Shown: positions 1-64,000 of the stretch, one piece after another
Layout: each line of letters starts with the position of its first letter
Numbering within the stretch: the first letter of the stretch is position 1
NCBI GenBank assembly: GCA_035236585.1
Contig: CP141137.1
Coordinates: 7,580,327 to 7,644,326 of the forward strand
Direction of reading: 5' to 3'
Length of the DNA: 64,000 nt
DNA from: Warburgia ugandensis
Lineage: Eukaryota; Streptophyta; Magnoliopsida; Canellales; Canellaceae
Program-made: the position numbers and the translations under genes
Notes under the pieces: generated by a model
Database searches by the model: none
What the model was told of the DNA's origin: nothing
The model's input: only the letters and a program-made list of their open reading frames with translations

Positions 1-2544
1 CCTTTTTCGCAACCTTGTACATTATTTTTAAGTCTTAAGATGACACTGATACTAACAACAAGAGTGCTCCATGGTATTATTCCTTTATAGGTATGGGTGC
101 TCCATCATGTCAGATTGGTGGGCCGATGGCAAGGGTCGCACCCTTGTCAACTTTTTGGTGAACTGTCCAACTGGGACAGTATTTTTGAAATCTGTTGATG
201 GGTCTGCACATGTCAAGAGTGCAAGCCTAATACTTGACATGTTGATGGAGGTGATTGATGAAGTTGGAGAGAACAATGTGATTCAGGTAATAGTTTAAAT
301 TTATATCTATAATTTGTTAAGTATTTTAAATTGCTTATAAGCATATACTGCAAGTTCATCTTATATAATTTGACCTTTTTTGTATTTTAGGTCATAACTG
401 ACAACGCCTCCAACTACGTTGCTTCGGGAAAGGAGTTGATGGTAAGGAGGCCGCATTTATATTGGGCCCCCTATGCAGCTCACTGCATTGATTTGATGTT
501 GGAGGACATAGGAAAATTACCAGTTGTGAAGAAAACTGTGGCAGAAGCTAGGGCGTTGACTGTTTTTATATATAGCCACACACATGTCCTTCATCTTATG
601 AGGAGGTTTACAAAAAAAAGGGATTTGGTCAGACTTGCAGTGACGCGCTTTGCCACCAACTTCTTGAGCCTAGAGAGTATCCACAATTTCAAGACAGAGT
701 TAAGGGCAATGTTCCACTATTCAGAGTGGATGAATAGTAAATGGCCAAAAAGGCCGGAGGGTAGAAGAGCTAAAAAGATTGTATCGCGCACCAGCTTCTA
801 AAACCGCATCCTATTCTGTTTGAAGATTATGGCTCCACTCGTAGAGGTGTTGAGGGTGGTGGATAGTGAGGAAAAGCCAGCGATGGGATACATCTTTGAG
901 GCTATAGTCAGGGCCAAAGCCAAGATTCAAGCCAATCTAGCAGGGGATGAGCGTCAGGCCACTCATGTTTGGGGGATTATCAGCAGTAGATGGAGTTCTC
1001 AGCTTTACCAGCCTATGGATGCAATGGGATATTACCTCAACCCGTCCATCTATTATGACCATGACATTGAAATTGAGCGTAATGGTGATATCAAGAATAG
1101 TTTAATGCATGCCATTAGTAGGTTATATAATGGAGATGAGGCTGACATGGTGATAGATCAAATATCTCTTTATAGACATGCTAGAGGCTTGTTTGGCAAT
1201 GACCTAGCAATACGCAAAAGAAAAACCCTAGCCCCTTGTAAGTATATTTATGTTATCCTATGTTTTAAGTTTTAAGTTTTATTTATTTTTTTAACTTTAA
1301 TTTTTTTCCAAAATGTAGGTGAGTGGTGGATTACCTTTGGGGCTGAAGTCCCACAGCTTCAAATATTCGCCATTAAGGTCCTCTCCCAGATAGGCAATGC
1401 ATCTCCTTGCGAGCGCAACTGGAGTGTCTTCGAGAATGTAAGCTACTTAGATATTAAAATGTAGTACAATACTAGTAATTAGTTATTAGTAATTTAGTAT
1501 AGCATTCATTGTATTCTAAATTTATATTTACTTCTTTTCTTTTCTTTTTTTCCAAATCCAACTAAGAAGAGGAATAGGCTGCACGCTAAGAAATTGAACG
1601 ATCTAGTATTCGTTCAATACAATCAGCGCCTTCGTCGTCGACATGAGGATCGTTTGAAAATGCAAACGTATACAGATCCTATTCTGTTAAGAGAGGTCGA
1701 CGAAAGTGATGAATGGATTGTTCCAGAAGATGCTGGAGATGATCTAGTGCATCAAGGTGATGACCTCACCTGGTTAGATGTTGAGCTTGCTGAAGGATCA
1801 AGTGAACACGATGCTCCATCTACTAGGCAATACCAGAGGCAAGGGAGGGGGCAGAGGGGGAGCCACATTTCTCAATCTCAATCTCAAGCCCATGCTCATC
1901 AATAACCAAATGGGGATATTGGAGAAGAGCAGGGCGATGAGGAGACTGGCGAGGAGGAAGATGTCAACATCTCTCACGGAGATGATTCTGATGATGGTCT
2001 TGATCTTTCTGATGAGGAAGATGAGGTGCAGGAAGATAGCTCTTAAGTCTTAATAATTAACTTTAACATTTGCTTTACTTTATTTACAAAACTATTGTTT
2101 GATTGTTTATTGTTCCCGGATTTACAGGAAGATGAAAATGATGATGAGACCACAGCAGATTGAGGGAGTAATCCCTCCCTGGCTGCTACTCCCTGTTATT
2201 TCATTGTTTATTGTATTTGTATGTTTCTCAAGACTCAACTTACTTCTATGTATATAACTGTATGATTGATTGTTTGATTTAACCTTTAGCTCCTTACTCT
2301 TTCGTCCTTAGGTTATTAGCTTGTTATTGTATTGTTGACAAGTATTTATTCATATCTTTATATTTCTATAATTTTTAATTTTTTTGGATTTTTTTTTACA
2401 ATTTTTTAGATTTATTATGAATTTTTTCTTTTTTAAATATTTAAAATTCTTATTTTTGCCCCTTGATGCCTAGGCGCGCGACTAGTCCCTCTGGGCGCAA
2501 GGCACACCCCTTGTGCCTGGGTGCACCTTGCCCCTGTGACTACA
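1..2544 (+). mobile_element. hAT-superfamily DNA transposon, right part (left end outside window)
   Basis: The stretch carries a decayed hAT transposase gene reading rightwards and ends near 2544 in the terminal block CCTGTGACTACA. Read inward from that end the terminus is TGTAGTCACAGGGGCAAGG, followed by a block rich in GC. The CAGGG core is what hAT ends usually look like. The same terminal sequence occurs at 13131-13817 on a small element without a transposase, which supports it being a transposon end. The 5' end and the left terminal repeat lie before base 1, so the full length and target duplication cannot be judged. If the APC5 gene continues to the left, this element sits in one of its introns. 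Confidence 0.75.
91..2045 (+). pseudogene. hAT transposase (DUF659 + C-terminal dimerisation), decayed and partial
   Basis: The visible product is the C-terminal two thirds of a plant hAT transposase. Exon 91-286 encodes a DUF659-type segment (GCSIMSDWWADGKGRTLVNF). Exon 391 to about 1237 continues with VITDNASNY, the AAHCIDLMLEDIGKLP block and TRFATNFLSLES. Exon 1319-1437 has EWWITFGAEVPQLQ and the hAT dimerisation signature CERNWSVFEN. The last exon from 1567 starts KRNRLHAKKLNDLVFVQYN and runs into an acidic tail. Introns have good GT-AG borders and keep phase. Damage: a frameshift near 790-830, between KKIVS and the IMAPLVEVLRVVD segment, and an in-frame TAA at 1903-1905 after which the acidic tail continues in the same frame to 2045. 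It is therefore probably inactive, unless sequencing error explains the breaks. The N-terminal zinc-finger part would lie outside the window. Confidence 0.85.
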
Positions 2545-2589
2545 TAGAATAAGACAAGGGGGCATAAACACAAAGCTTGAGTTTTTGAG

Positions 2590-3310
2590 ATGATAAAGAG
2601 TCTAAAAGATTTAAAATTAGCCAAATTAAGACTGAATATATGGAATGTAATTTTAGCAAGGAGAGGAGTGGGTGGGAAGCACCAGCAATGATTAATAATC
2701 ATGAAGTACCTTAAAAAGACCACTTTCGATATTTGGGATGGATAATTCATTAGAGAGGAGAGATTGAGAGGGATGTTACCTAAAGAATCTAGGCTAGTTG
2801 GAACAAATAGAGATGTGTCTTTGGAATTTTGTGTGATTGGCAAGCACCACTCAAACTAAAAGGAAAATTCAATAGGATGGAGTTAAGGCAGGACATGCTC
2901 TATAGATTAGAGTGCTAGGCAGTTAAGGAACAACAGATACATAGGATGAGCATAGCCAAAATGAGGATGTTGAGATGGATAAGTAGCGAGACAAGAAAAG
3001 ATAGAATTAAAAATGAAACATTAAAAGAAAGTTAGGAGTAGCACCTGTAGGTAACAAGATGAGAGAGGATAGACTTAGATGGTTTGGACATGTCCAATGG
3101 AGACCGAAAACGGCACTGGTTAGGAGTGAGTTGATCCAAGTTGAAGTATCTAAAAGTACAAGGGGAAGGCCCAAAAGGACTTGGTTAGAAGTGGTGTAAA
3201 AAGATTTTAAAACTCTTAGACTTAATGAAACAATGCCACTTGATAGAGATGAATGGAGGAACAAGATTCGTGTAGTCGACCCCTAATTGGGATAAGGCTT
3301 TGATGATGAT
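2590..3310 (+). mobile_element. RTE-type LINE, 3' fragment, decayed
   Basis: Broken frames encode the C-terminal part of an RTE-like reverse transcriptase: a [14 protein letters not shown] segment, LKLKGKFNRM, the MRMLRW stretch and a frameshifted [13 protein letters not shown]-like region. It ends with the family 3' tail CCTAATTGGGATAAGG followed by TTGATGATGAT. It aligns by eye with the longer copies at 32843-36384 and 40566-43646 but carries many stops, so it is an old 5'-truncated insertion. It starts about 45 bases after the hAT end. I could not define a target-site duplication. Confidence 0.8.
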
Positions 3311-3750
3311 ACATATATGGTGGTGGACCACTTATTAATGCTAGAAGAGACTGCTTAGTAGTTGGATCTACCTTTCTCTTCCTCAATCCAACATATCATG
3401 CACTATTAACATGAGTGAGTTCATCAATTGAACTTGGACCAAACACTTATGAGGCACCATGTAGTTTGCACTGTATCAGAAGTTTTCATCTAATGAAAGT
3501 CTATCCTTTTCAAATCATGGGCACATGAACCTAGAGACAAAAGAGATGCAGATTAGGCAGGCTCGACTATTAATCACAGGTGTACCTCCTACTATCATCC
3601 CCTCATCAAGGTAATCTCATTAGCTGAAATGAAAAGTTGGTGTCGGATAAGGATTTTGTTCTAAAGATCTGGTACACAGTCACTGTTCCTCCAAATGCAG
3701 GCAGCAGCAGAATTGTGGATCAACTATTAATTTGCCCCAATGGATACCAT

Positions 3751-3900
3751 CATCATCATCATCATCATCAAGACCTTATCCTAATTAAGGGTCGGCCACA
3801 TGAATCTTATTCCTCCATTCCACTCTAGTAAATACCATGGTTTCATTTAGTCCCAAAGTTTTTAAATCTTTCCTCACAACTTCTATCCACGTTCTTTTGG
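3751..3900 (-). mobile_element. RTE LINE, 150-bp 3' stub with perfect target duplication
   Basis: Only the last 150 bases of the RTE family are present, in minus orientation, beginning on the plus strand with (ATC)n then AAGACCTTATCC. The insertion is bracketed by an exact 17-bp direct repeat, GCCCCAATGGATACCAT, at 3734-3750 and 3901-3917. This proves a target-primed insertion with extreme 5' truncation. Confidence 0.9.
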
Positions 3901-4174
3901 GCCCCAATGGATACCATTAGAAGCAAACATAATCATATGGCTTGCAATTGCTATCATCAATTTGACTTCCATTCTCTCTACTAGAACCTACTTTTACTCA
4001 ATTGCACATGCCTAAAGATTGCATATAGAGACTATGGGCTCCAAAAAGACAAAGATTATCATTGAGAGATAAACTAGTGAATTAGTTGGAGAACTCTCAA
4101 ATCTCAATTTTTAAATGTAAAAACGGTTATAGGTTAGAGTTAGCTAATTCAAACCCATAGTGGCAACAGCAATG

Positions 4175-4352
4175 AAGGGGAGCCTTGGCGCAACAGTAGA
4201 GTTGTCATTGTGTAACCTAGAGATCATGGGTTCGAGGCATGGAAACAAATTCTTGCAAAAATACAAGGTAAGGTTGCTATAAACCCTTTGTAATCCGTCC
4301 CTTCTTCGGAACCGGCATATGTGAGCTTCATGCACCAAGCTGCCCTTTTTTT
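4175..4352 (+). mobile_element. Au-type SINE, full length
   Basis: This tRNA-derived SINE begins AGGGGAGCCTTGGCGCAAC, has a B-box-like GGGTTCGAGGC, and ends GCTGCCC followed by a T run, which matches the plant Au SINE family. It is flanked by a 16-bp direct repeat at 4159-4174 and 4353-4368 (AGTGGCAACAGCAATG with two mismatches on the right). Confidence 0.9.
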
Positions 4353-4732
4353 AGTGGCAACATCATTGCACAGGAGTTTCTCCTGAGAAACTTTTAACAT
4401 ATTTCTTGATTTTATCAAGGAAAACAAATAAACAAGACTGTGACTTTGTTAAGAAAGAAACCAAATAAATATGAATAAATAGTAAAGCTAAAAAATATTA
4501 GAATAACATCCCAAAACAATCAGAAATCTTTGAAATATTCAAATAACACTACATTTCCTAAACATCAAACAAAAATGCCAGTGTGGACTGCTAGAGTGTT
4601 TTTCTATCTTAAAGAACAAAAGATAGGTCATGCTGAACTTGTAAGATAAGAGCTCAAAGAAAAGAAAACTTTTTGGTGTGAAAAATCAAAGCTTAAGGAG
4701 ACAACAAGTTTCAAAGCCAGCATCATGCGTAC

Positions 4733-7700
4733 TTGTTGGGAAATCCAGACTGCTTCAGTTAGGGCCTGTACAATAGCAAGCACAACAATTAGTGTGGTAA
4801 TGCATAATGAGGAAAATTAATAAATTATGTGTAAACAAGAGGACTCGCAGAGATTTTTTTATAAAAGTCCTTGTCATAATTACCTCCAGAGCTTGCTTAG
4901 AATGGCCAAAATGACGATGCATGTTTCCCAAGCATAGTAAAGCAGTCTGATACCTTCCAAGAGAAAAACCAGATGGTGAAGAATGTGAAGCGGTCTCAAT
5001 TCCTTCCATCCCTGCACTTTAGGACGGAACTATTAAATTAGCTTCTTTCATTCACATAAGATAAAAGCATGTATCATACTCTAGAGAGATCCTGTAGTAG
5101 GTACGATGATAGTTCACACACTAAAAATAAAACTCTTGCTGATGAAATGTAAAAGCAATAGCAAAGATGAATATCAATTAGTAACAAAAGAGTCAAATGG
5201 AAAACCCAAAGCATAATATTTATACAGACAAAAGGACCATTAACATCATGCACACTGAAATTGCATATAACATGGCACAAAGATGTCTAAGTCAAAACAA
5301 GGTCATGAGTCATGAACTAATGAGATTATGACAGATTTACCCACTGCCATTCGATTTTACATAGATGCAATTTAAAAAATCTTTTCATTATACTAAACAA
5401 AGCATCTTAGATAATAGTAGTAATTCAAATCATATATTGTATCAGGCACATGAACACTCTCATAGCTGTTATTAATGGTATCTGAGTATAGTGAGTAAAG
5501 TCAGCATATCAACAAGCAGCCGAGCACTCATGTTAATCACTTTACTTTCAGAGATCAATTTCATGTAGTCCTGCCCCATCCATCTGTTGAAGGAATCACA
5601 GACAATTAGCATGTTTTAAGAACTGAAGTTACTGAACAATGATTAACCAAAACAGTCTCAGTGCCATTCTAAACTAGATTGACCATATATCAAAGTAGTT
5701 GAAAACAGTATACAAAAAAGCTATCCAACTCTAAATAAATAAGTGAAGGGACATGAACAAGATTGAGAATGTGAGATGATGAGCGCTGGCAGAGGATACC
5801 AAGGTGTGTATAGCTGAGACAAGACTTCTGGTAAGTAATTTGACTTTGAATTGATATTCAATCCTCAATCCAACTCAGGAAGTTAGAAGAATCAAGACAT
5901 TGGACTGCTAACAAGGCAGTGTTATTTCTTTCTACTTTTTTTATTTTACATCTAATTTAAGATTTTATTAACTAGTTCGTTAAGTTTTCAACTTCCTCAT
6001 TCTGATAAGTTGTGACATATTAATTAGAAGCTCTCTAGTAGCAAATTTTCAAACAGCACTGCATAAAGTGTTTACAGGAGTTTCAAGACCTTATATGAGA
6101 ATCACTTGCTTTGCCCAAAACAGTCTGGTCCTTTACATTATAGGCAGAAACATGGCCTACTCCTGCCAAATTAGCCAAAACCACAAAATCGGCAGGTTCA
6201 GTCCAGTTTTTACAACAACAGAGGCAGAGCAAGAGTCTCATTAGTTAAAGTCCCTCATTTGATTTTATTAAAGCACAAATCTGTTTACTTTGATTCCTTG
6301 GACCAGGATCGAGTAAAATCAGATCAAACAATCAAAGCAGAGAGTGAAAGTCTGATCAAACAATGGATCATAACTGGAGCACATTTGTTGATAGACATAT
6401 CAACAATCACCACTGACGAAGTAAAAAGGAACTTTCTGACCTTAACACATATTCAATAAAGTTGACATATTTGGAAGAAACCCTTCATCCTTGTAGGAGT
6501 GTATAGACATAAAATTGATTCTCTAAAAGATCTATGAAGTCCCTCTTTCACTATCATTTTGTGCTTCAAATTTTCATGCAACATTTCGTAACTTCAAATC
6601 TAATTTTCACAGTTGAACATAGTAGATTTATATTGATGTAGGTCATATGTCTGTAAATCAAGAAAAACACTTCACGAAATGGAAAAATAATGTGAAAAGA
6701 TGAGGTTCAGTGCATTCATATATACAGCGGTACAAAATGGACTATCTGTCACCCATAACGATTGATGAAACTTGTTGCAGCCTCACATCTATTGATGAAT
6801 CATACAATACACAGAGCTGCTATGGAATAATAAACCTTGATCGGGGCCAGATATCAAATCAAACCTCACTGACACTGATCATATGCAGAAAACTGTACCA
6901 GTTTCATCCATACTCAGGATCATGGTAACCAGAAAACATACTTTTAGCATCATTAACAGCCAAATCTTATATGGTTTTTACCTATAATGAATTTCTCTTA
7001 TCTCTATTTGCTTTATGGTCTACTTCATGCAAATTTTTACTAATAGTATACAGTCAAGACTATGTTGTCTCTGCCCCAATCCACATTCCTTTTTTCGTCC
7101 AAAACAGACCATACTGGGGCACCAGCAGTACCAGTGTTCCGCTGCAAAAGAATGCAAAATGGGTGTGTTTCAAATCTAGATTGTCTTTAGAAAAAAAGGG
7201 AATTTGCAAAGTAGCAAAACTCATCAGAGGAATGTTTGGTTGTTTTAACCCTCACAATCTATTGCTGCATGCAATTACTTTAAAATCCTCTTAGACATAT
7301 CAACCAAGGAGGAACATGGGGTCAAAATTATCAAGCACGGCTTTCTGCCATTTTTTAGTTTCTGATTTTGGCCAGGACAACAAACACAGAGCACCACCAG
7401 CACTCGCTGGAACGACCAGAACAAACACTACTTAACTGACAATTAATTGACATATATGATTTATTTTTGAAAAGAATGGAAATGAAATGACAACTAATAC
7501 CGGACATATAAGATATGTCAGTTCCACATTATCTTTGATGAATATGGCATTGTTTTTTTATTAATGGTGATCCAACTTGACCCATGACATTGTGGCTGTA
7601 ATCCAGAGGACCTTGCAACTTGAGTAGTCATCGTTATTAACAAGAAAAAACAATGACTATGACATCATCAGAGAAATTACTTTCCACTTCTGAAGAAAAG

Positions 7701-10700
7701 AAAAACTGACATATTTCATGGTTATTATGAATTACAAGCAAAATCCATAACATAAAAATCAACCAACACATCACAGCTTATAATAGGTCAGGGCAACCAG
7801 AAGCCCAAGAAAGAGACCAACCTTCACATGGGCTCAGGCTACTTCATGGTTACATGCGTTAGGATGGCCCTGTTTACCAGGCCCAAGTTACAATAGAGTG
7901 ATGCTTGGTTTTACATGATTATACAAGAAATGTTACCTAACTCCTCCTCTACTATATAGTAAGATATGACACTTGTGCACATATATGCACAACTACTTTA
8001 CTAGTTAGATACTCTCCTAATGTCTCATTATTCAATCCATGGGAGTCCTAACAACCATTCCTAATTGTAGATCAACACACTAATTATAACAACAATATTA
8101 TATAGCAAAGCTGCCTTAAACTTCCAAAAACTATTACTATAACCAAAATGTCAACTTCAAAGACCACCTATATTTGCTCTTCACTACCTCACCTCTCCAC
8201 AAGCTGCTAGTATTCTCTTTGATCATTGACAAGCCTACACTTATCACTTGCCCACTACTCTTTGAGATACATAGAACAAAAGAAAAGTGCAGCCCATGCA
8301 ATTGGGATCAGGGAAAGGGGCAGACCACAAAGGGCCTTTGTTTATTTTATTGATGAGATCTAGAATTGGATGATACATACATATTGAAGAGGAAGTGATG
8401 CTGTAGATTATTCAAAAAAGCCTTGAGAAAGTTGGCAACCTAAGCACAAGTTCAATCATCATCATCATCAAAGCCTTATCCCAATATGGGATCGGCTACA
8501 CCGAATCTTGTTCCATTCCCCTCCATCAATTGTCGTGGCTTCATTTAGTCCAAGAGTTTTTAAATCTTTTCTTACCACGTCCTTTGGGCCTCGCCCTTGC
8601 CCTTTTATAACCTTCAATTTGAATCAACTCACTCCTAACTGGTGTCGTTTTCAGTCTATATTGCACATGTCCAAGTCTACCCTCCTTCATCTTGTTACCT
8701 ATTAGTGCTCTCCTATGTTTAATCTAATGTTTTCATTTCTAATTCTATACTTCTTGTCTTGCTACTCATCGATCTCAACATTCTCATTTCGGCTACGCTC
8801 ATCCTATGCACAAGTTGTTCCTTAAGATCCAAAAGGCATAGGCGGCATTACAACCATCCTGTAGAATTTTCCTTTTAGTTTGAGTGACACCGCAGATCAC
8901 ACAAAACTTCAGAGGCACATCCCCATTTGTTCCAGCTCACCTGAATTCTCTAGGTAACATCCCTCTCAATCTCTCCACATTCATGAATTATCGATCCCAA
9001 GTATAGAAGGAGATCTTGTTGGGGAACTTCTTGGTTATCAATATTTACTGGTGCTTCTCTCCCACTCCTCTCCTTGTTAAATTGACTACCATATATTGTC
9101 TTAGTTTTGCTATTTTTAAATCCTTTACACTATAGTATCCCTCCATAACTCTAGCTTTGTATTTACGCCCTCCCTTGTCTTTTCTATCAAAACTACATCA
9201 TCTGCATATATCATGCGCCACGGAATCTTTTCTTACAAATGTTTTGTTAACTCATTCATAACTAACATGAAAAGGTACAGGCTTAATTCCGATACTTGGT
9301 TCAATCATATATTGATAGGGAAATCATCGCTCTCTCAGCTAGTGGTCCTAATATTTGTTATCACTCCCTCATAAATATCCTTAATTATGAATATATACCC
9401 TCGTGAAACCCCTTTCTTGCCCAACACCCACCATATTAACTCTCTCTGAACCCTATCATAAGCGTTTTCTAAGTCAATAAAGACCATTTGGAGGTCCTTC
9501 CTTCTCTCTCTATATTTTTCCATCAATCACTCTTTCCCAAAGTTTCATGGTATGGCTCATAAGTTTGATCATACAATAATTAGTGCAACTTTGTTTGTCT
9601 CATTTATTCTTATAAATTGGTATGATAAATCTTTTCCTCCATTCATCTGCCATTTTCTTCGATTTTATAGTCTTGTTAAACAATTTTGTTAGCCAAACTA
9701 CTCCAGTATCTTCCATACACTTCCAAACCTCTATTGGTATACCGTCGTGTCCCAGGGCCTTTCCTGATTTCATCATTTTCAAGGCCTCTCTCATTTCAAG
9801 TATCTAGATCCTCATCGTATCTATATAGTCCAACGTTATTTAGGTTTGCAATTCTTTCAATCTTTATATTCTCAGAACATTTGTAATTTACCAATTTTTG
9901 AAAGTGGCTTTCCCACTCTTGATCTTGTCATCTTTAACTAGTACCCTTTGGTCATCACTTTTAATTTATTTAACATGGTCTAAGTCCTTACACTTCTTTT
10001 GCAAGTTTGAAAACATCTTTCTCACCTTCTATTGATCCTAATCTATTATTGAGATATCATACACCTTGAGTTGAGCATCACTTTCTACCATCTTAGCGAC
10101 CTTTTTAGCATTCTTATATTGCTCAAAGTTTTCGTTATTTTTAGTCCTTTGCCATGCTTTAAAACAAAAATATTCTCTTTAATAACTTTTTGCACTTTTT
10201 TACTCCACCACCAAATTTACTTTATTGGTTGCCTTTTACCCTTAGATACTCCTAGAACATCTTTTGCCAAAGAAAGTAACATATCTTTAGTATCCAACAG
10301 CAAGACCAAGAAACAAGAAAGAACAAAATAATATTTTTTTAAATGGGTAGAATAAGAGCCAAACCATTATTCACTTTTTCATGTTGCCTGTAGTATCCAA
10401 CAACTTGTGATCATTGACTCAAGTTGTGCTCGGGTGAAGCTGCATAATATCAACTTGTGCTTGGAACAGTCTAGGTTTGTGTTTAAAATCTTAAAAAGTA
10501 GCTCTACTTGATCCACTACCCAAGTATACGAAACCTAGATTTCAGAATGAGTACTATTTAGCAATATATCTCTTCAAATTAATAGAACCAGTCAATAAGA
10601 CAACAAAACACAATATTAAACAACCAAGACCACGTAGAAAGGAGAATAGACCACCAAATATTTACCTGTAATCAAAATAGCAATGAAGGTTTTCCATAGC

Positions 10701-13700
10701 AGCAATATAGTCTTCATGGTAAAGACTATTCAGGTACCGTAAGTAGTGGATCTGCCCAGGAATTAAGTGAGCTCAAAAGCAAAATAGCATCATATTAGCT
10801 TTAAAGTAACACAAGCTGCAGTCACGAAGCTCCCGCATATGCGGGGTCTGAGAAAGGGGCGGACCACAAGGGTCTATAGCATGCAGCCTTACCTTGCATT
10901 TTTGCAAGAGGATGTTTCCACACCTCAAACCTATGACCTCAAGGTCACATGACGACAACTCTACTGTTGCGCCAAGTTTCCCTTCTAAGCTGCAGTCTAA
11001 TATTCCATATACAAAAGCAGCAAAGAACAACCACATCAAGTACCCAAGTCTACAACTTACACGATGCAGCTCTGGAGCTAGCTTCTGTAGCTGCATTATG
11101 ATAGCTTCAAATGGATTCAAAGGAAAGGAGCTTCCATGCCTAGGACAAAGAGAAAGCCTCATTTTTATGTTGCAGAATATATTTCAACTGATAAAGTAGT
11201 GATCAAGTCTCTTACTGCTCAATTAGATCAGCTTGCTCCCTCAGGTACCCCTGTACTTGCCAGTTTGTACGTAAGAACAGGCCTTCACTGTTTGGCGAAT
11301 CATTTGAAGGGCAGACAAAGTCATTGTGCAGTACCATATCATCATTATTTTTGAACTCAGAGTGAGTACAAACCTGGATATCTGCAGGTTCAGACCAACC
11401 TTCTCAATTACTTTGATAGTAGTGGACATCATTCAAGACAGCACAGGTCACATAAGAAGCAATTAATATGAAAACAAATTATAAAACTGTAGTATATAGA
11501 AATCTTACGAGAATGATTCAATCTGGTTCATCATCATCATCAAGACCTTATCCCAATTAGACACTGGTAAATTTCACAAGGCCAATTAAATGCCTTATTC
11601 CAAACAGATGAGCTCCAGCTAAATTTCCAAAGAACTATGTAATCTCAGACACAGAAAATGTGTCTGTTGAGATGAATATTAATTATGAACTGTAGATAAA
11701 TCAAAAGTTCAACACCTACCAAGAATTAATAAGGTGTCACTCAAAATTTCAGAAACCGGCCACACAATCAGGTCCTGTGTGGGGCCTTACATGTGAAGCT
11801 GAAAGAAAATGCGTGGCAATTGACCCAGGTCATTCATTAGAGGCCACCTCACAGATGTAGCCAACTAGGCCCATTAAGGCTGACATTTGCAGACTACTGG
11901 TAGCAGAATGACAGAAATGAAATATAATAGGTGCATCTATGACATAGCTGAGCTACCTTTTCTATAGGTAAGCTGGTTTGAGTGCACAGGCATGTGGTTC
12001 TGCTACAGAGCACATTCTCATACAGGCTCAAGCCCAACAGATATAGCTGACTGACCAATTACTAGAGATCCAAATCAAAAAACAACTGAAGAGCAATAGC
12101 AGGCTGAGCTAAAGAGAAACGAAACAGAATAAACAGCAATCAAGACCAAACAAGCAAATGGTCTATTATGCTGAAAACTTAAATTAATGTCCAGAAAACT
12201 TTGAACAATGTCTTTTGGCTTTGATTTATGCAACCTTGATCATGGCACATGGAATTATTTCTGAGGACCAGCATATTACACTAGGACACCTCCACATACT
12301 GAAATTTTTGGTTTGCGGGTGGAACTCATTAGCTAAATAAACATCAGCCCACATAATCCATGATTTTCAGTGCTTTGCATAAATGGTGGTACAGAGACAA
12401 TTTCGGATGAGGAAAAACGTTTCCCAACTATTCATTTCATGCTATGACGCATCTGCAAGGTTCTCAGTCATGCCATCTGCAAAGTCAATAAGTCTATTGA
12501 ATCTATTGATCCATGCCACCTCAGGCAACCCATGTAGAATTAACCAGGAGACTCCATATCCTGTGAAATCAAAAGACCTATGAAGTTTTTCCAAATTTAC
12601 AATGACATATGGCTCTAGATGCATTTGCCTCAGATGGTCGAATGCAACTTCAGGTTTTCTACAAAACAGTAACCGATCATAATTCTATTATTTCTTTCTT
12701 TGCAGTATTTTGGTTAAGAAAAAGAGGAAATCTGAGGCTACAACTTCATTTGTCCTTTTTCTTTCAAATACATGCATGTGTATTTTCAGAAACTGAACAT
12801 ATTTTATGCAAAAACCATGTTTTTCATTCTCTTACTTAGAGTTCCTGTTTTCAGCTATTTACCTGTGCAGGTTTCTTCTGCTATTGCTTTTCATTCACTT
12901 TTATTGAAAGTGACATATCTAGTTTTTTTCTTTATTATCAAATGCTTCAACGAATACATCCAAGACTTGGCACTGATTTGACTCAGATTCCTTGTATGCG
13001 CCATTGTAAAGTCATGACATATATCACTCACTTAGCATATACTAGGAAAACCAAAACACTCAATGGTAGTTCAAAACTTGAGATGGAGTTGAGCTTGTTA
13101 TGCATGCACTCTTTTGACACTGTAGAGCAATGTAGTCACAGGTGCAAGGCACACCCAGGAGCAAGGGGTACGACATGCGCCTGGAGGGACTAGGCGTGCC
13201 TAGTCGCCAACTTATTTCCTAGGCGGAAAATTTAAAAATTAATTATACATTAACTTATATAATATACATAATATATAATATAAGTTAGAATTTTTTTATA
13301 AAGAGGGGGCCAGAATTGATAATGGCACCCCCCTTCTTAAAAATAAAAAAGAGCCAAGTCTGATCTGGCAAAGGAAATGAGAAAAACCCGAGAGAGAGAG
13401 AGAAGGAGGAGGAGGAGGAAGAGAAGAGAGAGAGAGAGAGAAGGGAGAGAAACTAATGCTCCACCCCCTCCTCATGGCCATTTTCACGGGCAAAAACGGT
13501 GGAGAACAAAAGGTCAACAATCAAGTTTGGGGAACAGATGATCGTCACACGGAAAACTGTTTTCAACAAAATCTGCATTTCCCTTTCCCCTCCTGCTCCT
13601 CTCTTACCTGTGCCCATTGACAAAGTAAAATCGATGACCAACAATTGCAGATCCATACGATGCCTGGAACCCGGGGAGCAAAAGTCACTAAGCACGCCAG

Positions 13701-16700
13701 GTGCAACTAGTCCCACAACTAGTCGCATTGTGATTCTTCACCCTTGCAACTATCCATAGTCAAGTCGCACCCTTTGCGCCTTTTAGTGCCTAGCGAATAG
13801 TCACACCTGTGGCTACATAGCTGTAGAGAGAGAAGACTAGCTAAACTATTGAGGATAGAAATCACATGTCAGCAGTATATCCATTTATCCCAGTAAGAAG
13901 TATTTCATACTAAGAAGAAGAAAGCACAAAATAAAGTATATCAAGGTAAAAAGAAGGGCAGCCCTGGTGAATGAAGCTCTTGCGTATGCAGGGTCCATGG
14001 AAGGGGCGGACTACAAGGGTCAATAGTATGCAGCCTTACCTTGCATTTTGCAAGAGGATGTTTCCATGCCTTGAACCCATGACCTCAAGGTCACACAATG
14101 ACAACGCTACCATTGCGCCAAGGCTTCCCTTCACCATAATAGCTCTATTCCACTTCTTTGTTCTAGTATTCTGTTCCCCCTTCTTGGAAACAAAAAGGAA
14201 GATAAAAAGTGTTATCTATCTGTCTATCAAGTATTAAGGAAGGGACTGGCTGATCGAGGACTTATTTTCGACTCTATGCTTTACTCGGTTCTGTTGTTCT
14301 AGCCTCCAGTTTCAGCAAACCGAAACTTTCCAGTTTTTATTCATGATAACTGTTACTCCCAGTTGAATTTAAGCAGCATATCCTTGTTGTTTCTTTGAAT
14401 AAAGGCATATAGTTATACCCAGCAGATACATCTGATAATGCTGCACATACAAAAAATTTGAACTACTGAATCACATAACACATAATTCACTGAACATAAA
14501 CAAGTGCTTTTATCCAGCTCTATGAACCTCACAAATACACATATATACTACAAATTAAAATTGTTGAACATCAAAATATATAAAGAGAAATACAAGCGTC
14601 TATGTGTTCTGATTCATTAGAGAATTTCTCTTACATATGATCACCATTTTCAAAAGTTGTCTACCTTCAACAACTTTACAAAGCATAAACAGAGCAGAGC
14701 TGTGGTTACAGCATTGTACCTTCAACTATTCTGTGAAGTGATCTCGGTGTATGAATATGAAAGTCAAGACTTTCTCTGGAACTTGATCCAGCTTCAAATT
14801 CCTGCTCATTCCTCTCAAAAGCATAATTTTCAATATCCAAGTCCTCATCCTCTAATAGTTCTGATTCATTATTAAGATCATCTTCATCAAGCATCTCATA
14901 AGGAGAATCATTTCCCTTGCAATAAGTCGTTATACTGGTTAAGAGGTGGCATACACCCTGCAATTTTCCAAGAACAAAATAGTAAAAGAAAGATGAATAT
15001 AACCAACATAAACAAGAAAAGTGGGATGCTAAATCAAAGTGCCCACTTATGCATGAAGGATCGCCTCACTTTTGAATGGCCGCAGCTGTTTATCTGATTT
15101 CTGTTGCTTTGGATATCTCCTAATCAAAGAATCATAAGCTTTAATTGATTCTAGCATCTTAAAAATGCATTCTGGTTGTTAATTTAGACCATTATTTTAA
15201 TAAAAGTTCTAGCCATCTATCTTGCTGTGATCAAAAGTAGAACTACTCAGACGTTAGAATCATCCAATCAACACAGTTTCTTTGCTGCTTAGATACTGAA
15301 GGCAGGAGCAATCAGATGAATGGGCTGGATCATCCAAGGGGCACAATGTTTGACTATTTTAGTTTAGCATTCTGACAAGAAAATAAAGACCTCACATCAT
15401 AAAGTACTAAAGCAGTACCCCGAAGATAAGATACAATATCTGACTCAAACCAGCATTTTTTGAATAAAAGAAATGGAGGAACAGCCAGGAACCTGATTTT
15501 GACGGACAAGACTTGCTTCTTGATTTAGCTATCTGTTTGAAGTAAAACCAGTCAATGGAGTACCATGAACAAACAGACATTTGTCCAGAGAAAAATTCAT
15601 GTCAGTTCTTATAGCCTTTCTTTTACAAATTAAACAGAGAAGAACACTGGTTTCCAAAGTTTAGATGCTCAGTACTACCAAGACTTAGAGAAGATAACAT
15701 ATGGCTAGCTCTGACTCCGGTTCATGACAGCTCATAAGAGCTAGAACCTTGCTAGTTAAGCACCTGGGAAGGGAATTTGGGCTCCTATCCCAGGGGTCTA
15801 TGCTTCTACCCTGATACAGTCCTTTTGAGTCAAGCAGTCAAAGTTCAGAAATCTTGACTCCTTGTCACTTGATTCATTATTATTCTTCAGTTCATTCATC
15901 AGAGTTGCAGAAATCACAATTTGAACTGATAGCGTTGTGACTTGGTAGTACAGAAAAGAGAGTCCAAAAATATAAACCAATTGTTTTGCTCATTTTTGGA
16001 AAACCTCACATTTTCCATCAACATTTGCCAAGACCTTGCTTTTTCCTCCTTAGTTTCTGAAGTGTCACTTTCATGCCCATAAGTTCTTGAAATTTCAGAC
16101 TGCCATTCCCAATTCATTCTTTGAAAGTAACCATCATCGTGCCTTTGTCTGTTCCTTTAAATATCAAGACGATCACCATTTGATTATATACATCATATTC
16201 ATTTAATGGGTATGTATTTTAGTGGAGTATATCTATGTATTGGATTACTTTGCTTTTAGCTACAGTTGGCATTTCATATATCTCTAAATCAGATTTATAA
16301 CCAAACTAGACGTGACTCGTGAGATAGAAGTATACACATCAACTATTTATCTCTTATATCTTCTCCATCTCTTCCTTCCATTTTTCTTCCTTTCTCCTCA
16401 CTGCAATCCATCACCAATTTTCATTCTTCATGCTTCATACATAAGCCCATAAGTTTCAATTACGTTAACAGTTACCTTCTCTTTCACATACTACTAGTGA
16501 AACAGGCATGTGGACATGCACACAATGAAGAGATAGCGAGTTGTGGGTGAGGGAATTGGTAATCTGGATAGTAGGGTGTTTAGATATGAAAGTATTAAAA
16601 GCCAATTGAAATTTGGCTGATGCCTCACACTTCCAAGTACGATGGTGCTTATGGATTTACTTATTATTTTTCTTACCACTATTTTATGGACAGTACATGA

Positions 16701-19700
16701 TAGAGAACTTCATGAGATAATTTCTCTTCGATGTAGATGGTTTACACCATTAATACAAAATTGATTAATCATCAGCCTAATCTTTTAGTTGCTACACCTA
16801 GCAATAAAATGGAAAACTACTAAGAGGAAAAGACACTAAGGTTAATAGTGTGCTGTTCCAGAGAGCAAATGGCACCTGTATGGTGACTATGATTGTTGAT
16901 CTCCATATGGCCATAAAAATCAGCAACAGGTGGATTATACAGACCACCAAAATGAGTTGTCTATATCAGACTCTTTATCTATTTTAAGGGCCAAAAACTA
17001 ATGTGCTCATTCAAGAAAAACGTATATGATATATCTAGTTAATTCTCCCTGATCAACAGCAATAAGAAAAACAACATCTGCATAGGAGTTCTAGAATGTT
17101 AAGGCAGCCCCCCCCGGTGCACGAAGCTCCCACCTATGCGGAGTCTAGGGCAGGAGCGGACCACAAGGACCTATAGTACACAGCCTTACCTTGTATTTTT
17201 GCAAGAGGCTATTTCCACGCCTTGAACCTGTGACCTCAAGGTCACATGACGACAACTTTTACCATTGTGCCAAGGCTCCCCTTCATAGTTCTAGAATGTT
17301 AAGGCAGAGAACATAAAATATGCTCCCCACAAAATTGACAAGTTTCATTGTCAAGGAAAGGTAGCAGTCCTATCAGGTGAAAAGGGACCAATTCTTTAAT
17401 TGGTAGCTTAAATCAAACCTTGCACCTCAAGAAGGAGAGCCATAAGGTATCTCCAGCTGAGCTAAGGCTCAAACCCTAACCCAAAGACTAAACTGCAAAA
17501 CTGAATAGAAAGCTAAGAATAGCAAAACAGACCCTTACTAGCACTAAACAAAGATGATATGTACCTCAAATGATAATAGATTAAAGGCCAATATGCAACG
17601 GCGTAGAAACATTCCCAAGTGGCTGCTTGGGTCCAAAACAATCTGGTCCTCTTCCATATTTCCCATTTCAGGGATTGCAAGTATACCTGATCAATAATTA
17701 TTCAATTATTTAAATTTTAAGAGAGTTGTCTCAACAGTGTTGAATTTGGTCAGCTAAAATAAAGGAGTAGATACAGCTCTCACCTCGTAGATCACGAAAG
17801 AAGTTGAATAAATCATCAGGTGATGATAGAGAAGCAAGTTTCCTACTTAAATGGTCACCCAGCCAATCATTGAGGATGCCATCAGTGTTCTTCATTTGAC
17901 TTGTAAGTTCATACAGTGTTGGCTCCAAAAAGTCATCACAAGACTAAACAACAAAATGTGGCATCTCTATGTTAGATGAATAGTAGCTTCCTATAAAAAT
18001 CAGAAGATATAGAACAAAAAAGCAAGAAATATGAAAGAATCAACCAAGAAATGTCTTTGTAGGTCCTTATTCAGACCATGGGTGACAAGCTAATACTGCA
18101 TCTAAACTTAGCAGGATTGTATCTTCATCAGGGAAAACACCAAGTATTCCAGTCCAATCAGCATTTTCATGCAGAAAAATAGGATATTCTGTTTCAAGGT
18201 TCGTTCTCAAAAATTGTTGCATGTCACTATAACTCAGCTGGCAACATAATCACAACAAGCGTCCTTTCCTGAACTGAGCCAAACATACTCCCCTCAGAAG
18301 AATCATGCATCCTATTAAACAAGAAGAATTTGCAATGCAAATTATTAACCAAAATGTTACTGAAAGCTCCATATTTGGCTGGGATGCTCGCTCTGACAGC
18401 TAAATCCTTCTGAAACCAAAACCTAACACTGACAGAAGCGCATTTCCCAAACTTTGATTATTATCTTTGTAAAGAACCTTTTGGTAATACCAAAGAAATT
18501 TATCTAAAACTTGAAATACTCGTAAACATACCCTGGAGGATTGTTTTACTAGATACAAATGCTAATTTAAATTCCAACAGAAAGTTACATGAAATTTTCT
18601 TTAAAAAATATAAATGGTTCCTTTAAAAGGGGCAGCTCTGGTGCCCCAAGCTCCCGCCTATGCGGGGTCCGGGGAAGGGGAGGACCACAAAGGCCTATAG
18701 TATGCAGCCTTACCTTGCATTTTTGCAAGAGGCTGTTTCCATGCCTTGAACCTGTGACCTCAAGGTCACATGACGACAACTTTTACTGTTGTGCCAAGGC
18801 TTCCCTTCAAATAGTTCCTTTATGGTAAAAATTTAATCATAAAAATACTGTGTTGAAGTGAACTTCTACTTTCTAACATTATAAGTTCCTACTAACGTCT
18901 TCTAATTGAATTTAACAAAATTTTCTGCATGCTTCCTGCATTCTCTCTTTGTTAGAGCCCTTGTTTCTCTCATTAATACTGAGTTCCAGCAACCAAACAA
19001 ACTGCAACACCCATTTTGCCTATGCAAATCTTCTGTTACAGCCAACTTGGTCAATACATCAACCAGTTGACATATATTTCACTTGTCCTTGAAAAAGTAC
19101 AGTATTAGAGATACATTTGGCTCCCGCACAAGGAAATACATGATAAATAATGATGGTTTAAGTCCTTCAAAACTGTATACACTGTTCAACAAGCAACTGC
19201 TGGAAACCACAAACTTGCAATTCAATGTAGAACATGAGATCTGACTCGCAACAGTTGACTGTTTTGCACCCTTGAGCTGAGGAAATAACTTCATGAATAT
19301 GTATTCATGCAGGAGATGTTGTTGGCTGTAAGATCAATTGTTAATGAGAATATGTCAGCAGTTTCTGCACAGAGGCACAAGATGTGTTGAAAGTTTTAGG
19401 TTGATGTGAATCAGGTCAGAAAAGAGTGATGAGGATAAGAAGGAACGGGCATAAAGTTAGGACCCAGAATATAACACGGTGTCAAGGAGAGTCAATGCCC
19501 CTGATCTTCTAGAATTCCCTCCATGGAAAAATCAACACTAAGAAATTTGTACATTGTACTGGTCCAAACCTAAGTGATTTCATTCACATAATAGACACTG
19601 TTTTTTTCTCCTGTAGCACTAGAAGATATGGAGGACAGTAAATGACTGCACTAAAATCAGACGTGGCTAATCATATTATACGATCCAGATTCTATTTGAA

Positions 19701-20402
19701 GTGAAATTTGACAATGCATCTTCTACTCACAAATGGTATTAATCAGTCAAAATTACACAACTCAAAATGTCACGACACAGTGGCTATATTTTTTTATTTC
19801 TTCTATCCTTTTCATAGTTTTGTCTTCCTTACTATAGAAACCATTCCACGTTAACACTTTTCAACTTTTAAACAGTTATGCCTAGAAGCCGTTGCTATTC
19901 ATGAAGAAGACTGAGACCATTAAATTTCAATGACCCTTTTGCCGTAACAAGTGCAATTTCCCCATTGTCTTTGTTTTACCATCCTGGATCCAGTGCACCT
20001 TGTTATGGTTCCGCTTAAGAATCTAGATCCATCTCCTTACTGCCTTAGGGTTTAATTAGTAGCAGTTAGATTCCAGATACATATCAAAACTTAGTAAACA
20101 TTCTATCGAGCACATGTCATATGTAATGTCACGTTCAATGTATCCAATTTACATGAACACATGTGAAATCGAATGGAATCATTAGAAAGATAAATAAGAG
20201 GTCAAATAAAAGCTTATGAAATGAAGAGTACCTTTGTGCAGGAGAAGAGAAAAAGACCTAGGCGATTGTGCTGAGAGACTGAGGAGAAGGGAAACGGAAC
20301 AGGTAATGTAGATAATGGAGAGAAGAATTTGATAAGAATGCAGAGAGAGACTTTGTGGGGAGTAAGAGTAAAACTCCCAACTGTTTTCAAATTTCCCGCC
20401 AT
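4733..20402 (-). CDS. APC5: Anaphase-promoting complex subunit 5 (APC5), 5' part, nine coding exons; continues beyond left edge
   Basis: APC5 is a scaffold subunit of the anaphase-promoting complex, the ubiquitin ligase that drives mitotic exit. Exons in transcript order: 20232-20402, 17784-17943, 17565-17686, 14720-14957, 11216-11381, 11061-11139, 10666-10751, 4884-5016, 4733-4765. Every junction is GT-AG and keeps phase, giving 396 codons. The start MAGNLKTVGSFTLTPHKVSL and then SSVSQHNRLGLFLFSCTK match the plant APC5 N-terminus as I remember it. Later landmarks are SSPDDLFNFFRDLRG, LGMFLRRCILAFNLLSFEGV, FLRTNWQVQGYL, LQKLAPELHR, YLNSLYHEDYIAAMENLH and GRYQTALLCLGNMHRHFGH. The last is the start of the TPR-like region. 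Plant APC5 is about 900 aa, so more than half is missing here. I found no further exon down to base 1, so the next intron is at least 4.7 kb or the gene is truncated. Introns of up to 5.6 kb hold many transposons, but all seen exons are open. Confidence 0.93.
5017..8454 (-). other. APC5 intron 7, left part: no recognised element
   Basis: This AT-rich intronic DNA lies between exon 8 and the RTE LINE at 8455. I see short open frames only, none resembling a known protein, and no tRNA or SINE. Confidence 0.5.
8455..10272 (-). mobile_element. RTE-type LINE, 5'-truncated, in APC5 intron 7
   Basis: This copy is minus-oriented, the same direction as APC5. On the plus strand it begins (ATC)n then AAAGCCTTATCCCAATATGGGATC, the family 3' tail. 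Frames read the reverse transcriptase finger region ([18 protein letters not shown]), the segment before motif A (KLFNKTIKSKKMADEWRK) and motif A (MVFIDLENAYDRV, followed by RELIWWVLGKKG). Homology to the longer copies stops near 10272. Many stops and frameshifts are present. I could not identify a clear target-site duplication. Confidence 0.85.
10824..10986 (-). mobile_element. Au-type SINE in APC5 intron 6
   Basis: This minus-oriented Au SINE (TTGCGCCAA at its right end, CTTGCATTTTTGCAAGAGG in the middle) lacks the last part of the usual 3' end. An exact 11-bp direct repeat AAGCTGCAGTC flanks it at 10813-10823 and 10987-10997. It makes up over half of a 309-bp intron. Confidence 0.88.
11528..11560 (-). 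mobile_element. RTE LINE tail stub of about 33 bp
   Basis: The plus strand shows (TCA)n followed by AAGACCTTATCCCAATTAG, the exact 3' end of the RTE family, and then unrelated sequence. It is a very short 5'-truncated insertion inside APC5 intron 4. No clear target duplication was found. Confidence 0.65.
13131..13817. mobile_element. Small non-autonomous hAT element in APC5 intron 4
   Basis: The ends are inverted: TGTAGTCACAGGTGCAAGG on the left and, reading inward from the right, TGTAGCCACAGGTGTGAC. The left end also shares the motif-rich block GGAGGGACTAGGCG with the right terminus of the transposase-bearing hAT at 1-2544. The 687-bp interior has a GA-rich stretch (13390-13440) and no transposase reading frame. 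I read it as a deletion derivative or MITE moved by the same hAT family. The exact outer boundary and 8-bp target duplication are uncertain, because similarity between the two ends runs a few bases further out. Confidence 0.75.
13951..14132 (-). mobile_element. Au-type SINE in APC5 intron 4
   Basis: A complete minus-oriented copy: AAGGGCAGCCCTGGTG at its 3' end, GACCTCAAGGTCAC over the tRNA-like part, and CATTGCGCCAAGGCTTCCC at its 5' end. The flanks show no convincing direct repeat. Confidence 0.85.
15024..15373. repeat. Fold-back/MITE-like element in APC5 intron 3
   Basis: The left end GGGATGCTAAATCAAAGTGC resembles, when inverted, the right end (reading inward CAGAATGCTAAACTAAAATAG, about one substitution in four). 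A related element with better-preserved arms lies at 46052-46364. There is no coding capacity. The class is not certain. Confidence 0.5.
17108..17286 (-). mobile_element. Au-type SINE with long perfect target duplication, APC5 intron 3
   Basis: A complete minus-oriented copy between exact direct repeats at 17087-17107 and 17287-17307, beginning AGTTCTAGAATGTTAAG and 21 bp in all; the last four bases may belong to the SINE end. The perfect duplication suggests a relatively recent insertion. Confidence 0.93.
18626..18808 (-). mobile_element. Au-type SINE in APC5 intron 1
   Basis: A complete minus-oriented copy containing CTTGCATTTTTGCAAGAGGC and GACCTCAAGGTCACATGACG. It is flanked by AAATGGTTCCTTTA at 18612-18625 and AAATAGTTCCTTTA at 18809-18822, a 14-bp target duplication with one mismatch. 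Confidence 0.9.
20392..20400 (-). promoter_or_regulatory. E2F-type site overlapping the APC5 start codon
   Basis: The plus strand reads TTTCCCGCC, a canonical E2F/DP site, exactly over the ATGGCGGGAAA start of APC5. The bases also encode Met-Ala-Gly-Asn, so the match could be coincidental. The position next to the transcription start of a cell-cycle gene makes a regulatory role plausible. Confidence 0.45.
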
Positions 20403-20506
20403 CGATCTGCTCTGCTCTTTCAGACGGACATTCTTTGATCAAATTAGGAGAGAAGATTTCTGTAAGTTGAGGTTCATCAATCCGATTTTTGGATGGAAAT
20501 GGGATT

Positions 20507-20515
20507 TTAGGGTTT
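20507..20515 (-). promoter_or_regulatory. telo-box (AAACCCTAA) in the APC5 leader or promoter
   Basis: The plus strand has TTAGGGTTT, which is AAACCCTAA on the gene strand, about 105 bases upstream of the APC5 ATG. Telo-boxes are common near the transcription start of plant genes expressed in dividing cells. A second TTAGGGTTT lies at 20045-20053 in intron 1. Confidence 0.4.
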
Positions 20516-20702
20516 TGAGAGGGAGTGAGAAGAAGCCCTTTTGAAAATAACCGGGAAATATTGAAGCATAGAGGAAACGTAGATGTTGGGATTTGGATGT
20601 TCACAGAGTAGGGTCGATATCTGCACGCCTATTTTTAGTAGGAGCACGACAGTGGCTGTCGTTTTGTAAACATAATCCTAGACAGACAACTAGACAGACA
20701 AC

Positions 20703-20884
20703 TAAAAAAGGTATCCTGGGACACAAAGCTCCAGCATATGTGCGATCTGGACAATCAGCGGACCACAAGGGCTTAAAGTACAGAATTTTATCTTGCATTT
20801 TGTAAAATACTGTTTTCACATCTTGAACCCATAACTTCAAGGCTATAACACGATAATTTTAACCATTGCGCCAAGGTCCCTTCT
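20703..20884 (-). mobile_element. Au-type SINE, diverged, upstream of APC5
   Basis: A degenerate minus-oriented copy, recognisable by ATGTGCGATCTGGACA in place of the usual GCGGGGTCC region, CTTGCATTTTG, and CCATTGCGCCAAGGTCCC at its 5' end. It is older than the copies inside APC5 and ends about 40 bases before the Pack-MULE. Confidence 0.8.
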
Positions 20885-20922
20885 ACTTAGACGACTCTAA
20901 AGTACAATTTTGACAATAATCA

Positions 20923-21331
20923 GGTTAATATGCTGATTTGTCAGTCAGTTTTTCGTTTTTGCTAAAATATCCAGACATTTTAACTTTTTACCTATTTGCC
21001 ATTAAGTTTTGCATAACTTTGCAAAAATGCCATTCAGTTAATGTTCCACCGTTATTTTTATAAAATGACGAAAATACCCCTCCTTTCTTCCCTCTGTTTA
21101 AACACTACACTGAGAACAGACGTTTGTGTGGAAGAAGAACGACGGCCGACCGCGAGGGATCTGCCCACGCTCTACCCTTGCTCCGACCAGGCTCCGCCCG
21201 TGCTCAGCCACGCCTCCCACCCTTGCTCCGCCCAAGCTCCGGCCTTGACAGCCAAGCATCCCGCCCGTGCTCCGCTCACCCTCAGCCAGGCCTCGCTTCC
21301 GAGCTCCGCCCAAACTCTTGTTCCACGGACG
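20923..21331 (+). repeat. Left terminal inverted arm of the Pack-MULE
   Basis: This arm matches the reverse complement of 24872-25229 along its length. Its inner, GC-rich half (21140-21331) has many GCTCCGCCC-like direct subrepeats and is about 50 bases longer than the right arm, which looks like gain or loss of subrepeats. The long open frames here are a by-product of that composition. Confidence 0.88.
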
Positions 21332-21342
21332 TATGTGAAACA

Positions 21343-21568
21343 ACTATCAAATTGGAAGACACTGAAACAATCACTTAGATTTGTGGGGTGTGGCTTCCTT
21401 GTCTGTTGCTTGAATATGAAAGATCCTGTCTAGAAGAACTACCTGGGCTGGATTGGGAAGGTTGACATATGTGGACACCACTATCAAATTGGTGTAAGAC
21501 ACTGAAACAGTCACTTAGATTTGTGGGATGTGGTTTCCTGCTCTGTTGCTTCAATATGAAAGATCCTG
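21343..21568 (+). repeat. Direct duplication of about 87 bp inside the Pack-MULE
   Basis: Copies at about 21343-21428 and 21480-21568 share ACTATCAAATTGG, AGACACTGAAACA, TCACTTAGATTTGTGGG and ATATGAAAGATCCTG. They are separated by about 50 bases. The origin is unknown; frames across them resemble no protein I recognise. Confidence 0.75.
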
Positions 21569-22164
21569 GCTTGCATTGGAGCATCTGCTTTGATGCACTG
21601 TCACCCATGTATTATATGTGGTTAAATGATGCAATATTGGTTAAAGATGCTTCGGTTTGTCAGTTAATTTCGGAACACATCAAAGATGTTATTCATTTAG
21701 ACACTTTCAAAAATTAGACTTTTACATTGTCAAGAAGATGCGGTTATCCTATCTATTTATCTATTTTTACACTGTTGAGGGAAATATCTCCTGTCTTTCC
21801 TGTTGTATTCTTTTATGACATGATCTGAAGAGCCTCTCCGGTTTGTCCAAAGTGATGAAATTACACCAAACAGATAAAAGTAACAAGTACATAGCAGGCT
21901 AACATTTGTATGCAGATGAGCAAATGTCTTCCAAGAGCAATGGCACAAGAAAGGTCTCTAATATGGTACCTAGTAGGACATGAGTTCGAGCTGCTCATGG
22001 GTGTGTGTGTTCAACCTTCATATTCAGATAAACTAAAACTGCTTTGGATTTATCACTTTCCATGATAGGTATGAACCTAATCCTTTATATTCAACGACAT
22101 GAATCTACTACAAAGTTCAAGGTAGTGAAGATGATAATGATGACAATGATGGAGAAAGACCGTA

Positions 22165-23049
22165 GGCTTGCCTGGTCAAAAGCTCGCTGCAAGAAGGATG
22201 AGTAGATGGCACAGAAAGGTTTAAGACCTTGACAAGCTAGGCCAGCATCGAAGGTGACAGCATGCTGCTCTGCATTTCCAACATCAGTTCCCTAAGAGGC
22301 CTGCTGGACTACAACCTACTGAGAGCACTGTTCAGAGCTCCAACAGGTGCTATAGGGCCGTCAAGAGTGGCAGTGGGCAAGGAAACTTGCTTGAGTACTT
22401 TAACAGCCCAATGCTTGCACTTTTTCTTTCTCTTCTCTTGTTTTGGCAGCAAGCAGACCAATAAAAGAAACAGGTGACTCTAGGATATAGTCCTATGCCA
22501 TATTGAGGCTTAAGATTGATGTCATTTGCAATAGAACAACAGTAGCTAACATTTTATACAGATACTGGACATGTGGATTCAATAAAAGGAACTGATGATG
22601 GGTCTTGTGTAGTGCCCACTTCTACTACATATATGATCAACGAAAAAATATCCGGTAGTAGCTAAGGTATGTAGCACAAAGAGCTAAGCTCACACACAGT
22701 TCAATGCTCAACTAATACAAATTTCACAAGAAAAATTAGATGTATTAAGTATTTTGATAAATGCAATGTTGAGAAAGCAAATAACAGAACAGAAAGAAAA
22801 GATCGAAGAAGAAGAGGGCTGATATAGACTTTTCAGTATCATTTGGACCAAAAAGCTTTTGCATCCATGAAAAAACCCAGGAACATGTCCGGTGGGATGG
22901 TAAGTAACCCACCTAACGCTGCTGAGATACTGGTTGAACTATGGCCAGTGCCAAAGCAATCATATTCACTTTCTGCACGTTTGGTGAATCCAGATAAACC
23001 GTTTGTCTGTCTTATTGTTGGCATCTTATCTTGTCTCCCAGTCAACATG
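22165..23049 (-). pseudogene. Captured, rearranged fragments of 1-deoxy-D-xylulose-5-phosphate synthase (DXS)
   Basis: DXS is the first enzyme of the plastid MEP isoprenoid pathway. Three family blocks are visible on the minus strand. 22913-23049 is an exon-like block between AG and [22 protein letters not shown] followed by [20 protein letters not shown], the conserved DXS region. About 22291-22393 gives [18 protein letters not shown] and ALNSALSRL. Immediately next to it, about 22165-22285, comes a much later part of the protein: [12 protein letters not shown], then [17 protein letters not shown]. The last two blocks abut after LREL with a change of frame, and the roughly 230 residues normally between them are missing. 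The exon with the thiamine-diphosphate-binding GDGAMT motif is also absent between 22393 and 22913. It cannot encode an active enzyme. Presence of intron-like DNA points to capture of genomic DNA. Confidence 0.9.
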
Positions 23050-23526
23050 CTGAATTATGTTGGTCAAATGTGATATGGAAACACCAATTCTGAATCATGG
23101 AATATACTTCAAGAAAACCTTTTGGAGTGAAACTGAAACAACAAATACAATAACAGTGCCTAAACCTGCTACAGAGAGCGTAGAAGCACTGAACGTCACA
23201 ACTACCATATTTTTTATAATGCATTGCTCAGAGTCTTAAAAGCATGGTGGATAGTGCTTTTCTTTCTCATTGATTATTAAGTTCCACTTCAATTCTGGTC
23301 AGAGAATATGAAAACAATGAAGAAAGTGACATGTTGCCAGAAGAAAGCAACGACAATCTAACAAAGTTTGACAGATAGGGCCAACAGATCTGTTAAAATC
23401 ACCAGTCCATAAATTTCTGCTTTGGAAAGCCAAGGAGTTTCCAATACTAAATCAATTGGAGTGCCAAAATGACTAGATACCCATAGTGAGAGTCATTGGA
23501 ACTGGAAATGAGCTTCATCAGTAATT

Positions 23527-23602
23527 GGATCTTGGTGGATTTGAACCACCATTCTCTTGAGATTAATTCCCAAGTGCTCTACCACATTTGAGCTAAAGAC
23601 CC
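23527..23602 (-). pseudogene. tRNA-like sequence (tRNA pseudogene) inside the Pack-MULE
   Basis: On the minus strand GGGTCTTTAGCTCA opens a 76-nt tRNA shape. The acceptor stem GGGTCTT pairs with AAGATCC, with one G-T pair. The T arm GGTGG-TTCAAAT-CCACC is perfect and the D arm AGCTC/GAGC is present. The anticodon arm is enlarged (a 9-nt loop in CTTGGGAATTAATCTCAAG), so no anticodon can be assigned. The 5' half resembles plant tRNA-Cys. Perhaps a tRNA-derived relic. Confidence 0.6.
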
Positions 23603-24871
23603 AAATGCACCCACACTTAAGGTGCACGCACCAACAAGAATGAATGTGTTCAAAGATTCTGAGTTAGTTATTTTGTGTATATGGCTTATAGAGAATCAGA
23701 TACATCAAAAAGATGCATAAATCTAGAACTTATACGATATGGCTCCACCTACTAATCAAGAAAAAGAAGATCACAAACCATGATACCTGAAAGTGCAAGT
23801 GACCAGAACAAAAAAGTTAACTCCACATCAATGTTCCTTATGGGTTAGGAAATGTACATCAATCCAAAAAATAAAGAAAAAAGAACACTCAAACTTCATA
23901 ATCTTCAAAACTTATTTTGATTTGGCTAACAGCTAAAAAATTTGTCTTCTTCCTTTGCAATATGCAAACTGATATCTGTGTAAAACAATACAAGATGAAA
24001 ACAAGAAATACAACATACCCAAACAAAGTCAACATTATTTGTCAAAATTGTAAACTTCAAATTTACCGAGTATAATAGCATGAACTCTCAGTACAGGCCT
24101 AAAAACCCTACAAACTCTACTTCCAAAGCACAGTCCCACAAATTGGTGTGAAGATTGGACTGCATGATGTTTTAACACAGCTTCCAAGTTCTGCTTGCAC
24201 AGAGATAAGGTTTTGCATCACTAGATCAGAGAACTCTTCAGACAACTAATTTAGCATCTCATGAGTCACTAGTTCTGCAAGACCCAATATTTTCGTTACA
24301 GGAAAGCACCATGAGGTGCAGATGAAACTTATATATAGCTAACAACATACAATTACTGTACTAGAATAACTTTGGCCTGTCAATCATAGAATTTCCATCA
24401 TAACCCAGCTCACTAAAAAGCCTCAAAAAATTCCAATCTTTCTCCAAAAACACATAAATGATACTACCAATAATCAACTTAATTGTCCCAATTTAACTCC
24501 AAAGCAACAGGAAAAACCAAATGTACCATTCAAAGTCATTTCCAAAAGAGAAAGCTTCGCTTCCTTCTGAAGGAAACAGCGACTGGTATTTAGCTCCGAG
24601 CTTCATTTTCTGCCGCTGCAAATCACGGACAGCAAGCACCCAGTAAGAGTGAACCATGTGTCATAGGTGCAAAAGATACATGACATATTTCATCCAGGAT
24701 TGACATTGATTCACTGGATGCAGCCATTGACTTGAACCTCCAGATTCTAATAGACTCCAAGTTTCTCGATTCACACGAGGGCAACTGCAAAGATAAGAAT
24801 CTAGCAAAAACTCATCAACCAACCTGGTTTATAGGACACCGATACCCCAAAATCTGTAGCCTTCCGGTGTG

Positions 24872-25229
24872 CGTCCGTGGAACAAGAGTTTGGGCGGAGC
24901 ACGGGCGGGATGCGTGGCTGTCAAGGTGGGAGCTTGGGCGGAGCAAGGACGGGAGGCGTGGCCGAGCACGGGCGGAGCGTGGGGGCAGATCCCTCACGGT
25001 CGGCCGTCGTTCTTCTTCCGCACAAGCGTCTGTTTTCAGGGTAATGTTTAAACAGGGAGAAGAGAAGAGGGGTATTTTCGCCATTTTATGAAAAAATAAC
25101 GGTGGAACATTAACGGAACGGTATTTTTGAAAAGTTTTGCACAACTTAATAACAAATCGGTAAAAAGTTAAAATGTCTGCATATTTTAGAGAAAACATAA
25201 AAACTGAATGACAAATCAGCAAAAAACCC
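24872..25229 (-). repeat. Right terminal inverted arm of the Pack-MULE
   Basis: This is the inverted partner of 20923-21331. Conserved blocks include, on the minus strand, CTGATTTGTCATTCAGTTTT, ACATTTTAACTTTTTACC and GACGGCCGACCGTGAGGGAT. The two arms differ visibly by substitutions and indels, so the insertion is not very young. Confidence 0.88.
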
Positions 25230-25283
25230 AAAATAAATCAGTAGTCCTTCATGTGCGCATATACTTAGCCAAGAAAAGAGACA

Positions 25284-25383
25284 GACATTACCATGCACTT
25301 TGTAAGAGGCTGTTTTTATACCTCAAACTTGTGATCTCAAAGTCACGTGGCAACTAACTCTACTATTTTGCCAAGACTCCCTC
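25284..25383 (-). mobile_element. Au-type SINE, 5' part only
   Basis: About 100 bases matching the tRNA-like half of the family (ACCATGCACTTTGTAAGAGG, GTGATCTCAAAGTCACGTGG, TTTTGCCAAGACTCCC). The 3' half is missing and the copy is diverged. Confidence 0.7.
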
Positions 25384-25723
25384 AAATAGAATTACGTTGG
25401 CATGACAAATGATGCCAAGCCACTCTTGTTTATTTGGAAGATAAGGGGACATCCACAATCACTCCATGCCTAAGGGGTAAGTTAAGGCATCTGAATGGTT
25501 TGTAGTGGGTAATGTCGATCTGGTTCTTTGAATAAAGCTTCTGATTTGTTATTAGAAAGAAAAGCTATTGCTAGAGGGTGACAAGGTAAGTTGCCACATG
25601 GGACCCACTTCGATAAAACAAATCGAACTTCAGTTAATCTGACTCGTTTATCTAATCTTTTTGGATGAGATGAAGAATCAAACAAATAATAAGGAATATC
25701 TTTTGTCCCCAAAAGCAATAAGC

Positions 25724-25789
25724 CAGGATAGCTCAGTTGGGAGAGCGTCAAACTCAAGACTCGCGTGTTCGATCTACACTCACCGCATT
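25724..25789 (+). pseudogene. tRNA-Phe pseudogene
   Basis: GCCAGGATAGCTCAGTTGGG then AGAGCGTCAAACT matches plant cytosolic tRNA-Phe(GAA), and the T arm and 3' end (GTTCGATCTACACTCACCGC) are recognisable. It is 66 nt rather than 73: part of the anticodon stem and variable loop is deleted, and the anticodon position reads CAA rather than GAA. It cannot fold as a normal tRNA. Confidence 0.8.
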
Positions 25790-25878
25790 TCCTTAAAATT
25801 TTACCCTTTCCCTGATCAAAAAGTTAAATTGTAACAAATTTATGGAAAAGAAACAAAAATCCTATGGATCAGGGGGTT

Positions 25879-25950
25879 TGAACCCGACGTGAATCGAACA
25901 CGCAACCTTCTGATCTGGAGTCAGACGCGCTACCATTGCGCCACGGATCC
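25879..25950 (-). tRNA. tRNA-Trp (anticodon CCA)
   Basis: The minus strand reads GGATCCGTGGCGCAATGGTA, then GCGCGTCTGACTCCAGATCA with the CCA anticodon, and ends CACGTCGGGTTCA. The 72-nt cloverleaf is complete: acceptor GGATCCG pairs with CGGGTTC with G-T pairs, the D-box is TGGCGCAATGG and the T-box GTTCGATTC. No intron. The sequence matches cytosolic plant tRNA-Trp. It lies in the intergenic space between APC5 and the inhibitor-2 gene and is likely transcribed by RNA polymerase III. Confidence 0.95.
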
Positions 25951-26799
25951 ATTGATTGTCAATCTCTACATTCTAATATGAAGTTTTATATATCAAACTT
26001 GAAGCTTGCTTCTACTTGCTTTTGAAGATCAATGTGAAGGTTCCTGATTAGACAGCTAGGGTTATCCAAGGTAATTTAACATGGCCAACCAAGGCCAATC
26101 GCCCGTAGGAGCTTCTTTCAATCAATGAAAGTAGGCTCATCGGCACATGCTTGCATATATATAGTTACCTGATATAGTTCCTTCAATTGGAGAATTCTTT
26201 CTCAACTTCCAGGTTAAATTAGACAAGTGTTTGTTGAGAGAAGCCTCCTGCGCCCAAAGTAACATCATTGTGGCTTCAACATGGTAGGGGGTAAACATCA
26301 GTTTTATGACTGGAGAATTTTGAATTCAAATCCTGAGACTCCACATTGTTAATTTCCAATGCAATGCAACAAGTTCAAGAGCCCAAAAAGGGCATTTCAC
26401 ATGACGGTGTCTATTAGACATTTTTTTAATCCAAACTAAATGCTTTTTGATCTATTAGATATTTAAGACGAGCTCCATAATATGTGGTCGTTTGACATCA
26501 TTAAATATGTGGTCACTTTAGCATTCCTCGAGATAGTAATTCAAAACAAATCCCACTTTTATGTTAGTTGAAGTGGTTTTATGATTTTGCGGCTCTAAGT
26601 ATTTAAATCTCATTCATTTTGATTAGATGAAGGGGTGAGATCAATCATAAGAGGACCCATTGTGCAAAAGTAGGTGAGTCATCATTTTGTCACAAGGACG
26701 TTGCACCCTCATATAAGTCTTCGTTGGTCCCACGTAATTTTAGTTCGTTGGCAGGGAAGGCAGCGCAAACAACGTCAGTTTTTGTGATGGAAGCGACCA

Positions 26800-26869
26800 T
26801 CACGTATTTACTCTCCCTCTCTTTCTCCCTTCTTCTTCCGACGACAGCCGCGGGCGAAAACCCAATTGG
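26800..26869 (+). other. Probable 5'UTR exon of the inhibitor-2 gene
   Basis: A CT-rich stretch typical of plant leaders (TTTACTCTCCCTCTCTTTCT) runs into GGGCGAAAACCCAATTGG and then a donor-like GGTAAAATCC at 26869. The next acceptor with coding continuity is at 28832, so a 2-kb leader intron is inferred. The transcription start is approximate. Confidence 0.5.
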
Positions 26870-27983
26870 GTAAAATCCTTCTCCTCTTTTCGCTCAATTT
26901 GTTTGAATTACGACGTGTTTAAAGAGTTGGTTTTGGTGATTTTCTAGTTGGAAATACCTCCTTAGAAATGCATGCTTGAATGGGAGAACGGTCAAATTCT
27001 GCTGGAATTTAATTCCTGATGAGTTTTTCCTGAAAATGAATGGGGAAATACGTCTTCAAGCCTCTGCGCTGGTCTTCAGCTAGGAGGAAATTGGGATTAT
27101 GTTTGTACTCGTTCTGCTAATTATTATTCTAACTGTCTTCCTCTTTTCCTCTCTCTTTTTAGGTTTTCTGTTCTATTCTTTTAATAATCATAATTCCAAG
27201 CTCACTATTTTTCTTGTAACTTGAATTTCATTATGAAGTTTCTTGCTTCATCCTTGCTTCATCTTTTTTGTTTTTTGTATTTGTTTTCATTTCGGGGGTT
27301 GGGGGGGGAGTGCACCTGCATTCATTACCTAATGGATGAAAGTAAAACCTGAAATTAGTTTTTCAAGGTTGTGCACTTGCAATTTCCTAAAATGTAAACA
27401 GATTGGGTTGAATTGACCACTTGGTTTTCATAGAAAATCTAAGTCCATGCGTTTCTTTAATCCTTTAGGTAAAGAATGCAAAGTGCCCAATGCCACCCCT
27501 CTTAGATTCTAATAGCTATGTGTTCATGCTAGAGATGCAGATTTCATAGCTTGCATTTGTTTTAGCTCTGATTGGTTTCAAGGTTAAGGTCTTCCTAGGT
27601 TGTGTGACTGCACGACAAATTGTAAAGTTGTGTGATATGGTATTTGATTGGAACTTAGTCTTCTTGATCTATCTGCAGGCATGAAATCTTGTAAGTAGGT
27701 CCTGAATAGAAGAATGGGCGAAATATTGTATCATGTCTATGCACGTGAGATTTGTTTGAAGACACAAATTAGCTCCTATTAGGGCTACGCATATGAAATT
27801 TGTTGGAAGACACAAATTAGCTCATATTAGGTCTATGTATGTTCAATTTGCTTGAAGAAACAAATTAGAGTTTGGATGGAAAAAGCTTGTATTAGGTCTA
27901 CCTGCATGTGGAGTTTACTGAAAACAGTCAATGTTAGTTGGGCTAATGCTCATATTGCGAATTTGCATGTGCAGTTTCACTTG

Positions 27984-28046
27984 TGGTCCGCCCCTTCCCC
28001 GGACCCCGCATAGGCGGGAGCTTCGTGCACCGGGGCTGCCCTTTTT
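27984..28046 (+). mobile_element. Au-type SINE, 63-bp 3' end with perfect target duplication
   Basis: Only the last third of the family is present (TGGTCCGCCCCTTCCCCGGA through GGGCTGCCCTTTTT), almost identical to the family consensus I remember. AGTTTCACTTG flanks it exactly at 27973-27983 and 28047-28057, so it is a genuine 5'-truncated insertion in the leader intron, not a decayed full copy. Confidence 0.92.
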
Positions 28047-28866
28047 AGTTTCACTTGAAAAAACAAATTAACGTTTGGATGGTGTGAAAACATGCATTAG
28101 GCCTATTCTTTTTCTGTTTCTTTGAAACAATTAGCATATAGATGGCTGAAATCTCATATTAGTTCAGTACATGTTCAGTTGGTTTGAAAAACCATAGCAT
28201 TCAAATGGGGTGAAAGCTCATATTAGGTCTACACAGTTTGCGTGAGAATAACCACTGCTGTCTTTTGTTTTTTGTCTGCAAGTGGGGTTGAAAAACTTAT
28301 TGATGGGATTGATCAAAGCATGTATTAGGTCTGTGCCTTTGCAGCTTGCTTGGGACATGAATTAGCTTTTGGGTGCAACAGAGCTCGTATTAAGTCTATC
28401 CATGCATCTGCAGTTTGCTTGAAAAACCAATTTAGGGTTGAATTGGGGATAAAACTCGCATTTTGTGTATGCTTTCACAGTTTGCTTGGAAAAACCAATT
28501 AGCAATTTGATGGGTGAATGTTGTATTGGACCTTTTCTAGTCCAGTCTGCTTGAACAACAAACTAGCATTTTCAAGAACAAGATTTGAAGCACTTGTCTT
28601 TTGGACTACTTTACAAGTTGTCATAGCTAGGCAGTAGATTGGCCTAGGCTTGCAAATGTGACCTTTGCTAACCACACACCTGAGGTTTTTGTGTGGATAT
28701 TATTGTCTCATAAGTCATAATGCAAAATTTCTAATTTCAAAGATGAAGAAATGGAAAATCTCTTGCTTCATTTAGACCTTGTTTTTCTTATATTGTAATC
28801 GTCTTTCATCTGATGCTATGTTCTTCATGCAGGAAGTGTTTGGTTCTGTAACTCTGCTCAAGGGCC

Positions 28867-31800
28867 ATGGCCATGAGGTATAGCCACAATTTTTATTTTT
28901 ATTTTTAATTTATTGTTTCTCTTTGTTTTTGTTATCCCTTGAAATTGTTTTTTTATTTATTTTAATATTTGCGGATGCATTGGCACAATGTTTGAATTGT
29001 CATCGTGTGACCTTGAGGTCATGGGTTCAAGGTGTGGAAACAGCCTCCTGCAAAATGCAAGTAAGGCTGTGTATTATTGACCCTTGTGGTCTGCCCCTTC
29101 CTAGACCCTGCATACGCGGGAGCTTCATGCAGCGGACCTGATCCTTCTGGCATTAATAATATCTAGCAACTTCTTGTCCATGTTCATATCTTTATCTGCA
29201 TAACAACAAGTTAGCATAATTGTAGGTTATTATAGTTTGCAGTCCACCTTAACTTTATTGGTCATAATGTTTTTGGCCGGGGAATGGGATCACCTGCATG
29301 GTCGAAATTTTTTCGTTAAATGGTTGTTATGGTTAACTTTTTCAGGAAATGAAACAAGAAAAAGAAATCAGTTCTCACCAAATACTCAGAAGAATTAGTC
29401 CTGTTATTAAACAGCCTTCAGTAAATACTTCAAATGTATTGGCCTTATCCCTTGCTAGGTTTGGCTTTGCATGGGTATCATCTCGAATGAGTATGTTATG
29501 ATGTAGATGTTTACCTGCTCCAGTGCCTAAATTTTTGTTTGTCATCATTTACTTTCACTAAGATCTATCACATGGTTTTATCCAATAATCAATTTAAACT
29601 ACTTAACTCTGCTGATGCTTGGTGGATATCAGGGGTCGGGTCAGGTGGAACGAAGTTAACTTGGATGAAATTGAGGCCAACAAACCTGTAAGGCAGAAAA
29701 TCACTGAGCCTAAGACACCTTATCATCGTATGGTTGACGAGGATGGTATGATGTATCCTGCTATTGCTGGCTATAACTTTTGGAAGTCTTTATCATGGAC
29801 ATTATGTTGGAAAACTACATCTGCTGTTAACTAGGTATTGTTGGTACTTTTTGAAGGTTCTATGTCTCCAATTCGAGATTTTGAAGGATGCATTGGTAAT
29901 TCTGCACATGCAGAAGCTATACAAAGTGCTTTGAATGATGTAGCTTCTTCAAGTAGGAAGTATCCTAGTAAGGGTGGGGCCTGGACGCCGTCTGAAGACA
30001 AGGAAGATGCCATGGAACAGGATGATGAAGGTTGGTAAGCTTTTCCTAGTACTTATAATAAAGTCCCCTCCAATTTGCACCCTTCAATATCCTCTAACCA
30101 TCCTTGTATATTTCATTCTTAATATATAAAATTATTGCAGACTTCTTTAATCAGATAATTTGTCCCATGCATACATAAGTGTATTTCTAGTTCCCTTTTC
30201 TACACTAATGTGAAGTTCCTGGTTGATCTGAAAATGTTAATGGTTACGAATCAGTCAAAACTTCATTTCCTGAGAAAGAAAAGTGTAAAAGAGCTGATGT
30301 ATAAGGAGGTCATTCCTATCTTTTCGAGTTGTTGCACTTTATGTCAAGATAACTAGTAGAAGCTGAAATAGGTTTAAAGAACAGAAAAACAGAAAGGTTG
30401 GAATCCCCCTTTTCAATTGCAGCAATATAATGGCTCATCTAGGGGAAAGGATTTTTCTCATTGTGAAATTACCAAATCATGTGTTTGCTGACGCCCACTA
30501 CCACCTCTTATATTTGGAGCATCATGCAACTATAATTCATAGATGACCAATTAAAGCTAATTTTTAGTTGGTCTTGACTATCAAGTTTCAACTTGTACTT
30601 AGCAAATTGGACATTATACTTTCGTCATATACTAGAATCGTGGACAATTTCTAATCTAAGGAATTGACATGATTAGTACCATGTAATTTTGATCAGAAAA
30701 ATTTTCTATAGACTTCCCACAACACTGGTGATGTTGTGGGCTTGTGACTTTGTGTATAATCTCTGATCCTATGATATTTGGTCTAACACATGTCTAATGT
30801 TGACACAAGGACTAGTGCCCAACACAACAAACTCAAAAAATGTTAGAAAAAGGGAATCATCTTAGCGTAATATGTATTCTTGTATGTGCTTGTGTATGTA
30901 TGTTCCTATATAATATCAAATTCTGATATTATAGATGTATCTGCTATATCCCAATTTTCAGATCTAGTTTTCTTTCTGAAATAGTAAGCCTTATGAAGGG
31001 GAATTTTGTAGTGCTGTTAATTTATTGTGTGAGTTATCACAAAATTCTTTAGTGGATTTTGACGTATGTGATTGTTTCAATTTACCAATACCCTCTGCAT
31101 TGTTTTACTTTAATCCAATTAGAAATCACAACCCATTTTTTGTTCATCTGCATCACCAGTTTTGCTTGCCAAAAATGGCCATTTGAAGTTATTGTTTCCA
31201 TTCCGTGGCTTGACAAAACAGCTGTGCCTCCTACATAAGTTTGAGAATAGATTGAGGGCATGGTTCTCTTGATTCCTCTAATCATTGACTTTGTCCAACG
31301 GAACCTTACCCCCAGCTGCTGCTACCACAGTTTGATTATTTTTTGCACATAACCAAATGGTTTGTACCATGGAAGAAGCTATTTTCCTGCTTAGACAATT
31401 GATAGAGAAATGTAGGGAGATGAGGAAGGACATCCATATGGTCTTTATTGGCTTAGAAAAAGCTTATGATAGAGTCCCCAAAGAGTTAATATGGTGGATA
31501 TTGAGCAAGAAAGGGGTTTCACGGGGGTAAATGGATATAATTAAAGATATCTATGAGGGAGCTATTAAAATCGTTAAGACAACTGGCGGAGAAACCATTC
31601 ATTTTCCTATCACCATCACTATAGAATTATAACAAGGATTAGCATTGAGCCTGCACATTTCAACTTAGTTATGGATGATTTAACAAATATCTGCACGAGA
31701 AGATTCCATGCGCATGTTATTTACAGATAATATAGTTTTGATTGCTAAGACAAGGGAGAGAGTAAATACAAAGCTAAAGTAGTGGAGAGATGCATTAGAA

Positions 31801-32845
31801 TCTAAATGTTTTAAAATTAGTTGAACTAAGAAAGAGTGTATGGAATGCAATTTTAGCAAGAAGAGGAGTAGGAGTAGAGTACCAATAAAGATTGATAACC
31901 AAAAAGTCTCCTTAACAAACCACTTCCAATACTTAGGATCTATAATTCATGAGAGTGGAGAGCTTGAGAGAGAGGTTGCCCAAAGAATCCAAGTGGGTTG
32001 GAACAAATGGAGATGTACTTTTGGAGTTTTGTGTGATTGAAAGGTGCCACCCAAACTAAAAGGAAAATTCTATAGAATGATTATAAGGTCAGCCATTCTC
32101 TATGGATTAGAGTGTTAGGCAGTTAAGGAGCAACATGTACATAGGATGAGAATTTCCAAAATGCAGATGTTGAGATGGATGAGTGACAAGACAAAAAAGA
32201 ATAGAATTAGAAATGAAAACATTAGAGGAAACTTAGTTGTAGCACCAATGGATAACAAGATGAGGGACATTAGACTTAGATGGTTTGGACATGTCCAACG
32301 GAGACAAAAAATGGCACAAGTTAGAAGGAGTAAGGTGATTCAAGTTGAAGGTTCTAAAAGGGCAAGGGAAAGGCCCAAAAGAATGTGAATAAAAGTGGTG
32401 AGAAAAGATTTAAAAACGTTGGAACTAAGTGAAGCCATGACACTCAATAGAGGGGAATAAAGGAACAAGATTCATGTGACCGACCCCTAATTAGGATAAG
32501 GTCTTGATGACGACCCAAATGGTTTGTACATCGTTATTGCTGTAAGCATGAACTAGAGTTTCCTCTAGCTTTTCCCAGTCAAGCATAGTCTACTGTCTGT
32601 CATGCCTTGACAAGCATGCTACACTCAGATTCCTCTGAAAAAGGTAGGTTGGTGTGTGATGCGTCCTACTAAGGAGATTCTTGCTAATGAGGTTTCCTGA
32701 GGTTTGGACCTTGCACTATTTTTTGTCACTCATATGTCAAATTGCTTGGTTCGTGTTTAAGATGGTGGTATGGGGAGCTACCACCCTACCCACCACATAT
32801 TTCATGTCCCAAGTCAAGCGGCTTGGACCATTTCACATTCCATAT

Positions 32846-32879
<34 letters not shown>

Positions 32880-35800
32880 AGACCTTATCCCAATTAGGGG
32901 TCAGCCACATGAATCTTATTCCTCTATTCCACTCTATTAAATACCATGGTTTCATTTAGTCCCAAAGTTTTTAAATCTTTCCTCACCACTTCTATCCACG
33001 TTCTTTTGGGCCTTCCCCTTGCCCTTTTAGAACCTTCAACTTGTATTGCCTCACTCCTTCTAACTGGTGCCGTTGGTGGCCTCCTTTGAACATGTCCAAA
33101 CCATCTAAGTCTAATCTCCCTCATCTTGTTACCTATTGGCGTTATCCCTAAATTTCCTCTAATATTTTTATTTCTAATTCTATCCTTTCTTGTCTTACCA
33201 CTCATCCATCTCAACATCCTCATTTCTGCGACACTCAGCCTATGAGTATGATGTTCCTTAACTGCCCAACACTCTGATCCATAGAGCATGGCTGGCCTAA
33301 TAGCCATCCTATAGAATTTTCCCTTTAGTTTGAGTGGCACCCGCCAATCACATAAAACACCCGATGCACATCTCCATTTGTTCCAACCTGCTTGGATTCT
33401 CTGGGTAACCTCCCTCTCAATCTCTCCACTCTCATGGATCAATGATCCTAAGTATCGGAAGTGGTCTCTCATGGGGACCTCTTGGTTATCAATCTTGACT
33501 GGTGCTCCACTCCTACTCTTCTTACTAAAATTACATTCCATATATTCTGTCTTAGTTCGGCTAATTTTAAATCCTTCCGATTCTAATGCTTTTCTCCATA
33601 ACTCTAGCTTTATGTTTACACCCTCCCTTGTCTGATCAAGTAGGACTATATCGTCTGCAAATAGCATGCACTAGGGAATCTCCTCATGCAGATGTTTTGT
33701 TAACTCATCCATAACTAATGTGAAAAGGTATGGACTCAATGCCGATCCTTGGTGCAATCCGACAGTGACAGGAAAATCACCAGTCACACCACTAGTGGTC
33801 TTAACATTTGTTACTGTTCCCTCATACATATCTTTAATTATGTCTATATACCTCTGAGAAACCCCTTTAACACCCAACACCCTCCATATTAACTCTCTAG
33901 GAACTCTATCATAAGCTTTCTCTAAGTCAATAAAGACCATGTGTAGGTCTTTTCTCCTCTCCCTATATATCTCTACTAATTGTCTTAGTAAAAAAATAAC
34001 TTCTATGGTAGACCTCCCAGGCATGAAACCAAACTGATTCTCCGATATACTTGTTTCATATCGTAGCTTCTTTTTAATCACTCTTTCAAAAAGTTTCATG
34101 GTGTGGCTCATAAGTTTGATCCCTCGATAATTAGTGCAGCTCTGAATGTCTCCTTTATTCTTATAGATTGGTACAATAGAGCTTTTCCTCCACTCATCAG
34201 TCGTTTTCTTTGATTTTATAATCTTGTTAAACAACTTGGTCAACCAAACTACCCCACTATCTCCTCTATGTTTTCAAACCTCTATTGGTATACCATCAAG
34301 CCCCATGGCCTTTCCTGATTTCATCTTTCTCAAAGCCTCTTTTACTTCAAGCATTCTAATCCTACGTTAATATCTATAATATCTAGTGTTATTTAGATTT
34401 ATAGTATTTTCAATCCCTATATTCTCAGGGCCATTGTCATTTAACAATTTTTGGAAGTATATTTCCCACCTTTGTTTGATCTCATCATCTTTGACTAATA
34501 CCCGTTGATCATCGCTTCTAATGCACCTAACATGCTATAAGTCCTTACCCTTCTATTCTCTCACTTTTGCAAATTTAAACACATCTTTCTCACCTTCTCT
34601 TGTTCCTAGTCTATTATAGAGCTCATCATATGCTTTAAGTTTAGCCTCACTTACTATTCTCTTAGTAACGTTTTTAGCATTCTTATATTGTTCATAGTTT
34701 TCATTATTTCTAATCTTCTGCCATGCTTTAAAATGCATTCGTTTTTCTTTAATAGCTTTTTGCACTATTTCATTCCACCACCATGTTTCCTTTGCTAATA
34801 GCCTTTTACCTTTAGATACTCCTAAGACATCTTTTGCCACTTTCTTACTGGACTCAGCCATATTAGTCCACATGGTATTTACTTCTGTTTCATAGTTTCA
34901 ATTTCCTTCTACCATCAACTTATTTTTGAATGAGGTTATTTTCTCTCCTTTTAAGTTCCACCACTTAGTTTTTGGATGTGTATTAAGTTCATTTCTTTTA
35001 CTCCATCTTTTAATATGAATATCCATAACCATTAACCTATGTTGTGAGGTTAAACTCTCACCGGGTATCACCTTACAATCCTTACATATAGATCGTTCAT
35101 TATTCCTAAGTAGAAAAAAGTCTATTTGGCTTTTATGAAGTCCATCTTTTAAAGGTTATTAAGTGTTCATCCCTCTTCTTAAAGAGTGTATTTGCAATGG
35201 ATAGGTTATATGACAAAGCAAAATCGAGGATATTCTCCCCCATCTCGTTTCGTTTAGCTATACCATACCCTCCGTGTATTCTATCATATCCTTCCTTATC
35301 TTTTCCTACATGGCCATTTAAGTCTGCTCCTATAAATATCCCCTCAGTGTTGGGAATTTCTTGCATGACTCCCTCCATATCTTCCCAAAACTCTCTTAAT
35401 TATATCTTGTAACCGTACTTGTGGTGCATATGCACTTATAATATTTATAATCTGCTCTCCTAGAATCATTTTTATTATTATAATTCTATCACTGATTCTT
35501 TTAACGTCCACAACTTTATCCTTTAATTCCTTATCCTTTAATTCCTTATCCACTATTATTCCTACGCCATTTCTATTATTTTCCTTTCCTACGTACCATA
35601 ATTTATACCCATCTATTTCTCTAGCTTTAGCCCCTTTCCACTTGGTTTCTTGGATACAAGCGATGTTGACTCTCCTACGTTTTATCATGTCTACTAACTC
35701 CAAACTCTTACCTGTCAGTGTCCCTATATTCCATGTAGCTATGCGAATCTTATGTTTTGGAGATACCCTATTTACTATCAACTTTCTCGACCTCCATGGT

Positions 35801-38800
35801 ATGAACCCATGTCCACTTTTCACTGCACCTGGGTTCTGATGCAGTGCGTCGCTTCCGAGGGGATGCTCTAGCAGCCCTTGCCCATTTTTCACTACACCTG
35901 GGATCCGATGTAGCGCGTCGCTTCTGGGAGAACGCCCTAGCAACCCTTGCCTATTTTTCACCGAATCCGGGATCTGATGCAGCGCGTCGCTTATGGGGAA
36001 CGCCCTAGCTTGAGCGAATTTCAGTTTTCGATTCATGTCATGCTGGGGTTGCCATAGTTTAAAAGCTGAAGATGATTTTCATTAAAATCATTAAAATCAT
36101 CTTCAGCTTCACCCTTGCCGGATGGCTACCTGACGCAAGGGTGGCCATATTTTAAGAAGCTGAAGATGATTTTCATTTCTTCCTCACAAACTAATATATA
36201 AATGCATATTTATTTATAAGAAAGAAATAATAGAATCATCTTCAACTTCCCCCTTGTCGGCTAGCTACCTGAACAAGGGTTGCCATCTTTTAAGAAGCTG
36301 GAGATGATTTTCATTTCTCCCTCACAAACTAATATACAAATGCATATTCATTTGTAAGAAAGAAATAATGGAATCATCTTCAACTTCACATTCCAATCTA
36401 TATACCTCACTAATCCCTATTCGCCCTTTGACAATTTTAAATACTATATGACTTGCTTTCTTAGTTCTTTTCATTTTTCCTTCATGGAACTTGTACAATA
36501 TCAAACTTTTGCTAATATTGCTCTGGATGGAATTTAGCACCCAATTGGGGCCATTACCTAGAAAGGGAGCTTTGGCGCTATGGTAGAGTTGTCGCTATGT
36601 GACCTAGTGGTCACGAGTTCAAGACGTGGAAACAGCCTATTGCATAAATGCAAGGTAGGGCTGCATATTATTGACCCTTTGTGGTCCGCCTCTTCCCTGG
36701 ACCCACATACATGAGAGCTTCGTGCACTAGGCTGCCCTTTTTTTTGGGCCATTACCAAACAACTCGTTGACTGCGCCTCATAACATGGTAGTTTCAGCAA
36801 GAAACTCTCACCCCTTTGGCACCTCCTTCTAGGGTCCTACGGCCTGGCCCATTGTTGAGGATGCTTCTAGAAAATGTAGTTTTAGTGGGACAACCATTTG
36901 ATTCTCAAACTCCCTAATCTCGATTTGTTGGCTGTTACTAATTAAATTCTTTTAAAAAATTTCTTGCCACTTATTTATACTATTAAACTCAACGAGCACC
37001 CTGAGCTAGGATTACATTCAGCGTTGTAAGATGAAGATATTTCATTTTTAAGGCCTTGACAGTAGTGCAACATGCATGACTTCTTGGCTCAAGCATTGAC
37101 TTACGTTCACTTCTTGTGTCGGATCTTGCTTGAGGCCAGATTTGGGAATGCTACAGAAAAAGAAGCATTGGTGAGCATCTCGTCCCAAAGAGAGACAAGG
37201 AGCAACATGAGGCATGCCACCTACGTGTGCCTGTGGCTTAGTAGCCTTAGGGACCACTTGCATTCAACTTCTCAATGTTTCACAGGATTTAGCTATTCAA
37301 TTCAAGTATTGCATTTAGCAATGCTCTTTATTGATGAGAGAGCTTGGATATTTGTTGCAGGGATTCATTTAGAGTCAGTCACAATGTATGCATCACACAT
37401 TCCGCTAAATTTCTTGGTGCCTATTGTTCGATGACCTATTTTTTTCCCTCTAATGAAACTTTCAATCTCTTCCAACACAAGCAAAATGAATGGCTAATGA
37501 ACCATCTAGTCAGATGTTTACATTCCTGGAAACTCTGAGGAGCACAATTGCATTGAAGTATTGTGCTAAAGATCTGAATAAAAAAGCAATCTAGATCACC
37601 TAACACAGCCCTAAAACTTTCTTTTTAGGAATTTCTGTTTAAAGGCTTAGCCTGCATAGGTGATGTTAACATCACACAACTCCCAATTGCAACTTATGAA
37701 CTCTGAAATTAGCATCTCATAGGTTTTTTTATTATCATTTATTGGCTCTTTAAATTTTAGAAAGTGTGTACCATCTTTTTTAATGTTCTCAACGTGCAGT
37801 TTCCTTGTTTATAGCCATTAGCATGTCTGTTGTTGAGCCAATCTATAACTGCCGAGCGATCCTTTTGCAGGTTATCAGGATGCAATATGGCTTCCCTGTT
37901 TTGATTCAAGAACTGGTTGAAAGTTACTATTCAAAAAGAAAGAAAAAAAATTGATTAAAAGTCATGGTTTTCAGAAAAAGGCTTGAGGACCGTTGGAAGG
38001 TCTAGATAGGGAGGAAATGAAGCAAGGTAAGAGTCAAGCAAAGATTTTATGGATTTGATGGCATGTCTGGAGGAGTGGGAGATTATTGAAAGAGATAAGC
38101 CTTGAATGGAGGAGACTGGAGTTGCAATGAGGCAGTGAAAAAACCTATGAAGACACCAAAGAGTATCAGGTTATTCTCCATGTGAAAGAGATCAGTTCGT
38201 AGCACAACTCGAAGGTTGTAAAGCCCCTAAACACAACCAACCGCCCCCCTCCCCCCTCCCCCAAACCCCACCCAGTCTCTTCTCTTTATTTATTTGGTTA
38301 TTTATAGGATGGTTAAGCATGAAAAGGAATATTATAATCAGGTTTTTTATTATGGATTTCATAGGGAAACGGTGTTCCTGGAGGGGTTAGGAGTTGGAGT
38401 TTGACATATTAAACTTTGTTGCTTTTATAGTAAAGATATGTTGATGAAAGGAATTTGATGGAAATTACAGAGGCAGTATTCATTGTGGATGTAGCTAAAT
38501 TCTCAATTAAGGACGACTTTACAGTAGCCTTGATTAGGGATGTAGTATTAAAAGATCTAATGGAAGTGCACAAGGAAATATTTTAGGGCCATTGCAGCTA
38601 TTGTTTCTCTGAGGGGACTGTTGAGTTAGGATTTTAGATATATCTCTTGCAAAGTGTTGCTTATAAGATTATCATGAAGACTCAATCTATAAGGTTGAAG
38701 ATCTTGAGAGGTGTTGCTTTATAAGTTAGGTCTAATATGGAGAAGGCCAATTGTTGTACGGATAGAGATGGTTACTAGAAGAATATGTTTTGGTAGATGT

Positions 38801-41800
38801 GAAGTGCAAATATATTGCCGTCCTCTCTCTTGTCATAGGTGAACCGAAGTTCTGTGGTTGCGGTATGTTCTAGTGGGCTGCTGGACCTAACTTCTGCATT
38901 GGTTCTCACTCTAGTGGTAGGGCCCTGTGTAAGATCCTAAAAGAGAGCTTTTGGTTCTGTCACGCAAGTGAAGCTGGGTTAAGCACAGGATCTAGCTCTT
39001 ATATACAATTTCTAGATGATACTCTGCTCTTTTCTAGGGACTCTTTTCTAGTGGGCTGTGACCCTTTGCTGATTGCCTCTTCCCTGGACCCCACATATGC
39101 CGGAGCTTTGTGCACTGGGCTGCCCTTTTTACTCTACTCTTTTCTAGGGATTTTTATAAAGTGGAAAATTCAAAGATCATTATGATTAGGTTGTGCGTTT
39201 GACTGTGAATGTGGGGAAGTACATTGTGGGAGGCATGAATGCTCCTGTGGGTAATGTGCAGGCGTTAGCTAGTCTTGTAGTTATTGTGTGAAGAATTGGT
39301 TGTGGGGTTTGCTGTGAATGATGATGGTAGGCATGAACCTCCTGTGGATAATGTGGGGGCATTTGCCAGACTTCCTAGTAATAGAATGGAGTTTCTTTGA
39401 CCTATTTAGTCCCTCCTCTGTGGGCGGCATTCCTTCAATATCTTTACATCATTGGGTAGTTTAGAAAGAATGGATTAGATGGAAGAGGTTTATATCCTTA
39501 AACGGTCAGATTGCTTTCATCAGACTTGCATCACTCAATGCTCCTAAAATCAAGCCACTGCTACTGCTGTCTGCAGTGAATAAAGTCCAGTTCTCTTGAG
39601 AGCTCCTTCCATCAGCTTGTAACTTCTCAAAGATGTTTGATTAGTAGGCATTCCTTTAATACTGTGTGGTGCACTTTCCTTGAGACTTTTTATTTTTGTG
39701 ATGATATAGATGGAGGGCTTTTTCATGTTCCAAGAAGAGATGGTCTTGGAACAAGATGCTTCCAACCGCTTTTTTCTTTAACAACTTGGTGTTCTTTTCA
39801 AAAGAAAGAAAAGGAAAACTGAACTTTTTGACATATATTGGCCAGTTTAGGAAATTCAAGGTGTCTCACATCCATAGGGAACACGAGATGATGTTGTGTT
39901 GATTCTATGTTCAATTCTTTCTTCATGAGGATTTGGAAAGTTGTAGTTCTTTTTGCTGCTTCTCCCTCCTTTCTATTGTATTCATATTTTGCTTTATATT
40001 GTTTAGGGTTCATATTTTAAATGGAGAAAACTACTTTCTTTGTTCTTCCAGAAATCTGAGTTCTCTTCATTCGTTGAATTTAGACAAAATAAGGGCATTT
40101 GAAATTTGAGAAATTTCTTGATAAATTGCCAAAGCATTGGAGAATGACAATCAATGATAGAGTGAAAATTTTCATACGATATAAATACTGCATAATTGAA
40201 ACTATTGTAACCTATTACTATTTTCAATCCTATTTTGCCTTTTGTTTTCTTCTTCTGATTATGCAACTTTATTGGCAAGGAAAGATAGATTGAAGAAAAG
40301 ATGACAATAGAAAGCCTGAGGCTACATTGGCGAGCTTTTTCTCATATGCAGTTTGCTTGTAAACTTACCATTCTGTTGTCCAAAACAACACATGTACCCA
40401 TATGCTCTGGGTCTATTTTTATACCCTTCCCACTTAATTGAACATATTTAATGGTTCAGAGCTGTAGTTTGCATTCCTATGTCACGAAGATGGAAGGACA
40501 GTAGTAGCTGTCGGGTTCAAGTCGATTCACCTGACAAAGTAGGTTTCATGATTATTATTCATCACTGCACTGGATCCCGGATGCGGTGAAAAATAGGCAA
40601 GGGTTGCTAGGGCGTTCTCCCAGAAGCGACACGCTACATCAAATCTCGGGTGTAGTGAAAAATGGGCAAGGGCTGCTAGAGCGTCCCCTCGGAAGCGACG
40701 TGCTGCATCAGAACCCAGGTGCAGTGAAAAGTGGACATGGGTTCATACCATGGAGGTCGAGAAAGTTGATAGTAAATAGGGTATCTCCAAAACATAAGAT
40801 TCGCATCGCTACATGGAATATAAGGACACTGACAGGTAAGAGTTTGGAGTTAGTAGACATGATAAAACGTAGGAGAGTCAACATCGCTTGTATCCAAGAA
40901 ACCAAGTGGAAAGGGGCTAAAGCTAGAGAAATAGATGGGTATAAATTATGGTACGTAGGAAAGGAAAATAATAGAAATGGCGTAGGAATAATAGTGGATA
41001 AGGAATTAAAGGATAAGGAATTAAAGGATAAAGTTGTGGACGTTAAAAGAATCAGTGATAGAATTATTATAATAATAAAAATGATTCTAGGAGAGCAGAT
41101 TATAAATATTATAAGTGCATATGCACCACAAGTAGGGCTACAAGATATAATTAAGAGACAGTTTTGGGAAGATATGAAGGGAGTCATGCAAGAAATTCCC
41201 AATACTGAGGGGATATTTATAGGAGCAGACTTAAATGGCCATGTAGGAAAAGATAAGGAAGGATATGATAGAATACACGGAGGGTATGATATAGGTGAAC
41301 GAAACGAGATGGGGGAGAATATCCTCGATTTTGCTTTGTCATATAACCTATCCATTGCAAATATACTCTTTAAGAAGAGGGATGAACACTTAATAACCTT
41401 TAAAAGATGGACTTCATAAAAGCCAAATAGACTTTTTTCTACTTAGGAATAATGAACGATCTATATGTAAGGATTGTAAGGTGATACCCAGTGACAGTTT
41501 AACCTCACAACATAGGTTAATGGTTATGAATATTCATATCAAAAGATGGAGTAAAAGAACTGAACTTAATACACATCCAAAAACTAAGTGGTTGAACTTA
41601 AAAGGAGAGAAAATAACCTCATTCAAAAATAAGTTGATGGTAGAAGGAAATTGGAATTATGAAACAGAAGTAAATACCATGTGGACTAATATGGCTGAGT
41701 CCATTAAGAAAGTGGCAAAAGATGTCTTAAGAGTATCTAAAGGTAAAAGGCTATTAGCAAAGGAAACATGGTGGTAGAATGAAACAGTGCAAAAAGCTAT

Positions 41801-44715
41801 TAAAGAAAAACGAATGCATTTTAAAGCATGACAGAAGATTAGAAATAATGAAAACTATGAACAATATAAGAATGCTAAAAACGTTACTAAGAGAATAGTA
41901 AGTGAGGCTAAACTTAAAGCATATGATGAGCTCTATAATAGACTAGGAACAAGAGAAGGTGAGAAAGATGTGTTTAAACTTGCAAAAGTACGAGAACAAA
42001 AGAGTAAGGACTTAGAGCATGTTAGGTGCATTAGAAACGATGATCAAAGGGTATTAGTCAAAGATGTTAAGATCAAACAAAGGTGAGAAATATACTTCCA
42101 AAAATTGTTAAATGATAATGGCCCTGAGAATATAGGGATTGAAAATACTATAAATCTAAATAACACTGGATATTATAGATATGAACGTAGGATTAGAATG
42201 CTTGAAGTAAAAGAGGCCTTGAGAAAGATGAAATCAGGAAAGGCCATGGTATCTGGTATACCAATAGAGGTTTGGAAGCATATGGGAGATATTGGGGTAG
42301 TTTGGTTGACCAAGTTGTTTAACAAGATTATAAAATCAAAGAAAATGCCTGATGAGTAGAGGAAAAGCTCTATTGTACCAATCTATAAGAATAAAGGAGA
42401 CATTCAGAGCTGCACTAATTATCGAGGGATCAAACTTATGAGCCACACCATGAAACTTTTTGAAAGAGTGATTGAGAAGAGGCTATGATATGAAACAAGT
42501 GTATCGGAGAATCAGTTTGGTTTCATGCCTGGGAGGTCTACCATGGAAGCTATTTTCTTATTAAGACAATTAGTAGAGAAATATAGGGAGAGGAGAAAAG
42601 ACCTACACATAGTCTTTATTGACTTAGAGAAAGCTTATGATAGAATCCCTAGAGAGTTAATATGGAGGGTGTTGGGTGTTAAAGGGGTTTCTCAGGGGTA
42701 TATAGACATAATTAAATATATGTATGAGGGAGCAGTAACAAATGTTAAGACTACTAGTGGCATGACTGGTGATTTTCCTGTCACTGTCAGATTGCACCAA
42801 GGATCGGCATTGAGTCCATACCTTTTCACATTAGTTATGGATGAGTTAACAAAACTTCTGCATGAGGAGATTCCCTGGTGCATGCTATTTGCAGACGATA
42901 TAGTCCTACTTGATGAGACAATGGAGGGTGTCAACATAAAGCTAGAGCTATGGAGAGAAGCATTAGAATAGAAAGGATTTAAAATTAGTCAAACTAAGAC
43001 AGAATATATGGAATGTAATTTTAGTAAGGAGAGTAGGAGTGGAGCACCAGTCAAGATTGATAACCAAGAGGTCCCCATGAGAGTGGAGAGATTGAGAGGG
43101 AGGTTACCCAGAGAATCCAAGTGGGTTGGAACAAATGGAGATGTGCATCGGGTGTCTTATGTGATCGGCGGGTGCCACTCAAAACTAAAGGGAAAATTCT
43201 ATAGGATGGCTATAAGGCCGGCCATGCTCTATGGATCAGAGTGTTGGGCAGTTAAGAAACATCATACTCATAGGCTGAGTGTTGCAGAAATGAGGATGTT
43301 GAGATGGATGAGTGGTAAGACATGAAAGGATAGAATTAGAAATGAAAATATTAAAAGAAATTTAGGGATAGCACCAATAAGTAACATGATGAGGGAGATT
43401 AGACTTAGATGGTTTGGACATGTTCAAAGGAGGCCAACAACGGCACCAGTTAGAAGGAGAGAGGCAATACAAGTTGAAGGTTCTAAAAGGGCAAGGGGAA
43501 GGCCCAAAAGAATGTGGATAGAAGTGGTGAAGAAAGATTTAAAAACTTTGGGACTAAATGAAGCCATGGTATTTAATAGAGTGGAATGGAGGAATAAGAT
43601 TCATGTGACTGATCCCTAATTGGGATAAGGTCTTGATGATGATGATTGAGCAGATTATCTTGTACCTTTGTTCCCAGCAATGTTAGCTTGTTTCTTATGG
43701 TGGCTTACAGGTACAATATTATATGACTAGTCAAACCCAGTTCCACTTGTAAACAGCCATTCTACCACTGTCTTCCACACATGTGAAACACAAAAAACAG
43801 ATACACACTCAAAAATCTAAAACGCATTAGTGTCCCCTTGAGGATTCCAAAAGGCAGGCCAAGCTAAGACTGGATAAGTTGAGTCAACAATGTTAAGCAA
43901 TTCGACTACAAGTAGTTTCTTTGCTCAAAATTGGCTGAATATTTGTGCATGATGCTATTTCTTAACCTGGCTTGATATTGTGGTAGCAACTGCATTTCGA
44001 GCTTCACTCTTGGAGGAATTGGTTACAAGAGTACGAGTCTCTGCCATAACAAAGTTCACCTGATGAAGTTTCTAAAATAAAAAACATATGTTTTGAGCAT
44101 GGATTGGTTGTCTTGTGCACCTATTAACATTGTTACGTACTTTGTCTAATCCTAGCAACACTCCATGCAGTTGCATTTTCTGACTTGTGTCTATTTTATG
44201 GAAACAACGAGTGGTTTGTTTTCTGTGAGAGGGAGTATGATAAAGACAATGGGGCGACACAACTTTCATATTTGAACATATGTCTAAACAAATTGCTCGC
44301 TCCATTCAAATGACTACTCCATAATGTGAAAGAAGAGTGATGGATATAGCAGTAATATCCTAATGCAGCAGTAATTCTTCTCCGATGGAAAGTTATGGAG
44401 TAAAGAGTATCCTGACGGGTCTCTCATTTTCTTTGTTCTTGTTTCCTCTCAGATTTTGACTCAGACAGGTTGAGTTTCAAAGAGCATCGGAGGGTGCACT
44501 ATGATGAATACCGAAAGGTGAAAGAACTGGAGCAGAAGGGTTCCCTTAGTGATGAAGCCAATGAAGATGGCACTGACAGCACAGAAAAACCAGCGAGGTG
44601 TGATTCATCTTCATCTTTGACTGGTGGAATGAGGGCAATTAACATTGAGGAAGGTGATGCTCTACGCTCAATTGACATTGAGGAGGATAACTCTCTGCCT
44701 CAGCAACAGCACTAG
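28867..44715 (+). CDS. Protein phosphatase-1 inhibitor-2 family protein, 186 aa, four coding exons
   Basis: Inhibitor-2 proteins are small, mostly disordered regulators of type-1 protein phosphatase. Coding exons: 28867-28877, 29633-29745, 29857-30030, 44453-44715; all GT-AG, phase-consistent, 186 codons plus TAG. The protein starts [13 protein letters not shown] and continues [20 protein letters not shown], which I recognise from plant inhibitor-2. RVRW is an RVxF-like PP1 docking motif. The middle is acidic and serine-rich ([13 protein letters not shown] across the 14.4-kb intron). The last exon carries [18 protein letters not shown], whose HYDE core corresponds to the active-site-binding helix of animal inhibitor-2 (HYNE). 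The tail has a near repeat, [11 protein letters not shown] and [14 protein letters not shown] 28867 is chosen because it lies 34 bases inside its exon and splices in frame to the conserved block. Intron 30031-44452 is packed with transposons, but no exon is damaged. Confidence 0.93.
28971..29140 (+). mobile_element. Au-type SINE in inhibitor-2 intron (28878-29632)
   Basis: A moderately diverged, nearly complete copy: GCATTGGCACAATG near the 5' end, GTGTGACCTTGAGGTCATGG in the tRNA-like part, and a 3' end CATACGCGGGAGCTTCATGC. It lacks the usual terminal T run, and no target duplication was found. Confidence 0.82.
31368..32514 (+). mobile_element. RTE-type LINE, 5'-truncated (1.15 kb), with perfect 15-bp target duplication
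   Basis: Reverse transcriptase segments start at [13 protein letters not shown], include [20 protein letters not shown] (motif A) and an altered motif C (CYLQII-like, where FADD is expected), and end with the [12 protein letters not shown] region and the tail TAATTAGGATAAGGTCTTGA. Several in-frame stops are present. CCAAATGGTTTGTAC occurs exactly at 31353-31367 and 32515-32529, fixing both ends of the insertion. It lies in the last intron of the inhibitor-2 gene, in sense orientation. Confidence 0.93.
32843..36384 (-). mobile_element. RTE-type LINE, near full length (3.54 kb), antisense in inhibitor-2 intron
   Basis: An 11-bp direct repeat TTCACATTCCA at 32832-32842 and 36385-36395 fixes the ends. 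Reading on the minus strand: a 5' untranslated part with two to three tandem units of about 125 bp (36060-36384), an N-terminal segment with three 23-residue repeats, an AP endonuclease domain, a reverse transcriptase domain, and a (GAT)n 3' tail. The endonuclease shows [26 protein letters not shown] and [11 protein letters not shown]. The reverse transcriptase shows [26 protein letters not shown] and [10 protein letters not shown], and the C-terminus shows [13 protein letters not shown] few breaks prevent one open frame, including a frameshift near 35140 and a TGG-to-TAG stop just before FADD. Confidence 0.95.
33671..36036 (-). pseudogene. RTE LINE endonuclease-reverse transcriptase ORF (first part), interrupted
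   Basis: From ATG at 36036 the frame gives [14 protein letters not shown], three repeats ([39 protein letters not shown]), then the endonuclease. A shift at about 35344-35378 and another near 35135 interrupt it. The linker containing HRLMVM (catalytic His of the endonuclease) and [20 protein letters not shown] follows. Reverse transcriptase blocks run to the stop near 33670. The same frame resumes at 33667 with [10 protein letters not shown] and reads 247 residues to 32924. The enzymes copy the element into DNA at a nicked target; here they are probably not made intact. Confidence 0.88.
36559..36745 (+). mobile_element. Au-type SINE in inhibitor-2 intron
   Basis: A complete plus-oriented copy: AAAGGGAGCTTTGGCGCTAT at the 5' end, GTGACCTAGTGGTCACGAG, and GGCTGCCC plus a T run at the 3' end. 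Target duplication GGGCCATTACC at 36548-36558 and 36746-36756 is exact. Confidence 0.92.
36757..38600. other. Inhibitor-2 intron, part without a recognised element
   Basis: This part of the 14.4-kb intron holds a C-rich tract at 38245-38275 and short open frames without recognisable products. It may include the decayed front part of the L1-type relic that follows. Confidence 0.4.
38640..39560 (+). pseudogene. L1-type LINE relic, reverse transcriptase C-terminal part, split by a SINE
   Basis: Frames give [17 protein letters not shown] at 38988-39040. This corresponds to the catalytic QFADD motif of plant L1 reverse transcriptases with the Ala changed to Leu. After the inserted SINE come [20 protein letters not shown] plus QALASLV (39198-39290) and [20 protein letters not shown] (about 39480-39540), all in the order found in plant L1 elements. 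A segment around 39190-39290 is partly duplicated at 39298-39390. Stops and frameshifts are many. This LINE class differs from the RTE copies nearby. Confidence 0.6.
39041..39130 (+). mobile_element. Au-type SINE, 5'-truncated, nested in the L1 relic
   Basis: A 90-bp 3' part of the family (TGATTGCCTCTTCCCTGGAC through GGGCTGCCCTTTTT). It is flanked by 20-bp direct repeats at 39021-39040 and 39131-39150 with one mismatch (ACTCTRCTCTTTTCTAGGGA). The duplicated target lies within the L1 reverse transcriptase region directly after its active-site motif, so the SINE came later than the L1. Confidence 0.9.
40566..43646 (+). mobile_element. RTE-type LINE, nearly complete (3.1 kb), sense in inhibitor-2 intron
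   Basis: The copy lacks the 5' untranslated repeats and starts within the N-terminal coding repeats at about 40566. Segments: repeats ([20 protein letters not shown]), endonuclease ([30 protein letters not shown]), linker ([17 protein letters not shown]), and reverse transcriptase ([59 protein letters not shown]). The C-terminus has [12 protein letters not shown] and ends [11 protein letters not shown], stop, then TTGGGATAAGGTCTTGATGA. At least seven premature stops occur; five are TGG to TAG/TGA or CGA to TGA relative to the copy at 32843-36384. I could not find its target duplication. Confidence 0.93.
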
Positions 44716-45050
44716 GAACAATCAGAGTGGACGAGCTTAGGAAAGGACTGGTAGCCGCTCACTTTGCACCCTTTGTGGGTATTGTTCTTATTCCTTCTCG
44801 TTTTTGTTTACTCTGGTGATTGTTATATTTTACACCTCGTATCTGAAGTTTGAAGTTACTGCTTTTGTAGAAGAAACCCATGGTGTTGCACTCAACCTCG
44901 CTAATTAATTATGCCTGTGTTTTAATGTATGTAGGGAAGGGGTCTGTGTCGTAACATTCATCTTCTACATCGTGGAAACCATATCTACAAGCTTTACACA
45001 GTTTTTAAACACATAAGAGAAATTTGATAAACATTCTAAAAAAGAGTTTT
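44716..45050 (+). other. Probable 3'UTR of the inhibitor-2 gene
   Basis: The AT-rich DNA after the TAG at 44713-44715 contains TTGTTATATTTTACACC and TTTTAATGTATGTAGGG. No perfect AATAAA is placed convincingly, so the transcript end is not fixed. Confidence 0.4.
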
Positions 45051-46051
45051 GGTTTCTTCTCTCTATCTTTCATTTTTTTTCTTCTTCTTTTTTAATATTT
45101 TTTATTTTAAGCAAAGAATTACAAAGCAAATCGTTTTTAACCATGGCCATCTAAGTCAATGTCAACATGACTTGGATCTTCTAGATTACATACAGCACCC
45201 AGATAAAGCCTTAGATCTAGAAGAAAAGAAATAAAAATGATAAGGTAGACTGGAAGACGCTATCAAGACTCTAGAAACTTTGGTAAACGACACAACTTTT
45301 GACATGCTAGAACCACCAACCACATGCTTTTGGATCTACTAGGCATTTGAAGATGGAGCAATGAAATGGACGAGTCACATTATGCAAAGTTCGGCTCTAG
45401 AAAGTTGGTCCTTCAACCACACCAGCAGCCATGTTAGTATTACTTTGCTTTAGGGTCCATATCAGGCTTAAGAAATTGAGGGTTTGGACCACTGAGCAAA
45501 ATTCTCTTTTTGATTAGAAGATGTGGTTAAGGATGCAAAGTTCAACTCTGAGCAAAGTTGCAGTGGCTACATAGAAATGCATTGAGCAAATATGTTTGCA
45601 GTTGCAGTGGTTATTCAGAAATTGATCTATGATACTTAGAGCGGCCGCCATTGTATGTAACATGTCATAGAGCTGGTATAGCTCGATCGAGATGTTCATT
45701 TCGTATTATGGCATAGTCCTAGAGATGGGCAGAGCAGATTTATGGCTGCCCATTCTTGTGAAATTTTCTGTCCTAACCCATCCTAACAGCCATTTGGATC
45801 ACAGGTTTCTGGCCCTAGTTCTCATTAGGTAACAGTTTTTCTGGCCCTAAGCCTAGCCTTCCAAGTCATTCTGGTGGACTTCCCTAAAATCTCCGAGCCA
45901 CTGGGATGAAATATACATCATTAAAGGATAAGATCATTTCCATGTAAATTTATTCAGCCTTAGCGACTCTATGTTTGTGTTCACATCTCTACATACATAG
46001 CTTCTCTTTCCTCTAACTGAAAAGGTCAATTTGATGTTTGAACAATGAGGA
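45051..46051. other. Intergenic DNA without recognised features
   Basis: Short frames only. A T-rich tract occupies 45070-45110. Confidence 0.5.
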
Positions 46052-46364
46052 ATGCTAAATCAAAGCACTCCTAGATTTTGCATGATGAAATCCACCTATA
46101 GAGGATCAATCTAATTCATATAATTCTTTTGGCTTTGGAAGTCTCCTAGTAAAAAAATCATGCATATTGGTATGTTACACGATTGTGTTTTTCCTGTCCA
46201 AGAAGTTTCTTGCTGTCCATGAAAATCTTTAGATGTTAGACTCGTCCAACTGGCATGATTTTTTGACTACAAGACATCCAAACTTAAAGAAATTAGACGA
46301 ATTAGGTAGATCATCTATAGGTTGACCCATTATACAAAAAGTAGGAGCACTTTGATTTAGTATT
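46052..46364. repeat. Fold-back MITE with arms of about 110 bp
   Basis: The left arm begins ATGCTAAATCAAAGCACTCC and continues CACCTATAGAGGATC. The right arm, read inward, begins ACTAAATCAAAGTGCTCCTA and continues CAACCTATAGATGATC, then CTAATTCGTCTAATTTC. The two arms match over most of 110 bases and enclose a short centre. The element has no coding capacity. Related ends occur at 15024-15373, and one related arm at 55180-55270. Confidence 0.7.
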
Positions 46365-46939
46365 CTTGTTGGAAATTTGTAGATTAGATATATTTAAACT
46401 ATTTATAATATACCTTTTTCAAGTACTTTGAATGTACAACAATAACTCAAAGGTGAGGTCTACAAATTTTGAATTTTATCATTAAGGATCTTCACTTTTT
46501 AAGTTCCCTTGTTCATATAGTTTTAAGAGAATATATGCAAAGCATTTTAATTATTATATAAATATATGGAAAAATGTTTGGAGCCCTTAGCTATTTACAT
46601 CACTCCTCCTTTTGCCTGACCCTAATATAGCCCCAAGTCATGCTTTCTGGCTTGTACCCTGCTCAGGTTGCAAATTTTCTTGCCCCTAACCCTATCGACT
46701 TCGGATTGGGTCCCCAGACTAGGCTTACTCTTGGCCATCCCTATGGTGCACTTTATGTCCTTGTTTTTATTTTAATATTTTTGTGCAAAGGGGTAGCCTA
46801 CTGACAGGCATATTGGTAGGCTCCAAATTTATTGAAAAAATATACAAGACTGGCTTTATGAATGCCGTACACATCCTTCTACGACAATTTCAAAATAAAA
46901 TTAGGAGGATTAGTAATCCATTTATTAGAAGTTCCAGTT

Positions 46940-47250
46940 CTAACTACCTCTCCTTAGATAAGGCATTAGCAACCAAATTCGCTTCTCTACGGATATGTGC
47001 CACGCTTCAGGAATTAAAAGAGGTAGTAATCCAAGCAAACATCTGCGGTTAGAGCGTTCATCATTCGTGTCGGGTTCTTCCTTTAGTATTGAGTGCCCTC
47101 AAAGTCTTGACCACGGCTCTTAAGTCTTCATTTATCTGGAAATCAAGGAAATTTAGCTCTTTAGCAAATTTAGTCCATACGCTAGTGCCTACAATTCTAT
47201 AATATTGTCGGTTTGTTCGTGAATAAAGCACCTATATGCTGTAAAAAAGT
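46940..47250 (-). pseudogene. Decayed RNase H-like domain of a retroelement
   Basis: On the minus strand VAHIRREANLVANALSKE is clear; it is the C-terminal signature of plant RNase H-like (RVT_3) domains. About 230 bases upstream NIIEL-ALAYGLNLLKS matches the beginning of the domain, with stops and frameshifts between. This is most likely a relic of a non-LTR retrotransposon or of a domesticated RNase H gene. The longer plus-strand open frame at 46783-47052 is just its opposite strand. Confidence 0.55.
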
Positions 47251-47582
47251 TGCCTACCCAATCCTGAAAAAGGAACTCCAATAGTTGCTGGGCCGGGATT
47301 GACTTGAGAGTCCATTTTTGTCCCACGTTCATTAGATGGCCTCCATTGAACTTTAATAGTCCTCATGGTTCTTTCCACCAAATATTTTTTATCCTATTTT
47401 ATAAGTAAACTCAACTCAGATGCAAAAAATGTGGAGTTAGTAGTATCAGGAGTCACCACTTCACCAGCCCAAAACTTCAACTTAATTCATATTTCATTGT
47501 TAGTACTAAGGATTCATATTATGGAATCTTTTATTTCTCTTTGTTTACATCATCCAAGCAAGAGAAGCATGAGCTGCAAGGT

Positions 47583-47743
47583 AGGGGCAGCCCGGTGCAC
47601 GAAGCTCCCATGTGTGTAGGGTCTGAGAAAGGGGTGGACCACAAAGGGCCTATAGTATGCAGTCTTACCTTGCTAATGCAAGGAGGCTATTTCCACACCT
47701 CGAACCCATGACCTCCAGGTCATACGGTGACAACTCAACTGTT
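47583..47743 (-). mobile_element. Au-type SINE
   Basis: A minus-oriented, almost complete copy (GGGGCAGCCCGGTGCACGAA at its 3' end, GACCTCCAGGTCATACG in the tRNA part). Imperfect flanks GCTGCAAGGTA and GTTGCAAGATA may be its target duplication. Confidence 0.85.
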
Positions 47744-47861
47744 GCAAGATACAAAGTTTTAATCCCTGTCCTTGGAAAATTATATAACCAATTTCATTAA
47801 CATCGTTGGTGAATTGCCGTCAATAATACTAATTGCATGTTAGTTTTCCAACTGTTCACTA

Positions 47862-47901
47862 CATCATCATCATTATTAAGAACTTATTTCAATTAGGAGT
47901 C
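47862..47901 (-). mobile_element. RTE LINE tail stub of about 40 bp
   Basis: The plus strand has (ATC)n followed by ATTAAGAACTTATTTCAATT and AGGAGTC, a diverged version of the RTE 3' end. Only the tail is present. Confidence 0.5.
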
Positions 47902-47999
47902 AACTGCCAACCATTCATTTAAGAGCCAAAAATGAAGGCTTTATTTTTTTCACGATAAAATGTCAGAGTGATATAATACTTGGATGGAGTCAAATTTTG

Positions 48000-49780
48000 C
48001 TGCATGGTTCATTGGAAAGAGTGACACCCACTTGTAAATGAAAAATCTGCTAGTCCACCACTATACAAGAACTCTATCTATATTTTATGCAGAAGGCTAT
48101 GGCTGGAAGTTTCAAGCGATTCTTTCTTTTGTTTATAGACCCTTCTTCCTCCCTGGAACCCCTAACTTTTAAAAGAAGAAAAAAAAAAGGAAGAAGAAGC
48201 GGTTGAGACGCTTTTCAGGTTTTTGTTTGTGTGGCTGAGAAATCCCATCTAAGCTTTTCAATGATAATGCACACTGCTTAATACTGTTGATACCAATCCC
48301 AGTCTTTTCCATGTCTTTTCATGGCTACGCATGCTTAGATGTTAAGATCATGCAGTCTTTCACTTACTATCAAGTGCTTCCACTTGCAACCACCGAAATT
48401 CAACTCGGTCTGATAGATAGATAGATAGATTGCTTTTCTACTCTCCTCGATATTCTTCACCCCCTTCAACCTTCTCATTTGGAGAAACTAAAAGACAAAG
48501 AGCCTTCAAGACACCATCCTTTACCCATCATCTCGTTCACACAATAGAAATAGATTGCGGATTCAGAATACGGTCGTATAAATCGTAAAACTCACCGAAG
48601 CAGCTTCTTTTGGTCTGTTTCATCCTGCCAATTGTGTCCTTCGTTTTGTAGTTTTGGAGATAAACTTTTCCGGGATATATATGTGTGTGTACTTCATAAC
48701 AGATTCAAGATCTTTTCAGGAAATTTTGGATTACTTGGAGAGCTTCGCAGCTGTGACCCACACCTTCCGAGTGCATTGCATCGGTAGGTTTGATAAGGAC
48801 CTGTAAGCTATAACATGATTCTATGTTAAATGTTGACATGATCCTGTGCTTAGTATCTGTCAAAGGAAATCTAGCTTTGGTGGCTTGATCTTGTAGGTAA
48901 CTTACCATGTTAGGAATTGTTTGTTTTGGTACAAGAGAAGAATTGCAAAGGAAATTACTCACACATGCACTCTGGTAGATTTATCCATCCTCAAATGGAT
49001 TTGAGGGTGCCAACCTTGAAACTGTGACCCAGCATCAACCGGGGAGGCGCCTCTTTTAACCAAGTGGTCCTAGGCTTTTTGGCTTGCCATGCTAGAGCTT
49101 GAAGTATAAACTATCTTTCAAAAGGTAAGTCCATATAAAACACTAACCAACGCATTAAGCAGTAAGAGATACGCCAAGGTTGTATCCATTAAGTAGGACT
49201 AGAATTAAGGCATAAGTGACCTTTGGCTCAGCCATCTTATTTGAGAATATCATGTTTAAGGTGTGATGTATTGATGAGGTGTTGGTTAGCCATTCCATCA
49301 GTTCAGATTCTAGCTATGATTTGGTGCAGCTCTCTTGCCTATTCTGATTTGAACGCTTGACTAATTCTCAGAGCCGCTTGTGGGCGCTTAACATTCCAGT
49401 CTCTGTTGGTTTTCCAGGCCACCTCAATGTTTTGGTGTACAACTGGGCGAAAAAAACGTTTCCTCTCACCATCTTTCAACTTCCAAACTAACAGACATTC
49501 ATACAAGAAGATGACTTCCACCTTGTTATCCAGAAATTTCAGTCTTCCACCCACTCACTTTTCTTTGCTGATAGTTACTTTCTCTGGACGCTTTCTATTA
49601 TCGTTTCTTGAAAAAGAAGTCACTTTCTGAAGCAAAGGGGAAAAAAATAGAGTTGCAAATTAATCTCATTATAATGGATTTCTTAAGATAATATTACACT
49701 TTCTCCCTCTTCACATTCTACGAAGAGAATGGATAACTGTAAAGCAAACCATGAAAATCAGATGCTGTCTTCACTTGCTG
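48000..49780. other. Intergenic DNA without recognised genes
   Basis: A short tetranucleotide repeat (TAGA)n lies at 48414-48430 and a purine-rich tract near 48170-48210. The open frames show no recognisable protein. Confidence 0.45.
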
Positions 49781-49784
49781 GTAT

Positions 49785-50023
49785 AAAAGCTCGAAAACTT
49801 GACTAAACTTGAAAGTGAAATCCATTGGAAGTTAACTCGGACCAACTGGTAAGTGACTCAAAAAAGCTCGAAAACTTGACTAAACTTGAAAGTGAAATCC
49901 CATGGAAGTTAACTCGGACCAACTGGTAAGTGACTCGAAAAAGCTTGAAAACTTGACTAAACTTGAAAGTGAAATCCCATGGAGGTTAACTCGGACCAAC
50001 TGGTAAGTGACTCGAAAAAGCTC
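49785..50023 (+). repeat. Tandem repeat, 77-bp unit, three copies
   Basis: Units start at 49785, 49862 and 49939 with AAAAGCTCGAAAACTTGACT (one C-to-T change in the third). Each contains AAGTTAACTCGGACCAACTG, changed to AGGTTAACTCGG in the third. A partial fourth unit begins at 50016. The identity is above 95% by eye, so the array is recent. The function is unknown. Confidence 0.93.
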
Positions 50024-50874
50024 GAGCCAGACTTAGAATCATATACATTTGTTCAAATTTCTGATATGCAGAAGATTCTGGGTCTTATGTGATCACAGTG
50101 TCGCCCATGGATTCTGGGTCCACCATAGAATTCTAGAGAGGAAGATTTCATCACCTTTTTATGTTTTTATATTGCATGGGTTTGTGAATAAAGCAGATCA
50201 TGGAAGGCACCTGGGATTCCTGAGACAAAGTTGAAGGGCATAAAGCCCACAACTTTTAAGAGGATTTGTTGTGCTTTCTCTTTTATGTTGAGGGAAGATG
50301 ACTCCGTGCAACCTGATCCAATGAGATAAACGAATCTGGTTTTTTTGTTGGCCATGCGTGCTTGTTTGCAATGAAAAGTGCATGGCAACAAATGGCACCG
50401 GGTTCCACTTTTTGCATCTAGGAAATGAAAAAAATCTCAATTGCTTTAGTATATATTAAGATCTCAAATTAATCAAGGAGTGACATTAGATGGTGTCATT
50501 AAAAAGGAATTTATGATATTAGGTACTTAAATCGGCATCTTTTTTCCTTTTTTTTTTATTACTAATAATCTCAAGCTTTAATGATGATGCAAGGCGAGTG
50601 AGGTTAGACTAAGCGAGTGACCAAAAGAGTTGGGACCTTGAGAGCACTTGATACGTCTCGTTTGATGTGCAGCACCTTGTCCGTCCATGCTTTATAAAGA
50701 GAGATTCTTTGAGGGAAGCCCAAGTAATTAAAGACAGTGTGGAGGGAAATCCAAGAGCTAGCCTCTCTTGTTGAATGCCTCTTGGAAAAAGTCGACCAAC
50801 GCCATGGAAATTTCTTACCTAAGTCAAACCCATCATGGTGTCATCAACATAACCCTTATCCTTGCTGCCTGCCT

Positions 50875-50876
<2 letters not shown>

Positions 50877-50907
<31 letters not shown>
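50877..50907. repeat. (GA)n microsatellite
   Basis: About 15 uninterrupted GA units in intergenic DNA. Confidence 0.95.
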
Positions 50908-50908
<1 letters not shown>

Positions 50909-51328
50909 ACTAATAAAGGTAGAGATTAGGACAATAAAAGTATATTAGTGGTATTCTAATTGCCCCATTACCATTTTATCCATTGCCTTTGTATTATTCC
51001 TGCTTTCCCTGGCCAAATTTGACCCTGTAGTAAGAAATTATCAGGCACCTAAATGTGAGTCGTGATTTGTGGGTCCTTTTGCAATCTCCAACTTGTGTTG
51101 CGTGAGACAAATGGGCCTGCCAGTTATGCGAGATAGTGGTTTAAGAAATTGACTTACATATTCCGTTAGTTTTGGGGCCTGTGGCATATTGGTTAAGTTC
51201 TTCGGCAATTGTTGGAGTCATGTTTTTTGGGTCTTTCAATATATATATAGACACACATATCATTTTACACTTATTGATAGTAACGGTTAATTAGGATTAG
51301 CTGTTCCATGTGAGAAGATTTTTGTGAT

Positions 51329-51401
51329 ATAGCCACAACGATAGAATTGTCATCGTGTAATCTTGAGATCATGGGTTCAAAGTGTGGAAATAGCCTTTTA
51401 G
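51329..51401 (+). mobile_element. Au-type SINE, 5' fragment
   Basis: The tRNA-like half only (AATTGTCATCGTGTAATCTT, ATCATGGGTTCAAAGTGTGG). It stops after ATAGCCTTTTA and lacks the 3' half. Confidence 0.7.
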
Positions 51402-51462
51402 AACTGATTAACCTGTAATCAACAAATAATCTAAGTAACTTGCTTAAGCACGAAGAAACTAC

Positions 51463-51494
51463 TCCCTCCCTCTCTCTCTCTCTCTCTTTCTCTC
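51463..51494. repeat. CT-rich microsatellite
   Basis: An interrupted (CT)n/(CCCT)n tract in intergenic DNA. Confidence 0.9.
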
Positions 51495-51972
51495 AAATGA
51501 TATTACGTGCCTCTACAAAATTATTCCTTCCATGAGATCTCCAGACATGAAATCTATCCATCCCCAGCAAACCATGTTCACTGATCAAAACCTTAGTTCA
51601 TGCATCAATTTGTAACTTTTTTTCTCTCTCAGACATGCCTTATTACCTTTCGCTTTCGGTGTCATCACATGAAACCTTGGCTTGTTATCTCAAGCTCCAT
51701 GTACAACCTCATAAGCATGCACGCATGCATGCATGATCCAGACAAAACCCTAGCTGCAGAACTGGTGTCTCAGAATCCCATGAAGAAGGATAAGTAACAA
51801 TGAGATCAAATCTACTTGGTTGGTCTTTTACATACATGTAGGGCCTAGATGATTGGTGATCTGAAGATTCTAAACCGTTCAAAGATGCGACCCAGCTAGA
51901 AAATGAGTTGATTTAGACCATCCAACATAGGGTCCCATACAGATGTAAACCCCTTGTACTTTTGCACGTATA

Positions 51973-52147
51973 GAAGGGGAGCCTTGGTAGAGTTGTCATC
52001 TTGTGACCTTAAGGTCACGGGTTCAAAGCGTGAAAACAACCTTTTACAAAATATAAAATAAGGTTGCATACTATTGACTCTTGTAGTCCGTTCTCTTATC
52101 AGACCACCCTGCATATGTGGGAGTTTTGTGCACTGGGACTGCCCTTT
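51973..52147 (+). mobile_element. Au-type SINE
   Basis: A complete plus-oriented copy beginning GAAGGGGAGCCTTGGTAGAG (about five bases shorter than other copies near the A box), with GTGACCTTAAGGTCACGGG and a 3' end CACTGGGACTGCCCTTT. No clear target duplication. Confidence 0.85.
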
Positions 52148-52149
52148 AT

Positions 52150-53510
52150 GTGGTAGCCCTAGGTAGGCAACATGTCACCTCTCTTGCCACTTATGGCAGA
52201 GCAGGTTCACCAAGTGATGAGCCGGATGGATCCATAATGAAAGGTTCGAACCACTTTGGCATGGGTCCCCCAGACATGCTAATCATCGCCAACACCCTGT
52301 AATGAGTGAGTTTTAGCACCCCTTGGATTGGCTTGTGTAGCTTCCGACAGCACCACCATGGTTTAATAGAGGTAGCTATGTGTTAGGTAGGGTGGAGCCA
52401 TCTCCAAATCCTGAACATTAATATATGCTCCCCCTGGTTACAGCCCCTTGAGCACTCTTTTCTTAATTAATTGGCGCATTTGGTATCATGGGTTATAACA
52501 TCACAGCAAGGGCCATGATTTCTACCAACGTGGGGCCCTCCGTTGAGAGTTTATGACTGAAAATTTGATAAGAAAAGAATCGAAAGCTCTTCATTACTCT
52601 ACCAAACTTCACTTTTTCTTCCCTCTTTCCTATCAACCGCGAGGACGCTTTTTCCAATTGTAGGAAAAGCGCGTTCGTGAGTTGACTATCCAACGGCTAC
52701 GGGCCGCATCGTGCAGTAAGGAAGCCGAATCCCTGCCGTTGTTTGTCCTCTCCCACTTTGACCAACGCTCGTCCTGCTGCTCCTTCAAAGTAGCGAGTTT
52801 TCTGATGGCTGTTCTCCTGAATGTATACACTGAAACTCGGAATATAACCTTAAGAATTGTCTCTGCAACCAGGGTCAATGCAAGTGTTGTTGGTCCAACG
52901 ATTTGGTGATCCTAACTCTAAACCATCAACGTACAATATGGCTCTTATGTTACGTCTGCAAATCTGACCCTCTCAATGGTCAAAATTTTCTGCTGTCGTC
53001 TTATACTTTCGAGTTCTCCAGTTTACACCTGAGACTAATGGTGGTTACAATAGAATAATTTGTGGTATAGGTTAAAAATATTTCATAATTTTGACGCTTA
53101 ACAATTATACTTTCAACTGGTTTTAAAAAACCCTTGAATTCAATGGAATCCAAAATTTAGATGCTGTTAGAGTCGATAGAAATTGACATTGAGGAAAAAG
53201 GAAAATGATGCAAAATAGCTGAGGCTATCATTTGATTGACTTAATCCGTTCATCATGTTTGACATACTTTAAATTACTTATCTAATAAAATTTTCCACGA
53301 TTACTCTAGGAGCATTCATCTTTCTGTAGTAATTGAGTGGTGGGGCTTTCATGATCCATTGAGATTGATCTTCAACTTAGGACACGCATTAATGAAATAC
53401 TCAGGGATAATTCGATCCGTTCATCTTGTTTGACCTTCCTATTTTGGCTGCATATTAAAAGTCATGGCCATTAAAAAATTTTAGATAATAAATCTTTGAT
53501 TAAAAATAAA
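52150..53510. other. Intergenic DNA without recognised features
   Basis: Frames of 60-80 codons overlap on both strands at 52490-52910 without resemblance to known proteins. I see no RNA gene. Confidence 0.45.
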
Positions 53511-53940
53511 AATATACTTTCATCCCTAAAACTATTCCCTTATGACACTTTACTCTTTAAAGTTTCAAAAAAATAGTTTAGTTCCTAAACTATTGGTTTG
53601 GGTTGTACCTTAGTCCTTCTATAAACTTTCGTTAGCAAAACTAATGGTTGAGTCCCACAAGAAATAGTTTATCCTCAAAATTAAACTATTTTTCTAAAAC
53701 TTTAAAGACTAACATGTCACAAGTAAATAATTTTAGGACTTAAGTGTAATTTTTTATTTTTGAAAAAATAAAATACTATTTTATGTGGGGCCTAATTATT
53801 AGTTCTGTTGGTGGAAATTTAACAAAATGACTAAAGCGTAACCTAAACCAATTGTTCTAGAAAATAAATTATTTTTTTTGGAATTCGGAGGACTAAAGTG
53901 TTATAAGCAAATAGTTTCAGGAACTAAAGTACACTTTTAT
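53511..53940. repeat. Fold-back element, arms of about 190 bp
   Basis: The left arm reads ACTTTCATCCCTAAAACTAT, CTTATGACACTTTACTC and later TGGTTTGGGTTGTACCTTAG. The right arm, inverted, reads ACTTTAGTTCCTGAAACTAT, CTTATAACACTTTAGTC and TGGTTTAGGTTACGCTTTAG. It is non-coding and MITE-like; the superfamily is not assigned. Confidence 0.65.
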
Positions 53941-56900
53941 AAACAATGGTATGACTAAAATCATCCAATGATTATAAATTTTGGTGGATAACTAATCTAA
54001 GACATGCCAAACGTGATCCATATTAGACCATCCAAACAAAAGCACCAAGTATTTTGCATCATTTTCCTTTCTCTGTGGTATCACTTTTCATTAACAGTGT
54101 CCAAAATTTAGGTTCAATTATTAAGGATATTTAAAATTGAGAGTTTTTAAAATCAATAAAAAAAATTTAAAATATAATCATTAAGTTCTTTATGTAAAAA
54201 GCCCCATGATACACACACATTAAGTTCTTTATATTTTAACAATAATTGTTAATTTTGGTGTGTAGTCAATTCAGAACATACTGAACAAGATGATCATTTG
54301 ACAATGAGGCCTAGCTCCCGCGCCAAAAATTCAGTCCAGATAACATTTCTCAAATTCTTCGTAATAACCAATCAGAGGCTAAGATCTTGCAATGGGAACA
54401 CATGCAAGTGGCATGTACATTAAGATCAGAAAAAATGAACGGTGCGATCATCAACCATCTGGGCCCAGGTGAAACAGATCAGCACAAAACTAGAAGAAAT
54501 GTAAAAACAAAAGAGAAGATAATTTGTTTCTTTTATCTCTTGCGCGCACTTTTCCTTTAAATCGCGCGATTTTGGCGGGTTTACGAGAACTCGCGAGTGG
54601 GAACTGTTTTTGTAGCTGCAAGCACCTGCCCTCATAATCTGAGGCGGTTGACCGTTTTTCACGTTACTCCTCCGGAGCCCGACATGTCCACTTGTACACC
54701 GCTTTTCATTCTTTTTACGATTTCTCCTTTTTTATTTTTCCATTTTCAAATTTCATTGCTTAATTAATTAACTAATTAATTTTCGTATTACGCATTAATT
54801 TCTCAAGCCACTCTCCTCATTTTAGTTGGCTCGTCGGCTCTTCTCGGCGCTCCATTATGGCCCCATTTCGTTACTCAACCAGGACTCGTGCCGTGCAGGG
54901 CCCAGTCAGAAACGTAATTATTTGGTCCGTTCCAAGGGGCTCCTTAATTCTGCGGTCAAAGAGTACTGTTTCCACACAAAGGACGGAGCAGACTCCACTG
55001 GCTCTTTGTATTATGGAACGAGGAAAGCTTAAACCTTTTTCATGATGGGGTCCACGTACAGATAATCTATCTGAGTTGAGTTCATCTAATTTCTATGCGC
55101 TCTGATGTTTTCTACCCAAAAATACCTTAAAAATTATGTAGATCGGATGATTCTAATATTTAAGAAAATATTTTTTTCATAAATAATTATTAGAAAGCTA
55201 AAGAAATTAGATAAACTAGACGAATCGTTTATATGTAGACCCATCATACAAAAACTACACTAATTAGGCATGTTCCCAGAGGTAGCTTATTTAGGAAGGT
55301 GTGAACAAGATGAATGAAATGGATCTTCTAGAAAACATGCCTAGGTTGATGTTTCTTGTCGAGGGATACCTTAGTTTATGGGTTTATTATTATTTTTTAA
55401 AATAAAAAATGCCTTTGCCAAATCTTGTCATGTAATACAAAACAAAGATAAGTAAAATATATAGTCAAGAGGAGTGTTAAATTAACAGCAAATAAGGTGC
55501 GGTCAAGCAACCGCATTTTCTAGGGCTTACTTCTTTTGCAAGATCTAACTTATTCATCTTGTTGCTCCATCTTTAGATGTCTAACGAATAAAAAAACATG
55601 CATTTATACCATTGAAATGTTTAAAACGATGTGTCTTGTTTGTTGAAGTTTCTAGCCTGTCCATTTTTAAGCACAGCTTTTTAGATGCTAAATATTGGAA
55701 TTGCATGCTTTTTTATCTCCTAGACCTCCGAAGCGTAGCAATGAGATGAACAATTCGGATCTCACAAAGGTGAGCTATACAAAATATGATCATTTCACTG
55801 CACCTCATATAATGGCCACTTTAACATTCCTCCACAACTAATATTTAAAAAATTTAGACTGATGCAGGTCATATTCACCTATATCATCCTATTTTAGCGT
55901 GTAATCTTTGTGAAATAATAACTATCTTTAACTAATATCTTTAGTCCAGATGGTAATAACCTAAATTTTTTTTACTGTATTATAAATTTATCCCGACGCT
56001 ATTGGGCCAAACTTACCTCCTGTATTTGCCACTTTTGATCTTATTCCACCGTTTTTCTTTTCCAGAAACAACATTTGAATCGATGGTCCACCTTTGCTCT
56101 CATTAGGTGACAACGAGGACCCACATTGTTGAATTAATTCTTGATTAACAGTGAGCTTCTCAAGACTACCTAACGTACAAGAAACGAATTATAATGACAT
56201 AAAAGGGAAGCTGTGTGTGCAGCATGACACCCACAAATGCAAATGGAAACAGGTGAAATAGTTAGTCATTCGAGGGAGATGGTCCTTCTTAACTTTTTCC
56301 ATAGGTAGATGTGATGGGCCAACCCTGTAATTATGTTGAATACCCCAATGTCTTGTCATGTGTCCCATCAAAATCACGGTGTCCCAAACTTGATCTCGTT
56401 GGGAGGATTAAAGTTAATCCATTGAAAAACAATATTCTAAATTATTATTGCCCAGCTAGGTAAATGCTACAATTAAGATCAACCCTAATGATCGACTTCT
56501 CAGGTCTGCATGGGCATATGCATGTGTAACATGCAAAGCATTAATTTTGTTGACCATTAAGAGGTGGATACATGTGCAATAGAGACTAGCATCAGGAGAT
56601 TCCCGAAAAGGTTCTCATCTCATGATCGAGGGAAATCTCATCCGTTAGATTAAAATCAGTGAGAATGGCTTACGTTTTATAACAGTCTGCCAAGATATTC
56701 AATTGATCCAAGATAGAAGGATGGCCTGATTAGATGAAACTAATGACAACAGAATTGGCCAACGATGACTGGTGGTATACAACTCAGCATCTCTCTTAAA
56801 ATGTGCTCGAAAGACATTTTTCCATTTGGCCCGAGGATTAGAAACTTAGGATTAGATTGCTTTGTAATTCTTCTCCTTTACCAAAAAAAATAAAATAAAA

Positions 56901-57400
56901 TTCACAACAGAATTGACCTCCATGTAGTGGATCGCACCCACGTTGCATTTGGCTAACAACTTCCATTTTTTAGGTTTTCCTTGAAGGAATTGTACCTAAA
57001 GTTAAATGATTCAGTCATTAAAAAATAAATAAAAATCAACTGAGTCAACTTAGCTTAATAGAAATTTAGGACAGTCATTCGATGATTTAGTAGATAACTA
57101 GTCTTTACAAGAGAAAAAGACAAACCAATGAAATTCACATTTTTGAAGGAGACATCGACCCGTGCTGATGGTAAGTTACTTTAGAGATCATTGAAGGAAT
57201 TTATTAATGCACATGCATGAGATTGTGTTAACATTGCATGACCATAGGACCATCCAATTAGGCCAATTTTTCTGAACATTTACTGTAACTTATGTTGACC
57301 AGGGATGGACATGTGCAAGGACTTGACAAAACAGAAGAACTCAGAGTGAATTTGGTGCACATACAGTACTCCAGAGATGATCATTGATGGGCCATAAAAA
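53941..57400. other. Intergenic DNA upstream of the LBD gene
   Basis: Mostly AT-rich and gene-poor. A GC-richer island at 54540-54700 has GCGCGATTTTGGCGGG, but no gene could be attached to it. At 55180-55270 there is one arm related to the MITE at 46052-46364. Confidence 0.4.
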
Positions 57401-57712
57401 TTATCTGGGGAGGTCATGATAGTAGAAGAAGAGTGCACCCACTGCCACTTTGTTGCCTCTAACTTTCAGAGGCAATGCAAGCCAAGCCAAGCCGCACATT
57501 TTGAAAAAGATAAATAAAAGAAAGCAAGGAAAAGAAGGGCGTGGAAAGTGGAGAAAGCCAGGGAAGGGAGTGTGCACTGCAGTGAGCCTGGTTGCATTCG
57601 AAACAAAAATCAGATGAAAGAGGGGAAAAGATCTTTCAACAGCGATAGTTTTGTCCAGCAAAATCTATGGCCCCTGCCTTTGGTGGGTCCAACGTAGATT
57701 TCCATCCAGTAC

Positions 57713-57719
57713 TTATATA
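57713..57719 (+). promoter_or_regulatory. TATA box of the LBD gene
   Basis: TTATATAC stands about 200 bases before the LBD start codon and is followed by a pyrimidine-rich leader (CCTCCTGCTATCTTTCCC). This suggests transcription starts near 57745. Confidence 0.55.
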
Positions 57720-57915
57720 CCCACCTCCATCCCACTCCATCCTTCCTCCTGCTATCTTTCCCTTGTCTCTTTCCCTTTACCATTTCTTCCCTTCTCCTCC
57801 TCCATCTCTCCCTCTGCCTGTTGTCTCCTTGCCTCTACTTAAGCTCAGCTCTTCTTCTTCTTCTTCTCCTCCTAGTCTGTGAGGGGAAGCAAAACAAGCA
57901 TTCTCAGAGCAGAAA

Positions 57916-58098
57916 ATGAGAGAAACGAGTAGGAAACAAGGTACTGCATCCCCCTGTGCCGCTTGCAAGCTTTTGCGCAGGCGTTGCTCGCAGGACTGCG
58001 TCTTTGCCCCTTATTTCCCTGCCGACGAGCCTCAGAAGTTCGCTAATGTCCACAAGGTGTTCGGAGCCAGTAATGTCAACAAGATGCTACAGGTGCAA

Positions 58099-58136
<38 letters not shown>

Positions 58137-59547
58137 AAGAGGAACTCAAACGAGGGTAAATTGGTCACTTTAATTATTTAGGGGGTGTCATGTTGGACTG
58201 TGGGGGGCATTATTGTCATTTTGAAAATGGGGGGTTTGTTTTGGTGGTCATACTACGAGAGGTTCCTAGGGTTTCGTTGGGAAATTACGTTAATAGTCCT
58301 ACATTCATATTCCATGGTGAAGTTGATGAGAGTCCCAGATGGGGCCAACTTTTGGTAATGTGTGCCCCACTGAACTGACCAATAAATAGATGCAGGCATT
58401 CCCAAATCAGAGAATTGCCAGACTAAATGAGCCCATGTAACAAGTTCGGACTACAAGTTTAATGTCAGACCCCCGAAAGTCTAAATTGAAGGAAATATTC
58501 CTTTAACGGACCGAAATGCCATTGACTTCTCTCACATTTTACGTATACAAACATTCATTTGAAAGAGATCCTAACAGTAGAGTTGTAATTCTGTGAACTT
58601 GAGGTCACAGGTTCGAGGCATAAAAATAGTCTTTTACAAGACTACGGACTCTCAACCTCTGTAGTCTGCACCTTTGTTGCGAACTAAAGACGTCGCCACC
58701 AATTCAAGTGGAAAATAAGATAAAAAAGGAGAAAGGGGGCACCGTAACCATACCTTAATAGCCTGATTATTGCACGTAATTACACTCGTAAAGCAAAGAT
58801 TCCATGTTAGGTGGGGAAGGTTAGCGTCGAGTGGGATCAGATTAGACCTTAATATTTCCAGCAAAATTTTGTAATTGTTAGACCGGATTTGAACGCATTT
58901 CCGCCCGTTCCTTTCTTTATCAAAAGTGGGCCCCCCAATACACGTCTAAAAGGACGGTTCGATGCCACTTTCAAACTTCCCAGTCTTTTCCTTGTCCTTT
59001 CCTTGATACTTTACGAAATCCCATTGTCACCCCACGATCGTTGGTCCCAAGTGCAATAACTCACACAGAATCTTCGGTGTAAATCAACTCAAAGACCATG
59101 TGAATTGGTCTGAAGTTGGGGTGCCCAATATTTAATCAAAGATTAGACGAGTCTTGAAGTGGCTGCATACACGGAGATTGGGTGTATTAACACTTGGCTG
59201 TGAATATACAGGAGCTTCCGGTGCAGCAGCGCAGCGACGCGGTTAGTAGTATGGTGTACGAAGCAAATGCAAGGGTGAGGGATCCGGTGTATGGATGTGT
59301 GGGGGCCATCTCATCTTTACAGCAGCAGATTGATGTTCTTCAGACCCAATTGGCAATTGCACAAGCTGAGGTGGTCCACATGAAGATGCGCCAATCGGCG
59401 TCGATCTCGAGCCTTGGCGGGGGCAATTCCATCGACAGCGTCGGATCTCCTTCTGGCAAGCAAATGACCCCACACACCAAATCATTTTTTGGGTTGGATA
59501 TGGTGGTGGACCAGGCCAACCTGGGTGAATCTCTGTGGTCCTGCTGA
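57916..59547 (+). CDS. LOB-domain (LBD) transcription factor, class I, LBD3/LBD4-like, 170 aa, two exons
   Basis: LBD proteins are plant-specific nuclear DNA-binding proteins; the LBD3/LBD4 group acts in vascular cambium and organ-boundary development. Exon 1, 57916-58092, encodes [20 protein letters not shown] and the zinc-binding pattern [15 protein letters not shown] (C-x2-C-x6-C-x3-C). It continues [20 protein letters not shown] and the start of the GAS block ([10 protein letters not shown]). Exon 2, 59212-59547, continues [20 protein letters not shown], then [20 protein letters not shown], then a leucine-zipper-like coil ([16 protein letters not shown]), and ends LGESLWSC, which I recall from LBD4. 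The single intron (1,119 bp) sits at the usual LBD position after KMLQ. The length (170 aa) fits the family. The first in-frame ATG is used. The intron starts with GTGCAA and a long (CT)n tract and holds a SINE fragment. The gene looks intact. Confidence 0.96.
58102..58133 (+). repeat. (CT)n microsatellite just after the LBD 5' splice site
   Basis: About 15 CT units begin nine bases into the LBD intron, directly after the donor GTGCAACTC. Confidence 0.95.
58573..58680 (+). mobile_element. Au-type SINE fragment in the LBD intron
   Basis: A diverged copy (CAGTAGAGTTGTAATTCTGT, CTTGAGGTCACAGGTTCGAG, TGTAGTCTGCACC). The 5' start and the 3' end are missing. Confidence 0.7.
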
Positions 59548-60060
59548 TCATCTGATTATTGCTACGGCTAGTAGCCAAGTACTGTTATTAAGGGCTTGTT
59601 TTTTGCCTGTTTCTACTTTTGCTCATATACTCCCAGCTTTCCGTGTATCTCCCAAGCGATTTGGGAGGCACCATCCCACTTGGTTTGGGAGGAAGGTCTA
59701 TCATTAACAATATTGTAAATATGTTTAACATATGAATATCAATATTACCTTATATCTGAAATGGGTAATATATAAACACAATCAAGCAAGCGGGGTTGAT
59801 GATCTGATCTGGTGAGATCATCTCTAATCAAGTGGGTCCATTGCACATGGGCGAGAGTTCTATGTTAACCATGGTGGGCCATTGCAGAAACCAAAAGATC
59901 AAATGGTTCTTAATCATTTGGACTTTTGCATGGGTTGTTATCTATTTGGATGCCGTGACTTAGATGATTATCGTCACCAGATTATTGCTGTTTTTCTGTC
60001 ATGGCATGCTAACAATGCAATTCAGAGTAGGCCCACGCTTTGTATAAATGGGACGTAACG
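59548..60060 (+). other. LBD 3'UTR and downstream intergenic DNA
   Basis: The untranslated region probably runs to about 59750 (TTGTAAATATGTTTAACATA). No perfect AATAAA is seen. Confidence 0.4.
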
Positions 60061-60350
60061 GGACCCACTTGGGGAAGATGTGACCCGTTCATCTGGTTGC
60101 TCTAGCTTGGATGTCTCCTCATAGAAAAAGCACCGCTTGGATGATTCTAGAATAATACTTTTGAACACTGGAAGGGACGGTTAGAAACTTTGTATAAACA
60201 AGGTCTAAATTTAAGCTCCCTGAAAGAAAGGTTTAAGGATGCTAGAATCAACGTAAAAATCGTCCTGATCTTTTCTTTACTAGACATCTATTAAATGCTG
60301 GGCAATCTGATGAACGGGTTGGATCATCTGAAGAAGGGCCTCGTTCGTGC
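60061..60350. repeat. Fold-back/MITE-like element
   Basis: The left arm GGGGAAGATGTGACCCGTTC then ATCTGGTTGC pairs, when inverted, with the right arm (CTTCTTCAGATGATCCAACC then CGTTCATCAGATTGC). It is non-coding; its boundaries are approximate. Confidence 0.5.
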
Positions 60351-62082
60351 AAATGATAATGCTCGAAAGATCAACTAAGTCCATTCTTGTGTACTCTAAA
60401 GGGAAGCTATGTGGTTTTGTACCTCGAAATTTGGCTTAAGCTTTTAGGTTAATTGGTAATCTAACTTGATATTAGAGCTTTATTAATTAAAAGGTCCTGA
60501 CTTTGAATCCTAATCCGTTTATGAAATTCACGTGAAAGACTAAAGAAAAAAAAAAAAAAAAGCCTTTCACATGAGAGGGTATATTAAAAATATAACTATT
60601 GTTGGCACATTTCATATTAACTTAAACTTTTAGTGTGCCCCTTTATTTTTTGGGCAATCACTCCATTCATTGAATTCTCCTTTGCATAGCGTAGGAGATG
60701 GCAAAATCCACCCAATCGGTACTCTTAAGGTGGGTCTCTTCCCTTGAAGTGTGGATGGCATTTGCGAAAAATAAAATATTTGTTGAGTACACATGGTTCA
60801 CACTTCAAGCGAGTGGCCTACCTTAAGGGGTATTAGTTGGATAAAGTATTGGTATAACCCATTGTAAGAGGTTGAATCAAATGAACGGAATGAATCACTC
60901 AAAAAATAGAGTAAGGGGAGTTGCCCTGTACTGCTTGTATTTAGCTTATCACCTTGTTCATGGCTTGAATTTGGTTACAGTGATTTAAGTTGCTTCTATG
61001 CAAAGGTGATGAAAATGCATAACTTATTTTATGGGCCACTTTTATTATCTTTAATTGAAACAATTGCGCAATGATCCAAAGATGATCTTAACCTTTAGAT
61101 TGATGACTTTTAACATTTTTTTATCTTAATCTTCAATGGAGTTAAGCCAATCACCAAAGTAAGCGAAGAAAGCTTCCAAAGCCAACTATGAAGTCTAGCC
61201 AATGGAACCTTCAAAGCTAGTAATTTAAATCATCAAGGTAAGCTAAATGAAAGATTAGGATTGAAGAAAATTTAAAAAAAATATTTATGAGATTTTAAAA
61301 AATATTTTAAAGATAATTAAATATATTATTCTAGCCCACGACAGAAGAAACCATTTTTTGAAACTTTTTAAGCAAAAACTTGGCAGGGGTCACTTTTAAC
61401 AATCTCCATATTGACCGAGCAAGCTTAGTTTTTGAGGAAATAACCAGTCTATCCCTACTTAGGCTGTCAAATCCACTAGGCTTCTTTTGGAACGATCCCG
61501 ATAGGTCAAGTTTCCACGTCGTTACCTTTTAGAAAGCAAGGGTTACGTCTTATTTCCATCATCCTGGAGGGTAGACAATCTAATCCCCCTTACAATGCTT
61601 GCTTAACTAATTCCTCTCTCTCTCTCTCTCTCTAAAAAGCTAGGATAACTTCCAAATTGCATCATCAATTGTGGTGATTAGACAAACTAATTCTCCAATA
61701 ATGCCTGGATTAACTAATTTCCTCTCTGTACACCTACTCTTTTGATTCGCCAAGAAGAAGCAGCAGCAGAGGCATGTGAATGTCTAGGCTCCATGATAGC
61801 GAGAACATAGAAAGGAGACAAAATCAATGGAGTACGGACATCGACCCTGGGAAAAAATGAGGCCAGTTGTATGACGCGGTTTTGCCATAGCAAGCAAAAC
61901 AAATGGAATCTTACACATTGTTTCCCGAAGACGATCATGCAACCTCTTCTGTCCTGTTGGACCCATCACGTGAACTGTCCGGCTCAATCTTACACGGTCA
62001 CATGATCAGTTGTGTAATGGTAATGGCTGCCTATTGACTCGTTCATTTTAATTTCCTTCCTTCTTGTTGACATATTTGGCAA
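60351..62082. other. Intergenic DNA without recognised genes
   Basis: Holds an A tract at 60546-60560 and a (CT)n microsatellite at 61614-61633. The open frames at 61714-61987 resemble no family I know. Confidence 0.45.
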
Positions 62083-62185
62083 AGCCTACAGCCTCACCTT
62101 GCATTTTGTAAGAGACTGTTTCTATGCCTTGAACCCCCTGACTTCATGATCACATGATGACAACTCTACCATTACGCCAAAGCTC
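62083..62185 (-). mobile_element. Au-type SINE, 5' half
   Basis: The tRNA-like half only (CACCTTGCATTTTGTAAGAG, ACTTCATGATCACATGATG, ATTACGCCAAAGCTCC). The 3' half is missing. Confidence 0.72.
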
Positions 62186-63380
62186 CACCACCATATATAT
62201 AAGGTTATTATTGTGAACAATTACTTGAAATATCCTCAATTTTTTGTGTATTAACCTTTACACCCCAATTTGCAAATTAATTTGAATAAACCCTCAATTT
62301 AGGTTGTTGCCATCTCACTTGCACTCTAAGGCTTAGATGGAAGCTTAAGCTCTTGACAGTTTTTGACGCATGGCTTATTTATGTGGCTTTTGACCAACTT
62401 AGGTGGCATTGGTTGAATGACATGGCATTTGACCACCTCTCTCTCCTGCAAAGTAAGACACAAGAAACACACTTAATCATTTTGATGATTTCACCCTTCC
62501 TTTTTATAGAAATCCTTTTACTTATTCCAATGGAGTTCAATGAGGCATACATTTCTTCTCCTCGCCGTCTAGTAATTGCTGATCTGAGGAAGTGCCAGAA
62601 ACATGGAATTTCTATCTCCATCACCAAAGCTTGATTCTTTGTGACTGTTGGATGAGATGGAGTTGATCATATGCTGAAAGCATATGCCTTTCAAAGCTTT
62701 TTAAGGTTTGATAAGTCTTCCACTTTTGATCCATGAAATTCATCTCAATTGTATTTGGGTGGGGGATTAATTTAATGTTAGTTCTAGGTCACTTTTCATG
62801 TTTCCAAGATGAAATTTCATTAAATTCTGCTAGGCATTAAATTAAATTTTGTGAACATGAAGAAATTGATGAATTTTGATTGAAAATCTGAAGAAAAATA
62901 AATGGACATTGCAAAGAATTGCAAGAAAGGAGAAGATTTCATGAAAAATTATCCATTGAGTAGTGAAGAAGAACAATTGGGGATTGTTGATTCTTGAAAA
63001 TGTCATTTAAGATTTAGATATCAAATGGGTAATCTTTGAAACCTTGACTAAGTGGAGAATCCAATAAGAAATAGATTTATACAAGCAAACACTACTAATT
63101 AGAAAATCATAGAAGGCAAGATTAAGAAATGTGCAATGCCTAGAATACGAAGAATTAGAAAAGAAAAAGAAAAAAGAAGAGAGAAAATCTGATGATGGTC
63201 GACCATTCTCATTCCTTGGCTGACCATGTCTAGGAATGTCGTAAACATAGGCTTGTTGAGTATTTGGACGATGGTCAATCGACATTAGGATTCTTTCAAG
63301 TGAGAAAACTATCTAGCTTTGGGCAACAGGTCTTACCTTCTGTGTTTGCATGCAAGTCCAACAGGTAATTAATTAAATAT
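62186..63380. other. Intergenic DNA without recognised genes
   Basis: AT-rich. Frames at 62353-62634 and 63007-63285 lack recognisable motifs. Confidence 0.45.
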
Positions 63381-63385
63381 TAGCT

Positions 63386-64000
63386 TGTTATTTCTTTCTT
63401 ACAAATGAATATGCATTTGTATATTAGTTTATGAGGAAGAAATGAAAATCATCTCTAGATTCTTAAAATATGGCCACCCTTACATTAGGTAGCCAGCTAG
63501 CAAGGGTGAAGCCGAAGATGATTTCTTTATTTCTCTTTTACTTGCAAATGAATATGCATTGTATATTAGTTTGTAAGGAAAAAATAAAAATCATTTTCAG
63601 CTTTTTAAAACTATGGCAACCCAAACATGAATGAATTGAAAACTGACATTCCCTCAAGCTAGGGCGTTTCCCATAAGCGACGCACTGCATCAGATCTTGG
63701 GTGTGGTGAAAAATAGGTAAGGGTTGCTAGGGCGTTTTCCCAGAAGCGATGCGCTACATTGAATCCCGAGTGTAGTGAAAAATGGGCAAGGGCTGCTAGA
63801 GCATCCCCTCAGAAGCAACACACTACATCATAACCCAAGTGTAATGAAAAGTGGACCTAGGTTCATGCCATGAAGGTCAAGAAAGGCAATAGTAAATAAG
63901 ATATCTTTAGAACATAAGATTCGTATTACCACATGGAATATAGGAACATTGATAGGTAAGAGTTTGAAGTTAGTAGACACGATGAAACGTAAGAGAGTCA
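63386..64000 (+). mobile_element. RTE-type LINE, 5' part (continues beyond right edge)
   Basis: It begins with the same 5' untranslated tandem units as the copy at 32843-36384 (TTATTTCTTTCTTACAAATG, ATGCATTTGTATATTAGTTT, AAAATATGGCCACCCTT). The second unit follows at about 63530. Then come the N-terminal coding repeats (GCTAGGGCGTTTCCCATAAG and following) and the start of the endonuclease (EHKIRITTWNIGTLIGKSLK). It differs by many substitutions, for example lost CpG sites in the coding repeats, so it is an older copy. Confidence 0.88.

Follow-up and report, generated by a model that had tools for sequence, protein, structure and literature searches.

The DNA analysed here is a single 64,000-nucleotide stretch from Warburgia ugandensis, referred to throughout as the window, and the plant genes that it carries indicate plant nuclear DNA. 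As an earlier note on this DNA had claimed, two divergent genes flank the segment of interest, APC5 on the left (minus strand) and the gene for protein phosphatase inhibitor 2 on the right (plus strand). The first coding exon of APC5 is at 20232–20402 (minus strand), with its ATG at 20402, and further exon matches extend down to 4848. The query in this search was Arabidopsis APC5; the joined exons match Pfam ANAPC5 at 1e-12, while exon 20232–20402 alone matches no family. Exons of the inhibitor-2 gene lie at 29637–30029 and 44449–44655 (plus strand), with a Pfam IPP-2 match of 6.9e-10 on 29637–29747. Among the 120 nearest proteins listed for this gene, the nearest is a Tasmannia lanceolata protein with 74% identity, possibly a paralogue. 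Between the two genes, in the interval that they share and 5' of APC5, is an element bounded at 20923–25229, 521 bp from the APC5 ATG.

The surroundings hold several other features. To the right of the element are a stretch that we take to be like tRNA-Phe, its anticodon arm carrying a deletion (25720–25795, plus strand), and a good tRNA-Trp (25878–25951, minus strand, 66.1 bits). A DUF659 remnant, presumably from a hAT-type transposase, is found at 391–801 (plus strand). Between the inhibitor-2 exons lie both a LINE-like element with endonuclease and reverse transcriptase domains (40535–42971, plus strand) and a stretch at 32924–36078 (minus strand) with similar ORFs, in which the scanned part, 32924–33670, gave a reverse transcriptase match under the cut-off.

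The element is enclosed as one unit of 4.3 kb by co-terminal inverted arms, a left arm of 409 bp (20923–21331, plus strand) and a right arm of 358 bp (24872–25229, minus strand), in agreement with the bounds and the 360–410 bp arm lengths given in the earlier note. BLAST aligns the arms with 84% identity over 351 positions, gaps included (E 2e-109), pairing 20931–21278 with 24891–25221, and the inner 29 nt (21303–21331 and 24872–24900) are 100% identical. In a full alignment 316 of 351 ungapped columns are identical (90%), with a further 62 gap columns, and the K2P distance over the ungapped columns is 0.108; for this distance, and for the CpG and target-site-duplication counts, the right arm was taken as 24872–25225. 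The outermost bases, read directly from the sequence, are GG at 20923 and CC at 25229, giving GG...CC ends. No further copy of the arms was found by BLAST within the 64 kb window.

Both arms are AT-rich in their outer part and GC-rich in their inner part, the inner part of the left arm being also CpG-rich and containing degenerate tandem repeats with units of 11, 22 and 45 bp. The arms have observed/expected CpG ratios of 1.01 and 1.29; the ratio is 0.26 for the interior and 0.40 for the window overall. When separate 350-bp spots of the window are ranked by CpG richness, two of the top four overlap the arms. CG occurs in at least one arm at 27 aligned dinucleotide positions; at 16 of these both arms have it, and at six CG in one arm faces TG or CA in the other. 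Loss of CpG in the interior was considered as a special sign and rejected; the inner ratio of 0.255 is only the 47th lowest of 605 windows.

The interior between the arms measures 3.5 kb, of which about 2.7 kb is without a recognised source. The recognised part holds pieces of the gene for DXS, the enzyme that opens plastid isoprenoid synthesis and controls its flux. A translated search was run with tblastn over the whole window, using as query an Arabidopsis DXS1 sequence matched to PDB entry 7bzx, and it gave three strong matches inside 22172–23048, all on the minus strand, as the earlier note had described. Block 1 (22911–23048) corresponds to AtDXS1 residues 153–198 (E 7e-19, 83% identity) and matches Pfam PF13292, DXP_synthase_N, at 6.8e-20. 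Block 2 (22285–22392) corresponds to residues 248–283 (E 4e-10, 81%); it contains an in-frame TAG and has no Pfam match. Block 3 (22172–22285) corresponds to residues 445–482 (E 1e-15, 87%) and matches PF02779, Transket_pyr, at 1.9e-9. Against the PDB, the joined blocks retrieve 13 sequences at E<=1e-3, all of them DXS, with 7bzx the best. Other parts of DXS were not found by tblastn elsewhere in the window, residues outside 153–482 being unmatched at both the N-terminal and the C-terminal side; the other five matches listed for the query all have E above 1.

Blocks 2 and 3 do abut after the motif LREL with a change of frame, as had been noticed earlier, and have a single base in common (22285). 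At this junction 161 residues (284–444) are missing by tblastn, in place of the 230 or so that had been suggested, a figure we reject. A further 49 residues (199–247) are missing between blocks 1 and 2. Nor does the description of the fragments as shuffled survive, since the blocks run 153–198, 248–283 and 445–482, in donor order and on one strand. Given this collinearity, we conclude that the DXS content of the element is one captured fragment with two internal deletions, not a set of shuffled pieces. Its exonic sequence comes to only about 360 bp. Alignment to 172 plant DXS proteins, each at least 600 aa long, covers 120 codons, of which 107 are identical in the best case; the donor was presumably of DXS1 type, judging by its motifs.

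The edges of the blocks bear on both the state and the origin of this fragment. Block 1 follows ATTCAGC and ends in TTAG|GTGGGT, and block 3 ends in CAG|GCAAGC; the start of block 1 thus resembles an acceptor, its end a donor, and the end of block 3 a GC-type donor. The stretch 22393–22910 (minus strand), between blocks 1 and 2, has no DXS coding match and begins with the donor-like GTGGGT, and is probably a retained DXS intron. If the splice-like ends of blocks 1 and 3 are taken at face value, the blocks could belong to an active DXS-like gene whose exons are joined by splicing to give a functional product. Such a gene is contradicted by the sequence and hardly conceivable: an open and complete reading frame is absent, given the TAG in block 2, the frame change and the loss of residues 199–247 and 284–444, the window lacks both the first and the last exons, and eight of 77 otherwise invariant columns are altered.

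The last figure, which includes the stop, refers to columns that are invariant in 165 plant DXS proteins, namely the 172 less seven (P0006, P0008, P0009, P0010, P0013, P0015 and P0024) in which one block falls below 60% identity. When each of the 165 real DXS was left out in turn, 160 differed at none of the invariant columns, four at one and a single protein, P0007, at six. Zeros are easier to obtain in such a test because many of the 165 are close kin; Tasmannia and Aristolochia, each represented by a single DXS (P0255 and P0272), likewise have zero odd residues. Seven chosen intact DXS, compared in 21 pairs, have 111–118 of the 120 residues in common. Together with the in-frame TAG and the frame change, the altered columns mark a pseudogene, and the view that the DXS blocks are drifting without constraint is supported. 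From the altered columns the divergence is roughly 0.049 substitutions per site, and half the K2P distance between the arms is 0.054. These two rough age estimates agree; provided that the arms were identical at first and that decay was neutral, the capture or insertion would thus appear to be of about the same age as the divergence of the arms.

The splice-like block ends suggest that capture was from DNA; introns of the donor at the block ends, if present, imply a copy made from DNA and not from mRNA. We envisage that a stretch of a DXS gene, probably with introns as the block ends would indicate, was copied in donor order between the arms, most likely from DNA while a break within the element was being repaired. 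The two gaps may have arisen by loss of template during that repair, or by later deletion. Gap filling and template switching are the routes proposed for such captures in PMC8277862. Close to the left arm there is also a direct duplication, with copies of about 108 bp at 21328–21431 and 21464–21571 (plus strand, 87% identity) that begin within 4 bp of the arm's inner edge. BLAST found no partner for 21328–21571 at the right arm, and the duplication is possibly a slippage scar from the capture.

Target-site duplications, which would define a Pack-MULE, were sought as 9–11 bp with <=2 mismatches directly at the ends of the element. Immediately at 20923 and 25229 the 9-mers show no match, and the candidate pair AATAATCA/AATAAATCA can be matched only with one gap. 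The best ungapped 9-mer near the ends has two mismatches. Among 300 pairs of places drawn at random, 119 yield a 9–11-mer with <=2 mismatches; by this control there is no duplication at the ends better than chance. This leaves some room for an ordinary duplicated DXS pseudogene that happens to lie between inverted repeats which are not MULE ends. We consider that improbable, in that the arms are co-terminal, start with GG, end with CC and enclose 4.3 kb as a unit, and in that only pieces of residues 153–482 are present, the N-terminal and C-terminal parts being unmatched anywhere in the window. A missing duplication in a decayed copy is no strong objection to a Pack-MULE, because in eight rows of a table of tomato TIR families in PMC3310237 a duplication was recognised in only 2.4–30.8% of copies.

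SINE-like repeat stretches are present in both flanks of the element (20722–20885 and 25288–25389), in the same orientation, and each matches one and the same copy at 10823–10987. At E<=1e-3 the window contains 12 other matches to the left-flank stretch and seven to the right-flank one; at this level BLAST finds no match between the two flank stretches themselves. The repeat resembles the plant Au SINE.

The remainder of the interior was searched for other coding content. No transposase family was found by Pfam in the 20 scanned of 55 stop-to-stop ORFs with at least 38 aa, which bears out, for those ORFs, the earlier statement that no MULE transposase lies inside. The same 20 ORFs gave no second captured gene by Pfam, three non-DXS matches with E from 0.041 to 0.21 falling under the cut-offs, and 24626–24811 has no match in the PDB. 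A scan for bacterial-type promoters and terminators gave 13 against 10.2 ± 2.9 and 3 against 3.7 ± 2.1 respectively, and is not meaningful for a plant. ARAGORN identifies a tRNA-like sequence at 23525–23603 (minus strand), which scores 52.5 bits with Rfam RF00005. Its anticodon is TTA, which would read the stop codon UAA; a degraded copy of a tRNA is more likely here than a functional suppressor.

Taken together, these observations lead us to classify the locus, with a probability of about 0.85, as a non-autonomous, decayed Mutator-like element of the Pack-MULE type that carries a DXS fragment. The Pack-MULE reading of the earlier note fits the anatomy best, by the arms, the GG...CC ends, the gene fragment and the lack of a transposase in the scanned ORFs; the word shuffled does not apply. 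Criteria given in PMC3310237 are TIRs of 100–500 bp with similarity of at least 80%; here they are 409 and 358 bp long, with 84% over 351 positions. The enclosed fragment of a protein gene is identified as DXS by tblastn, Pfam and PDB matches alike, and the position of the element 5' of a gene is a further likeness to Pack-MULEs. It differs from them in being present as one copy in the 64 kb window and in having no end duplication better than chance. The Pack-TIR elements of animals, as described in PMC8277862, are similar in that a TIR element surrounds a genomic segment that was duplicated, for which gap filling or template switching is the explanation offered there, but here the host is a plant and the long arms are of Mutator type. 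Compared with plant DXS itself, with its DXP_synthase_N and Transket_pyr domains, the 120 aligned codons (best 107/120) show the kinship, whereas the two gaps, the stop and the frame change set these pseudogene pieces apart. Movement would need a transposase from elsewhere, and the element probably no longer moves. A literature search for Pack-MULEs together with DXS listed one paper, with one mention of each.

The likeliest present role of the element would be none. As chromatin it may be a cis target of RNA-directed DNA methylation. Its Pack-MULE identity could be supplemented by a trans effect, an idea of the earlier note, in which the captured DXS piece would be transcribed and antisense or small RNAs would lower expression of the donor DXS. 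PMC8277862 states that 40% of Pack-MULEs are transcribed and that they possibly encode small RNAs. An estimate, not a measurement, puts at some 35% the share of 21-mers that could match the donor even now, given a divergence of 0.049 per site, and the CpG ratios of the arms (1.01 and 1.29, against 0.40 in the window) are compatible with promoter-like arms. Silencing in trans nevertheless appears very improbable: the exonic DXS sequence is short, at about 360 bp, and the blocks evolve without constraint. In rice, moreover, PMC4858842 links 24-nt RNAs on the internal regions and arms of MULEs to methylation of the elements themselves, and for this reason a cis effect is likelier than one in trans. 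Less probable again, and highly speculative, is a combined role in which the CpG-rich arms would act as promoters, antisense RNA over the DXS fragment would tune DXS in trans, and the element would at the same time separate the APC5 and inhibitor-2 promoters. The discovery of small RNAs directed against DXS would be needed to give the locus significance beyond annotation. We read it as a Mutator-type element that captured a gene fragment in the genome of a flowering plant and that looks typical of a known kind of gene-capturing transposon.
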